Shown here one piece after another: positions 1 to 42,466 of a stretch of DNA of 42,466 nt; the stretch's first letter is position 1, and each line of letters starts with the position of its first letter. The stretch spans positions 1 to 42,466 of the forward strand of contig UBXV01000010.1 in assembly GCA_900469625.1 (NCBI GenBank), read 5' to 3'. The translations under genes and the position numbers were made by a program. The stretch comes from Hyphomicrobiales bacterium. GTDB lineage: Bacteria > Pseudomonadota > Alphaproteobacteria > Rhizobiales > Rhizobiaceae. The notes below the pieces were generated by a model that was given only the letters and a program-made list of their open reading frames with translations, made no database searches and was not told where the DNA came from.

Positions 1-3000
1 TCGGACCCGGCGTCGTCGTCGTTCACCGGCACCAGGGTCGGTGCAGCACCGTGGAAGGTGATGGTGTGCTCGCCACTCGAAAGCGTCGTCGTGCCGTTGC
101 CGTTGTCGGTCGCCTGATAGCTTGCCGGGTCGGCGCCCGCCGGGATCTCGACCACGTCCTGCGGACGAAGCGTGCCGACGATGGTGTCCTTCCCGCCGTT
201 CGAGCGGAAGACGATGCGATGTGCCGAGGTGAGGCTGGAAATATCGACGATGTCGTCGCCGCTCGAACCTTCGATGGTGATGGTCGAGTAGTTGAGACTG
301 GTGCTGTCGAAATTGCCGATGACCTGGATCGTATCCCCGCCGCCGGCACCGCCGTCCGGCGTGCCGTTGCCGTTGTTGGCGGTCACGTTCAGATTGCCGA
401 CGATGATCTCCTCGATGTTGTCGAGTTCGGCCACGACAGTCTCGACGCCCGCCACCGTGCGGGTGATGACGATTTCCGTCGAAGCAAGGAATGCGGTGTT
501 GAGACTTGCCGCAAGCCCGGCATTCTGGCCGTTGGTGACCGCATAGATGCGGAACTGTTCTGCGCCCTGCGCGCCCGACAGGCGGTAGGTGTCGCTCCCG
601 GTTCCACCATCGATGATGTCGCGGCCCTCGTTGCTGGTCTGCTCGATGATGTCGTCGCCGCCGCCGGCGAGGATGACGTCGTTGCCGGCACCGGCGTTGA
701 AGGTGTTGGCGGCGTCATTGCCCACCAGGATCTGGCTGCCGTTGCCACCGGTGATCGTGCCCACCGTGTCATAGCCAAGCGAGACGTTGGCGTTGTCCGC
801 GTTGCTTCCCGTCGCCGTGTAGGTGAACTGCCCGCCGGCCGCACCATTGGTCGGATCGGTAAGCGTCACCGAGCCGGGGTTGGTGGTCAGGCTGACACCC
901 GTGAGGCCATTCGGGTTGGACACTGCCGTCACGTCCAGCGTGCTGTCCGGATCGACGTCGTTATAGAGGAATGCCCATTCCGGAATGATGATCGCCGTGC
1001 CGCGCGCCACGTTCGTGACGATGCTGTCATCGTTGGCGACCGTCGGATCCTGAACCGCGGTGACATTGACGGTGGCCGTTGCGACAGAGCTGTTGCGAAT
1101 GCCGTCATTGACCGTCACCGCGATCTGCCGAGGTGTCGTGCTCGGGTTGTCGGAGGTGTTTTCGAAGCGGACCGCGTCGAGGGCCCTCTGGTAGTCCGCA
1201 GCCGTCCCCGTGCCCGAAAACTGCAGGACAATCTGGCCATTGGCGGCCGTCTGCTGGACCGAGATGCCGGCCGGGCGGCCGTTGCCGGTCGTGGCCGTCA
1301 GGACGTCTCCGGCGGCAGCGTTGGTCAGGACGACCCTTGCGGAGACGATCTGCTCGTTGCTCGCAATTCCGGCGAGGCTCGAAATGCCGACTGCAGCCTG
1401 GTCCTCGACGAAGGTGCTGGTCCAGCCCGTCGATCCATCGTCGATCGGGCGGGTGAACTGGACGTTGACGTTGTCGATGCGCACGGTTTCGTTGCCGGCG
1501 TCGACGCCGCTGAAGAGGAAACGGATTGCGGCGGTGTCGGTAAACGGCCCCGTCAGTGTCAGGCTCGCCGTGCCGTTGTTGGAGGTGTTGTTGAGCGTCT
1601 GCAGCGTGGTGAAGTTCTGGCCGTCGGTCGAATACTGCACCTGCAGCGTTTCGCCGTTGTCGAGGTTGGCCTCCTGGTAGCTGAAGCTCAGCGTCGCCGT
1701 GCCGTTGCCGACCGTCGACAGGTCGATGCCGCGGGTGATGGATGCGCCAGCGGGGGTGGAGCCGCCCCCCGTATCCTGCCGGAATTCAAGCTGGCCGGCA
1801 TTGATGCGGATCTCGCCGGTCGTTGCCTCATTCCCCACGCGATCGTTCGCTTCGGTCCAACTGCTCGCCCAGGGGACGGTTCCGTTGGAGTTGGCATAGC
1901 TAGCCGTTGCGAACTGATCCCGGTAGCTCTGGCTTTCGAAGGCGTGCAGGTCCACGGTCGGCAGGCGAAGGTCGAGGACCCGGTCGGCAAACTGGATGCG
2001 TTCGATGTTGAAGAGCCGGTCCGTGCCCTCGGCTTCGAGGGTCCTGCCGGTTTCGGGATCGACGATGCCGACGGTCGGGTTGATATGTGCGACCGTAACG
2101 CTGCCGTCGTCGTTATAGGTGATTTCGTAGTTCTCGAAGTCGTCGTAGTAGACGGCGGTATCGACGTCGCCTTCATTGCCGCCGTCGAGGATTTCCCGGA
2201 CCACCTGCAACTGCCTCGGCTTGATCTCGCCGGAGAAAAGCCGCGCCTGAATGTCGGCGATCGAGTCGATGCTGAACGGTGTCCAGATCTGTCCGCGGGA
2301 GAGGTCCGGCGTCACGAGAATGCGGACGTTCAGCCACTTGTCACCGTCGATGATGTCGTTGCCGCCCATGCCGCGGATGATATCGGATCCGCCGCCGCCC
2401 AGGATGATATCCGAGCCATCCGACGTATCCATGACCCCAAGCTGCATCTCGCCGGCGGGATTGATCGGGTTGCCGTTGGCGTCGAGATTGTGCGGATTGT
2501 AGATCTCGAAGCGTTGCAGGTGGGCGACGAGATCGCGCAGGCCGGCGATCCGGTCGACATTCTTTTCGAGCAGTGCGTTGGAGAAGCTCTCGATCGGCGC
2601 ATCGGGCTCGACCTGAGCCGCATTGCCATTCGGATCATAGCCGCCGATCACCACGTCGCGGCCGGTCAGCCGATCGTTATGATCCCAGCCGGACAGGCCC
2701 TCGACCAGGTCGTAGCGGTCCCTGACGATGTTATTCTGCTGGTTGACGAAGATGCTGATGTTCATGTTGGCATCGGCGCCATAGTCGTTGTTCTGGAACG
2801 ACGTCCAGTCAAAGCCGGCCATGCCGTTCGAGCGGTTGATGCCGATACCCTGCACCATGATGTCGTCGCCGGATTCACCGTCGAAGTCGGTGTCATTCTC
2901 GCCGGCGATCATCACGTCGTGGCCGATGACGCGCGAGTTGAAGAACAACTCTGAGTTATCGCCGGTGAGCGTCGTCATGTTGCCTTGGGCTTCCATCCAG

Positions 3001-6000
3001 TCGTCGCCCTCGTTGCCGAGGAGGACCCCGCCGCCGGTGGGCGCCCGGATGAAGTCGTTGCCTTCGCCGCCCGAAATCGTCTTCTGATCCTCGCCGCCGG
3101 CCAGAACGTCGTTGCCGTCGCCGCCAAAGATGAGGTCGAGGCCCATGCCACCGTTGATGATGTCGTCGCCGCCCTCGCCCTTGATCACGTCGGCGGCGCC
3201 GATGTCGGTGCCGCTGTCGGTGATGATGTCGTCGCCGTCACCGCCATGCAGGTGGTCGACGCCAAACCCGCCCTCGATGCGGTCGTCGCCGCCTTCACCC
3301 CAGATCGTGTCGTCGCCGGAGCCGCCGATCAGCGTCTCGCCGGTATTGGTGCCGCCGAGGACCACGTGCTGGTCGCCGGTAAATCGCAGGTAGTTGGCCG
3401 CGCGCACGACCAGGGAGGTCGTACCGGTGATGGCGGAGATCACGTCGGCCTCGCCGGTCGGGTCGGCGTTGCCGATCCCCCTGTTGTACTGCTTCGACTG
3501 ATCCATCGCGATGATGTAGTCGGCCGTCTGGAACGCGGCACCGTTGATGTGCAGGCCGGTTTCCTCGGTGTCGGTGTTGCGGCGGATCAGGTCTGCGAAG
3601 CTGTCGCTTTCCAGCTCGTTCAAAAGGTTCTGACCCTGCGTGCGGCTCAGATAGTAGAAGCGGTCGCCGTTCTGCAGGTTCTGGATCTGCAGCTCGAACA
3701 CGTAGGTGAAAGTCGAGCCGAGCATGCCGCCAAAGGGCATCAGCGCTTCGGCAAGGCCGCCGATCCAGAAATCGACCTTGTTGAGACCGGTTTCGCGGGC
3801 GGCCCAGCTGCCGGTCGAGTTCAGGTAGTCGAGGCGCGCCTGACGCTCTCCGGCCGTCTCGCCTGCAACGCCGAAGACCAGATCCCACGCAGCGTCGCGC
3901 TTGGCTTCCGCGGTCGTGGCCGCGGTGATCGCGTCATGCGTGCCATAGGCGGCGATAAAGTTGACGATCGACAGCGGGTTCTTGATGTGCTGGGCGAAAT
4001 CTGCCCAGCTTTCATAGGGTTTGAGATAGGTGTCGTTCGTCTGTTCGTAGATCTGGCGCCGGGCCTCGTTGAGCGACGGCACGCCGGTTTCGCGAGCGCG
4101 GGCGATGTTGAGTGCGGCAAGGTCCAGCGGCAGGCCTACGAGGTTGTTGCGCAGCGCGCTGGTCGTGAACTCGTCAATCTCGTTGCCGGCCTGCCGGGTC
4201 ATGCCACGAAGGATTGCGCCCGAGGCCGCGTGCGCATCGACGCCTGCGCTGTTGAAGATGATCGGGTTCAGGAAAGCGTCGATCAGGCCGACTTCTTCCG
4301 GCGTTGCCGCATTGTTGCTGAGCTTCAGCATCTCGACGTTCTCGGCAAGCATCGAGTGGCCGAAGCGATAGACGACCTGGGCAAACTCCTCGTAAATCAC
4401 CGCGTCGATCTCGACGGAATGCGAGAACACGAACGGATCGATCTGCGGGGCGACGGCGCGCACGAACTCTTCGAAGACCAGATGCTGGTAGACCATTTCG
4501 GTCGAGAAGCGCGCCGCCTGGAACAGCCGTTCGCCATCCCAGATCAAAGTGGACAAGTCGGCCGGTAGGCTCGTCACATCGACCAGCAGCCATTCGTTGA
4601 GGAGCGCCAGGTCGCCTTCGGCCAGGAGCGTCGCCTTGATCTCGTCGACCTGGCGATTGTGCTCGCTGTGGAAGATAGAGTGGGTCGCCGTCAGCGCGAC
4701 GTTTTCGTTGCCGCGGCCATCGCCGACGATGAAGTGGGCGTTCAACAGCTCGTCGTCATAGGTGAGGTTGAAACCGAACTGGTTGGGAATGATGGGGTTT
4801 CCGGCGACATTGTCGGCATCCGGCAGCACCGCCACGGGTGCTGTCGCCGGGTTGCGGTCATGGTCGATCGGTGCGCTCGGCACCGCGTTGTGGGCGATGT
4901 CGTTAAGGAAGGCCCGGCCGGCGCTGAGGCTGGTCAGCGCATTGAGCGGCGCTGCGAGATTGCCTTCGACGGGTCCCGTCGCCGTCACCATCAGGGGCAG
5001 ACCATTGGCGCCGCGCACGAACTCGCCATAGAGGTCGGTCACGAGAAGCGGCACGCTGTGGACGTTGAGATCGCTGAGCTCGATGCCCAGCAACTCGCGC
5101 GCCTGGGCCTTGATGTCGCCCCAGGTGGGCGGGCCGCCGTTTGCGCCTTCGAGCATCTGGCCCGTCGCCATCGGCTTGCCGCCGACCATGACATACTCGC
5201 GCAGGAACACCTGGTGCGAGGGGTTGGAGGTATAGACCTGGTTGAGGTCGATCCAGGGCGTTGTCTCGTTGCGATGATCGCGGATGTCGTCGGAGGTCCC
5301 GACCTGGCCATCCGGGCCGGCATGGACGGCATCGTTGGTTGCGCGGGTCAGAACCATGAAGTTGGTCGGGCTGCCCGGCACGTAGAGCGGGTCGTCCGGT
5401 TGCAGCGGAATGATGACGTTGCCGCTGCCGCCCTTGGAGGTGAGATCGAGGCCGTGGTCGAAGAACTGGCCGAAGATCGTCATGAAGCCGTTGAAGGAAG
5501 CGGTGTCGCCGAGGTCGGCGGCGATGTTCTTGATGAAGACGTTGTCGCCGTCCATCGTCACGCCATGCGAAGTGACTTCGGCGATCACGGCTGCATCGGC
5601 GGCCGCCGCGGCAGCGACGGCCGCCGCAGTTGCCGCGCCGCCCGTCGGGATGGCGTCGCGCGCCTCGATCGCGTCGGCGAGAGCGTCAGTTGCCTGGGCA
5701 AGGTCGCCGGTGGCGGCGGTCAAGCCTGCATCGGCATCGGCAAGAACTGCCGCCGCATCCGCGACCTCTCCCTGAGCAAGACTTGCCGCATTCGACAGCA
5801 CCTGCTGCTCGGCAATCGCGTCCTGCAGGGCGGTGACCGTCGCGGCATGCGCAGACTGGGCGGCCCCGAGCGCGGCGACGGCGTCTTCATGGTCCTCGAC
5901 GGCCTGGGCATGGATGATCTGCGCATCGTCGCGCGCATCGGCGGCCGCCGCATAGGCTGCGGCGTTGGCAGGGCTCGGGTCGTTCAGGAAGGCGGACAGC

Positions 6001-6818
6001 GCGCTCGCCTCTGCCTGCTGAGCAAGGGCGAGATTGGCAAGGGCGATGTTCTTGGATGCTTCCGCGGCGACTGCGGCAGCCGCAGCGGACTGGCTGGCGA
6101 CGAGTGCGGCGGCGACAGCCGATTGGGCCGCGGTAACGACGGAGGCATGGGCATCACGCGCAGCGACAGCGGATGCCAGCGCCGCGTTGGCGGCAGCAAG
6201 GTCCTGTGCGGCGCCCGCCTGTCCGGCGGCTGCCGTATCGAAGGCAGACTGCGCGGTGGCCTGCGCGGCCTGCGCATTGGCGACGATCACGTTGGCAGCA
6301 GCTACGGCGGCGTCGGCGTCAGCGGTCGCGTCGGCGACAGCTGCGTGCGCGGCTCGGGCCGCCGCCTGCAACTGCATGACTTCGCCGATGATCTGCAGCG
6401 CCTGCGAGCCGGTGATGCCGACGGAAGCAAGCGCGCCGGAGATGGCGGCGGGGTTGTTGAGCGACTGATCGGCGACGATGTTCGAGATCATGCGTGGCTG
6501 GCTGTCGTAGACCGAACCGCCGAGATCGGCATAGCTCGTCGGCAGACCGTTGCGGATGTTGGTTTCAGCGGCCGCATAGTTCGGCGTCAGCAGCCGGGCC
6601 ATCACCTGGTCCGAAGAGCCGAAGTGCGTCATGTTCGGCTGGAAATTGTTGTAGGAACCGTCAACGGTGCGCAGGCCGTAGGGAAGCAGCGGGCTTGATA
6701 CCAGCTGTTCGAGTGCCACCCGCGGGTCGACACCGTTCTCGATGGCCGCGGTGTGGGCCTCCGCGATCTTGATCTGCTTCAGGATGAAGTCGAGGTCGTT
6801 TCGGTTCAGCTGTACCAT
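1..6818 (-). CDS. Giant RTX-type animal-heme-peroxidase, MopA-like (partial, cut by left edge)
   Basis: The frame is open from ATG at 6818 (preceded by ACGGAGGG) to the left edge, giving at least 2272 residues with no stop seen. Order: an N-terminal peroxidase stretch (1-150); a long Ala-rich, probably coiled-coil insert (about 150-413); the main animal-heme-peroxidase domain with distal GQFFDHG (Asp454-His455), an HSEHNR motif, and YRFGHSML carrying the likely proximal His821; Ca-binding nonapeptide repeats (GGSGDD, GGDGDD, GGGGSD) from about 1165 to 1495; beta-sandwich/cadherin-like segments; and more RTX repeats near 2030-2075. No Sec signal is visible. RTX proteins are normally exported by type I secretion through a C-terminal signal, which lies outside the window. 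Related MopA proteins oxidise Mn(II) in Aurantimonas and Roseobacter relatives. Mn oxidation here is inferred. Plus-strand open frames across this region are shadows of it. Confidence 0.93.
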   Translation of the reverse strand, partial: MVQLNRNDLDFILKQIKIAEAHTAAIENGVDPRVALEQLVSSPLLPYGLRTVDGSYNNFQPNMTHFGSSDQVMARLLTPNYAAAETNIRNGLPTSYADLGGSVYDSQPRMISNIVADQSLNNPAAISGALASVGITGSQALQIIGEVMQLQAAARAAHAAVADATADADAAVAAANVIVANAQAAQATAQSAFDTAAAGQAGAAQDLAAANAALASAVAARDAHASVVTAAQSAVAAALVASQSAAAAAVAAEASKNIALANLALAQQAEASALSAFLNDPSPANAAAYAAAADARDDAQIIHAQAVEDHEDAVAALGAAQSAHAATVTALQDAIAEQQVLSNAASLAQGEVADAAAVLADADAGLTAATGDLAQATDALADAIEARDAIPTGGAATAAAVAAAAAADAAVIAEVTSHGVTMDGDNVFIKNIAADLGDTASFNGFMTIFGQFFDHGLDLTSKGGSGNVIIPLQPDDPLYVPGSPTNFMVLTRATNDAVHAGPDGQVGTSDDIRDHRNETTPWIDLNQVYTSNPSHQVFLREYVMVGGKPMATGQMLEGANGGPPTWGDIKAQARELLGIELSDLNVHSVPLLVTDLYGEFVRGANGLPLMVTATGPVEGNLAAPLNALTSLSAGRAFLNDIAHNAVPSAPIDHDRNPATAPVAVLPDADNVAGNPIIPNQFGFNLTYDDELLNAHFIVGDGRGNENVALTATHSIFHSEHNRQVDEIKATLLAEGDLALLNEWLLVDVTSLPADLSTLIWDGERLFQAARFSTEMVYQHLVFEEFVRAVAPQIDPFVFSHSVEIDAVIYEEFAQVVYRFGHSMLAENVEMLKLSNNAATPEEVGLIDAFLNPIIFNSAGVDAHAASGAILRGMTRQAGNEIDEFTTSALRNNLVGLPLDLAALNIARARETGVPSLNEARRQIYEQTNDTYLKPYESWADFAQHIKNPLSIVNFIAAYGTHDAITAATTAEAKRDAAWDLVFGVAGETAGERQARLDYLNSTGSWAARETGLNKVDFWIGGLAEALMPFGGMLGSTFTYVFELQIQNLQNGDRFYYLSRTQGQNLLNELESDSFADLIRRNTDTEETGLHINGAAFQTADYIIAMDQSKQYNRGIGNADPTGEADVISAITGTTSLVVRAANYLRFTGDQHVVLGGTNTGETLIGGSGDDTIWGEGGDDRIEGGFGVDHLHGGDGDDIITDSGTDIGAADVIKGEGGDDIINGGMGLDLIFGGDGNDVLAGGEDQKTISGGEGNDFIRAPTGGGVLLGNEGDDWMEAQGNMTTLTGDNSELFFNSRVIGHDVMIAGENDTDFDGESGDDIMVQGIGINRSNGMAGFDWTSFQNNDYGADANMNISIFVNQQNNIVRDRYDLVEGLSGWDHNDRLTGRDVVIGGYDPNGNAAQVEPDAPIESFSNALLEKNVDRIAGLRDLVAHLQRFEIYNPHNLDANGNPINPAGEMQLGVMDTSDGSDIILGGGGSDIIRGMGGNDIIDGDKWLNVRILVTPDLSRGQIWTPFSIDSIADIQARLFSGEIKPRQLQVVREILDGGNEGDVDTAVYYDDFENYEITYNDDGSVTVAHINPTVGIVDPETGRTLEAEGTDRLFNIERIQFADRVLDLRLPTVDLHAFESQSYRDQFATASYANSNGTVPWASSWTEANDRVGNEATTGEIRINAGQLEFRQDTGGGSTPAGASITRGIDLSTVGNGTATLSFSYQEANLDNGETLQVQYSTDGQNFTTLQTLNNTSNNGTASLTLTGPFTDTAAIRFLFSGVDAGNETVRIDNVNVQFTRPIDDGSTGWTSTFVEDQAAVGISSLAGIASNEQIVSARVVLTNAAAGDVLTATTGNGRPAGISVQQTAANGQIVLQFSGTGTAADYQRALDAVRFENTSDNPSTTPRQIAVTVNDGIRNSSVATATVNVTAVQDPTVANDDSIVTNVARGTAIIIPEWAFLYNDVDPDSTLDVTAVSNPNGLTGVSLTTNPGSVTLTDPTNGAAGGQFTYTATGSNADNANVSLGYDTVGTITGGNGSQILVGNDAANTFNAGAGNDVILAGGGDDIIEQTSNEGRDIIDGGTGSDTYRLSGAQGAEQFRIYAVTNGQNAGLAASLNTAFLASTEIVITRTVAGVETVVAELDNIEEIIVGNLNVTANNGNGTPDGGAGGGDTIQVIGNFDSTSLNYSTITIEGSSGDDIVDISSLTSAHRIVFRSNGGKDTIVGTLRPQDVVEIPAGADPASYQATDNGNGTTTLSSGEHTITFHGAAPTLVPVNDDDAGS

Positions 6819-7257
6819 TTTACCCTCCGTGGCCGTAACGCAGCCGCGCCCGCCGATTTTTGCCAAAGTTTCACCGTCCGAGGGGCAGGCATCGCCTGCG
6901 CCCGTCGGCTGCGCCATCGTCTGTTCGTCCGATCACTCGATCAGGACCTTCCTGTTGATGCTCAGATGTTCGGGGCAAACGACGAAGAAAGAAACGTCGC
7001 TAAGTCGGGCGAAATTGCCGACGAATGTCGGACCGAGGGTCGGACCACTGTCGGCGCGAAAATTAGAATAGGACGAGCAGAGATACTGGTCTTAGGTCCA
7101 GATATAGTCTGACCCGAAGATGTTGTTCGCCGATGCTCTTTCAATTTATGAAAATGCTGCGATCATCCCGAGGTACAGGCAGCACCTTGATTTCAGGCGC
7201 CGGGGCCGGCAGGAGCGATACTGACCATGACGCTTGATTTTCGAGGAGGCATGCCCG
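6819..7257. promoter_or_regulatory. Divergent intergenic region, peroxidase / response regulator
   Basis: No convincing gene lies in these 439 bases. They must carry the promoters of the leftward peroxidase and the rightward response regulator. GTCGGACC occurs twice, 12 bases apart (7027-7034 and 7039-7046), with a third GTCGG at 7050-7054. An imperfect inverted element with GGTC/GACC ends lies near 7094-7113. The part from about 7060 to 7160 is more AT-rich than the flanks. I could not assign -35/-10 boxes with confidence. Confidence 0.5.
7027..7046. repeat. Tandem GTCGGACC direct repeat, possible regulator site
   Basis: Two perfect 8-base copies (7027-7034, 7039-7046) spaced 12 bases start to start, followed by a partial copy at 7050. 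They lie between the divergent peroxidase and response-regulator genes. The spacing is close to one helical turn, as for dimeric regulators. A regulatory role is inferred only. Confidence 0.35.
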
Positions 7258-7938
7258 ATGCGTGAAACGACTTCGGTGATCGTCGTCGACGACCATTCCC
7301 TGTTTCGCATGGGCGTGTTGCAGGCGTTGCGACTGGAGGAAAGCCTCTCGGTGATCGGCGAAGGCGGGTCAAAGGCGGAGGCGCTCGGTCTCGTCGAACA
7401 GCTTGCGCCCGACGTGGCGCTGCTCGACATTTCCATGCCGGGCAACGGCATCGACGCTGCGCGCGACATCACCAGCCGATGGCCCGCGACCAAGGTCGTG
7501 ATGCTGACCGTTTCCGAGGAAGACGACGACGTGCTCGAGGCGCTTGACGCCGGGGCGGCGGGCTACGTGCTCAAGGGAACGCCGGCGTCCGAACTGGTCG
7601 CAGCGATCGTCGCGGTCGCCGAAGGGCGGTCCTACATGTCGCCGAACCTGGGCATGCGGCTCTTCGGCGTTATCCGCAACAGAACCGAGGAACATAAGGC
7701 CGAAAAGCTGATCGACGCGCTTTCACCGAAAGAGGACGCCGTGTTCCGCCTGCTCGGGCGCGGCTTTACCAACCGCGCGATCGCCGAGGAAATGGGCGTT
7801 CAGGTCAAGACCATCAAGTTTCACGTCAGTCGGCTGCTGATCAAGCTCGGCGCTAAGAACCGCGTCGAGGCGGCATTGGTGGCGCAGCGCCATCTCGGCA
7901 CGACGAGCAAGGGGCAGACCCGGCGCGATGCCGGTTAG
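7258..7938 (+). CDS. NarL/FixJ-family response regulator (REC + LuxR HTH)
   Basis: A 226-residue two-domain regulator. The receiver domain (about 5-122) has the acidic pair Asp11-Asp12, the phospho-acceptor Asp57 in LLDISMPG, Thr84 in VMLTVSE and Lys106 in GYVLKGT, so all switch residues are present. The C-terminal LuxR-type helix-turn-helix (about 150-210) contains LSPKEDAVFRLLGRGFTNRA and VKTIKFHVSRLLIKLGAKNR. The start at 7258 is chosen because GAGGAGG lies at 7243-7249; an in-frame TTG at 7234 lacks such a site. No histidine kinase is adjacent, so it is an orphan in this window. Its divergence from the RTX peroxidase suggests it controls that gene, which is inference. Confidence 0.93.
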   Translation: MRETTSVIVVDDHSLFRMGVLQALRLEESLSVIGEGGSKAEALGLVEQLAPDVALLDISMPGNGIDAARDITSRWPATKVVMLTVSEEDDDVLEALDAGAAGYVLKGTPASELVAAIVAVAEGRSYMSPNLGMRLFGVIRNRTEEHKAEKLIDALSPKEDAVFRLLGRGFTNRAIAEEMGVQVKTIKFHVSRLLIKLGAKNRVEAALVAQRHLGTTSKGQTRRDAG

Positions 7939-8044
7939 GTCTCACGGTCCGTCTGACGTCACGACACTGTTGGCGGGTGGCAGCACCTTTCAGCGCCCTC
8001 CTTCAAGTGCGCGAGATTGGAAACTACGAACCCGATCGTCGTCT

Positions 8045-8060
8045 CGAGGGCGCGCCCTCG
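8045..8060. repeat. Perfect 16-base palindrome between convergent genes
   Basis: CGAGGGCGCGCCCTCG is its own reverse complement. It sits in the 151-base gap between the convergent response regulator and BenE-type transporter genes. It could fold in RNA and help end transcription from either side, but it has no T-run and no natural loop, so a terminator call is weak. Confidence 0.35.
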
Positions 8061-8089
8061 GGCGGGAACACATCGATCTGCCCTGAATT

Positions 8090-9322
8090 TTACCGCGAGG
8101 CTTTCTCGCTCTCGAGGGAACCGGCGCCCGCGGGGCGCCGCAGGCGGCCGTTCAGGACGATATGGGCGACAAGCCCGATCAGCAGACCCCAGAACGCTCC
8201 GCCGATCCCGAGCATCTTGATGTTTGCGGCGGACGCAAGGAAGGTGATCAACGCTGCTTCGCGGGAGGTCGGGTCAGCCATCGCACCCGCCAGGCTGCCG
8301 CCGATGGTGCCGAGCAGGGCCAAACCGGCGAGCGTGGTGATAAACGTCGTGGGGAACGCCAGGAAAACCGCAGCAAGCGTCACGCCGAAGACGCCGACCA
8401 GCACATAGAAACAGCCTGCCGCGATGCCGGCAACCCACCGTCTGGACGGGTCGTCATGGGCTTCCCTGCCGGTGGCAATCGCCGCGGTGATGGCCGCGAT
8501 GTTGAAGGCGTGGGAGCCGAAGGGAGCCATGACCAGCGAGCCAAGACCCGTGACCGTCACGATGGGATTGGCACTCGTCGTGAACCCGTCGTTCCGCAAG
8601 ACCAGCATTCCCGGCATGTACTGGCCGGTGAGCGTTATCAGGAACAGCGGCATTGCGACGGAGAGCAGCGCGTTCAACGAAAACGCGGGCATGGTGAAGA
8701 CCGGGACGGCGAATTCCAGCTTCAGCCCGGACAGATCGACGCGACCTTGAACCAGCAGGAAGGCAAGTCCGAGAACAAGGATGCCCACCACCGCGTATCG
8801 GGCGGAGAGGCGCTTGAGTGCAAGATAGGCAACGATCAGAACGCCGACGAGCAGTGGGTCGACGCTCGCGCCGCCGAACGCTCCGATACCGAACGGCAGC
8901 AGGATGCCTGCGAGAAGACCCGAGGCGATGCCAGGTGGAATAAGGCGGATCACCTTGTCGAAACAACCTGATATGCCGAGCACGACGAAAGCAGCCGCCG
9001 AAATCATGTAGGCGCCGACCGCCTCGGCGTAGGGCGTCGACGCCAGGGCCGTCACGAGAAACGCCGCGGCCGGGGTCGACCACGCCGTGATGATCGGTGC
9101 GCGGTGGCGCCAGCTCAGGAACAGTCCCGTGAGCCCCACCCCGATCGAGACCGACCACACCCAGGAGGCCGTCGCCGCGGGGCTCAAGCCGGCGGCTTTC
9201 GCCGCCTGAAAGACCAGGATGAAGGTGCCGCCATAGTTGACGATGACAGAGATCAGACCGGCGACGATGGGGTGGGCGAGATCCTCGGGGCGGGTGGCGG
9301 AATGGGAAGGCTCAGACGGCAT
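8090..9322 (-). CDS. benE: BenE-family benzoate/H+ symporter-like transporter
   Basis: About 410 residues, nearly all hydrophobic with around 12 predicted membrane segments, starting at HPIVAGLISVIVNYGGTFIL. The pattern fits the BenE family (COG3135), inner-membrane proton symporters for benzoate and similar aromatic acids: conserved polar/Gly-rich segments such as WSTPAAAFLV and PFGSHAFNIAAITAAI, and usual length near 400. The start at 9322 (MPSEPSHS) has GGAG 12 bases upstream. A longer reading from ATG 9376 adds 18 residues but has no ribosome site and would run close to the palindrome at 9380-9392. It is divergent from a MocR-type regulator, the likely controller. No benzoate catabolic genes are nearby, so the real substrate is uncertain. 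Confidence 0.85.
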   Translation of the reverse strand: MPSEPSHSATRPEDLAHPIVAGLISVIVNYGGTFILVFQAAKAAGLSPAATASWVWSVSIGVGLTGLFLSWRHRAPIITAWSTPAAAFLVTALASTPYAEAVGAYMISAAAFVVLGISGCFDKVIRLIPPGIASGLLAGILLPFGIGAFGGASVDPLLVGVLIVAYLALKRLSARYAVVGILVLGLAFLLVQGRVDLSGLKLEFAVPVFTMPAFSLNALLSVAMPLFLITLTGQYMPGMLVLRNDGFTTSANPIVTVTGLGSLVMAPFGSHAFNIAAITAAIATGREAHDDPSRRWVAGIAAGCFYVLVGVFGVTLAAVFLAFPTTFITTLAGLALLGTIGGSLAGAMADPTSREAALITFLASAANIKMLGIGGAFWGLLIGLVAHIVLNGRLRRPAGAGSLESEKASR

Positions 9323-9379
9323 GTGGTGAAAAGTCTCCGGACGTACGGGCGCAAGGCCGACAAGGTTTCTTGACATCTA

Positions 9380-9392
9380 GCCAATGATTGGC
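9380..9392. promoter_or_regulatory. Palindromic operator candidate between benE-like and mocR-like genes
   Basis: GCCAATGATTGGC is a perfect inverted repeat (6-base arms, one central base) in the 110-base gap between the divergent transporter and MocR-type regulator genes. Position and symmetry suit an operator for the local regulator; this is inferred. Its position also favours the shorter start codons chosen for both genes. Confidence 0.45.
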
Positions 9393-9432
9393 CCGATATG
9401 CCCTGCCACATTGCGCATCAGGACCAGACCAT

Positions 9433-10911
9433 TTGTTCAAGCATTCCCTCCTCGAATCCGTGAAAGCGTGGATCGCACATCCTGCCCAGGCGGCAATGCC
9501 GCTACACGCCCGGATCCAGCGCGCCGTCAGGCAACTGATCGTTGACGGCGCACTTGGCCCGGGCAACCGGCTGCCCGCGTCCCGCGCGCTCGCCACGTCG
9601 CTCGGCGTCTCGCGCGATACGATCGAGGCGTCCTACGCCCAGCTTCACGCCGAGGGGTTCATCGAAAGGCGTGTGGGCAGCGGCAGCTTCGTTGCGCAGA
9701 TCACGGAGTTCACCCCCTCTCGCCGCGCGCAGCGGAACACGCCGTCGCCCGGCCAGCCTCCCAACCTCAGCAAGCGCGGTGATGCGATGTTAGGCGGCGG
9801 CGGCGTGCGCGAGCACCTTTCCCCACGCCCCTTCGCGCATGGCGTGCCGGACACGCGCGCCTTTCCGCTTCCTCTCTGGGAACGCCTCGAAAGACAGGTC
9901 CGCAAGGAACTCGGGACGCAGACGCTGCTTCACGGCGATCCGCAGGGCGCCGAACCGCTTCGCCGTGCCATTGCCGACTACGTGAACGTGGAACGCGGCG
10001 CTCGTGCCACCGCAGACCGCGTGCTGGTATTGACGAGCTCGCAGCAGGCCCTGTGGCTGTGCGCAAACATTCTTTTGGATCCGGGTGACAGGATCTTCAT
10101 CGAGGACCCTGCCTATTATGGCGCGCGAAAGGCCTTTACGGCGGCTGGACTGGAATGCGTTCACATCCGTGTGGATCGACAGGGCATCGTGGCGGACGAG
10201 ATCATCGCCGCGCCGCAGAAGGCCAAGGCGGTCTTCCTGACGCCCTCGCACCAATTCCCGACCGGCGCGACACTGGCACTGGACCGCCGCCTGGCATTGA
10301 TCGAGTGGGCCGCGCGGCATCGGACGTGGATCATTGAAGACGATTACGACAGCGAGTTTCATTATGCCGGCAAGCCCACGGCCTGCGTGCAGGGTCTCGA
10401 TGCTAACGACCGGACAGTCTATATCGGCACCTTCACCAAGTCGCTTTTTCCCGGTCTGCGCATAGGCTATGCGGTATTGCCGCCCCAGCTCGTGAAGCCG
10501 ATGACGGTGGCGCGCACGCTGCTGGATGGTCATACCGCGCCGATGGCGCAACTGACGCTCGCCCGCTTCATCGAGGGTGGGCATTTTGGCGCACATATTC
10601 GCACGATGCGCGGCGTCTATGCCGGGCGCCTGGAAAAACTGGCGCTGCTCGTTCGCAAGCACCTGCCGGATGTCGAGCCGCGCGTTCCGGCAGGCGGACT
10701 GCAGATGCCTTGCGTGCTCAACGGCGACCTCTCGGAACGCGCCGCCGTCGACGCGGCGCGACGGGTCGGGATCGAGCTTCTCGGTTTGTCGGCGCTCCAT
10801 CACGCAGGCAACGGCGAGGCAGGATTTCTGATGGGATTTGCGGCCTACACGCCTCTGGAAATCGAGAGCGCGGTCAGGAAGCTGGCCAAGACACTTCAGT
10901 CGGTGAGGTGA
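9433..10911 (+). CDS. MocR/PdxR-family regulator (GntR HTH + aminotransferase fold)
   Basis: 492 residues from a TTG start at 9433, chosen because AGGA sits 9 bases upstream (9420-9423). The upstream TTG at 9388 has no ribosome site and overlaps the palindrome. The N-terminal winged helix (about 15-85) shows PLHARIQRAVRQLIVDGALG and GNRLPASRALATSLGVSRDT, typical of GntR. The C-terminal part (about 125-490) is a fold-type I aminotransferase domain with IEDDYDSEFHY and the PLP lysine in GTFTKSLFPGLRIGY (near residue 336). MocR proteins use PLP or PLP adducts to sense vitamin B6 or amino compounds. This one probably controls the divergent BenE-type gene. It also lies immediately upstream of the aminoketone-type cluster, so a role there is possible but unproved. 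Confidence 0.92.
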   Translation: MFKHSLLESVKAWIAHPAQAAMPLHARIQRAVRQLIVDGALGPGNRLPASRALATSLGVSRDTIEASYAQLHAEGFIERRVGSGSFVAQITEFTPSRRAQRNTPSPGQPPNLSKRGDAMLGGGGVREHLSPRPFAHGVPDTRAFPLPLWERLERQVRKELGTQTLLHGDPQGAEPLRRAIADYVNVERGARATADRVLVLTSSQQALWLCANILLDPGDRIFIEDPAYYGARKAFTAAGLECVHIRVDRQGIVADEIIAAPQKAKAVFLTPSHQFPTGATLALDRRLALIEWAARHRTWIIEDDYDSEFHYAGKPTACVQGLDANDRTVYIGTFTKSLFPGLRIGYAVLPPQLVKPMTVARTLLDGHTAPMAQLTLARFIEGGHFGAHIRTMRGVYAGRLEKLALLVRKHLPDVEPRVPAGGLQMPCVLNGDLSERAAVDAARRVGIELLGLSALHHAGNGEAGFLMGFAAYTPLEIESAVRKLAKTLQSVR

Positions 10912-11267
10912 GCCCGCAGGTCGAAGTGTTTCGGGCAAATGACCTGGCGACCTCTTCGCAGATGGACGAGCGCAATCAACCATGTCCGTGATCAGTGCTC
11001 CCTTCGACGCCGCGCAGGAACGTCCGGCCCTCCCGTAGCGGCTTCCCGGCCAATCGGCAAAATCGAAACCGCAATCAAGGACATCCCTGTGGTTGCTCAC
11101 TCCCTAATTGCACAAACGAAATCGATCTCTCACGGATTGCAATTTCATCGCCATTGATGTACACAAAGTACATCTCGGAAAAAGATTTGCGATTGAGCAG
11201 GACGTGCGGAAAAACGCGCGGCGTGTAAGGCGTTTGCCGTCACGCCGCCCCTTCCGAAAGGATCGTC
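10912..11267. other. Intergenic region upstream of the biosynthetic cluster
   Basis: No gene is supported in these 356 bases. The right half is more AT-rich than the flanks and should hold the promoter of the 11268-18360 cluster. It contains two inverted repeats: AATTGCA (11106-11112) with TGCAATT (11138-11144), and the perfect GATGTAC-5-GTACATC element at 11156-11174. I could not define a convincing -35/-10 pair. Confidence 0.5.
11156..11174. promoter_or_regulatory. Inverted repeat GATGTAC-N5-GTACATC, operator candidate
   Basis: Perfect 7-base arms separated by ACAAA, about 94 bases before the O-methyltransferase start. Such 19-base dyads are typical of dimeric one-component regulators. No regulator gene lies inside the cluster; the nearest are the MocR-type gene upstream and the LysR-type gene at the far end. 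Function inferred. Confidence 0.5.
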
Positions 11268-12305
11268 ATGTCGAGCCAGCCACAGTCCATCGCGGGTGCA
11301 CCGCGGATGGATGATCGCCCATTGTGGGATGTCATTTTCGGCATCTTCGGACTGCCGGCACTGTTTATTTCCCATCGGCTTGATCTCTTCAGGTTCGTTG
11401 CCGATAAGAACCCGACGCTCGGAGAACTCGGCGAAGGCCTGAAGCTTGAGCGGCGCGGCGCTCAGATCCTTGCAAGCACCGCGACTGCGTTGGGGTTCCT
11501 CGCCCTCACGGAAGGCCGCTATCGTTTGACGCCGCTGTCGCAGACCTATTTGCTGGATAGCAGCCCCACCTATTTCGGGCATTACTGGGATCTCCTGATC
11601 GACAACCACGAGGTCTTTTCGTTCGCGGCCTTGGAGACAGCCATCGTCAGTGGCGTGCCGCAGGCCTACGGCGTCGAGGACATCTACGAAACCCATCGCG
11701 AAGACGCCGAACGCACACGGGCATTTACCCGCGCGATGCACTCGGTCAGCGTGTCTGCCGCTTTCGGATGGACGCGCGTCCTGGATCTCTCCACCCACCG
11801 CAGAATGCTGGATATCGGTGGAGGGTCGGGTGCGCATGCCCTGATGGCGTCAAGGGTCGCCCCGCAGCTTCGCGCAACGGTGTTCGATCTCGCAACAGTC
11901 TGCCCGGTGGCCGAGGAATTCATCGCCCGGGCCGGCCTTGCCGATCGCGTCGATGCCCGCAAGGGCGATATGTGGACTGACCCGTTTCCCCCAGCCGACC
12001 TGCATTTCTACTCGCATGTCTTTCATGGCTGGTCGCCGGAAAAGTGCCGGTTCCTTAGCGACAAGAGCTTTGAGAGCCTCGAACCCGGCGGACGGATCAT
12101 CATCCACGAGTTCCTGTATGACGACGCCGGCAAGACCGGGCCCTTTCCGGCAGCGGCGACAAGCATGATCATGCTCGGCTGGGGGGAAGGCGAGCAGTAT
12201 TCGGGCCCGCAGATCAGCGGATTTCTGGAGGGCGCGGGCTTCCGCGATATCCGGATCATCCCGGCTTTCGGCTACCACAGCATCGTGACGGGACAAAAGC
12301 CGTGA
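11268..12305 (+). CDS. SAM-dependent O-methyltransferase (hydroxyindole/caffeate OMT type)
   Basis: 345 residues, normal for class II small-molecule O-methyltransferases. The N-terminal 110 residues form the winged-helix dimerisation part (LPALFISHRLDLFRFVADKN; GFLALTEGRYRLTPLSQTYL). The Rossmann SAM domain has motif I as MLDIGGGSGAHALMASRV (near 180-198), then TVFDLA, then KGDMW. The segment HFYSHVFHGWSPEKC holds the His expected for the general base, followed by LEPGGRIIIHEFLYDD. Start supported by AAAGGA six bases upstream. It is the first gene of a plus-strand cluster; its stop overlaps the next start as GTGA, implying translational coupling. It probably methylates a hydroxyl on the product of the downstream synthetase; the acceptor is unknown. 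Confidence 0.9.
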   Translation: MSSQPQSIAGAPRMDDRPLWDVIFGIFGLPALFISHRLDLFRFVADKNPTLGELGEGLKLERRGAQILASTATALGFLALTEGRYRLTPLSQTYLLDSSPTYFGHYWDLLIDNHEVFSFAALETAIVSGVPQAYGVEDIYETHREDAERTRAFTRAMHSVSVSAAFGWTRVLDLSTHRRMLDIGGGSGAHALMASRVAPQLRATVFDLATVCPVAEEFIARAGLADRVDARKGDMWTDPFPPADLHFYSHVFHGWSPEKCRFLSDKSFESLEPGGRIIIHEFLYDDAGKTGPFPAAATSMIMLGWGEGEQYSGPQISGFLEGAGFRDIRIIPAFGYHSIVTGQKP

Positions 12306-13714
12306 ACCGTTCCCAAGGGCACCCGACCGCCACTGAGGTCGAGCAATTCTCCCGGGCGCTCGATGGTCGGGTCTGCAGCCGGCTGTCGGCTGACTACGAG
12401 ACCCGCCGACGGGCACTTGTCTGGAACGGCCGTCCACCAGAGTGCTTTCCGTCCTTGATCGTCGAGGCGCGCTCGGCGCCGGACGTTGTCGTTGCCGTGG
12501 AATTCGCGCGTCACCACAAGCTCGTGGTCGGCGTGCGCGGCACGGGCCATAGCTACAGCTCGATCTTCATGTGCGATGCCGGATTGCTGATCGACCTGTC
12601 GCGGATGAACACGCTCACAGTCGATCGTTCGGAGCACCGCATCGTCGTCGAAGCGGGAGCGACGAGCGGCGAGGTCGCAGCCGCCCTCGAACGCGAGGGG
12701 TTGGCCTTTCCCGTTGGCCACGGCGCACCCGTCGGGATCGGCGGCTTTCTTCTGGGTGGCGGGCTCGGGATCAATTGTGCCGCATGGGGCGGCATGAGCA
12801 CCTTCAACATCCTGGCGGCCGATATCGTCACCGCCGACGGGGCCGAGCGACACGCCAGCCCCACCGAGAACCCCGATCTGTTCTGGGCTATGCGTGGCGG
12901 CGGGCCCGGACTGCCGTTCATCGTCACCCGCTTCCATCTCCACTGCTATGATCAGCCGGGTGCGATCACGAGCAACACCTATTTGCTGCGCTTTGCCGTA
13001 CTGCCTCACCTTGCGGCCGCTCTGGACGCGATCGCGCCCACGCTCGACCGGCGGCTTCAGGTCATGCTGGCAGTGATCTCGGCGCCACTGGAACTCGCCA
13101 GCCACTGCGCTCCCGAAGATCACGGCCGCATTGCCGCCCTTACCGCCATCGCCTTTGCGCATGACGCGGTGGAGGCGCGGACGCTGCAGGCCCCGCTGGC
13201 GGAATTGCCGATCCTGTCGGACTGCCTGGTGCGCGTGCAAGATCAGGCAACGACATTCGCCGGCATTCTTGGCCAGGGAGAAACCCTTCTGGTCTCGAAA
13301 CGCTTTCGCACCGACAATGTGCTTTGCGATCAGCTGGGCGTGGCCGTCGACATCATCATGCGCCACCTGCCGACCGCGCCCTCGCCCGCCAGCCTGTCCC
13401 TGATCGTCTGGCGGGGGCAGCATGACCACCCGGACGCCGCCTACTCGGTTTCGGGCCGATATTTTGTCTCGACCTACGCGCAATGGGGCTCAGCCGAGGA
13501 CGACCCGGTCAACGGCGCCTGGCTCAAACACTTCTATGACGAGATGGCGGCGATCGCGACCGGAGCCTACGTCAACGAGTTCGATCTGGAAGCCCGGCTC
13601 GACGATATCGGGCGCTGCTATTCCACGTCCGCGCTCGAGCGCCTGCGGACATTGCGCCAACGGCATGATCCGGACGCGATCTTTTACAATCCGTTTGCCC
13701 GATCGCATCATTGA
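12302..13714 (+). CDS. FAD-linked oxidase, berberine-bridge-enzyme-like (PCMH + BBE)
   Basis: 470 residues from a GTG start that overlaps the methyltransferase stop. The PCMH-type FAD domain shows GVRGTGHSYSS, whose His aligns with the residue that carries 8-alpha-histidyl FAD, and then GAPVGIGGFLLGGGLGINCA. Bicovalent family members have a Cys four residues before VGIGG; here that position is Gly, so only single covalent attachment is expected. The C-terminal BBE segment ends with RHDPDAIFYNPFARS, the usual FAD-binding tail (Asn in YNP). No signal peptide, so cytoplasmic. Relatives oxidise alcohols, amines or form rings using O2. Here it likely oxidises or cyclises an intermediate of the cluster; the substrate is unknown. 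Confidence 0.92.
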   Translation: MNRSQGHPTATEVEQFSRALDGRVCSRLSADYETRRRALVWNGRPPECFPSLIVEARSAPDVVVAVEFARHHKLVVGVRGTGHSYSSIFMCDAGLLIDLSRMNTLTVDRSEHRIVVEAGATSGEVAAALEREGLAFPVGHGAPVGIGGFLLGGGLGINCAAWGGMSTFNILAADIVTADGAERHASPTENPDLFWAMRGGGPGLPFIVTRFHLHCYDQPGAITSNTYLLRFAVLPHLAAALDAIAPTLDRRLQVMLAVISAPLELASHCAPEDHGRIAALTAIAFAHDAVEARTLQAPLAELPILSDCLVRVQDQATTFAGILGQGETLLVSKRFRTDNVLCDQLGVAVDIIMRHLPTAPSPASLSLIVWRGQHDHPDAAYSVSGRYFVSTYAQWGSAEDDPVNGAWLKHFYDEMAAIATGAYVNEFDLEARLDDIGRCYSTSALERLRTLRQRHDPDAIFYNPFARSHH

Positions 13715-13722
13715 GAGGTCCC

Positions 13723-14754
13723 ATGTCGATGCGCGTTCGCACCTACGGCAGCATCGAAGAAGCGGATCCAGTCCGCTGGGATGAGCTGGTTGTCGGCTGC
13801 GGCGCGCCGGTTTTCTACCGCTCGGCGTTCCTGCGTGCGTTCGAGCGATTTCCCCTTCACGGCGTGCGCTCGCATGTCTACATCACCGGTGAGGACGAAC
13901 ACGGCACGCTTGTCTTTGCAATGCCAGTCTACGTCATTCGCGGCATCGATCCGATGAGGGTGCTGCACGATCATTTCCCGGCCTTCGGCGACGAGACCGT
14001 GCTCGTCAATCACGTCTGGCATTGCTACGACACCTGGATCCCGACGCGCCGTCTCGATCCGGACATCGTCGGCGCGGTGCTGTGGACGATGGAGGCCCTG
14101 GCCGCTGATCTCGGTGCATCCCTTTGGGGATTTACCAACGTCGATGGCACCGGCGCGCTGGCCCGCGCGCTGACGGCCGCCGGCATGACGGGGATCCAGG
14201 TCGATGAGCGCTTCCTTGCCGACGTCTCGGCCATTCCCGACATCGATCACTACCTTGCAACGCTCGATCATCCCGTGCGCTCGAATTTGCGGCGCTACAC
14301 ACGCATTGCGCAGCGCGCCGGCGTCGTCGCCGGCATCGCGGATGTGGAACACGCCGACCTCGAAGGATTTGTTGCGCTGGCCAGGGCCGGCGCTGCCAAG
14401 TACGGCAATGCCGACTACTACCGTCCGGGTGTTTTCGAGGGCTTCCTGCGCGATCTTGGCGGGCACGTGCGCGTATTCGAACAGCGGCTTGGCGATAGAT
14501 TGATCGGCTCCACGGTCCTGCTCGTCGACGAAAAGACGCTGCATTGGTGGGTTGCCGGCAACGACTACAGCGCCGTGCCCCAGATCAGCCCATTCTATCT
14601 CGCCTGTCTGGCCGCCATCAACGAAGCGCTGATCACAGGAAAGCCGAGGGTCGAAGCGGGCCGTCGCAACCCACGCTTCAAGACGCGGCACGGCCTCAGA
14701 CCGCGGCCGGTTCAGGCGTATTTCATGCCAACGTTTCAGCGCGCCGCCACCTGA
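13723..14754 (+). CDS. FemAB/GNAT-like acyltransferase (PF04339/Acetyltransf_6 type)
   Basis: 343 residues. The start at 13723 (MSMRVRTYG) lies 4 bases after GAGAGG (13713-13718), which itself overlaps the stop of the preceding gene; ATG 13729 is an alternative with a 10-base spacing. The protein shows the double-GNAT layout of FemAB-like proteins: an N-terminal half with GAPVFYRSAFLRAFERFP, and a C-terminal half with VRSNLRRYTRIAQRAG, DYYRPGVFEGFLRDLGGHV, then GDRLIGSTVLLVDEKTLHWW and the end of the fold at GRRNPRFKTRHGLRPRPVQA. Such proteins transfer aminoacyl or acyl groups to amines. In this cluster it could acylate the amino group of the aminoketone product, or join an amino acid from aminoacyl-tRNA. 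Both are inference. Confidence 0.75.
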   Translation: MSMRVRTYGSIEEADPVRWDELVVGCGAPVFYRSAFLRAFERFPLHGVRSHVYITGEDEHGTLVFAMPVYVIRGIDPMRVLHDHFPAFGDETVLVNHVWHCYDTWIPTRRLDPDIVGAVLWTMEALAADLGASLWGFTNVDGTGALARALTAAGMTGIQVDERFLADVSAIPDIDHYLATLDHPVRSNLRRYTRIAQRAGVVAGIADVEHADLEGFVALARAGAAKYGNADYYRPGVFEGFLRDLGGHVRVFEQRLGDRLIGSTVLLVDEKTLHWWVAGNDYSAVPQISPFYLACLAAINEALITGKPRVEAGRRNPRFKTRHGLRPRPVQAYFMPTFQRAAT

Positions 14755-14826
14755 CGGGTCCTTTGCGATCACAGTGGCAGGGCTTCCGTCAGTCGAAGCT
14801 CGCGTTAGTGAAGAAGGGGGAAACCC

Positions 14827-17800
14827 ATGACATCCAGTGCCGATGCCAAGGACGGCGAGTATCAGCGCTTTGTATGGCGTCTACCGGCCGTCGATCCGGA
14901 AAGCCTGCTGGCGATGGCCGTCGCTTTGCACCACCTGTTCGACGGCGTATTTACCGGCAAGACCTGGTTGTGCCGCAACGCCGATGCCGATGCCCCGCTG
15001 TTTTCAGCGATCGAACTGGCCCGCCTCACGGGCGGCTCGATCAATCTCGGTACATGCCGCACGCTCGCAATGGAGGCGGGCACCGACCGGCGAAATACGC
15101 TCGGCGACGGCGAGCATGTGATCATCTGCAGTGGAGCCGCCTTGGACGTGGCAACCGTCACGCGCTGGCGTCCCCGCACGGCGTTCGCTGTGGAGCCCAC
15201 GTCGAACGCGGATGTCGTGACCATCACCTATATCCAGCGGCAGAACGGTTTCAATGATCCGGGCTTCCCGGACATATTGGAGCGTGCGCTGCGTTGTCTG
15301 GTGGCGTCCGTCCGGCACGGCGCAGACGATGCCGCCGATATCGTCAAGCTCCTCCAACCGGCGCTTCCCGCCCAGACGATGACTGCCGATGCCGTCGGAA
15401 GTGGCGAGGATCTGTTCATCCGGCGCTTTTCCACGATTGCGGCACGCGCACCCGATCGTGCGGCGATCGTCGCCGGGGATACAATCATGCGCTACGGCGA
15501 ACTTGCCCGCATGACCGATGGCATCGCGTCGGCTTGGCGGAATTTGGGACTGTCGAAGGGCGACAGGCTGCTGTTGATCGCTCCGCGCGGGCCTGCGCTG
15601 GTTGCAACCGTTGTCGCCGCATTCAAAGCCGGGCTTGCGGTGTGTCTGGTCGACCCGCGCCAGCCGGACGCCTACGTCGCGGCCTGCCGGCGGATCGTCC
15701 AGCCGGCGCTGGTGGTCAATCTGGCCGGCCGGCAGCTGGACTTGCCGGGGGTTCCTGTTGCGACAGAGGTCTTGCTCGACCCGAACACCCAGGCGCCGGC
15801 GATAGACACCGACTGCTTGGATGGCGACGACTGTGCGGTCATCACACTCACCTCAGGGACCACCCGTGAGCCGAAGGCGGTCGCGGGGCGGTACAGCTCA
15901 CTCACACATTTCTTCGATTGGATGGGCGATCGGTTCGGGCCGATGGACGACGCGGCTTTCGGGATGTGCTCCAGCATCGGCCATGATCCGTTGCAACGCG
16001 ACATCATGACCCCGCTCTACCTCGGTGGTCGCATCGTCATACCGGACGAACATGATTTGAGCGAGCCACTGCGTCTGCCGCGATGGCTGGCGGCAAACAG
16101 GATCGAGTTTGCCTGCCTCAACGCAGCGCTCGTACCTTGGCTCGGCGAAACGACACGCCTGCCACATCTGCGCGCGCTTTTTTGCGTCGGCGGGGCACTC
16201 ACACGGTCGCAGGCCATAGCGCTGCGCGCCGCGGCGCCGGCCGCCCGGATCGTCAATCTCTACGGCGCGACGGAAACCCAGCGCGCGGTCGGGTTCTACG
16301 AATTGCCGGGCGATCGCGAGGCGCTCGCGGCTCTGCCGGACGTGGTTCCGCTCGGACGCGGCATGAACGACGTAAACCTTCTGGTGAGGGATCGTGCGCA
16401 TCGGCGACTAACCCTGCCTTTCCAGATCGGGGAGATCGCGCTCAACAGCCGATATCTTGCCCTCGGCTATCTCGGCGACACCGAACTGACGACCCGCAGG
16501 TTCAGGCACGACGTCCTGCCGGAACCGAACGATGCCCCGACCTATCTGACCGGAGACCTCGGATATGTGTCGATGCGTTACGGCGTCGTCTTTGCCGGCC
16601 GGATGGACGATCAAAAGAAGATCAGTGGCTACCGGATCGAACCCACGGCCATCGACGATGTGTGCCGCCAGCACCCGGAGGTCGGCAACGCCGCCACACT
16701 TGTCATTGATGTGGATGGCTTGCCGACGTTGGTAACCTGCATCGTCCCGATACGGCCTCCAGGCGCACTTGAAGACCTTCGCCACTGGCTCGCCGCGCGC
16801 CTGCCACACTATATGGTTCCCCATCGCCTGTGCGCGATGGACGATTTCCCGCTCACGCTCAACCGAAAGGTCGACACCAGGGCGCTGGCCGCGCGAGTGC
16901 ACCTGCAGATCGAGACGGACGCCGTCGCGGCGCGTGAATCGGCGATGGCTGCCGCGCCCATCGACGCGATTTCAGCGTTCGTCTTTCGGCATACCGGCCT
17001 GGAGGATGCGACACGCCAGGTGCCGCTGGCCGACCTCGGCGTCGACTCGCTGCGGTTCGTGGAGCTGGTGACACAACTGAGCAGCGATCTCGGAAGCAGC
17101 GAGCAAAGAATTGCAAGGCTTCACAACGGGATGTCCATCGTCGAGCTGGCGTCGGCACTTGCCGGTGAAGTCCGGCGCGATCGAACGGCTCCAGCAGGGC
17201 TGCAGGCCACAATCCAACCACACACCAACCCGCGCGATCTTCTGGGACCGGTGCTCGACGTCGATGAAACCCGCATCCGCTTCGAGCAGGGAACATTCGA
17301 CCACTGCTGCTCCAACAGCTACCTCGGACTTGCCGGCCGGCCCGGCACCCGCATAGAGGTCGCGCATTTTCTCGAGCAATCGCAAGCGCATGGCGCGCAT
17401 GGATCGGCAGAGCTGAATGGATTTACCTCCTGGCACGAACAATTGGCGGCCGCGATCGGGGCACTACATGGCAGCGAGGCCACCCTGCTCTACAGTTCAG
17501 GCTACATGGCCAATATTTCCACTATACCTTCCGTGGTCGAGGGCGATGCCCACCTGTTCATCGACGAGAGCTGCCATCAGTCCCTCGTGGATGGTTGCCG
17601 ATTGAGCGGCGCAAGAATATCCATCTACCGCCACAACGACGCGGATAGTCTCGAGCAGCTGCTTTCAAAGACCTCGCGCTCTCGCGCCGGCACGCACGCA
17701 ATCGTCACGGAAGGCGTGTTCAGCATTGAAGGCGACCTGCTGGACCTTCCGGCATTTCACGCCATCGCCCGTCGCTTCGAGTGCCTGCTCATTGTTGACG

Positions 17801-18360
17801 AGGCCTGTTCACTCGGCCAGATCGGTGTTGATGGATCGGGCGTGGAAACCCATTTCGGCTTGCCGGGATCGATCGACGTGCGGACCGGCACGCTGGCAAA
17901 AGCGCTCGGCTCGACGGGTGGATATGCCACCTGCCACGCCGAACACGCATCGCGCCTGCGTTTTCAGCGTGGCGCGAGTTTTTCAACCAGCCTCTCTCCC
18001 TTGAATGCGTTCATCGCGTTGCAAGGCGCACAGCTGATGCGAAAGGAGGGCCCCGCGCTGAAGAGGCGGCTTGATCACAACAGTGCGGTGTGGCGCGATG
18101 GGCTCAACGCATTGGGTTTCGACACCGCGCAATCCTCGGCCGCGATCGTGCCGATCATGTGTGCGGACCCCGATGCGGTCGCCTCCCTGTTCCGGCGTGC
18201 GCTCGAACTGGGCGTCTATGCATTGCCCGTGTCGCGGCCCTGGTCGCGGCGCGTGAATGCGCTGCGCACCTCGGTAACGGCCGAGCACGAGCCCGATCGG
18301 TTGCGGGAAATCATCACCCGTTTCAGAAGTGACGCGGCAAACAGCAATTGGCTGCAGTGA
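14827..18360 (+). CDS. Lys2-like adenylation-carrier protein fused to alpha-oxoamine synthase
   Basis: 1177 residues; start backed by GAAGGGGG. Residues 1-185 look like a shortened condensation-type domain. The adenylation domain (about 195-690) has LTSGTTREPKAV, GHDPLQRDIMTPLYLGG, NLYGATETQRAVGFY, YLTGDLG, GRMDDQKKISGYRIEP and the late lysine in LNRKVD. HDPxQRD and ETQRAV are signatures I know from Lys2-type aminoadipate reductases; the Asp expected for amino-acid binding is present. The carrier domain has DLGVDSLRF with Ser741. The rest (about 810-1177) is a full PLP alpha-oxoamine synthase (BioF/KBL/ALAS/SPT family): HGAHGSAELNG, DESCHQSLVDG, Asp991 in IVDEACS, and PLP Lys1025 in TGTLAKALGSTGGY. 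There is no thioesterase or reductase. Expected chemistry: the carrier-bound acyl group condenses with a second amino acid, losing CO2, to release an alpha-aminoketone. Substrates unknown. Confidence 0.93.
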   Translation: MTSSADAKDGEYQRFVWRLPAVDPESLLAMAVALHHLFDGVFTGKTWLCRNADADAPLFSAIELARLTGGSINLGTCRTLAMEAGTDRRNTLGDGEHVIICSGAALDVATVTRWRPRTAFAVEPTSNADVVTITYIQRQNGFNDPGFPDILERALRCLVASVRHGADDAADIVKLLQPALPAQTMTADAVGSGEDLFIRRFSTIAARAPDRAAIVAGDTIMRYGELARMTDGIASAWRNLGLSKGDRLLLIAPRGPALVATVVAAFKAGLAVCLVDPRQPDAYVAACRRIVQPALVVNLAGRQLDLPGVPVATEVLLDPNTQAPAIDTDCLDGDDCAVITLTSGTTREPKAVAGRYSSLTHFFDWMGDRFGPMDDAAFGMCSSIGHDPLQRDIMTPLYLGGRIVIPDEHDLSEPLRLPRWLAANRIEFACLNAALVPWLGETTRLPHLRALFCVGGALTRSQAIALRAAAPAARIVNLYGATETQRAVGFYELPGDREALAALPDVVPLGRGMNDVNLLVRDRAHRRLTLPFQIGEIALNSRYLALGYLGDTELTTRRFRHDVLPEPNDAPTYLTGDLGYVSMRYGVVFAGRMDDQKKISGYRIEPTAIDDVCRQHPEVGNAATLVIDVDGLPTLVTCIVPIRPPGALEDLRHWLAARLPHYMVPHRLCAMDDFPLTLNRKVDTRALAARVHLQIETDAVAARESAMAAAPIDAISAFVFRHTGLEDATRQVPLADLGVDSLRFVELVTQLSSDLGSSEQRIARLHNGMSIVELASALAGEVRRDRTAPAGLQATIQPHTNPRDLLGPVLDVDETRIRFEQGTFDHCCSNSYLGLAGRPGTRIEVAHFLEQSQAHGAHGSAELNGFTSWHEQLAAAIGALHGSEATLLYSSGYMANISTIPSVVEGDAHLFIDESCHQSLVDGCRLSGARISIYRHNDADSLEQLLSKTSRSRAGTHAIVTEGVFSIEGDLLDLPAFHAIARRFECLLIVDEACSLGQIGVDGSGVETHFGLPGSIDVRTGTLAKALGSTGGYATCHAEHASRLRFQRGASFSTSLSPLNAFIALQGAQLMRKEGPALKRRLDHNSAVWRDGLNALGFDTAQSSAAIVPIMCADPDAVASLFRRALELGVYALPVSRPWSRRVNALRTSVTAEHEPDRLREIITRFRSDAANSNWLQ

Positions 18361-18379
18361 GCGGCATCGCGGGCAACCG

Positions 18380-18394
18380 GGCGACTAGGTCGCC
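18380..18394. terminator. Short hairpin between convergent genes (weak terminator)
   Basis: GGCGAC-TAG-GTCGCC forms a 6-base stem just after the synthetase stop, in the 88-base gap before the convergent LysR gene. It has no T-run, so intrinsic termination is doubtful. Confidence 0.25.
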
Positions 18395-18448
18395 AACGCA
18401 GTTCGCCGTGGCACCGGCCAGAATCGCGAGCCGCGTTCCGGTGCGGCT

Positions 18449-19396
18449 TCAGCCGTGTTCCCTTCGGTCCGTTCGCCATATCCTGTCGATGACGTCAAAG
18501 GCGAGCGCCACGTTCGGATCAGTGCGCCGGGGCCGCAGACAGACGAAGCCGAGCGTGGTCTCCAGCTTGACCCTGTCGGCAATGATGAGCCCGTTTGCCT
18601 GTTGTTCGCCGAGTGCAATCGACTCACGACAGAGGCTGAGACCGAGCCCGGTGCGCACCATGGCCAGCATCGATGTTTCCTGATCGACGAGCGCGACGAC
18701 GTTTTGCCTCAGGTTCAAGGCGCCGAGCTTTCGCGCAAGCAACCGGTGATGGACGGAGGCGGGCGGCGTGCCGATCCAGGGCAAGGCCGCAAGCTCGCTC
18801 CAGTCCTTGCCCGCGACGATGCCGGCGAAGGACGGCGGCGCGACCACGCGGTAGGTCAGCCGCGCGAGCGGCTTGACGAAGAACTGGGCATCCGCGTCGA
18901 TCGCCACGGCATCGGTGCTCGTGCCGAAATCATCGAGATCGCCCAGGAAAAAGCCGACATCAAGCTCGTTGCGCTTCAGGCCGATCGCGACTTCGCCGCT
19001 CATGCCCTGGCGCAAGGTGGTCTCGATACCGGGGCCGCTTTCGACCAGCGCCTGCAGGAAGGCGCCGAGCCGGGTAAATTCCGGGTCAATGATTGTGCCG
19101 ATCCTGAGCGTGCCGCGAAGATGGGCGGTCAGATGCATCGCCGTCTGCCGAAACTCGGTGACCGACGCCAGCACCTGCTCGCCCTTTGCCGCCAGAAGTG
19201 CGCCATCGCGCGTCAGCTCCAACCCGCTGGCCGTGCGGTGAAACAGCGTGAGGCCAAGATCCTGCGACAGGCGCTTGATCTGCAGGCTGACGGCGGGCTG
19301 GGTGAGGTGCAGCAGTTCCGACGCCCGGGTAACGTTGCCTTCCCGCGCCACCGTGACGAAAGCCCGCAGCAACCGCAGATCCAGATGATCCGACAT
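18449..19396 (-). CDS. LysR-family transcriptional regulator
   Basis: 315 residues, normal for the family. The N-terminal winged HTH shows LRLLRAFVTVAREGNVTRAS, LHLTQPAVSLQIKRLSQDLG and LFHRTASGLELTRDG; the C-terminal part is a type 2 periplasmic-binding-like effector domain. AGGG stands upstream of ATG 19396. It is transcribed away from the GMC oxidoreductase gene, the usual arrangement for a LysR protein and its target, and converges on the aminoketone-type synthetase. The likely target is the GMC gene, but control of the neighbouring cluster cannot be ruled out. The effector is unknown. Confidence 0.92.
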   Translation of the reverse strand: MSDHLDLRLLRAFVTVAREGNVTRASELLHLTQPAVSLQIKRLSQDLGLTLFHRTASGLELTRDGALLAAKGEQVLASVTEFRQTAMHLTAHLRGTLRIGTIIDPEFTRLGAFLQALVESGPGIETTLRQGMSGEVAIGLKRNELDVGFFLGDLDDFGTSTDAVAIDADAQFFVKPLARLTYRVVAPPSFAGIVAGKDWSELAALPWIGTPPASVHHRLLARKLGALNLRQNVVALVDQETSMLAMVRTGLGLSLCRESIALGEQQANGLIIADRVKLETTLGFVCLRPRRTDPNVALAFDVIDRIWRTDRREHG

Positions 19397-19520
19397 ATAT
19401 AAATTTCCCTAATAATACTCGACACCATTTATCATTGGATTTCACCCGATGGTAGTCGTCTAGTGCGCAAGGGAGGATCGCGGCGCTGCGATCATCGATG
19501 GAAATTATAAAGGCAGGACT
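19397..19520. promoter_or_regulatory. Divergent LysR / GMC oxidoreductase promoter region
   Basis: An AT-rich gap between divergent genes. ATAA (19412-19415) and TTAT (19429-19432) form a small dyad in a stretch fitting loose LysR-box symmetry. Exact promoter boxes cannot be fixed by eye. Confidence 0.35.
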
Positions 19521-19592
19521 ATGGGCCACCCGCACGAAACGGATTGCGGCGGGGTCATCGCCTTCCGCCGACCTGGGACATGCTCGCAATGA
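19521..19592 (+). CDS. Possible 23-residue leader peptide coupled to GMC oxidoreductase
   Basis: ATG at 19521 follows AGGCAGGACT, a good ribosome site, and opens a 23-codon frame whose TGA (19590-19592) overlaps the ATG at 19589 in the arrangement ATGA. The downstream GMC gene itself has no strong ribosome site at its start. Coupled translation is therefore plausible. No stem-loop switching or codon run typical of attenuation was seen. It may be chance. Confidence 0.3.
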   Translation: MGHPHETDCGGVIAFRRPGTCSQ

Positions 19593-21283
19593 GATCCGAC
19601 GCTTCGACTTCTGACGCCACCGTTTTCGACTATGTGATCGTCGGCGCCGGCTCGGCCGGCTGCCTGCTTGCCAATCGTCTGAGCCGCGACGCGGACAAGC
19701 GGGTGCTGCTGATCGAGGCAGGCCGGCGCGACAACTATCCCTGGATCCACATTCCGGTCGGCTATCTCTATTGCATCGGCAATCCCAGCACGGACTGGCT
19801 CTACAAGACCGAGCCGGAAGCAGGGCTGAACGGCCGGTCGCTGCGCTATCCGCGCGGCAAGACGCTTGGCGGCTGCTCCTCGATCAACGGCATGATCTAC
19901 ATGCGCGGACAATCGCGCGACTATGAGAGCTGGGCGGCCACGACCAACGACCGCGAATGGTCCTGGGAGAATTCGTTGCCGGATTTCAAGGCCCACGAGG
20001 ACCACTACCGGCTCGATGCCGGCGCCGATCCGGTCACGGGCGACAACAGCCGCTTTTCCGACATGCATGGCCGTGGCGGCGAGTGGCGCATCGAAAAACA
20101 GCGGCTGAAATGGGACATACTGGAATCCTTCGCCGAGGCCGCGGTCGAGGCCGGTATCCCCCGAACGCCCGACTTCAACAGCGGCGACAACGAAGGCGTC
20201 GGCTATTTCGAAGTCAACCAGAAGGCGGGATGGCGCTTGAACACCTCCAAGGCGTTCCTGCGGCCGGTTCGCCATCGCCGCAATCTGCAGGTCTGGACCG
20301 AGGCCGATGTCGAAAGCCTGGTGATCGAGACGTCTGCGGATGGCGTCAGGCGTTGCACCGGCGTCTCGCTTCATCGCGGCAACACCCGGATGACGGTCCG
20401 GGCGAGAGCCGAAGTCATACTTTCAGCCGGCGCCATCGGCTCGCCGCAGATCCTGCAGCTCTCGGGCATCGGACCGGGCGCACTGTCGCAGGCGATGGGC
20501 ATTCCCGTTGTCGAAGATCTCGGCGGGGTCGGCGAAAACCTGCAGGACCACCTGCAGATCCGCGCCGTCTTCAAGGTGAAAAATGCAAGGACGCTGAACA
20601 CGCTGGCGAGCAACCTTGTCGGCAAGGCGCGGATCGGGCTCGAATATGTGCTGAAGCGCAGCGGGCCGATGAGCATGTCGCCATCGCAGCTCGGCGCCTT
20701 CACGCGCTCCGACCCCGGCCGCGCGCATGCAAACCTCGAATATCACGTGCAGCCGCTCAGCCTCGACGCCTTCGGCGAGCCGCTGCACAGCTTCCCGGCC
20801 TTCACCGCCAGCGTCTGCAATCTCAACCCGACAAGTCGCGGCCATGTGCGGATCCGCTCGCGCCGCCGCGGCGATGCGCCGGCAATCGCGCCGAACTATC
20901 TGAGCACCGACGAGGACCGCAAGATCGCTGCCGACAGCATCCGGCAGATCCGCTCGATCGTCAGCCAGCCGGCGCTCGCGCGGTATGAGCCGGTCGAATG
21001 GAAGCCGGGCGTCGAATTCAAGAGCGATGGAGAGCTGGCGAAACTGGCCGGTGATATCGCCAACACGATCTTCCATCCGGTTGGCACCGCCCGCATGGGC
21101 GCCGAGGACGACCGCATGGCGGTCGTCGACAGCCGGCTGAAGGTGCGCGGGATCTCAGGCTTGCGGGTGGTCGATGCCAGCGTGATGCCGACGATTACCA
21201 GCGGCAACACCAGCGCACCGACCATGATGATCGCGGAGAAGGCCGCGCGCTGGATCATCGCCGACGCCCGGAAGCGGGCGTAG
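19589..21283 (+). CDS. GMC-family FAD oxidoreductase (choline/alcohol dehydrogenase type)
   Basis: 564 residues. FAD-binding DYVIVGAGSAGCLLANRLS and the acidic end of the beta-alpha-beta unit (LLIEAG) sit at the N-terminus. GMC signature 1 is GKTLGGCSSINGMIYMRGQ and signature 2 is GAIGSPQILQLSGIGP. The catalytic pair is His496 in IFHPVGTARMG and Asn540 in SGNTSAPTMM, so it should be active. There is no signal peptide, so it is cytoplasmic. Family members such as BetA, alkanol and polyethylene-glycol dehydrogenases oxidise primary alcohols; the substrate here is unknown. The start at 19589 is preferred since an upstream small frame ends there (ATGA); ATG 19580 in the same frame is possible. 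It is divergent from a LysR gene, its probable regulator. Confidence 0.92.
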   Translation: MRSDASTSDATVFDYVIVGAGSAGCLLANRLSRDADKRVLLIEAGRRDNYPWIHIPVGYLYCIGNPSTDWLYKTEPEAGLNGRSLRYPRGKTLGGCSSINGMIYMRGQSRDYESWAATTNDREWSWENSLPDFKAHEDHYRLDAGADPVTGDNSRFSDMHGRGGEWRIEKQRLKWDILESFAEAAVEAGIPRTPDFNSGDNEGVGYFEVNQKAGWRLNTSKAFLRPVRHRRNLQVWTEADVESLVIETSADGVRRCTGVSLHRGNTRMTVRARAEVILSAGAIGSPQILQLSGIGPGALSQAMGIPVVEDLGGVGENLQDHLQIRAVFKVKNARTLNTLASNLVGKARIGLEYVLKRSGPMSMSPSQLGAFTRSDPGRAHANLEYHVQPLSLDAFGEPLHSFPAFTASVCNLNPTSRGHVRIRSRRRGDAPAIAPNYLSTDEDRKIAADSIRQIRSIVSQPALARYEPVEWKPGVEFKSDGELAKLAGDIANTIFHPVGTARMGAEDDRMAVVDSRLKVRGISGLRVVDASVMPTITSGNTSAPTMMIAEKAARWIIADARKRA

Positions 21284-21303
21284 CCGAAGCCGCGTCGCAA
21301 GCC

Positions 21304-22167
21304 CTACTGGAACATCCCCTTCGGCGTCTCTCCCTTGAAGAAGGGCACGATCAGGGCCTGAAGCAGCTCGGGCTGGTTGATCACTGCGGTGTGCGAGGTG
21401 GCCGGCAGGATGGCGAGGCGCGACGCCGGCAGGGGCTTGCCCATGTCGCCCATGCCGCCGCCACCAAGCAGCCGGAACATCGCGACCGTATGTTCGAGGG
21501 TTGCGACATCGGCGTCGCCGGCAATCATCAGCACCGGGGTCTTCATAGCCTTGACGTCGTTTTCCCAGGCCATCGGCTCCTTTTCAAGCGCGATCAGCTT
21601 GGCGACGAGCGCCGGGAAGCCATCGGGATTTGCGGCAAGCTTGCGATAGTCCTCGGCAAACGGCATGCCGACGAACATCTCCACCGTCATCTGCGGGATA
21701 AATGCCTTGAACTCCGGCTGCCAGCCCTCGGCGTCGTAGCCGACCGAGGCGGCCGCAAGCTTGTTGACCTTGTCGGGATGGCGAATGGCAAGCTGCAGCC
21801 CCGCAGCGGCACCCATCGAGTATCCGAACACGTCTGCCTTCTTCACGCCGACCGCGTCCATGAACGCGGCGACGTCGTCGGCAAGGTTCGGATAGGTGAT
21901 CGGCCGCTCGATGTCGGTCGTGCGCCCATGCCCCTGGAACTCGATCGCATAGACCTTGTTGGTCTTGGCAAGCTCGGGAATGATCGCGCCCATCGACGGT
22001 ATGTTCATATAGGCGCCGTGCAGGACGATGAGCGGGTCGCCCTCGCCGGACACCTCGTAATACATCTTCATGCCGTTGATTTCGACGCGCTCGCCGACGG
22101 GCTGGCTATCGGCAAGAGCAGGCCCTGCGATCAACATTGCTGCAGCGATTAGGGCAGTTCGGAACAT
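21304..22167 (-). CDS. Exported alpha/beta hydrolase
   Basis: 287 residues with a clear Sec signal peptide (FRTALIAAAMLIAGPALA, cut after ALA), so probably periplasmic. The fold has the oxyanion-hole motif LIVLHGAYMN, nucleophile Ser117 in FGYSMGAAAG, acid Asp in MLIAGDADV, and His in PATSHTAVINQPE. The triad is complete. The overall pattern is like lactonase/esterase or haloperoxidase-type hydrolases. It converges with the GMC gene only 20 bases away. The substrate cannot be told from sequence. Confidence 0.88.
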   Translation of the reverse strand: MFRTALIAAAMLIAGPALADSQPVGERVEINGMKMYYEVSGEGDPLIVLHGAYMNIPSMGAIIPELAKTNKVYAIEFQGHGRTTDIERPITYPNLADDVAAFMDAVGVKKADVFGYSMGAAAGLQLAIRHPDKVNKLAAASVGYDAEGWQPEFKAFIPQMTVEMFVGMPFAEDYRKLAANPDGFPALVAKLIALEKEPMAWENDVKAMKTPVLMIAGDADVATLEHTVAMFRLLGGGGMGDMGKPLPASRLAILPATSHTAVINQPELLQALIVPFFKGETPKGMFQ

Positions 22168-22341
22168 GGTTTACTCCTCGCGTTTTCATGTGTCGTGGCA
22201 ATAAGACGTGCGGATGTCACGCGAACCGACATCGCCCTTGCACTTTTCTTTCGACCGGCCGCCACAGATCTCCGACAACGCCCGATTGGCGCAGCAGAAC
22301 GGTGCATACAGCCACAGCGCGCAGCAACCAAAGACAGGCAG

Positions 22342-22359
22342 CGTCACACAACCGTCACA
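22342..22359 (+). promoter_or_regulatory. Pho-box-like direct repeat
   Basis: CGTCACA occurs twice (22342-22348, 22353-22359) with a 4-base spacer, the 11-base period of PhoB sites (consensus CTGTCAT-N4-CTGTCAT). It lies 65 bases before the membrane-protein start at 22424. It fits the GTCA core well but differs at the second base of each 7-mer (G in place of T). Phosphate control is inferred. Confidence 0.4.
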
Positions 22360-22423
22360 AACTAAGGGCCGGATCGCCGCATTCAGTTCCGGCTTTGCCG
22401 TAACACCACGAGGACGAGACGCC

Positions 22424-23101
22424 ATGAATGCCAGTATGGAGGCGCATGCGCCGTCGGCCAGGGCCGAAAGATGGCACCGTAGCGAGGCCGGCGCGATCAT
22501 CGCGCTCCTTCTTGTTTCCGCCGTCCTTCTCGGCTCTCTCGTCGTTGCCGACCGGGCCTTCGGCATCGACTACTATGACCTTGTTCGTGATCCGAACGCC
22601 ATCGCGCGCAACCCCGGCTATTTTGGCCTGGTCTCCAACATCGGGATCATCCTGTGGATCGTCGGCGCGGTCGCAGCGCTCCAGGCCTTTGCGGCATCCC
22701 CGCGCGAGGGGGCAACGCCGCTGCGGCGAACCTTGCTCGCCGGCGGACTGTTTGCCGCCCTGATGGGCATCGATGATTTCCTCATGCTGCACGAGACGGT
22801 AGCGACCGCCGGCATCCCGGAAGAGGTGGTTCTCGTGCCACACATGCTGATGCTATGCGCGTTGTGCGTCTGCGCCTACCGCGTTCGCGCGGCGACGCCG
22901 CGGCTGCTGCTCGCAGGCTCGGTACTTTCGATGGCGCTATCCTTCATCGCGGACATGGCCCCGATCCATGGATCCGGGGCCACCTTCGTCGAAGAGGGCT
23001 TCAAGCTTGTCGGCATCCTGTTCCTGACCGCCTATCTCGTCGCAATCGGCCATCAGGCGCTCAGAAGTGGCGCAGCGCTGCAACGCGAGGCCGACGGTTA
23101 G
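22424..23101 (+). CDS. Polytopic membrane protein of unknown function
   Basis: 225 residues with about six predicted membrane segments (first: AGAIIALLLVSAVLLGSLVV). The start at 22424 follows AGGACGAG; longer in-frame readings add a low-complexity tail without a ribosome site. Polar residues lie in or next to the membrane segments: GIDDFLMLHE, SFIADM and VEEGFKLVG. This pattern of Asp, His and Glu could form a metal or catalytic site, but I do not recognise the family. A Pho-box-like repeat stands upstream. It converges with the prolyl oligopeptidase gene. Confidence 0.75.
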   Translation: MNASMEAHAPSARAERWHRSEAGAIIALLLVSAVLLGSLVVADRAFGIDYYDLVRDPNAIARNPGYFGLVSNIGIILWIVGAVAALQAFAASPREGATPLRRTLLAGGLFAALMGIDDFLMLHETVATAGIPEEVVLVPHMLMLCALCVCAYRVRAATPRLLLAGSVLSMALSFIADMAPIHGSGATFVEEGFKLVGILFLTAYLVAIGHQALRSGAALQREADG

Positions 23102-23119
23102 CGATCCGTATCGGCCGGC

Positions 23120-25189
23120 CTATTTTTCGCCGCCGCCGAGCGCCTGCTCCAGAAACACATATTTCATCGCGGTCTGAGCCGCCTGTATCCGCCGGTCGCC
23201 GCGCCCGCCATGGCCGCCTTCGGTTTCCTCGTAGAACAGTGCATGCGCATGGCCTGCGGCCTGCAGTCTTGCCGCCATCTTGCGCGCATGACCGGGATGC
23301 ACCCGGTCGTCGGCGGTCGACGTCGTCAAGAGAACCGGCGGATATGCGACATCCTCCGTGACGCGCTGGTAGGGAGAATAGGCCGCGAGCCAGGTTGCCT
23401 CCTCGGGCTTCGACGGATCGCCATATTCGGCCATCCACGACGCGCCGGGCGGCAATTCGGTGTAACGCAGCATGTCGAGCAGCGGCACCTCGATGATCAC
23501 GGCACCGAACAGCTCCGGCCGCTGGGTCATGGAAACACCGGTGAGCAGGCCGCCGTTCGATCCGCCCTGAATGCCGAGCATGGAGGCGGTCGAGATCCCG
23601 CGCCGCACCACGTCCTCGGCGACGGCGGCAAAATCGTCGAATGCATTCTGCCGCTTGTCTTTCAGCGCCGCCTGGTGCCATCCCGGGCCGAATTCGCCGC
23701 CGCCGCGGATATTGGCCTGGACATAGGCGTAGCCCTTTTCCAGCCAGAGCTTGCCGCGCACGCCGGCATAACCGGGCAGCAGCGGCACTTCGAAACCGCC
23801 ATAGCCGTAAAGCAGCGCCGGCACCGGCGCCTTCTGGTCACGCCGCCTGACGACGAAATAGGGAATGGCGGTGCCGTCCTTCGAGCGCGCCTCGAACTGC
23901 TCCGAGACCAGCTCGGACGCGTCGAAGCGCGCCGGCTGCGCCTTGATCGTCGCAAGCGTCTTGCCGTCATCGTCGGACCAGATGATCGAACTCGGCGTCA
24001 GGAAATCGGTGAAGGAGAACGAGACGCTGGAGCCGAACTGGTTGATATGGCTGATGCCGACATTGCCGTTTTCCGGCAGCGCCACCGGCGACAGCGACCA
24101 GCCGGTTTCGCTGCGTTGCGCGGCGACGACGCGACCGCGGACATTGTCCATGAGGTTGATGAAAAGCCGGTCGCGCGTGCTGGCGAGATAAGCGATCGAC
24201 ACGCGGTCCGCCGGCGGCAACACGGTCTCTATGACGCCGATGTCGCCCGTTTCCAGCCAGCACCTGAAATCGAAAGCGTAGAGCCCGTCGGGCAGGCATG
24301 TCAGGCCACCCGGCGCAGACCAGGCACTGCGCACCCCGAAGATGACGCGCCCCTTGAATATCGCTGTTTCGGTGGCGTCGTCCGGCAGCGGCAACCGCCG
24401 GTTTTCGCCGGAGGCCAGTCGGACGAAATGATGACCCGAATAGAAATCGATGGTTCTCGCCAGCAACAGGTAGCGCTCATCGCCGTCGAATTCCAGCAAT
24501 CCGCCGACGGCCAGATCCTCCAGCTGCCCCTCGAAGATTGGCTCGGCGGCACTGAGATCGGTGCCGCGCTTCCAGAGCTTCACGACGCGGGGATAGCCGG
24601 ACTGCGTCCTGTCGCCTTCCTCCAGGGCAGCGCCGACGATGACCGTATCAGCGTCAAGCCAGCCGAAATCGGATTTCGACGAGGCCGCGCGGAAGCCGCC
24701 CTCGACGAAGGCACCGGTCTCAATGTCGAATTCGCGCATCTCGCTGGCATCGCCGCCATCGGGTGAAAGGCTCACAAGGCAGCGGTTGAAATCCGGATAG
24801 AGGCGGCGCGCGGCGCTGAAGACCCATTTGATGCCTTCCGCTTGCGACAACGCGTCGAAGTCGATGATCGTCTGCCAATCCGGCTTGTCGGTCTTGTAGG
24901 AGGCAACCGTCGCGCGGCGCCACAGACCGAGGGCATTCGTCTTGTCCTGCCAGAAGTTATAGACATATCCGCCCAGCTCGTAGCCGACGGCGATGTTGTC
25001 CTGCGCGGTCATCAATTCCAGCGCCGTCTCGAACTGAGCCTGATAGGAAGGATCGCCCTTGAGCTTGGCTTTCGTCAGGTCGTTCTGGCGATGGACCCAG
25101 TCGAGCGCCGGCTTCGAGGTCCTGTCCTCCAGCCAGAGGAACGGATCTTCGGCACGCGTCGACAGATCTGGGGAAACGGCTTTGGTCAT
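23120..25189 (-). CDS. Prolyl oligopeptidase family serine peptidase (S9A)
   Basis: 689 residues, the usual length for cytosolic prolyl oligopeptidases. The N-terminal helix region begins DPFLWLEDRTSKPALDWVHR, followed by a seven-bladed propeller (about 75-420) that gates the active site. The catalytic domain holds Ser544 in GIQGGSNGGLLTG, the Asp in STADDRVHPGHARKM and the His in ETEGGHGGRGD. The segment YAYVQANIRGGGEFGPGWH is typical of S9A. Start at 25189 with CCGGAGA upstream. No signal peptide, so cytoplasmic. It cleaves short proline-containing peptides. It lies 140 bases downstream of a LysR gene on the same strand, though that regulator more likely serves the divergent exporter. Confidence 0.95.
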   Translation of the reverse strand: MTKAVSPDLSTRAEDPFLWLEDRTSKPALDWVHRQNDLTKAKLKGDPSYQAQFETALELMTAQDNIAVGYELGGYVYNFWQDKTNALGLWRRATVASYKTDKPDWQTIIDFDALSQAEGIKWVFSAARRLYPDFNRCLVSLSPDGGDASEMREFDIETGAFVEGGFRAASSKSDFGWLDADTVIVGAALEEGDRTQSGYPRVVKLWKRGTDLSAAEPIFEGQLEDLAVGGLLEFDGDERYLLLARTIDFYSGHHFVRLASGENRRLPLPDDATETAIFKGRVIFGVRSAWSAPGGLTCLPDGLYAFDFRCWLETGDIGVIETVLPPADRVSIAYLASTRDRLFINLMDNVRGRVVAAQRSETGWSLSPVALPENGNVGISHINQFGSSVSFSFTDFLTPSSIIWSDDDGKTLATIKAQPARFDASELVSEQFEARSKDGTAIPYFVVRRRDQKAPVPALLYGYGGFEVPLLPGYAGVRGKLWLEKGYAYVQANIRGGGEFGPGWHQAALKDKRQNAFDDFAAVAEDVVRRGISTASMLGIQGGSNGGLLTGVSMTQRPELFGAVIIEVPLLDMLRYTELPPGASWMAEYGDPSKPEEATWLAAYSPYQRVTEDVAYPPVLLTTSTADDRVHPGHARKMAARLQAAGHAHALFYEETEGGHGGRGDRRIQAAQTAMKYVFLEQALGGGEK

Positions 25190-25329
25190 GAAATCTCCGG
25201 AAGCAGTATCGGCGGACGATCGCGCCGTTGCAGCGATATATGTTGTCTCTCCACCTGCCTTTGCAATGTCAAAGCGTGATGAACGGACGATCTGCAGTCT
25301 GTGGGTCCTCCACCCGCGCTACCGTGGGC

Positions 25330-26259
25330 TCAGGGGCACGGGTCGGTGTCCGGATGACGATCGGCGCGTTCCGCAAGGCAGACCTCGCGCACGCACATGC
25401 GCAGCCAGCGCTGCGCCGGATCGGCATCGAGCCGCGGATGCCAGAGCATCGAGACAGTCACCTCCGGGACCGGGAAAGGCAGCGCGAAACTGTGCATGCC
25501 GGCACGCAGGTTGCCGCTATGTCGCTCCGGAACGCTGGCGATCAGGTCCGAGCCGCGCGCCAGTGCAAGTGCCGCCGAAAAGCCGCCGACGGTGGTGACG
25601 ACCTGGCGTTCGAGCCCGAGTTTTTCCAGAGCGTCGTCGATCGGCCCGCGCTCGAGGCCTCGCCTGGAGACGAGCACATGCCGGCCGCCGGCATAGCGCG
25701 ATGCCGTGACAGGGGTGTCGATCAAGGGGTGCCCCGACCTGACCACTCCAATGAAGCGATCGCGGAAAAGCGCCTGCGCGCGCACTTCCGGGCCGGTCGA
25801 AAGCCCGATCACGCCGGTTTCCAGATCGACGCTGCCGTCGCGCAGCGCGCCGCTTTCCCGGTTCGGCTTCGGCAGGAAGCGCAGGCGCGCGCCCGGCGCA
25901 TCGGCACCGATGCGGCGAAGCAGAGCCGGGCCGAAATTCTCCACGAAGCCCTCGCTCGTGCGCAGCGTGAACGTGCGGGCGAGCTGGGAAAGATCCAGCA
26001 TCTCGGCCGGTCGCAACACGGCCTCGGCGTCGTCGACGAGCTGGCCGACGCGTTCGCGCAACGCGAGCGCCCGTGGCGTCGGAACAAGGCCACGCCCGGC
26101 GCGCACCAGAAGCGGATCGCCCGTCACCTGCCGCAGTCGCGCCAGTGCCCGGCTCATGGCGGAGGGGCTGAGGCGCAACCGCTCGGCGGCGCGCGCCACA
26201 CTTGCCTCCGCAAGCAAAACATCAAGCGTGACCAGCAGATTGAGATCGGGTTTCGTCAT
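25330..26259 (-). CDS. LysR-family transcriptional regulator
   Basis: 309 residues from ATG 26259 (MTKPDLNLL). A reading 26 codons longer is possible but has no family-like sequence. The HTH shows DVLLAEASVARAAERLRLSP, SAMSRALARLRQVTGDPLLV and GLVPTPRAL, close to the NodD/SyrM-like LysR branch; the effector domain follows. It is divergent from a DHA2-type MFS exporter with a symmetric element between them, so it probably controls that exporter in response to an unknown compound. Confidence 0.92.
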   Translation of the reverse strand: MTKPDLNLLVTLDVLLAEASVARAAERLRLSPSAMSRALARLRQVTGDPLLVRAGRGLVPTPRALALRERVGQLVDDAEAVLRPAEMLDLSQLARTFTLRTSEGFVENFGPALLRRIGADAPGARLRFLPKPNRESGALRDGSVDLETGVIGLSTGPEVRAQALFRDRFIGVVRSGHPLIDTPVTASRYAGGRHVLVSRRGLERGPIDDALEKLGLERQVVTTVGGFSAALALARGSDLIASVPERHSGNLRAGMHSFALPFPVPEVTVSMLWHPRLDADPAQRWLRMCVREVCLAERADRHPDTDPCP

Positions 26260-26300
26260 CACACCGTTATAGCGCAATCCCGCCCTGATGTGGCGTTCGA

Positions 26301-26317
26301 TGCAGGAATAATCTGCA
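26301..26317. promoter_or_regulatory. Inverted repeat TGCAG-N7-CTGCA, LysR operator candidate
   Basis: Perfect 5-base arms around an AT-rich centre, in the 142-base gap between the divergent LysR and MFS genes. Symmetry, AT-rich centre and position suit a LysR recognition site; inferred. Confidence 0.4.
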
Positions 26318-26401
26318 AATCGTGCGTGTTTCGCCATATCAAATCACGACCTAGGCTTCCGGTCGCTCCATTTCGGAGCTTGCCAGCGAAGGAAGCGTGA
26401 C

Positions 26402-27865
26402 GTGAAACGACAGATAACTGCACCCGCCGAACCCAGTGACACCGGCTGCGAGCGCACGGGCTCTCACCGGTGGTCGCTTGCGAGCCTGTCGCTCGCGACG
26501 CTGCTGTCCGCACTCGGCACCAGCATCGCCAATGTCGGCCTGCCCGCGATCGCGCACGCCTTCGAAGCGCCGTTCCAGGACGTGCAATGGGTGGTGGTCG
26601 CCTATCTGCTTGCCATCACGGCGTTGATCGTCGGCGCCGGGCGGCTAGGGGATATCGTCGGCAGACGCCGCCTGCTGCTGACGGGCATCGGCCTGTTCAC
26701 CCTGGCGTTCGGCCTCGCCGGCCTTGCCCCGACGCTGTGGCTGCTGGTCGCAGCGCGCGCGATGCAGGGAGTTGGCGCCGCAATCATGATGGCGCTGGGC
26801 ATGGCCTTCGTCGCCGAGACCGTTCCGAAGGAGCGGGTCGGCAGCGCCATGGGCCTGCTCGCAACGATGTCGGCGATCGGCACAGCGCTCGGACCGTCGC
26901 TCGGCGGCGCGCTGATTTCGGGCTTCGGCTGGCGTGCCGTCTTCCTCGTCACCGTGCCTCTCGGCATGCTGACCTATGGTCTCGCCCGTCGACATCTCCC
27001 CGCCCACCGGCATGTGGCGGCAACGACCCCTGCCCGCATCGACGTCGCCGGCACCATCCTGCTGGCATCGACGCTGACGGCCTATGCGCTCGCCATGACC
27101 ACCGGGCGCGGCCATTTCGGCACGGTCAATATCGCCCTGCTGCTGCTCGCGGCACTGGGTATCCGGGTTTTCACGATGGTCGAAACCAGGGTCGCGTCGC
27201 CGCTGGTGGATCTGGCGATGTTTCGCGATCCACTCCTTTGTGCAAGCCTGATGGCGAACGGGCTGGTTTCCACGGTCATGATGACGACCCTGGTTGTCGG
27301 TCCCTTTTATCTCGCGCGCGCCCTGGGGCTCGATGCGGCAGCCACCGGCCTCATCCTGTCGGCCGGTCCGGTGGTGGCGGCATTGAGCGGCGTTCCCGCT
27401 GGCCGCCTGGTCGACCGTTTCGGTGCACGGCCGGTAACGATGGCGGGACTAGGTGCAATCGCGACCGGCGCTATCGCCCTCTCCATTCTGCCGGCGTCCT
27501 GCGGGATCCCTGGCTACCTGGCTCCGATCGTCGTCATCACCGCGGGCTATGCCCTCTTTCAGGCCGCCAACAACACCGCGGTCATGGCGGGCATCGCCGC
27601 CGATCGCCGCGGCGTCGTTTCCGGCCTCGTCAACCTGTCGCGCAACCTCGGGCTGGTCACCGGCGCCTCCGCAATGGGAGCTGTCTTCGTGCTGGCGTCG
27701 GATGCCTCCGACATCACCCTCGCACGGCCCGAAGCCGTCGCGTCGGGCATGCGACTGACCTTTGCGGTCGCGGCCTTTCTCGTTGCGCTCGCAATCGCGA
27801 TTGCCTTGGCTGGGCGTGCGCTGGCTGCATCCTCACCGGCACGCGAGCCATCGCCTGAGAACTGA
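26402..27865 (+). CDS. MFS multidrug exporter, DHA2/EmrB-QacA type
   Basis: 487 residues from GTG 26402, with AAGGAAG upstream. About 14 hydrophobic segments. The N-terminal half shows the drug/H+ antiporter pattern: SALGTSIANVGLPAIAHAF (motif D1-like), WVVVAYLLAITALI, motif A as GRLGDIVGRRRLLLTG, ARAMQGVGAAIMMALG, and motif C as LGPSLGGALISGFGWRAVFL. Motif A is repeated in the second half as GRLVDRFGARPVT. Such proteins export drugs or metabolites with proton exchange across the inner membrane. Regulated probably by the divergent LysR protein. There is no partner membrane-fusion protein here. Substrate unknown. Confidence 0.92.
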   Translation: MKRQITAPAEPSDTGCERTGSHRWSLASLSLATLLSALGTSIANVGLPAIAHAFEAPFQDVQWVVVAYLLAITALIVGAGRLGDIVGRRRLLLTGIGLFTLAFGLAGLAPTLWLLVAARAMQGVGAAIMMALGMAFVAETVPKERVGSAMGLLATMSAIGTALGPSLGGALISGFGWRAVFLVTVPLGMLTYGLARRHLPAHRHVAATTPARIDVAGTILLASTLTAYALAMTTGRGHFGTVNIALLLLAALGIRVFTMVETRVASPLVDLAMFRDPLLCASLMANGLVSTVMMTTLVVGPFYLARALGLDAAATGLILSAGPVVAALSGVPAGRLVDRFGARPVTMAGLGAIATGAIALSILPASCGIPGYLAPIVVITAGYALFQAANNTAVMAGIAADRRGVVSGLVNLSRNLGLVTGASAMGAVFVLASDASDITLARPEAVASGMRLTFAVAAFLVALAIAIALAGRALAASSPAREPSPEN

Positions 27866-27881
27866 TCGCGTCCGCGCCGGC

Positions 27882-27901
27882 TGGCCGCCCACTGGCGGCC
27901 A
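27882..27901. terminator. Hairpin between convergent MFS and ClpP-like genes
   Basis: TGGCCGCC-CACT-GGCGGCCA gives a perfect 8-base GC-rich stem with a 4-base loop in the 42-base gap between two convergent genes. Its position suits a shared two-way terminator; there is no T-run on either side, so it may act only with Rho or as a barrier. Confidence 0.5.
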
Positions 27902-27907
27902 CCGGCT

Positions 27908-28777
27908 TCACTCCAGATCGAGCGTCGTGAACAACCGGCAATTGGCCGCTGCCGGCACCGTTCTGCAAACTTCGGCCGAGGTCAAAAGTTCGACCCCGCC
28001 GAGCTTGGTCGTCAGCTTCATCTCCAGCATGGCGACCGGCTCGATCTTGCGGATGTCGGCAGCGGGCGTGATCTTCATCAGGTCGACGACGGCGCCACCG
28101 ACGCCCATTTCCGTAAGGTAGGACTTGAGCTTGCGCTCGGTCTCCTTGCTCATCTCGTAGGTCTTGTAGCCACCGATATTCCTGCGGCTGACGACCTTCT
28201 TGCTGGTCATCGTCTTCTTGCCGTTCACGACGCGGTACTTTGCCCGATATTGCGTCTCGATCTGGACGTAGGTCGTGGTGATCTGGTGGACACCGAGAAA
28301 TGCCCATTCGCCGACGACCCGCAAGGTGCCGCCGGCCAGCATCAGCGGGCATGCCGAGTTGCAATAGGCGTCACCGGAATAGGCGATGCCGATGCGGCGC
28401 GCGCCCTGACGATCGCGATCGATGCAATCCTCCTGCTCTGGCTGACAGTCGATCAGCCGGGTCTTGCCCACGGCCACTTCGATCTGGCGCGCCCGGATCA
28501 TCCGGCCGATCGAGAGCGCCGCATCGACGTTGCCGCCGGGAGACGTGACGACGATCGGCAGGCGGCGATCACCGATCGACTTGAGCAGCTTCTTGAACAG
28601 CGCCGGGCTTTCATCGACGATCGTTCCCTCCGCCGATATCCATTCGGCACAGGTCGGCTCGCACCCCGGCTGACCGCTGCGAACGACGAAGAACTGCATT
28701 TCGCCACCTTCGGGCTGTGACGCCCGAGCCGCTCCGCCCGATGCGACAGTCGCAGCCAACAGGCAAGCTATAACCAT
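27908..28777 (-). CDS. ClpP-like periplasmic protein (COG3904-type)
   Basis: 289 residues from ATG 28777, which begins the signal peptide MVIACLLAATVASGGAARA; the reading upstream to 28882 would start at TTG and is less likely. The mature part has a ClpP/crotonase-type core: IVVTSPGGNVDAALSIGRMI, then GDAYCNSACPLMLAGG with the candidate nucleophile Ser after Asn, and a following GVHQ segment with the His. Six or more cysteines in the mature part suggest disulfides. Such proteins are common and uncharacterised in rhizobia. Exported, probably periplasmic; peptidase activity is inferred from the fold only. Confidence 0.8.
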   Translation of the reverse strand: MVIACLLAATVASGGAARASQPEGGEMQFFVVRSGQPGCEPTCAEWISAEGTIVDESPALFKKLLKSIGDRRLPIVVTSPGGNVDAALSIGRMIRARQIEVAVGKTRLIDCQPEQEDCIDRDRQGARRIGIAYSGDAYCNSACPLMLAGGTLRVVGEWAFLGVHQITTTYVQIETQYRAKYRVVNGKKTMTSKKVVSRRNIGGYKTYEMSKETERKLKSYLTEMGVGGAVVDLMKITPAADIRKIEPVAMLEMKLTTKLGGVELLTSAEVCRTVPAAANCRLFTTLDLE

Positions 28778-29310
28778 TGAACCCCGAAGCACTTCGCGTG
28801 AAAATGCCGTGCCGCGCAAGGAAGTGCACCTCCTCTCGACTGTTTCGCACCGGATCTTCCAAGCGGGACGATCACGCCCCAACCCTTGTCTCGCATAGCC
28901 GGTGCTGCGCCGGATTGAAGAAACGCCATGCCATAAATGTACGTATCGAAACGAATGCGCTGTCCCGCACGATCGTTGAAATCATGCATGGGAAGGCAAA
29001 AAGAAAATGCGGATTGCGTGGATCTGGAATGAAATCAAAAATAGCACGGGCCATTAATATGAGGCAATACTCATATAAGCGTAGTCGCGGCGGAGAAGTG
29101 AGCCATTCGGCCAATTCCGCCATCTGATCTGCGTCCCGAAAGGGCTCCTGCACCTCAAAAAAAATGCCATCGATCAGCGTTGAAACACCGGCGTTCGCGC
29201 CGTTGCAGCGACACGATCGTACCTCCGCGCGATCGTTCGGGCACAAGGGGGGCTAGATACGGCGACGCCGCTTTGACAACATAGGCGCTCAAGGCAGGGT
29301 TGGCGATTCG
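28778..29310. other. Intergenic region without a supported gene
   Basis: 533 bases. Both strands hold open frames of about 120 codons, but none has a ribosome site, family resemblance or rhizobial codon pattern. The stretch 28990-29080 is clearly more AT-rich than the rest and probably holds promoters for the flanking divergent genes. No repeat or RNA structure stood out. Confidence 0.5.
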
Positions 29311-29754
29311 ATGACGATATACTTCAAGGCGGCGATTTCCGATGACGTGGCATTCGGAATGATTGAACGGTGTTTTGCCGATCCGGATGACTATGACGGT
29401 TATCTCGACATCTTCGGCGATCACACCGAACAGACCGTCTCATGGAGCAAAGGCAGGTCCGCCGACGAGTTCAAGGACCAGATCACCGAGGCATTGCGTG
29501 CGGCCTGGGAGACGGCGCGTTTCTGGCAGGTTTACGAGCGGCGCGAAGACCGCGACGATCCCGCAACCAATGAAATTCGACGCGCCGCCATCGATCTGAC
29601 CCGTGCCTATGGCGGCGTGATCGTCATCACGCTCAGCCTGCTTGGTCGGCGCAGCAGTGCCAACGATCTCGAACTGGTGTTCTTGTGCTTCGAGGAAGAT
29701 GCCCAGCGCCGGAATTTTCGCGTGCGGTACGACGGGAAATTCGTTCCGGCCTGA
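29311..29754 (+). CDS. Small acidic protein of unknown function
   Basis: 147 residues, soluble, with many acidic residues in the first half (FADPDDYDGYLDIFGDH) and a hydrophobic beta-like stretch GGVIVITLSLLG near residue 100. There is an AGGG 11 bases before the ATG. No signal peptide, membrane segment or known motif. The codon pattern (G/C at third positions) supports a real gene. It converges on the next small gene. I do not recognise the family. Confidence 0.6.
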   Translation: MTIYFKAAISDDVAFGMIERCFADPDDYDGYLDIFGDHTEQTVSWSKGRSADEFKDQITEALRAAWETARFWQVYERREDRDDPATNEIRRAAIDLTRAYGGVIVITLSLLGRRSSANDLELVFLCFEEDAQRRNFRVRYDGKFVPA

Positions 29755-29791
29755 GGCCCAGTTCCCGGCTGCAAGCGTGCGGCCTGACGCG

Positions 29792-30037
29792 CTAGTGAAG
29801 TTTCCTCGATAGCAGTTGCAGGGACGCGGTCTCCTCGAACAGGTGGATGTCCTCGTTCAGCGACCCGCGATGTTTATGCGACAGGCTGACAAGGCAGTCG
29901 GCAACTTCATCGGACGTCCACCCGGCGGCTTCTGCGCGCTCCACCAGGTCCAGGAAGGCGGCATCGACGGCACCCTCGCAGTCCTGCTCCCGATCCGGAT
30001 GTCCGTGGCTGATCAGTGGCACAGCGATTTTGGTCAT
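29792..30037 (-). CDS. Small conserved-looking protein of unknown function
   Basis: 81 residues from ATG 30037, which has GGGAGG seven bases upstream, a strong ribosome site. Sequence begins MTKIAVPLISHGHPDREQDC and continues with an amphipathic helical part (AAFLDLVERAEAAGWTSDEV, then DCLVSLSHKHRGS). It is probably soluble and all-alpha. The AGW-S-xx-EV pattern is reminiscent of small rhizobial regulators-like proteins, but no function can be given. Confidence 0.65.
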   Translation of the reverse strand: MTKIAVPLISHGHPDREQDCEGAVDAAFLDLVERAEAAGWTSDEVADCLVSLSHKHRGSLNEDIHLFEETASLQLLSRKLH

Positions 30038-30632
30038 CAACGATCCTCCCATATGAAGGATAATGTGACGGTGAACGGCTGCAAAGCGACCAAAGTCGGA
30101 CCTTTACGGCGACCTTGGTGTTTCCGGCGCATTTCACACCGAATTTAACTGGACAAAAATAATCATAAAAAAATCGGCGTTTGGCGAGAAAAAATCGCGA
30201 GCCGGTCGTCTTTGTTTGAAAGCGCATGCCGACGCACTGCGCCGAAAGCCGAGACGGGTGGAAGATGAACGCACCGGAATGCCGTAACGGACGTCCGCCG
30301 TTCCGGGGGAAACGAGGCTTGACCGGCCCGTTTCTGCCTGGGACGCGCGCGGCCGACACCCGTGCGTCCTTGGCTTTGCACGCTGTTTCGCCTTCGCCCG
30401 TCAACGGCGGATCAGCCGGACACACTCCGTCCGGACCGCTCTCCCGTGATGCCCGGCTTCCCGCCGGGCGCACCTTGCGCCAATCCCACCCGCCACCAGC
30501 GGCGGGCGGCACACCGGTGGCGACGCACATCGCGCCAACCTGAGAAAGCTCACCAGGAAAATTCAATGCGTTGCGCCTCCCACGCGACGCGATTGCGCGA
30601 CTTTGCATGTCGCGTGCCGAGGATCGACAAAC
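30038..30632. other. Long intergenic region upstream of the petrobactin operon
   Basis: 595 bases. The left part (30145-30195) is AT-rich and likely carries promoters. The middle (30400-30510) is a GC-rich run of inverted repeats, listed separately. Open frames of about 100 codons cross it on both strands but look like structure-driven shadows (Pro/Arg/Gly-rich, no ribosome site). I looked for Fur, RirA (TGA-N9-TCA) and Irr sites near the operon start and found no exact match. Confidence 0.5.
30416..30506. ncRNA. Candidate structured RNA or palindromic repeat cluster
   Basis: Four perfect inverted repeats lie within 91 bases: CCGGAC-7-GTCCGG (30416-30434), GCCCGGC-5-GCCGGGC (30451-30469), GGCGC-5-GCGCC (30467-30481) and CCCGCC-6-GGCGGG (30489-30506). 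The second and third overlap by three bases, so they cannot form together. This density exceeds anything else in the window. It could be a leader RNA, an sRNA or a REP-type element; the strand is unknown. It does not match a riboswitch class I can recognise. Confidence 0.35.
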
Positions 30633-32417
30633 ATGAAATCGTCTAGGCAAATCGCAGAAACTGCGACATTTCAAAGCTTCGCCAACTGCTATCTGAGAGA
30701 GGTCAATTCCGGCGTACCGGTGATGCACCGGACCGCCGGCGGGTCCTGCGACAGCATCGAATGGTCGCTTCCCCGCCAGCAGATCATGCTGCGCGCGGAG
30801 GTGGCTTCATCGTCCCTTTGCGGTCCGCTTCACTTCGGCAGAGCCTGGGTCAGGAACCTCTCCGAGCCATCGTGGCGTCCGATCGAGCTGATGTCCGCTC
30901 TTCATATGCTCGTCCAGGCCGCCTACCGCCAGGACGATGCCGGCCAGACCGATGCGTTGCGCGGCTTTGAACTCGAACTTTTGATCCGCGTGCTCGAAAG
31001 CTACCAGCAGACGGCGCTCTATCTCGATAACGCAAAACTCTGTGAAGACGGGATCGGCGAGTTTCTCGAGGCTGAGCAGTCGCTCGTCTTCGGGCACTGG
31101 CTGCACCCGACGCCGAAGAGCCGGCAAGGCATGAGCTATTGGCAGCAGGAGAGCTACGCTCCCGAACTGCGCGGCCAGTTCAGGCTACAATATTTCGCAG
31201 CGAAGATGGACCACGTCCGCCATGCGTCCTCGCGCCCGACGGAGGCACCGGACATCGTGCGCTCCCTCGCCAAGCTCGACACGGCAGATCTGGGCCTTGC
31301 CGACGACGAGTGCCTGTTGCCGATGCACCCGCTGCAGGCGGAGGCCCTGCTTCTCGACCCCGGCATTCAGGCGATGCAGCATGCCGGCATCCTGCGGCAC
31401 CTCGGCCCGGCGGGTTCCCTCTTCAGCGCCACATCCTCCGTTCGCACCGTCTATGGCGCGCACGAAGACTGGATGCTGAAATTTTCGCTGCCGGTGCGCA
31501 TCACCAATTCTGTGCGCCTGAACCGAAGGCAGGAACTGGAGGCCGGCGTCGCCATGGCTCGGCTGGTCGACCGGATCGGCCTTGCCCGACGCTCGACGAC
31601 CTTCCGCATCATCCAGGATCCAGCCTATGTGACGCTCGACGTGCCCGGGCAAAGCGAGAGCGGTTTCGAGGTGATCCTGCGTGAAAACCCCTTTGCCCAC
31701 GGCAGGGGCGTGGGCGTCGTGACGCTGGCGGCGCTGACCGCAGACCCGCTTCCGCAGGCGCCATCAAGGCTCGAAACCCTCCTGCGCACGATTTCCCTGA
31801 GGGACGCCGAGGCCGTCGCCGACACCTGCCTCGTCTGGTTCCAGCGCTATCTTGCCTGCGCAGTCGAGCCGCTGATCCGTCTCTACGACGACTACGGCAT
31901 CGCGCTCGAAGCGCACCAGCAAAACAGCCTGCTGGACATCAGCGCCGGCTACCCCTCGGTCAGCTACTACCGCGACAACCAGGGCTTTTATCTCTCGGAA
32001 CGGTACCGCAACCTGCTTTCGAGCCATGTCCCGGAAACCGCAACGATCCCGTCGCTCTATTTCCCCGAGAGCGAAATCCGCGACCGCTTCGCCTATTACC
32101 TCATCGTCAACCAGGTCTTTTCCGTCATCAGCCGCATCGGCCACGACGGACTATGCGACGAAGGCATGCTGCTGCGCATGCTGCGCAACCACCTGGAGCG
32201 CTGCGCGCAGACGATGACCGGGGCCGGGCGCGACTTTGCCCGCCACGTGCTGGACCTGCCGACGATTGCCTCCAAGGCCAACCTGACCACCCGACTGTTC
32301 AATGTCGACGAACTGCAATCCGACCACGCTCCGATCCTTTACCGCCCTGTTCCAAACCCGTTGCGGGCGCCCGCGGCACTGACAGCATCGAGGACCAGCC
32401 ATGCCATTGCCTCTTGA
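30633..32417 (+). CDS. asbA: Petrobactin synthetase AsbA-like (NIS synthetase, IucA/IucC family)
   Basis: 594 residues, close to known AsbA (about 600). Start ATG 30633 with GAGG ten bases upstream; an earlier in-frame start at 30603 lacks one. NIS synthetases adenylate a carboxyl of citrate and form an amide with an amine. The ATP-binding core is visible: LLPMHPLQAEALL, FSATSSVRTVYGA, KFSLPVRITNSVRLNRRQEL and, in the thumb/palm region, GIALEAHQQNSLLD. AsbA is known to join citrate to spermidine (or its 3,4-dihydroxybenzoyl form). First gene of a five-gene operon; it overlaps asbB by 17 bases. The N-terminal SFANCYLREV segment is typical of the AsbA branch. Cytoplasmic. Confidence 0.93.
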   Translation: MKSSRQIAETATFQSFANCYLREVNSGVPVMHRTAGGSCDSIEWSLPRQQIMLRAEVASSSLCGPLHFGRAWVRNLSEPSWRPIELMSALHMLVQAAYRQDDAGQTDALRGFELELLIRVLESYQQTALYLDNAKLCEDGIGEFLEAEQSLVFGHWLHPTPKSRQGMSYWQQESYAPELRGQFRLQYFAAKMDHVRHASSRPTEAPDIVRSLAKLDTADLGLADDECLLPMHPLQAEALLLDPGIQAMQHAGILRHLGPAGSLFSATSSVRTVYGAHEDWMLKFSLPVRITNSVRLNRRQELEAGVAMARLVDRIGLARRSTTFRIIQDPAYVTLDVPGQSESGFEVILRENPFAHGRGVGVVTLAALTADPLPQAPSRLETLLRTISLRDAEAVADTCLVWFQRYLACAVEPLIRLYDDYGIALEAHQQNSLLDISAGYPSVSYYRDNQGFYLSERYRNLLSSHVPETATIPSLYFPESEIRDRFAYYLIVNQVFSVISRIGHDGLCDEGMLLRMLRNHLERCAQTMTGAGRDFARHVLDLPTIASKANLTTRLFNVDELQSDHAPILYRPVPNPLRAPAALTASRTSHAIAS

Positions 32418-34134
32418 TATCAAGGGACGCCATGACGATCGGGTGCTTCGCCAGCTAGTCGCCGCCCTCCTGTTCGAAGGCATCATCGAGGCGCATCGAA
32501 GCGATGTCGGCGGGACGGCACAGTTTCGCTGGAGCCTCGGTGACCGCGACTTCCGGTGCGACGCCGTGCCCGGCGCTTTTGGGCGGGTTCGGCCGCTGCC
32601 GGGGTCGGTGCAGATGCGCGAAAATGAAGGCAGCTGGAGCGAGGCTTCGCTCCCGCTTCTCGTCTCCGCCCTGCCCGGCACCGGCATCACCCGGGCGAAA
32701 CTGCTGAACGAGATGAAGCAGACGGTCGCCTTTTCCGAATGGAACGACCGCCACATCGCGCCCCGAACGCGGCGGGGGATGACCTTCGCCGATCTCGAAG
32801 GCGCCATCGACGAGGGCCATCCCTACCATCCCTGCTACAAGGCGCGCACCGGCTTTTCCAACGCCGACCACGCGTTTTTCGGGCCGGAAACAGGAGGGAC
32901 GTTTCAGCTCGTCTGGCTGCTCGTCGCCCGCCGCCATCTGCGCCAGGCCCTGCCCGGTGACGAAGAGGCCTTCTGGCGAAGGGAACTCGGCGAGGAAACC
33001 TGGGCGCAACTTCAGGCAAAGCGGGATGAACTCGACGCCCCCGTCGAGGATTTCGGCCTGGTGCCGCTGCATCCGTGGCAATGGCGCAATCTGGGCGAGA
33101 CACTGACGGCCGGCTGGATTGCTGCCGGCGAGGCCCATTGCCTCGGCCCGCTCGGCGACCGTTACACTGCCACCCAGTCGGTGCGCTCGCTTCTCAACCG
33201 CGACCGACCGCTGGCCGCCAGCATCAAGCTGCCGCTCAACATCGTCAACACCTCGTCCCGGCGCATCCTCGAGCCGCACTCGGTCTGCACCGCCCCGGTC
33301 ATATCGCGTTGGATCGGCGGGATCGTCGCAGCGGATCCGCAATTCAGCAAAGACTACCCGCTGACCATCCTTGAGGAATATGCCGGCGTCATCGCCGATG
33401 CGCACGAGCCGCTGGCCGGGCAGGTGGGCGCGATCTGGCGCGAAAGCGCCGAGGCGACGCTTAAAGCCGGAGAAACCGTCATCCCCTTCACGGCGCTGAT
33501 GATGATGGAGGTGGACGGACGGCCCTTTGCCGACGACTGGGTCCAGCGTTTCGGGCTGATGCCGTGGATCAACCGGCTTCTCGAAATCGCCGTCCTGCCA
33601 GTCTGGCATCTGCTCGTCCACCACGGCATCGCGGTTGAGGCACACGGCCAGAACATGCTGCTCGTGCACCGTGACGGCTGGCCGGAACGGCTGATCCTGC
33701 GCGACTTCCACGAAAGCATCGAGTTCTCGCCCGGTTTCCTGCGCGAACCCGAAAAGGCACCGGACTTTCTGCCCCTGCACCCGTCCTACCGCGACGCCGA
33801 ACCGGACCAGTTCTACTGGACCGACAACCTGGATTCGCTGCGCGAACTGGTGATGGACACGCTGTTCGTCTACAATTTGAGCGAAATCAGCCACCTTCTC
33901 GCCCATTGCTACAACCTTGGCGAACCGCTGTTCTGGCAGCGGGTGCAAAGCCTGCTGTCCTCCTATGCGCTGAGGCACGGCGCGGGCAGGCAGGCACAGC
34001 TCGGTCACGACCGGCCGGAAATTCTCACCGAATCCCTGATGACGAGGAAGCTCTTCGCGCGCAAGCCCGAGTACCACCACGTGGTGCCCAATGCGCTTGC
34101 CGCGGACAAGCTTCAACGAAGGAGAAAGCCATGA
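32401..34134 (+). CDS. asbB: Petrobactin synthetase AsbB-like (NIS synthetase)
   Basis: 577 residues, somewhat shorter than Bacillus AsbB. Start ATG 32401 with GAGGA upstream, inside the end of asbA. Core motifs: GLVPLHPWQWRN, TATQSVRSLLNRDRP, IKLPLNIVNTSSRRIL, and GIAVEAHGQNMLLVHRDG followed by LRDFHESIEFSPG. These are the ATP, citrate and Mg-binding elements of IucA/IucC proteins. AsbB adds the second dihydroxybenzoyl-spermidine arm to the citrate intermediate to finish petrobactin. Its stop overlaps the asbC start (ATGA), so translation is coupled. Confidence 0.93.
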   Translation: MPLPLDIKGRHDDRVLRQLVAALLFEGIIEAHRSDVGGTAQFRWSLGDRDFRCDAVPGAFGRVRPLPGSVQMRENEGSWSEASLPLLVSALPGTGITRAKLLNEMKQTVAFSEWNDRHIAPRTRRGMTFADLEGAIDEGHPYHPCYKARTGFSNADHAFFGPETGGTFQLVWLLVARRHLRQALPGDEEAFWRRELGEETWAQLQAKRDELDAPVEDFGLVPLHPWQWRNLGETLTAGWIAAGEAHCLGPLGDRYTATQSVRSLLNRDRPLAASIKLPLNIVNTSSRRILEPHSVCTAPVISRWIGGIVAADPQFSKDYPLTILEEYAGVIADAHEPLAGQVGAIWRESAEATLKAGETVIPFTALMMMEVDGRPFADDWVQRFGLMPWINRLLEIAVLPVWHLLVHHGIAVEAHGQNMLLVHRDGWPERLILRDFHESIEFSPGFLREPEKAPDFLPLHPSYRDAEPDQFYWTDNLDSLRELVMDTLFVYNLSEISHLLAHCYNLGEPLFWQRVQSLLSSYALRHGAGRQAQLGHDRPEILTESLMTRKLFARKPEYHHVVPNALAADKLQRRRKP

Positions 34135-35411
34135 TCCGCATCGACGACAGGCTCTATGATCGTGCCCATTTCGACGAGACATCCGCGCGACTTGCCGCCC
34201 AGATCGGCCTGAAGGCGCGCGACGACGGTCGTTACGCCGTCTGCTTTACAGACACGGCCGACTGGCTGGCGTCGTTCTTCGCCATCCGCACGGCTGGTGC
34301 CAGCGTTCTGCCGATCCACCCGGGAACGCCCTATGCCGCGGCGCGCAAGCTTGCCGTCGGCGCTGGCTGCGACCGCCTTTTCTATAACAGCCTGACGGCG
34401 GAGGTGCTCGACCGGCCGGCGGACGCCCCGTGCGAAGGCATGCTCCTGCAGATGAGTTCGGGCACGACGGGAGCGCCCAAATGCGTGGCGCGAAGCTGGG
34501 GCAATATCGACGCCGAGATCGAAAGCTATATCGCCACCTTCCGCGAACCGCAGGACATGACCCCGGTCGTCGCCTGCCCGACCACCCATTCCTATGGTCT
34601 GATCTGCGGCATACTGGTGGCGCTCGCGCGTGGCCAGACGCCTGTTGTCGTCAACACGGCCAACCCGAAATATCTACTGAAGGTCCTGCGCGAAACCGAG
34701 CGGCCACTGCTCTACTCCTCGCCGGCCATCCTGCATACGCTGGCCCGGCTGATCCCCGACGGCGAGCAGATCCACGCAACGATGACGTCCGGCACGCTGC
34801 TCCCCGATTCCTGGTTTGCCCAGATCCGGGCGAAGAGCCGTTACATGTTCCAGCAATATGGTTGCTCGGAAGCTGGATGCATCGCCATCAATCCCGATGT
34901 CACTGCCGCCGGCGACATGGGTTTCGTGCTGCCGCATCTGCTGTCGCAGACAGGAAACGCTGCCGAGGACGCCGGAGAAATCGTCGTGGCGAAGAACGAC
35001 GGCGTCGCCATCCACACCCGCGACCTCGGCTATCGCCGCGCTGATGGCATGCTGGTCTTCGTGTCGCGCATGGACGACATGATCAATGTCTCCGGTCTCA
35101 ACGTTTATCCACGAGACGTGGAGGATGCGGTGATGGCGATGCCGGAGGTCTCGGACGCCGTTGCCTTTCGGATCGGCGACCGCTTCGCCGGCGAACGTGT
35201 CGCGCTGCTGTTCAGCGCAGAAGAAACCGTGGCACCCCAGGCGATCCGCGAATGGTGCAACAAGCACCTCGCCAGCCATCAGTTGCCGATGGACATCCGC
35301 CAGGTCGAGGCTATTCCGCGCCAGGCCAATGGCAAGATCAGCCGCCGCGAGGTGGCCGCGCGCCACGCCGCCGGCGAGTTCAGCAAACCGATCGCCGGAG
35401 CAGCGTCATGA
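34131..35411 (+). CDS. asbC: 3,4-dihydroxybenzoyl-AMP ligase AsbC-like
   Basis: 426 residues, short for an AMP ligase but normal for AsbC. Start ATG 34131 preceded by AAGGAG, in ATGA overlap with asbB; the frame stays open upstream to 33906 but only as a shadow of asbB. Motifs: P-loop-like MSSGTTGAPKCVARSW, QQYGCSEAGCIAINPD, IHTRDLGYRRADGM, VSRMDDMINVSGLNVYPRDV and the late lysine in RQANGKISRRE. It activates 3,4-dihydroxybenzoate with ATP and loads it on the aryl-carrier part of the next protein. AsbC is selective for 3,4- over 2,3-dihydroxybenzoate; this follows from the family, not from the residues seen here. Confidence 0.93.
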   Translation: MIRIDDRLYDRAHFDETSARLAAQIGLKARDDGRYAVCFTDTADWLASFFAIRTAGASVLPIHPGTPYAAARKLAVGAGCDRLFYNSLTAEVLDRPADAPCEGMLLQMSSGTTGAPKCVARSWGNIDAEIESYIATFREPQDMTPVVACPTTHSYGLICGILVALARGQTPVVVNTANPKYLLKVLRETERPLLYSSPAILHTLARLIPDGEQIHATMTSGTLLPDSWFAQIRAKSRYMFQQYGCSEAGCIAINPDVTAAGDMGFVLPHLLSQTGNAAEDAGEIVVAKNDGVAIHTRDLGYRRADGMLVFVSRMDDMINVSGLNVYPRDVEDAVMAMPEVSDAVAFRIGDRFAGERVALLFSAEETVAPQAIREWCNKHLASHQLPMDIRQVEAIPRQANGKISRREVAARHAAGEFSKPIAGAAS

Positions 35412-36718
35412 CCCCAGACGAAACCCTGGAAGCCATCCACACGGTTCTCGGCCAGCACATGATGCATCCGCACCTCGACGGCTTTGGCCCGGAGGCGCGG
35501 CTCAACGAGGACCTCTATCTGGATTCCGTGCTGATCCTGCAGATCTTCCTCAATCTGGAGCTGGAATACGGTCTGAGCGTGCCGGAAGAGGCTATCGCCC
35601 GCCAGGATGTCCAGACCGTTGCCGACCTCGTCGCCCTCTACCAGCCGAAGGCCGTCGCCTCCGTCGTCCCGTCGTTTCCACTGACCGGCGGCACGACCGA
35701 TGAAGGCGTGCACGGCGAGGCCTATTACGACATCAAGGTGCATTGCTTCGTCAGTTGTGTCTGCGACGGGCTGAAGCGCCAGGGCCTCGACCACCGGCCC
35801 TTCTACTTCGGCGTCTGGGACGCGAAATTCGCCGTGAGCGACCGTTTCCAGCTGCTCTATCACGCGCCCGATATCACCCAGGAGTTCTTCCGCGCCTGGT
35901 TCCAGCGGCTCTATGGCGTCACGGTCCGCGAATGGTACGATCCGGCAGCGAGCAAAAGCGACAATCTGGGCACGATGCTCGATCTCGTTCACCGCCGCAC
36001 GGACACCGGTTCCGTCATGGTCATGCTCGACATGTTCCACCTGCCGGAGCGGGAGAACAAGTTCAACCAGAACCCGTTCCCGCATTACCTCATGTTGCAG
36101 GAAACCGCCGATCCAAACACATGGTTCGTGCACGACCCCGATTACCGATGGGAAGGGGAGATCGCCCGGGACAAGGTGATCCATGCCGTGATGCAGCCAA
36201 CCGTCGGCGGGGGTTATGTCTTTGACAATGCCGAAGCGCGCGCCCCAGCCGCCGAGGACCTCAAGGCCTATTTCGAGGCCTGCTTCGTTGCGAAACGCAA
36301 CCCGCTTGTCGACAGCGTGCGCGAGATCGTCACGGCGCATCTGGAGGGGCGCGGCGGCATGGATCTTGCCGACCTGACGGCGGCCGTGCGCGAGCTGCCC
36401 GTCATCACCATCCGCAAATACGCCTATGAGCACGGCTTTGCCTTCTTCTGGCGGGCGCTGAAGCTGCCGGCGCGCGAATTCGAGGGCTGGTGCGACGAGA
36501 TCGAGACGCTGGTGCAGTCGCTGAAGGCGCTGCATTACGACTGCATGAAGCTGAGCCAGACCGGCAGCCACGCACTGGCTGCCCCGGTCTTCGAGCGATT
36601 GGCGGAAGCTGACCGCGCCGAGACGAAGCTGAAAGGCAAGCTCGCCGAGATCTTCGGTCTCTGGTGCGAGCAGAACGTCACTGCCGACATTCCCATGCTG
36701 AAAAGGGTTGCGCGATGA
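35408..36718 (+). CDS. asbDE: AsbD-AsbE fusion: aryl-carrier domain plus condensing enzyme
   Basis: 436 residues, about the sum of Bacillus AsbD (about 90) and AsbE (about 330). Residues 1-82 are a carrier domain with the phosphopantetheine site Ser40 in DLYLDSVLILQIF. A 20-25 residue linker (PKAVASVVPSFPLTGG) leads into an AsbE-like part (about 105-436) with HCFVSCVCDGLKRQGLDHRP, FYFGVWDAKFAV, FVHDPDYRWEG and a helical end. AsbE transfers the carrier-bound 3,4-dihydroxybenzoyl group to spermidine. No stop or frameshift lies between the parts, so this is a real fusion. It overlaps asbC and asbF (ATGA at both ends). A separate phosphopantetheinyl transferase must be encoded elsewhere. Confidence 0.9.
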   Translation: MTPDETLEAIHTVLGQHMMHPHLDGFGPEARLNEDLYLDSVLILQIFLNLELEYGLSVPEEAIARQDVQTVADLVALYQPKAVASVVPSFPLTGGTTDEGVHGEAYYDIKVHCFVSCVCDGLKRQGLDHRPFYFGVWDAKFAVSDRFQLLYHAPDITQEFFRAWFQRLYGVTVREWYDPAASKSDNLGTMLDLVHRRTDTGSVMVMLDMFHLPERENKFNQNPFPHYLMLQETADPNTWFVHDPDYRWEGEIARDKVIHAVMQPTVGGGYVFDNAEARAPAAEDLKAYFEACFVAKRNPLVDSVREIVTAHLEGRGGMDLADLTAAVRELPVITIRKYAYEHGFAFFWRALKLPAREFEGWCDEIETLVQSLKALHYDCMKLSQTGSHALAAPVFERLAEADRAETKLKGKLAEIFGLWCEQNVTADIPMLKRVAR

Positions 36719-37560
36719 ACATCTCGCTGTGCACGATCACGTTCCGTCATCACCTGATGTCGCTCGGCGAAATCGCCGCCTGGGCACAATCCAACGACTT
36801 CCAGGGCATCGAGCTCTGGGGCGCGCATGCGCGCAATCTGGCGCAACAGCCCGACCGCAACGCCGACTGGCTGGACACGTTCGGATTGAAGGTGCCGATG
36901 ATCAGCGACTATCTGCCCCTCGAAGGCGATGCGGAGACGCTCAGGCTGAAGACAGTCGAGCTTTGCCGGCTCGCCCGCCGCTGGCGCACCCGCAAGATCC
37001 GCACCTTTGCCGGCAACAGCGGCAGCCTCTCCGTTTGTGAAGATGAACGGCAACGCATCGTGGAGCGGCTGCGGGAGATATGCGCTGTTGTCGCCGGCTA
37101 CGGCATCCAGTTGCTAGCCGAAACGCACCCGAAGACGCTGGCCGATACCGCCGCCTCGACATCGCGACTGATCGAAGAGGTGGATCATCCCGCCTTTGCC
37201 ATCAACTTCGATACCCTCCATGTCTGGGAGGGCGGCGACGACCCCATTGCCGTCCTGCGGAAGATGAAGCCGCACATCCGCCACTACCACCTGAAGAACG
37301 TGCGCGACCGGACGGACCTCGCGGTCTTCGAGCCGGCCAACGTCTATGCCGCCGCCGGGCGGCGCGACGGCATGACGCCGCTGTTCGAGGGCACCGTCGA
37401 TTATGCCGATTTCCTCGCGGAGATCGCCGGCGACGGCCAGATCGATGCCTCGCTCGAATGGTTCGGCAACGATTGCCTCGACGTCCTCAGGCGCGACCGC
37501 CGGCAGGTTCGCCGGGTCATCGAGGGACAGGAACCGGTACGGCGCTCAGTCAACTTTTAG
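36715..37560 (+). CDS. asbF: 3-dehydroshikimate dehydratase AsbF-like
   Basis: 281 residues, matching AsbF (about 280). A TIM-barrel of the xylose-isomerase-like superfamily: MNISLCTITFRHHLMSLGEI at the N-terminus, GIELWGAHARN, and the metal-ligand set Glu136 (LLAETHP), Asp166 (INFDTLHVW), His192 (HYHLKNV) and Glu248 (ASLEWFG). It converts 3-dehydroshikimate to 3,4-dihydroxybenzoate, diverting shikimate-pathway carbon into the siderophore. Last gene of the operon; its ATG overlaps the stop of the fusion gene. An intrinsic terminator follows 46 bases later. Confidence 0.94.
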   Translation: MNISLCTITFRHHLMSLGEIAAWAQSNDFQGIELWGAHARNLAQQPDRNADWLDTFGLKVPMISDYLPLEGDAETLRLKTVELCRLARRWRTRKIRTFAGNSGSLSVCEDERQRIVERLREICAVVAGYGIQLLAETHPKTLADTAASTSRLIEEVDHPAFAINFDTLHVWEGGDDPIAVLRKMKPHIRHYHLKNVRDRTDLAVFEPANVYAAAGRRDGMTPLFEGTVDYADFLAEIAGDGQIDASLEWFGNDCLDVLRRDRRQVRRVIEGQEPVRRSVNF

Positions 37561-37605
37561 TGATTGCAACCGGCGCTGATAACAGGTCGATTTTCATGGA
37601 ACGAT

Positions 37606-37643
37606 AAAAAATGGCCCCAGCAACGCGCCGGGGCCCATTTTTT
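37606..37643 (+). terminator. Intrinsic terminator of the asb operon
   Basis: An A6-TGGCCCC arm pairs with GGGGCCCA-T6 around an 11-base loop, with one extra C on the right side. The GC stem followed by six T is a classic Rho-independent terminator. The matching A6 on the left would let it work leftward too, though there is no leftward gene close by (the next, ending at 38038, comes from the right). Confidence 0.9.
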
Positions 37644-38037
37644 GTTATTGTTCTGGTATTGCAAATATCTAATTTATATATTTTTGAAGCACCGAAATAC
37701 TGCCTCGTTCGCGGCTTTGCTCATTTTAGTCTTGGAGCGGACGAGCTGTGCTCTACGTCCCTACTCTCGCAATCTTGCCGATGAAAATCAATCAACTTTT
37801 ATGGGTCAATTTTTCATCGAACGATGCCGCAGCACGGGCGAAGGTTGCACTGCGCATAAGCGCATGCCCCCGTAGGTCCGCGGCTGAACGATCGCTACGC
37901 CCGCATCGACTCTCTAAAGAAACCGCGGAACATCCGGCTGGCTCCGCCGGAAGGAGATGAAAATTTCAAGCGTCATGACGCACGAATTTTCATCGCCCCC
38001 GCATTTATGACCAGAAGCAGCGGCGTATTGCCGGCGG
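37644..38037. other. AT-rich intergenic island with inverted repeats
   Basis: 394 bases with no supported gene; the first third is among the most AT-rich DNA in the window. It contains CGATGAAAA (37779-37787) facing TTTTCATCG (37811-37819), a CCGGC/GCCGG hairpin near 37935-37951, and a nested dyad at 37956-37994 (GATGAAAATT and AATTTTCATC flanking the 12-base palindrome GCGTCATGACGC at 37970-37981). TTTTCAT(G/C)GAACGAT occurs at 37591-37605 and 37811-37825. It may be a remnant of a mobile or repeated element. Confidence 0.45.
37956..37994. repeat. Nested inverted repeat GATGAAAATT...AATTTTCATC
   Basis: Ten-base outer arms (37956-37965, 37985-37994) enclose the perfect 12-base palindrome GCGTCATGACGC. 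It lies about 45 bases downstream of the leftward YceH gene's stop and could act as its terminator, with the AATTTTCATC/GATGAAAATT arms as stem, but no T-run follows. Confidence 0.45.
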
Positions 38038-38688
38038 TCAATTTCCCCTGAGGGCAGCGACCTCCGCCTGGAGTGTCGCGACCGTCTCTTCGAGAGCCCG
38101 CAGGCGCTGCTCCAGTTCCGACAGACCGGCGCCGCCAAAGGCGGCTGCACCCGGCGTGGCGACGGCCGTCTGGTCGACCTCCCCGGACAGAAGATGCGCG
38201 AAGCGATCCTCGCGCTGGCCGGCGCCGCGGTTGAGCTGGATGATCAGCGGCGGCCGCCTGCCGATCATCAGGTCGAGATTGTCCTTCAGATCCTCGACCG
38301 ACTGGAAGCGCGCCATGCGTTCGCTGCGCGACCAGAGTTCATAGGCCGTCTGCGGACCGCGCAGCAACAGGAGGCCAAGCACGACGATTTGCGGTGAGGT
38401 CAGCGAAAAGCGGTTGGCGGCGAGGTGTTCGTAGCGCTCGACGCGCGAAGCGAAGGCCTGGCGGACAAGGCCTTTCTGAGAAAGCGTACCGAGCGCCCGG
38501 TGCACGTCGGCCTGTTCCAGCGCCATCACCGGATCGCGCGCCGTCTTCTGATTGGCGGCGGAGTGCAGGGAGTTGAGCGTCAGCGGATAGACGTCGGGCG
38601 TCGTTTCCTTCTTCTCGATCAGGCAGCCGAGGACACGGGCTTCGATCGCATTGAGTTCCGGAAAATCGGTGTCTGAATTGGTGTTCAT
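38038..38688 (-). CDS. yceH: YceH-family protein (DUF480)
   Basis: 216 residues, normal for the family. Begins with ELNAIEARVLGCLIEKKETT and PDVYPLTLNSLHSAANQKTA, the family hallmark, followed by two winged-helix repeats (VHRALGTLSQKGLVRQAFAS; LTSPQIVVLGLLLLRGPQTA) and a C-terminal coiled coil (LSELEQRLRALEETVATLQA). Soluble. Its function is not established, although the fold suggests DNA binding. It stands alone between the asb terminator region and a divergent gene. Confidence 0.95.
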   Translation of the reverse strand: MNTNSDTDFPELNAIEARVLGCLIEKKETTPDVYPLTLNSLHSAANQKTARDPVMALEQADVHRALGTLSQKGLVRQAFASRVERYEHLAANRFSLTSPQIVVLGLLLLRGPQTAYELWSRSERMARFQSVEDLKDNLDLMIGRRPPLIIQLNRGAGQREDRFAHLLSGEVDQTAVATPGAAAFGGAGLSELEQRLRALEETVATLQAEVAALRGN

Positions 38689-39122
38689 AAGCTCACTCTT
38701 CTCGGCACGGGGTCAACGGCAACCCAAAGGCTTCTCCAGGGACGGACGATCTCAGCCAGGCCCGTCGCCGGCTGCGGCAACGGCCGCCTCGATCAACCGC
38801 GCCCTTCGATAACGCGTTGATGGACCAAGGCCAAGTTGCTTTGCCGTTTCCACCGCATATATCTCGCTTGCGGTGAGGCCTCGCGGTGCACGCTGAGGTC
38901 GAGCGCGCACCGGATCATCATTATTTTGCCGACGACGAGGCGGCCGTAAGATCGATCACGATTGTGCCGCAGTTCGCGCCGATAGGATGCCCGTCAGTTC
39001 AGCTTAACCCGCCACAATCTGCCACCCTCGCCACCGCCGTCCAGCACGCAGCGTCGCCTTCTTCGGCGGTCGCCGTGCCCGCTGCCGACGGCTTTCGAAA
39101 ACCGCCACCACAGAAGCCTCCC
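38689..39122. other. Intergenic region between YceH and membrane hydrolase-like gene
   Basis: 434 bases. A plus-strand frame in register with the next gene is open from 38886, but its 79 extra codons are low-complexity (Pro/Ala-rich) with no ribosome site, so I treat it as non-coding. No clear promoter, repeat or RNA was seen. Confidence 0.45.
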
Positions 39123-40349
39123 ATGCCGCGTACCAACATGCCGCGTATCAAGAAGAGGGTCGTCCTGCACTTTCCCGGCTTCGAGCCACTCGACGCCGAG
39201 GCGCATCGCCAACGCTACGAGCGCTCGGCACAGCAGAGCGCCAAGGTCTGGGCCTTCAGCTCCGCTGTCGGGCCGCTCGCCGGCGCGCATTTCGACGTCG
39301 CCAGCGCCGGGCCGCATTGGCAGACCGCAAGCCGCATCCACGTCTTCGACCACAACGTCCTCGTCGATGCCCTTGGCCGCCGGTCGCTCATTCGCCGGCT
39401 GGGTGGTGGATTTGCCAGTGCCCTGCGTGTAACGGTCGATGGCGGACTTTGGGGCTATTTTCGCCACGCATGGCGGTTCGGCCTGTTTTTCCTGTTCCCG
39501 TTTCTGCTGGTTTTCCTGATGACCGCAACGGTGCTCGCCGTCGCGTCCAGTCCCTACTGGCTGGGCCTGTCGGGTTGGAACCTGGCGTGGAGCGCGCCGC
39601 TTTCGGCTCTTCTGCTGCACCGGATCCTGCTGCCTTTCGCAGCCCGGTTCCACACGCTGCACCTGTTTGCCGACTGGGAAATGGCAGCCGCGCTCGCACG
39701 GCTCGACCGGCCCGACTTCAACCGCTGGCTCGACGACTGCGCCGACGCCGCTCACGCGGCGTTGAACGAAGAGGCGGACGAATATCTGATCAGTTCGCAT
39801 AGCATGGGCTCGAGCGTGGCCGCTCACGTGATCGGCATCCTGCTCGAGCGGCAGCCGGATGTTTTCAAGGGCAAACGGGTGGTGTTTGCAACGCTCGGCG
39901 GCGCGATCCTGCAATGCGCCCTGATGCGGTCGGCGCATGCCCTACGCACTCGGGTTGGCGCGATCGCCGCCACGCGGGAGATCTTCTGGTTCGAGGTCCA
40001 GTGCCTGACGGATGTGGTCAACTTCTACAAGACACGCGTTGTCGCGCTTTGCGGTCATGCGCGCGAGAAGCAGCCGCCGATTGCCTATATCAAGGTCAGG
40101 CTCATGCTGTCGGCGGATCGCTACCGCAGGATCAAACGCAATTTCCTGCGCGTCCATCGCCAATACGTACTCGACCCGGATGTCAGGGCGTCCTTCGATT
40201 TCACCCTGATGACGGCGGGCCCGCTGCCGGCGGCCGAATTCGCAGATTTTTCACGGACAAACCTCCCGGCGCTTCCAGGCCGGGACGCCGTCAACGACGA
40301 CAGCCCGCCTGCAGCGCGTGGCGAGCATCGCGAGAGGCGCGAAGCCTGA
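39123..40349 (+). CDS. Membrane-anchored alpha/beta-hydrolase-like protein
   Basis: 408 residues from ATG 39123; ATG 39138 is a second choice and a longer start cannot be fully excluded. An N-terminal KKRVVLHFPGFEPLD looks like a hydrolase oxyanion-hole strand. Two membrane segments follow (about 118-140, FGLFFLFPFLLVFLMTATVL; about 153-172). The C-terminal part has ISSHSMGSSVAAHVIG, a G/S-x-S-x-G nucleophile elbow with Ser near residue 225. An acid/His pair could not be assigned with confidence. The order hydrolase strand, membrane hairpin, nucleophile suggests the active site faces the cytoplasm. Its stop lies in a strong hairpin shared with the convergent tetR gene. Function unknown; a lipase or esterase role is possible. 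Confidence 0.75.
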   Translation: MPRTNMPRIKKRVVLHFPGFEPLDAEAHRQRYERSAQQSAKVWAFSSAVGPLAGAHFDVASAGPHWQTASRIHVFDHNVLVDALGRRSLIRRLGGGFASALRVTVDGGLWGYFRHAWRFGLFFLFPFLLVFLMTATVLAVASSPYWLGLSGWNLAWSAPLSALLLHRILLPFAARFHTLHLFADWEMAAALARLDRPDFNRWLDDCADAAHAALNEEADEYLISSHSMGSSVAAHVIGILLERQPDVFKGKRVVFATLGGAILQCALMRSAHALRTRVGAIAATREIFWFEVQCLTDVVNFYKTRVVALCGHAREKQPPIAYIKVRLMLSADRYRRIKRNFLRVHRQYVLDPDVRASFDFTLMTAGPLPAAEFADFSRTNLPALPGRDAVNDDSPPAARGEHRERREA

Positions 40350-40373
40350 CGCCCCGCGACGTCAGGCTTCGCG
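40338..40373. terminator. Shared hairpin containing both convergent stop codons
   Basis: CGCGAAGCCTGACG (40338-40351) pairs perfectly with CGTCAGGCTTCGCG (40360-40373) around an 8-base loop. The stem includes the TGA of the plus-strand gene (40347-40349) and of the minus-strand tetR gene (40364-40362). Both proteins therefore end in Arg-Glu-Ala. Probable two-way terminator, without a T-run. Confidence 0.7.
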
Positions 40374-40988
40374 TCCCGGCAGATCCAGCAAGGCCTGCAG
40401 ACCGGCAAGCTGAAAGCGCCAGAAGAGTTCGAACGCGGCGGCAATCGCCGCTGCGTCGCGGTGGCCGGCAAGGATGTCGCCGATCGTGTCGATCGTTCGC
40501 GTGAACGTGGTCTCAAGCGTGAAGCGCAAGAGCGGCGTCAGAGCCTCGTCCCCGTAGCGGTCGGTAACGTAGCGCGACGCCAGTCGCAGCAATTCCCGGC
40601 TCATCAGTTGCGACATGTGGGCATAACGCGTCCCCTGTCCGCCGCGAAGCAGGATGATTACCACGAGCCGATGCTCGATCAGAAACTGCAGAAAGGCCCG
40701 CGCGCGCTCGGATCCGGCGGCATTTGCCGAAGACCATTGCTCTATGCCTCCAAGTTCGCGCACGCGGGCGCGCATCAGTCTCAGGAGCCTTGCGGCCAGC
40801 GCCGGGGTCACGACGGCGTGAAACAGCGCATCCTTGTGCTCGACATATTTGTATATGTTGCTCGGGCTCGTTCCCGCCCGCTCGGCAACATCGGCCAATT
40901 TCGCCGCGGCAAACCCTTTCTCGGCAAAGACCTCTGCCGCGGATGCAAGGACCCGCACACGGACACTCTCCTTCAACCGTTGCGGCAT
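40362..40988 (-). CDS. TetR-family transcriptional regulator
   Basis: 208 residues from ATG 40988 (MPQRLKESVRVRVLASAAEV); upstream in-frame readings are shadows of the amidase gene. The TetR HTH (about 10-55) shows AAEVFAEKGFAAAKLADVAE and RAGTSPSNIYKYVEHKDALF. The C-terminal part is an all-helical ligand domain. It overlaps the end of the amidase gene by 16 bases and is probably co-transcribed with it, so it likely represses the amidase-tetR operon. Ligand unknown, perhaps the amidase substrate or product. Confidence 0.92.
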   Translation of the reverse strand: MPQRLKESVRVRVLASAAEVFAEKGFAAAKLADVAERAGTSPSNIYKYVEHKDALFHAVVTPALAARLLRLMRARVRELGGIEQWSSANAAGSERARAFLQFLIEHRLVVIILLRGGQGTRYAHMSQLMSRELLRLASRYVTDRYGDEALTPLLRFTLETTFTRTIDTIGDILAGHRDAAAIAAAFELFWRFQLAGLQALLDLPGREA

Positions 40989-42433
40989 GCGAGGCGCTCG
41001 GCGAGACGATCGAGATGTTTTGCCCAGGGGGCCATTTCCTCCAGCTGGAAGGCCAGGGAGAACAACAGTGCGTCGCGCCCGGGGGCCGCGGCGAAATGGC
41101 AGCCGATCGGCAGGTCGTCTGCGGACCAGTGAAGCGGCACCGACATCGCCGGCCATCCGGCCAGTGACGCCACGACGGTGTATCCGGCGAGGTCCTCGGT
41201 GAAGGCGATGAGCGCATCGGGATCGCTGTCGGGCCCGTATTGGCCGAGCGGAAACGCCGTGAAGGAGACGGTGGGAGACAACAGCACGTCATAGTCTGCG
41301 ATGAACCGGTTGGCGGCGTCATCGGCGGCAGTGAGCGCTGCCACCGAACGGCCGATGTCGTCAGCAGAAAGCGACCGGCTGCGCCGAACGATCTCGCGCG
41401 TGTACGGCTCGAAGACGGCTTCGTCGAACGCCGCGCCCATGTGGCTGTGGATCTGATCGAACAGGCCGGCAAGGCCGAGCCCCGTCAAGGCGAAGAAGGC
41501 GTCGCTCGTCGCCTTCGACGTAACCTGCGGCCCTGCGCAGGCTATGACCTCGTGACCGAGGGCCTCGCACAGGGCGATCGCCCGATCGAGCGCTTGATCC
41601 GCAGCCTGCGTGGCGGCGCGATCAAGGCTGTCCCTGCGAAAGACGCCAATCCGCAAAGGCTTTGCCGTGACGGAACCGAGCGCTGCGCACGTCGGCAGCG
41701 GCCGGTCGAGATCCGGCCTTTCCGTTGCCGCGAGCCAGACGGCACTGTCGCGGACCGACCGGCTGACGCAATGATCGCTGATCAGCCGAGCCGTCGGCAT
41801 CGTCGGCGGCAACCCTGCCGAGACCGTGCGGCCACGGCTCGGCTTGTAGCCGAACAGTCCGCAGAAAGACGCCGGGCCCCGGATCGAGCCGCCACCGTCT
41901 GAAGCATGCGCGATCGGAACCATGCCCGACGCCACGGCAGCAACCGCGCCGCCCGACGATCCGCCGGTGGAAAGGTCCGTGTTCCAGGGATTCCTCGTCG
42001 CGCCATGGGCCAACGTCTCGGTCGTGCCGATGAGGCCGAACTCGGAGGTCGTCGACTTGCCGAGAACGACGAGACCGGCGGCATCCAGTGCGTTGACATA
42101 ATCCGATCCCCCCTGCGCCGGCTGGCCCTTGAACAGGCGCGTGCCGAAGCCCGCCGAATGACCGGGATAGGGGAGCAGGTCCTTGAGCAGGGTCGGCACG
42201 CCCGCAAACGGGCCGGATAATTGCCTCGTGCGGGCCCGGGCACGTGCCCTGTCGAAATCGTAAGATGCCAGCGCGTTGACATGCGGGTTCACCAGTTCGA
42301 TGCGTGCGATCGCCGCATCGACCAATTCGAGCGCGGATACTTCGCCCCGCGCCACCATGCCCGCCTGCTGGACCGCGTCCATGCAGACGAAGGGATCCAC
42401 TTGCCGGCTGACACCGGTTTCCGCCTCGCGCAT
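40973..42433 (-). CDS. Amidase signature family hydrolase
   Basis: 486 residues. Start ATG 42433 has AGGAG seven bases upstream; TTG 42439 is less likely. The Ser-cisSer-Lys triad is present: Lys in GVPTLLKDLLPYPG, the cis-Ser in DLSTGGSSGGAVAAVASG, and the nucleophile Ser in ASDGGGSIRGPASFCGLFGY. The C-terminal region has NRFIADYDVLLSPTVSFTAF and a typical substrate-lid end. It hydrolyses amides to acid plus ammonia or amine; relatives include 6-aminohexanoate-cyclic-dimer hydrolase and indoleacetamide hydrolase. No GatB/GatC neighbours, so it is not the tRNA amidotransferase subunit. Followed and overlapped by a tetR gene. Its promoter must lie near the right edge or beyond. Confidence 0.93.
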   Translation of the reverse strand: MREAETGVSRQVDPFVCMDAVQQAGMVARGEVSALELVDAAIARIELVNPHVNALASYDFDRARARARTRQLSGPFAGVPTLLKDLLPYPGHSAGFGTRLFKGQPAQGGSDYVNALDAAGLVVLGKSTTSEFGLIGTTETLAHGATRNPWNTDLSTGGSSGGAVAAVASGMVPIAHASDGGGSIRGPASFCGLFGYKPSRGRTVSAGLPPTMPTARLISDHCVSRSVRDSAVWLAATERPDLDRPLPTCAALGSVTAKPLRIGVFRRDSLDRAATQAADQALDRAIALCEALGHEVIACAGPQVTSKATSDAFFALTGLGLAGLFDQIHSHMGAAFDEAVFEPYTREIVRRSRSLSADDIGRSVAALTAADDAANRFIADYDVLLSPTVSFTAFPLGQYGPDSDPDALIAFTEDLAGYTVVASLAGWPAMSVPLHWSADDLPIGCHFAAAPGRDALLFSLAFQLEEMAPWAKHLDRLAERLACRNG

Positions 42434-42466
42434 CGGCAATCTCCTCGCTTGAATATCAAAAGAGAA

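Follow-up and report, generated by a model that had tools for sequence, protein, structure and literature searches.

Proteins in which an adenylation (A) domain, a carrier domain and an alpha-oxoamine synthase (AONS)-type PLP domain (Aminotran_1_2) follow each other in one chain are already known. Two such A-CP-PLP2 entries, from Microscilla marina (A1ZVW4) and Blastopirellula marina (A3ZWL3), stand in Table 2 of PMC3870968 (2013), whose accompanying section gives neither product nor cluster type for them and mentions no FemAB or EncM-like partner. Acid activation is also fused to an AONS domain in BioWF, which, according to the excerpt of PMC9544090, accepts Ala, Ser and Gly; it differs in following an acyl-CoA route with a pimelate-type ligase, and the excerpt mentions no carrier domain. 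The synthetase considered here shares the domains and the domain order of A1ZVW4 and A3ZWL3, as compared by description. At the same time, the titles and abstract openings listed by literature searches yielded no described cluster with the same four genes. The A-carrier-AONS domain order itself is not new.

The four genes occupy positions 11268..18360 on the forward strand of the window, the 42,466-nucleotide stretch of soil-bacterium DNA that was analysed. Their identities, order and tight packing, as initially annotated, are real. The first gene (11268..12305, 345 aa; PF00891, 7.6e-34) encodes a Methyltransf_2-type methyltransferase and shares a stop/start GTGA overlap (12302-12305) with the second (12302..13714, 470 aa; PF01565, 3.7e-27), which encodes a predicted FAD-linked oxidase/oxygenase of the EncM/berberine-bridge type. 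The third gene, encoding a FemAB-like double-GNAT transferase (343 aa; PF13480, 7e-12, and PF04339), is at 13723..14754: its ribosome site TGAGAGG overlaps the stop codon of the FAD gene and directly precedes ATG 13723, the likelier start (counted from a TTG, the ORF would span 13711-14754). Then, after 72 bases, comes the synthetase gene (14827..18360, 1177 aa; PF00501, 4e-42, and PF00155, 1.4e-39). Promoter-like sites number 2 against 1.0 (sd 1.0) in shuffles, so it is the packing by itself that argues for an operon. Terminator-like sites are no more frequent than by chance (4 versus 5.3 in shuffles), and none is situated in the 72-base gap. The same two conserved blocks enclose all four genes. 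Contig sequence at 42,467-81,000 was compared with the window. The cluster borders carry no repeats beyond short imperfect matches. The operon contains no transporter, resistance or carrier-activating gene, which counts against the explanation preferred below. Judged by its sequence, the cluster is a real, rare orphan with a product that is predicted only.

Prodigiosin-type operons on plasmids of Thioclava and Methylocystis also keep together an A domain, an AONS with a carrier and a methyltransferase gene, which we take to be PigI, PigH and PigF. Their AONS sequences are 33–34% identical to ours, and of the plasmid loci that cover both halves of the synthetase these are among the best. However, the A domain and AONS are separate chains there, the A-domain pocket reads DLFY... 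rather than DPRCFVLRA, and the loci carry a ketosynthase, an acyl-CoA dehydrogenase and other genes, whereas our cluster does not. Pfam searches of the four genes and 24 other ORFs of the window, up to position 40349, revealed no prodiginine/tambjamine ketosynthase, acyl-CoA dehydrogenase or prolyl A domain. A Streptomyces clavuligerus locus with AONS and A domains near each other was set aside by eye as a different NRPS locus.

The 1177-residue protein is an adenylation–carrier (thiolation)–AONS fusion (A-T-AONS) preceded by 198 residues (14827..15420) without any Pfam match, even at E 10. The A domain (PF00501) is at 15433..16899, with approximate borders. When excised, it is best matched among the NCBIfam models by TIGR03443 (Lys2), with 254.3 bits against 249.5 for the general model, far below the whole-enzyme cut-off of 1030 bits. 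TIGR03443 also tops one distant NRPS module (425.6 versus 329.0 bits), which is the third and final A-domain match of a 3,235-codon frame, and ranks first in none of the six other A domains scored alongside. The pocket letters are DPRCFVLRA, compared to DPRHFVIRA in the distant module and DPRHFVMRA in Lys2, which activates the delta carboxyl. As the nearest model is that of Lys2, an alpha-aminoadipate enzyme, there is a hint of side-chain-carboxyl activation, pocket letters alone proving no substrate. The Lys2-type C-terminal reductase domain is absent from the protein, AONS sitting there instead. The carrier domain (16969..17181, approximate borders), with its serine in L-G-V-D-S, is a weaker match (PF00550, 23.2 bits with a cut-off of 20.8, E 8.1e-5). 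A single-sequence model of the entire chain had pLDDT 34 and was left out of all readings.

The AONS domain of the BioF/KBL/SPT type (17263..18321) is recognised by TIGR00858, PDB matches and alignment. TIGR00858 gives 260 bits over residues 813-1165, followed by the KBL, SPT and ALAS models; the match spans the whole domain and places it in the AONS family, but the scores are below the equivalog cut-offs, and therefore no named subfamily is assigned. The PLP lysine (in TGTLAKALGS), the stacking histidine and the carboxylate arginine are all present in PDB alignments and in a five-row alignment of two PigH-type proteins, two from Y. pekkanenii and one from S. clavuligerus (L002, L004 and L006, read in wrong frames, are left out). 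The D-x-x-H histidine, kept in all five relatives aligned, is replaced by cysteine (VDEACSLG), and hence the site is not a canonical BioF-like one. This histidine sits at the PLP O3' and is usual in BioF-like sites, though not known as defining. Its replacement could lower or alter activity, which we count against the preferred explanation.

The FemAB-like protein was modelled from two sequences as a double-GNAT fold at medium confidence (pLDDT 66.8). Fold searches place the model closest to the aminoacyl-tRNA-dependent transferases FemX, Sbb17 and Sba18. In VIA-align, these three and FemA are ahead of the assigned CoA-using GNATs by about 2.5–3.3 Z units; in Foldseek, Sba18 has the same E-value (1.2e-5) as a tandem GNAT from clavulanic acid biosynthesis, which was counted against tRNA dependence. 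Residues W276, N316, F319 and K320 correspond, by motif and spacing and not by structural superposition, to the W...N-x-x-F-K set of DhpH-C (in the alignment the window gene is L067; L063 and L069, which were misread, are left out). The conserved lysine and the W/N/F residues of DhpH-C have been tested (PMC12945691, section 7). The fold and these residues align our protein with the group of DhpH-C, DhpK, PacB, VlmA, Orf11 and Sbb17, none of which the excerpt of that section describes together with an AONS or EncM-like enzyme. Since the FemX-type fold and the DhpH-C residues are kept, the protein probably uses aminoacyl-tRNA to attach an amino acid, even if a fold alone cannot prove the donor. 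Hence the FemAB-like assignment of the initial annotation stands, while its generic acyltransferase is better described as an aminoacyl-tRNA-dependent transferase.

Among solved structures, EncM is the closest homologue of the FAD protein (3.3e-47 over residues 13-461, nearly full length), and the region of the EncM GHS histidine aligns. The FAD_binding_4 domain and a histidine at the position used for covalent FAD are consistent with the EncM/berberine-bridge type. EncM acts on polyketides, whereas the cluster protein pairs with a FemAB-like enzyme. In Yersinia pekkanenii, FemAB and the FAD oxidase are fused in one 809-residue protein, the C-terminal part of which is 43% identical to the cluster FAD protein over 468 aa. 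Because of this fusion, the two enzymes probably work as partners. FemAB-FAD is also found on a Serratia plasmid. A-T-AONS was found neither on that plasmid nor in Y. pekkanenii, where the AONS half matched twice and the A domain not at all (E 1e-10); thus FemAB-FAD exists there without A-T-AONS, which counts against the preferred explanation. The tie of FemAB and FAD to the AONS protein comes from this one locus. The solved structures nearest to the methyltransferase are RedM and MTHB methyltransferase/DSYB, and relatives 43–45% identical are encoded on Nostoc and Gloeothece plasmids. The usual motif of such methyltransferases is H-D-W; here it is H-G-W, with the histidine kept, and the enzyme is probably O-directed.

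Starting from the observed genes, domains, most catalytic residues and the FemAB-FAD fusion elsewhere, we infer every reaction, substrate, step and its order, and the product. The best explanation, which we put a little short of an even chance, is that one small operon makes an N-aminoacylated aminoketone. The A domain would activate a carboxylic acid (alpha-aminoadipate-like or another side-chain carboxylate) and load it on the neighbouring carrier. With loss of CO2, the AONS domain of the same chain would join the loaded acid to a free amino acid and release an alpha-aminoketone, and the FemAB-like enzyme would put an amino acid from aminoacyl-tRNA on one of the amines of this product. The EncM-like flavoenzyme, the natural partner of FemAB, would oxidise the aminoacylated product, and the methyltransferase would cap a hydroxyl or carboxyl. 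If so, four genes would suffice for an aminoketone pathway small enough to be transferred whole into a laboratory host, and the compact A-T-AONS chain with its predicted acid pocket would be a useful carbon–carbon bond-forming biocatalyst. The natural fusion suggests that FemAB and FAD form a two-step unit; if they do, the pair provides a handle for finding more aminoacyl-tRNA-dependent pathways. A bolder version seems quite doubtful: a side-chain-activated carrier acid would become an aminoketone amino acid on the Cys-variant AONS and be coupled to a tRNA-dependent peptide bond and a flavin oxidase, the oxidised, methylated aminoacyl-aminoketone forming a new structural class. The combination of Lys2-type A and AONS logic with these two steps did not appear among the papers listed by literature searches.

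The same aminoketone could instead be acylated by an ordinary acyl-CoA-dependent N-acyltransferase, yielding an N-acyl aminoketone. Alaremycin-type pathways have an N-acetyltransferase; a text search of the literature for such a pathway found nothing. The lead of FemX, FemA, Sbb17 and Sba18 over CoA-using GNATs and the retained DhpH-C residues make this unlikely. The initial annotation proposed dimerisation to a pyrazine or closure to an oxazole, and free alpha-aminoketones do dimerise; yet dimerisation would be prevented if the operon encodes an enzyme that acylates or aminoacylates the nitrogen, and a free aminoketone with these fates is highly improbable. While N-aminoacylation would thus preclude the pyrazine, an N-acyl aminoketone could still close to an oxazole.

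If the activated carboxyl belongs to the side chain of aminoadipate or glutamate, the alpha-amine and the new ketone could close to a cyclic imine, turned by the flavoenzyme into a pyridine or pyrrole amino acid before FemAB and the methyltransferase act. This agrees with the top rank of TIGR03443 for the A domain and the distant module and with the Lys2-like pocket, but TIGR03443 outscores the general model only slightly here, the score is far under the cut-off, AONS-family models score higher within the full-length protein (although for another domain) and pocket letters do not establish a substrate; we regard it as quite unlikely. That methyltransferase–FAD–FemAB and A-T-AONS are two pathways adjoining by chance fits the finding of FemAB-FAD and of no A-T-AONS in Y. 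pekkanenii and on the Serratia plasmid, but is very unlikely given the common strand, the terminator-free 72-base gap and the conserved blocks enclosing all four genes.

Co-occurrence of the four genes in related genomes, the check named in the initial annotation, did not emerge. A-T-AONS matched only its own genome among 16 genus genomes and in a set of 61 (both E 1e-100), in the family draw (1/394, E 1e-80), and in the class (1/385) and order (1/397) draws (E 1e-60); these draws overlap, the E-value limits are strict, and in the large draws scoring was confined to the top two candidates from each genome listed. The phylum draw (398 genomes, E 1e-50) added two partial matches, L061, where an A domain lies towards the end of an NRPS frame, and L060, where a frame of 1,938 codons ends in carrier-AONS, with no relatives of the methyltransferase, FAD or FemAB genes nearby (tblastn; 12.3 and 19.9 kb). 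Six exact peptide words matched 11 stretches in 84,980 species, none related, and none of 72,556 plasmid records had a relative covering 80% of A-T-AONS. The FemAB profile found nothing outside its own genome among 309 phylum genomes (E 1e-20), the 20 pattern matches in viral contigs were unrelated, and E. coli genomes contained no match to the Yersinia fusion at the DNA level. When genome contigs were scanned with two peptide patterns plus a fragment of the FAD protein, one of 22 pattern matches was a relative. Against plasmids, Azospirillum FemAB matched only itself and the Serratia copy, and the one record covering most of the Yersinia fusion was again that of Serratia.

The four-gene cluster is a new variant assembled from known parts. 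Its four ORFs lie on the plus strand at 11268–18360, where the initial annotation had placed them, and the domain search assigns them, in order, to Methyltransf_2 (11268–12305), FAD_binding_4 (12302–13714), FemAB/Acetyltransf_6 (13723–14754) and a 1177-residue fusion (14827–18360) of an AMP-binding domain with an alpha-oxoamine synthase (AONS) type domain. The carrier domain between the latter two is weak, yet above the cut-off, and residues 1–198 of the fusion yield no family match in the Pfam search. The tight packing described earlier was also borne out, with a GTGA overlap at the first junction, a TGAGAGG site overlapping the FAD enzyme stop before the ATG at 13723 at the second, and a 72-base gap at the third. 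Scans for promoters (2 sites vs. 1.0 in shuffled sequence) and terminators (4 vs. 5.3) are at about chance level.

The best-scoring model for the excised adenylation domain (about 15433–16899) is TIGR03443, which represents the aminoadipate reductase Lys2; at 254.3 bits it is narrowly ahead of the general model (249.5 bits). The Lys2 model is also first for the last adenylation domain of L061, a distant NRPS (425.6 vs. 329.0), and for none of the six other adenylation domains compared alongside. The pocket letters, read off against a GrsA stretch, are DPRCFVLRA in the window protein and DPRHFVIRA in L061, the Lys2 pocket code being DPRHFVMRA. Together, the model rank and the pocket letters point to the clade and hint at the substrate, short of proof. 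PMC2823734 groups aminoadipate reductases with mono- and bimodular NRPSs that cluster with bacterial ones.

For the AONS domain (17263–18321) the closest model is BioF (260 bits), followed by KBL and SPT. In the alignment its PLP lysine, stacking histidine and C-terminal arginine are conserved, while the D-x-x-H motif has cysteine (VDEACSLG) at the position that is histidine in all five correctly read relatives. A carrier-AONS end (33% over 455 residues) is also seen in a 1,938-codon frame of another Pseudomonadota genome (L060:2198–8011).

Among the relatives found, the one nearest to the FAD enzyme is in Yersinia pekkanenii, where it forms the C-terminal part (43% over 468 residues) of a protein of 809 residues; the N-terminal part of that protein is a FemAB relative (26% over 333). 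This fusion is intact (L017:1709–4138), and a short-chain dehydrogenase gene lies upstream. Plasmid pSF001 of Serratia fonticola carries a broken copy of the pair, by eye with a similar upstream dehydrogenase gene. The natural fusion is good evidence that FemAB and the FAD enzyme work in sequence or as a complex. No synthetase is present in the 13-kb Y. pekkanenii stretch around the fusion, and a search at E 1e-10 finds the adenylation-carrier-AONS protein accompanying the pair neither in the Y. pekkanenii genome, where the only two hits, in frames of 413 and 387 residues, fall in the AONS half, nor on pSF001, which gives none. A third FemAB relative comes from Azospirillum thermophilum (32% over 335); it is encoded on a plasmid (L014:7522–15215) beside phosphonopyruvate decarboxylase and aminotransferases, possibly a phosphonopeptide cluster.

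The window is the first part of contig C55 of a 6.54 Mb assembly. The cluster is bordered by two conserved blocks, benE-pdxR (about 8130–10886) and lysR-GMC (from 18449–18459). Nine other genomes of the genus have a pdxR homologue (E 1e-100), and the benE-pdxR block is matched in all six pdxR regions compared, as is lysR-GMC in four of four regions from genomes with a GMC homologue. In none of these ten flank regions does the match extend into the cluster, and in two same-genus genomes, G004 and G015, the blocks are about 410–425 kb apart on a single contig. Since the flank matches stop short of the cluster and the adenylation-carrier-AONS protein is found in only one of 16 genus genomes, the window's own, the cluster either is an accessory insertion or has survived here while being lost elsewhere. 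An intergenic stretch on an Ensifer sp. PDNC004 plasmid (L012:6002–6130), encoding 43 residues 67% identical to the window methyltransferase, may be the remains of a decayed copy that included at least the methyltransferase gene; for its three partner genes the 12-kb stretch of this plasmid gives no match.

Related chains are found in the literature. PMC3870968 lists A-CP-PLP2 for Microscilla marina and for Blastopirellula marina, as well as A-CP-Luc-PLP2 for Nocardia brasiliensis, there without a product; BioWF is described in PMC9544090 as an AONS fused to an acid-activating domain, and PMC11906848 reports many aminoketones made by an engineered alpha-oxoamine synthase. Among the open-access papers listed, which for one query were the top 15 of 91, no title or abstract beginning shows a cluster with this gene set. 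Because the set is observed at one locus only, its unity rests on the packing, the common borders and the FemAB-FAD fusion. The operon would most likely form an aminoketone on the carrier, add an amino acid from tRNA, and oxidise and methylate the product.

Elsewhere in the window, a giant ORF of 2305 codons (6917–3, minus strand) runs off the contig start and by eye resembles a haem peroxidase of the animal type that carries calcium-binding glycine-aspartate repeats; the plus-strand ORFs antisense to it (51–2954, 2985–4568 and 4659–6698) have no Pfam match. A petrobactin-type siderophore cluster (30603–37560, plus strand) comprises a pair of IucA/IucC synthetases, a ligase resembling acyl-CoA synthetases, an AsbD-like carrier that shares its frame with DUF6005, and, in the position of AsbF, a TIM-barrel protein.
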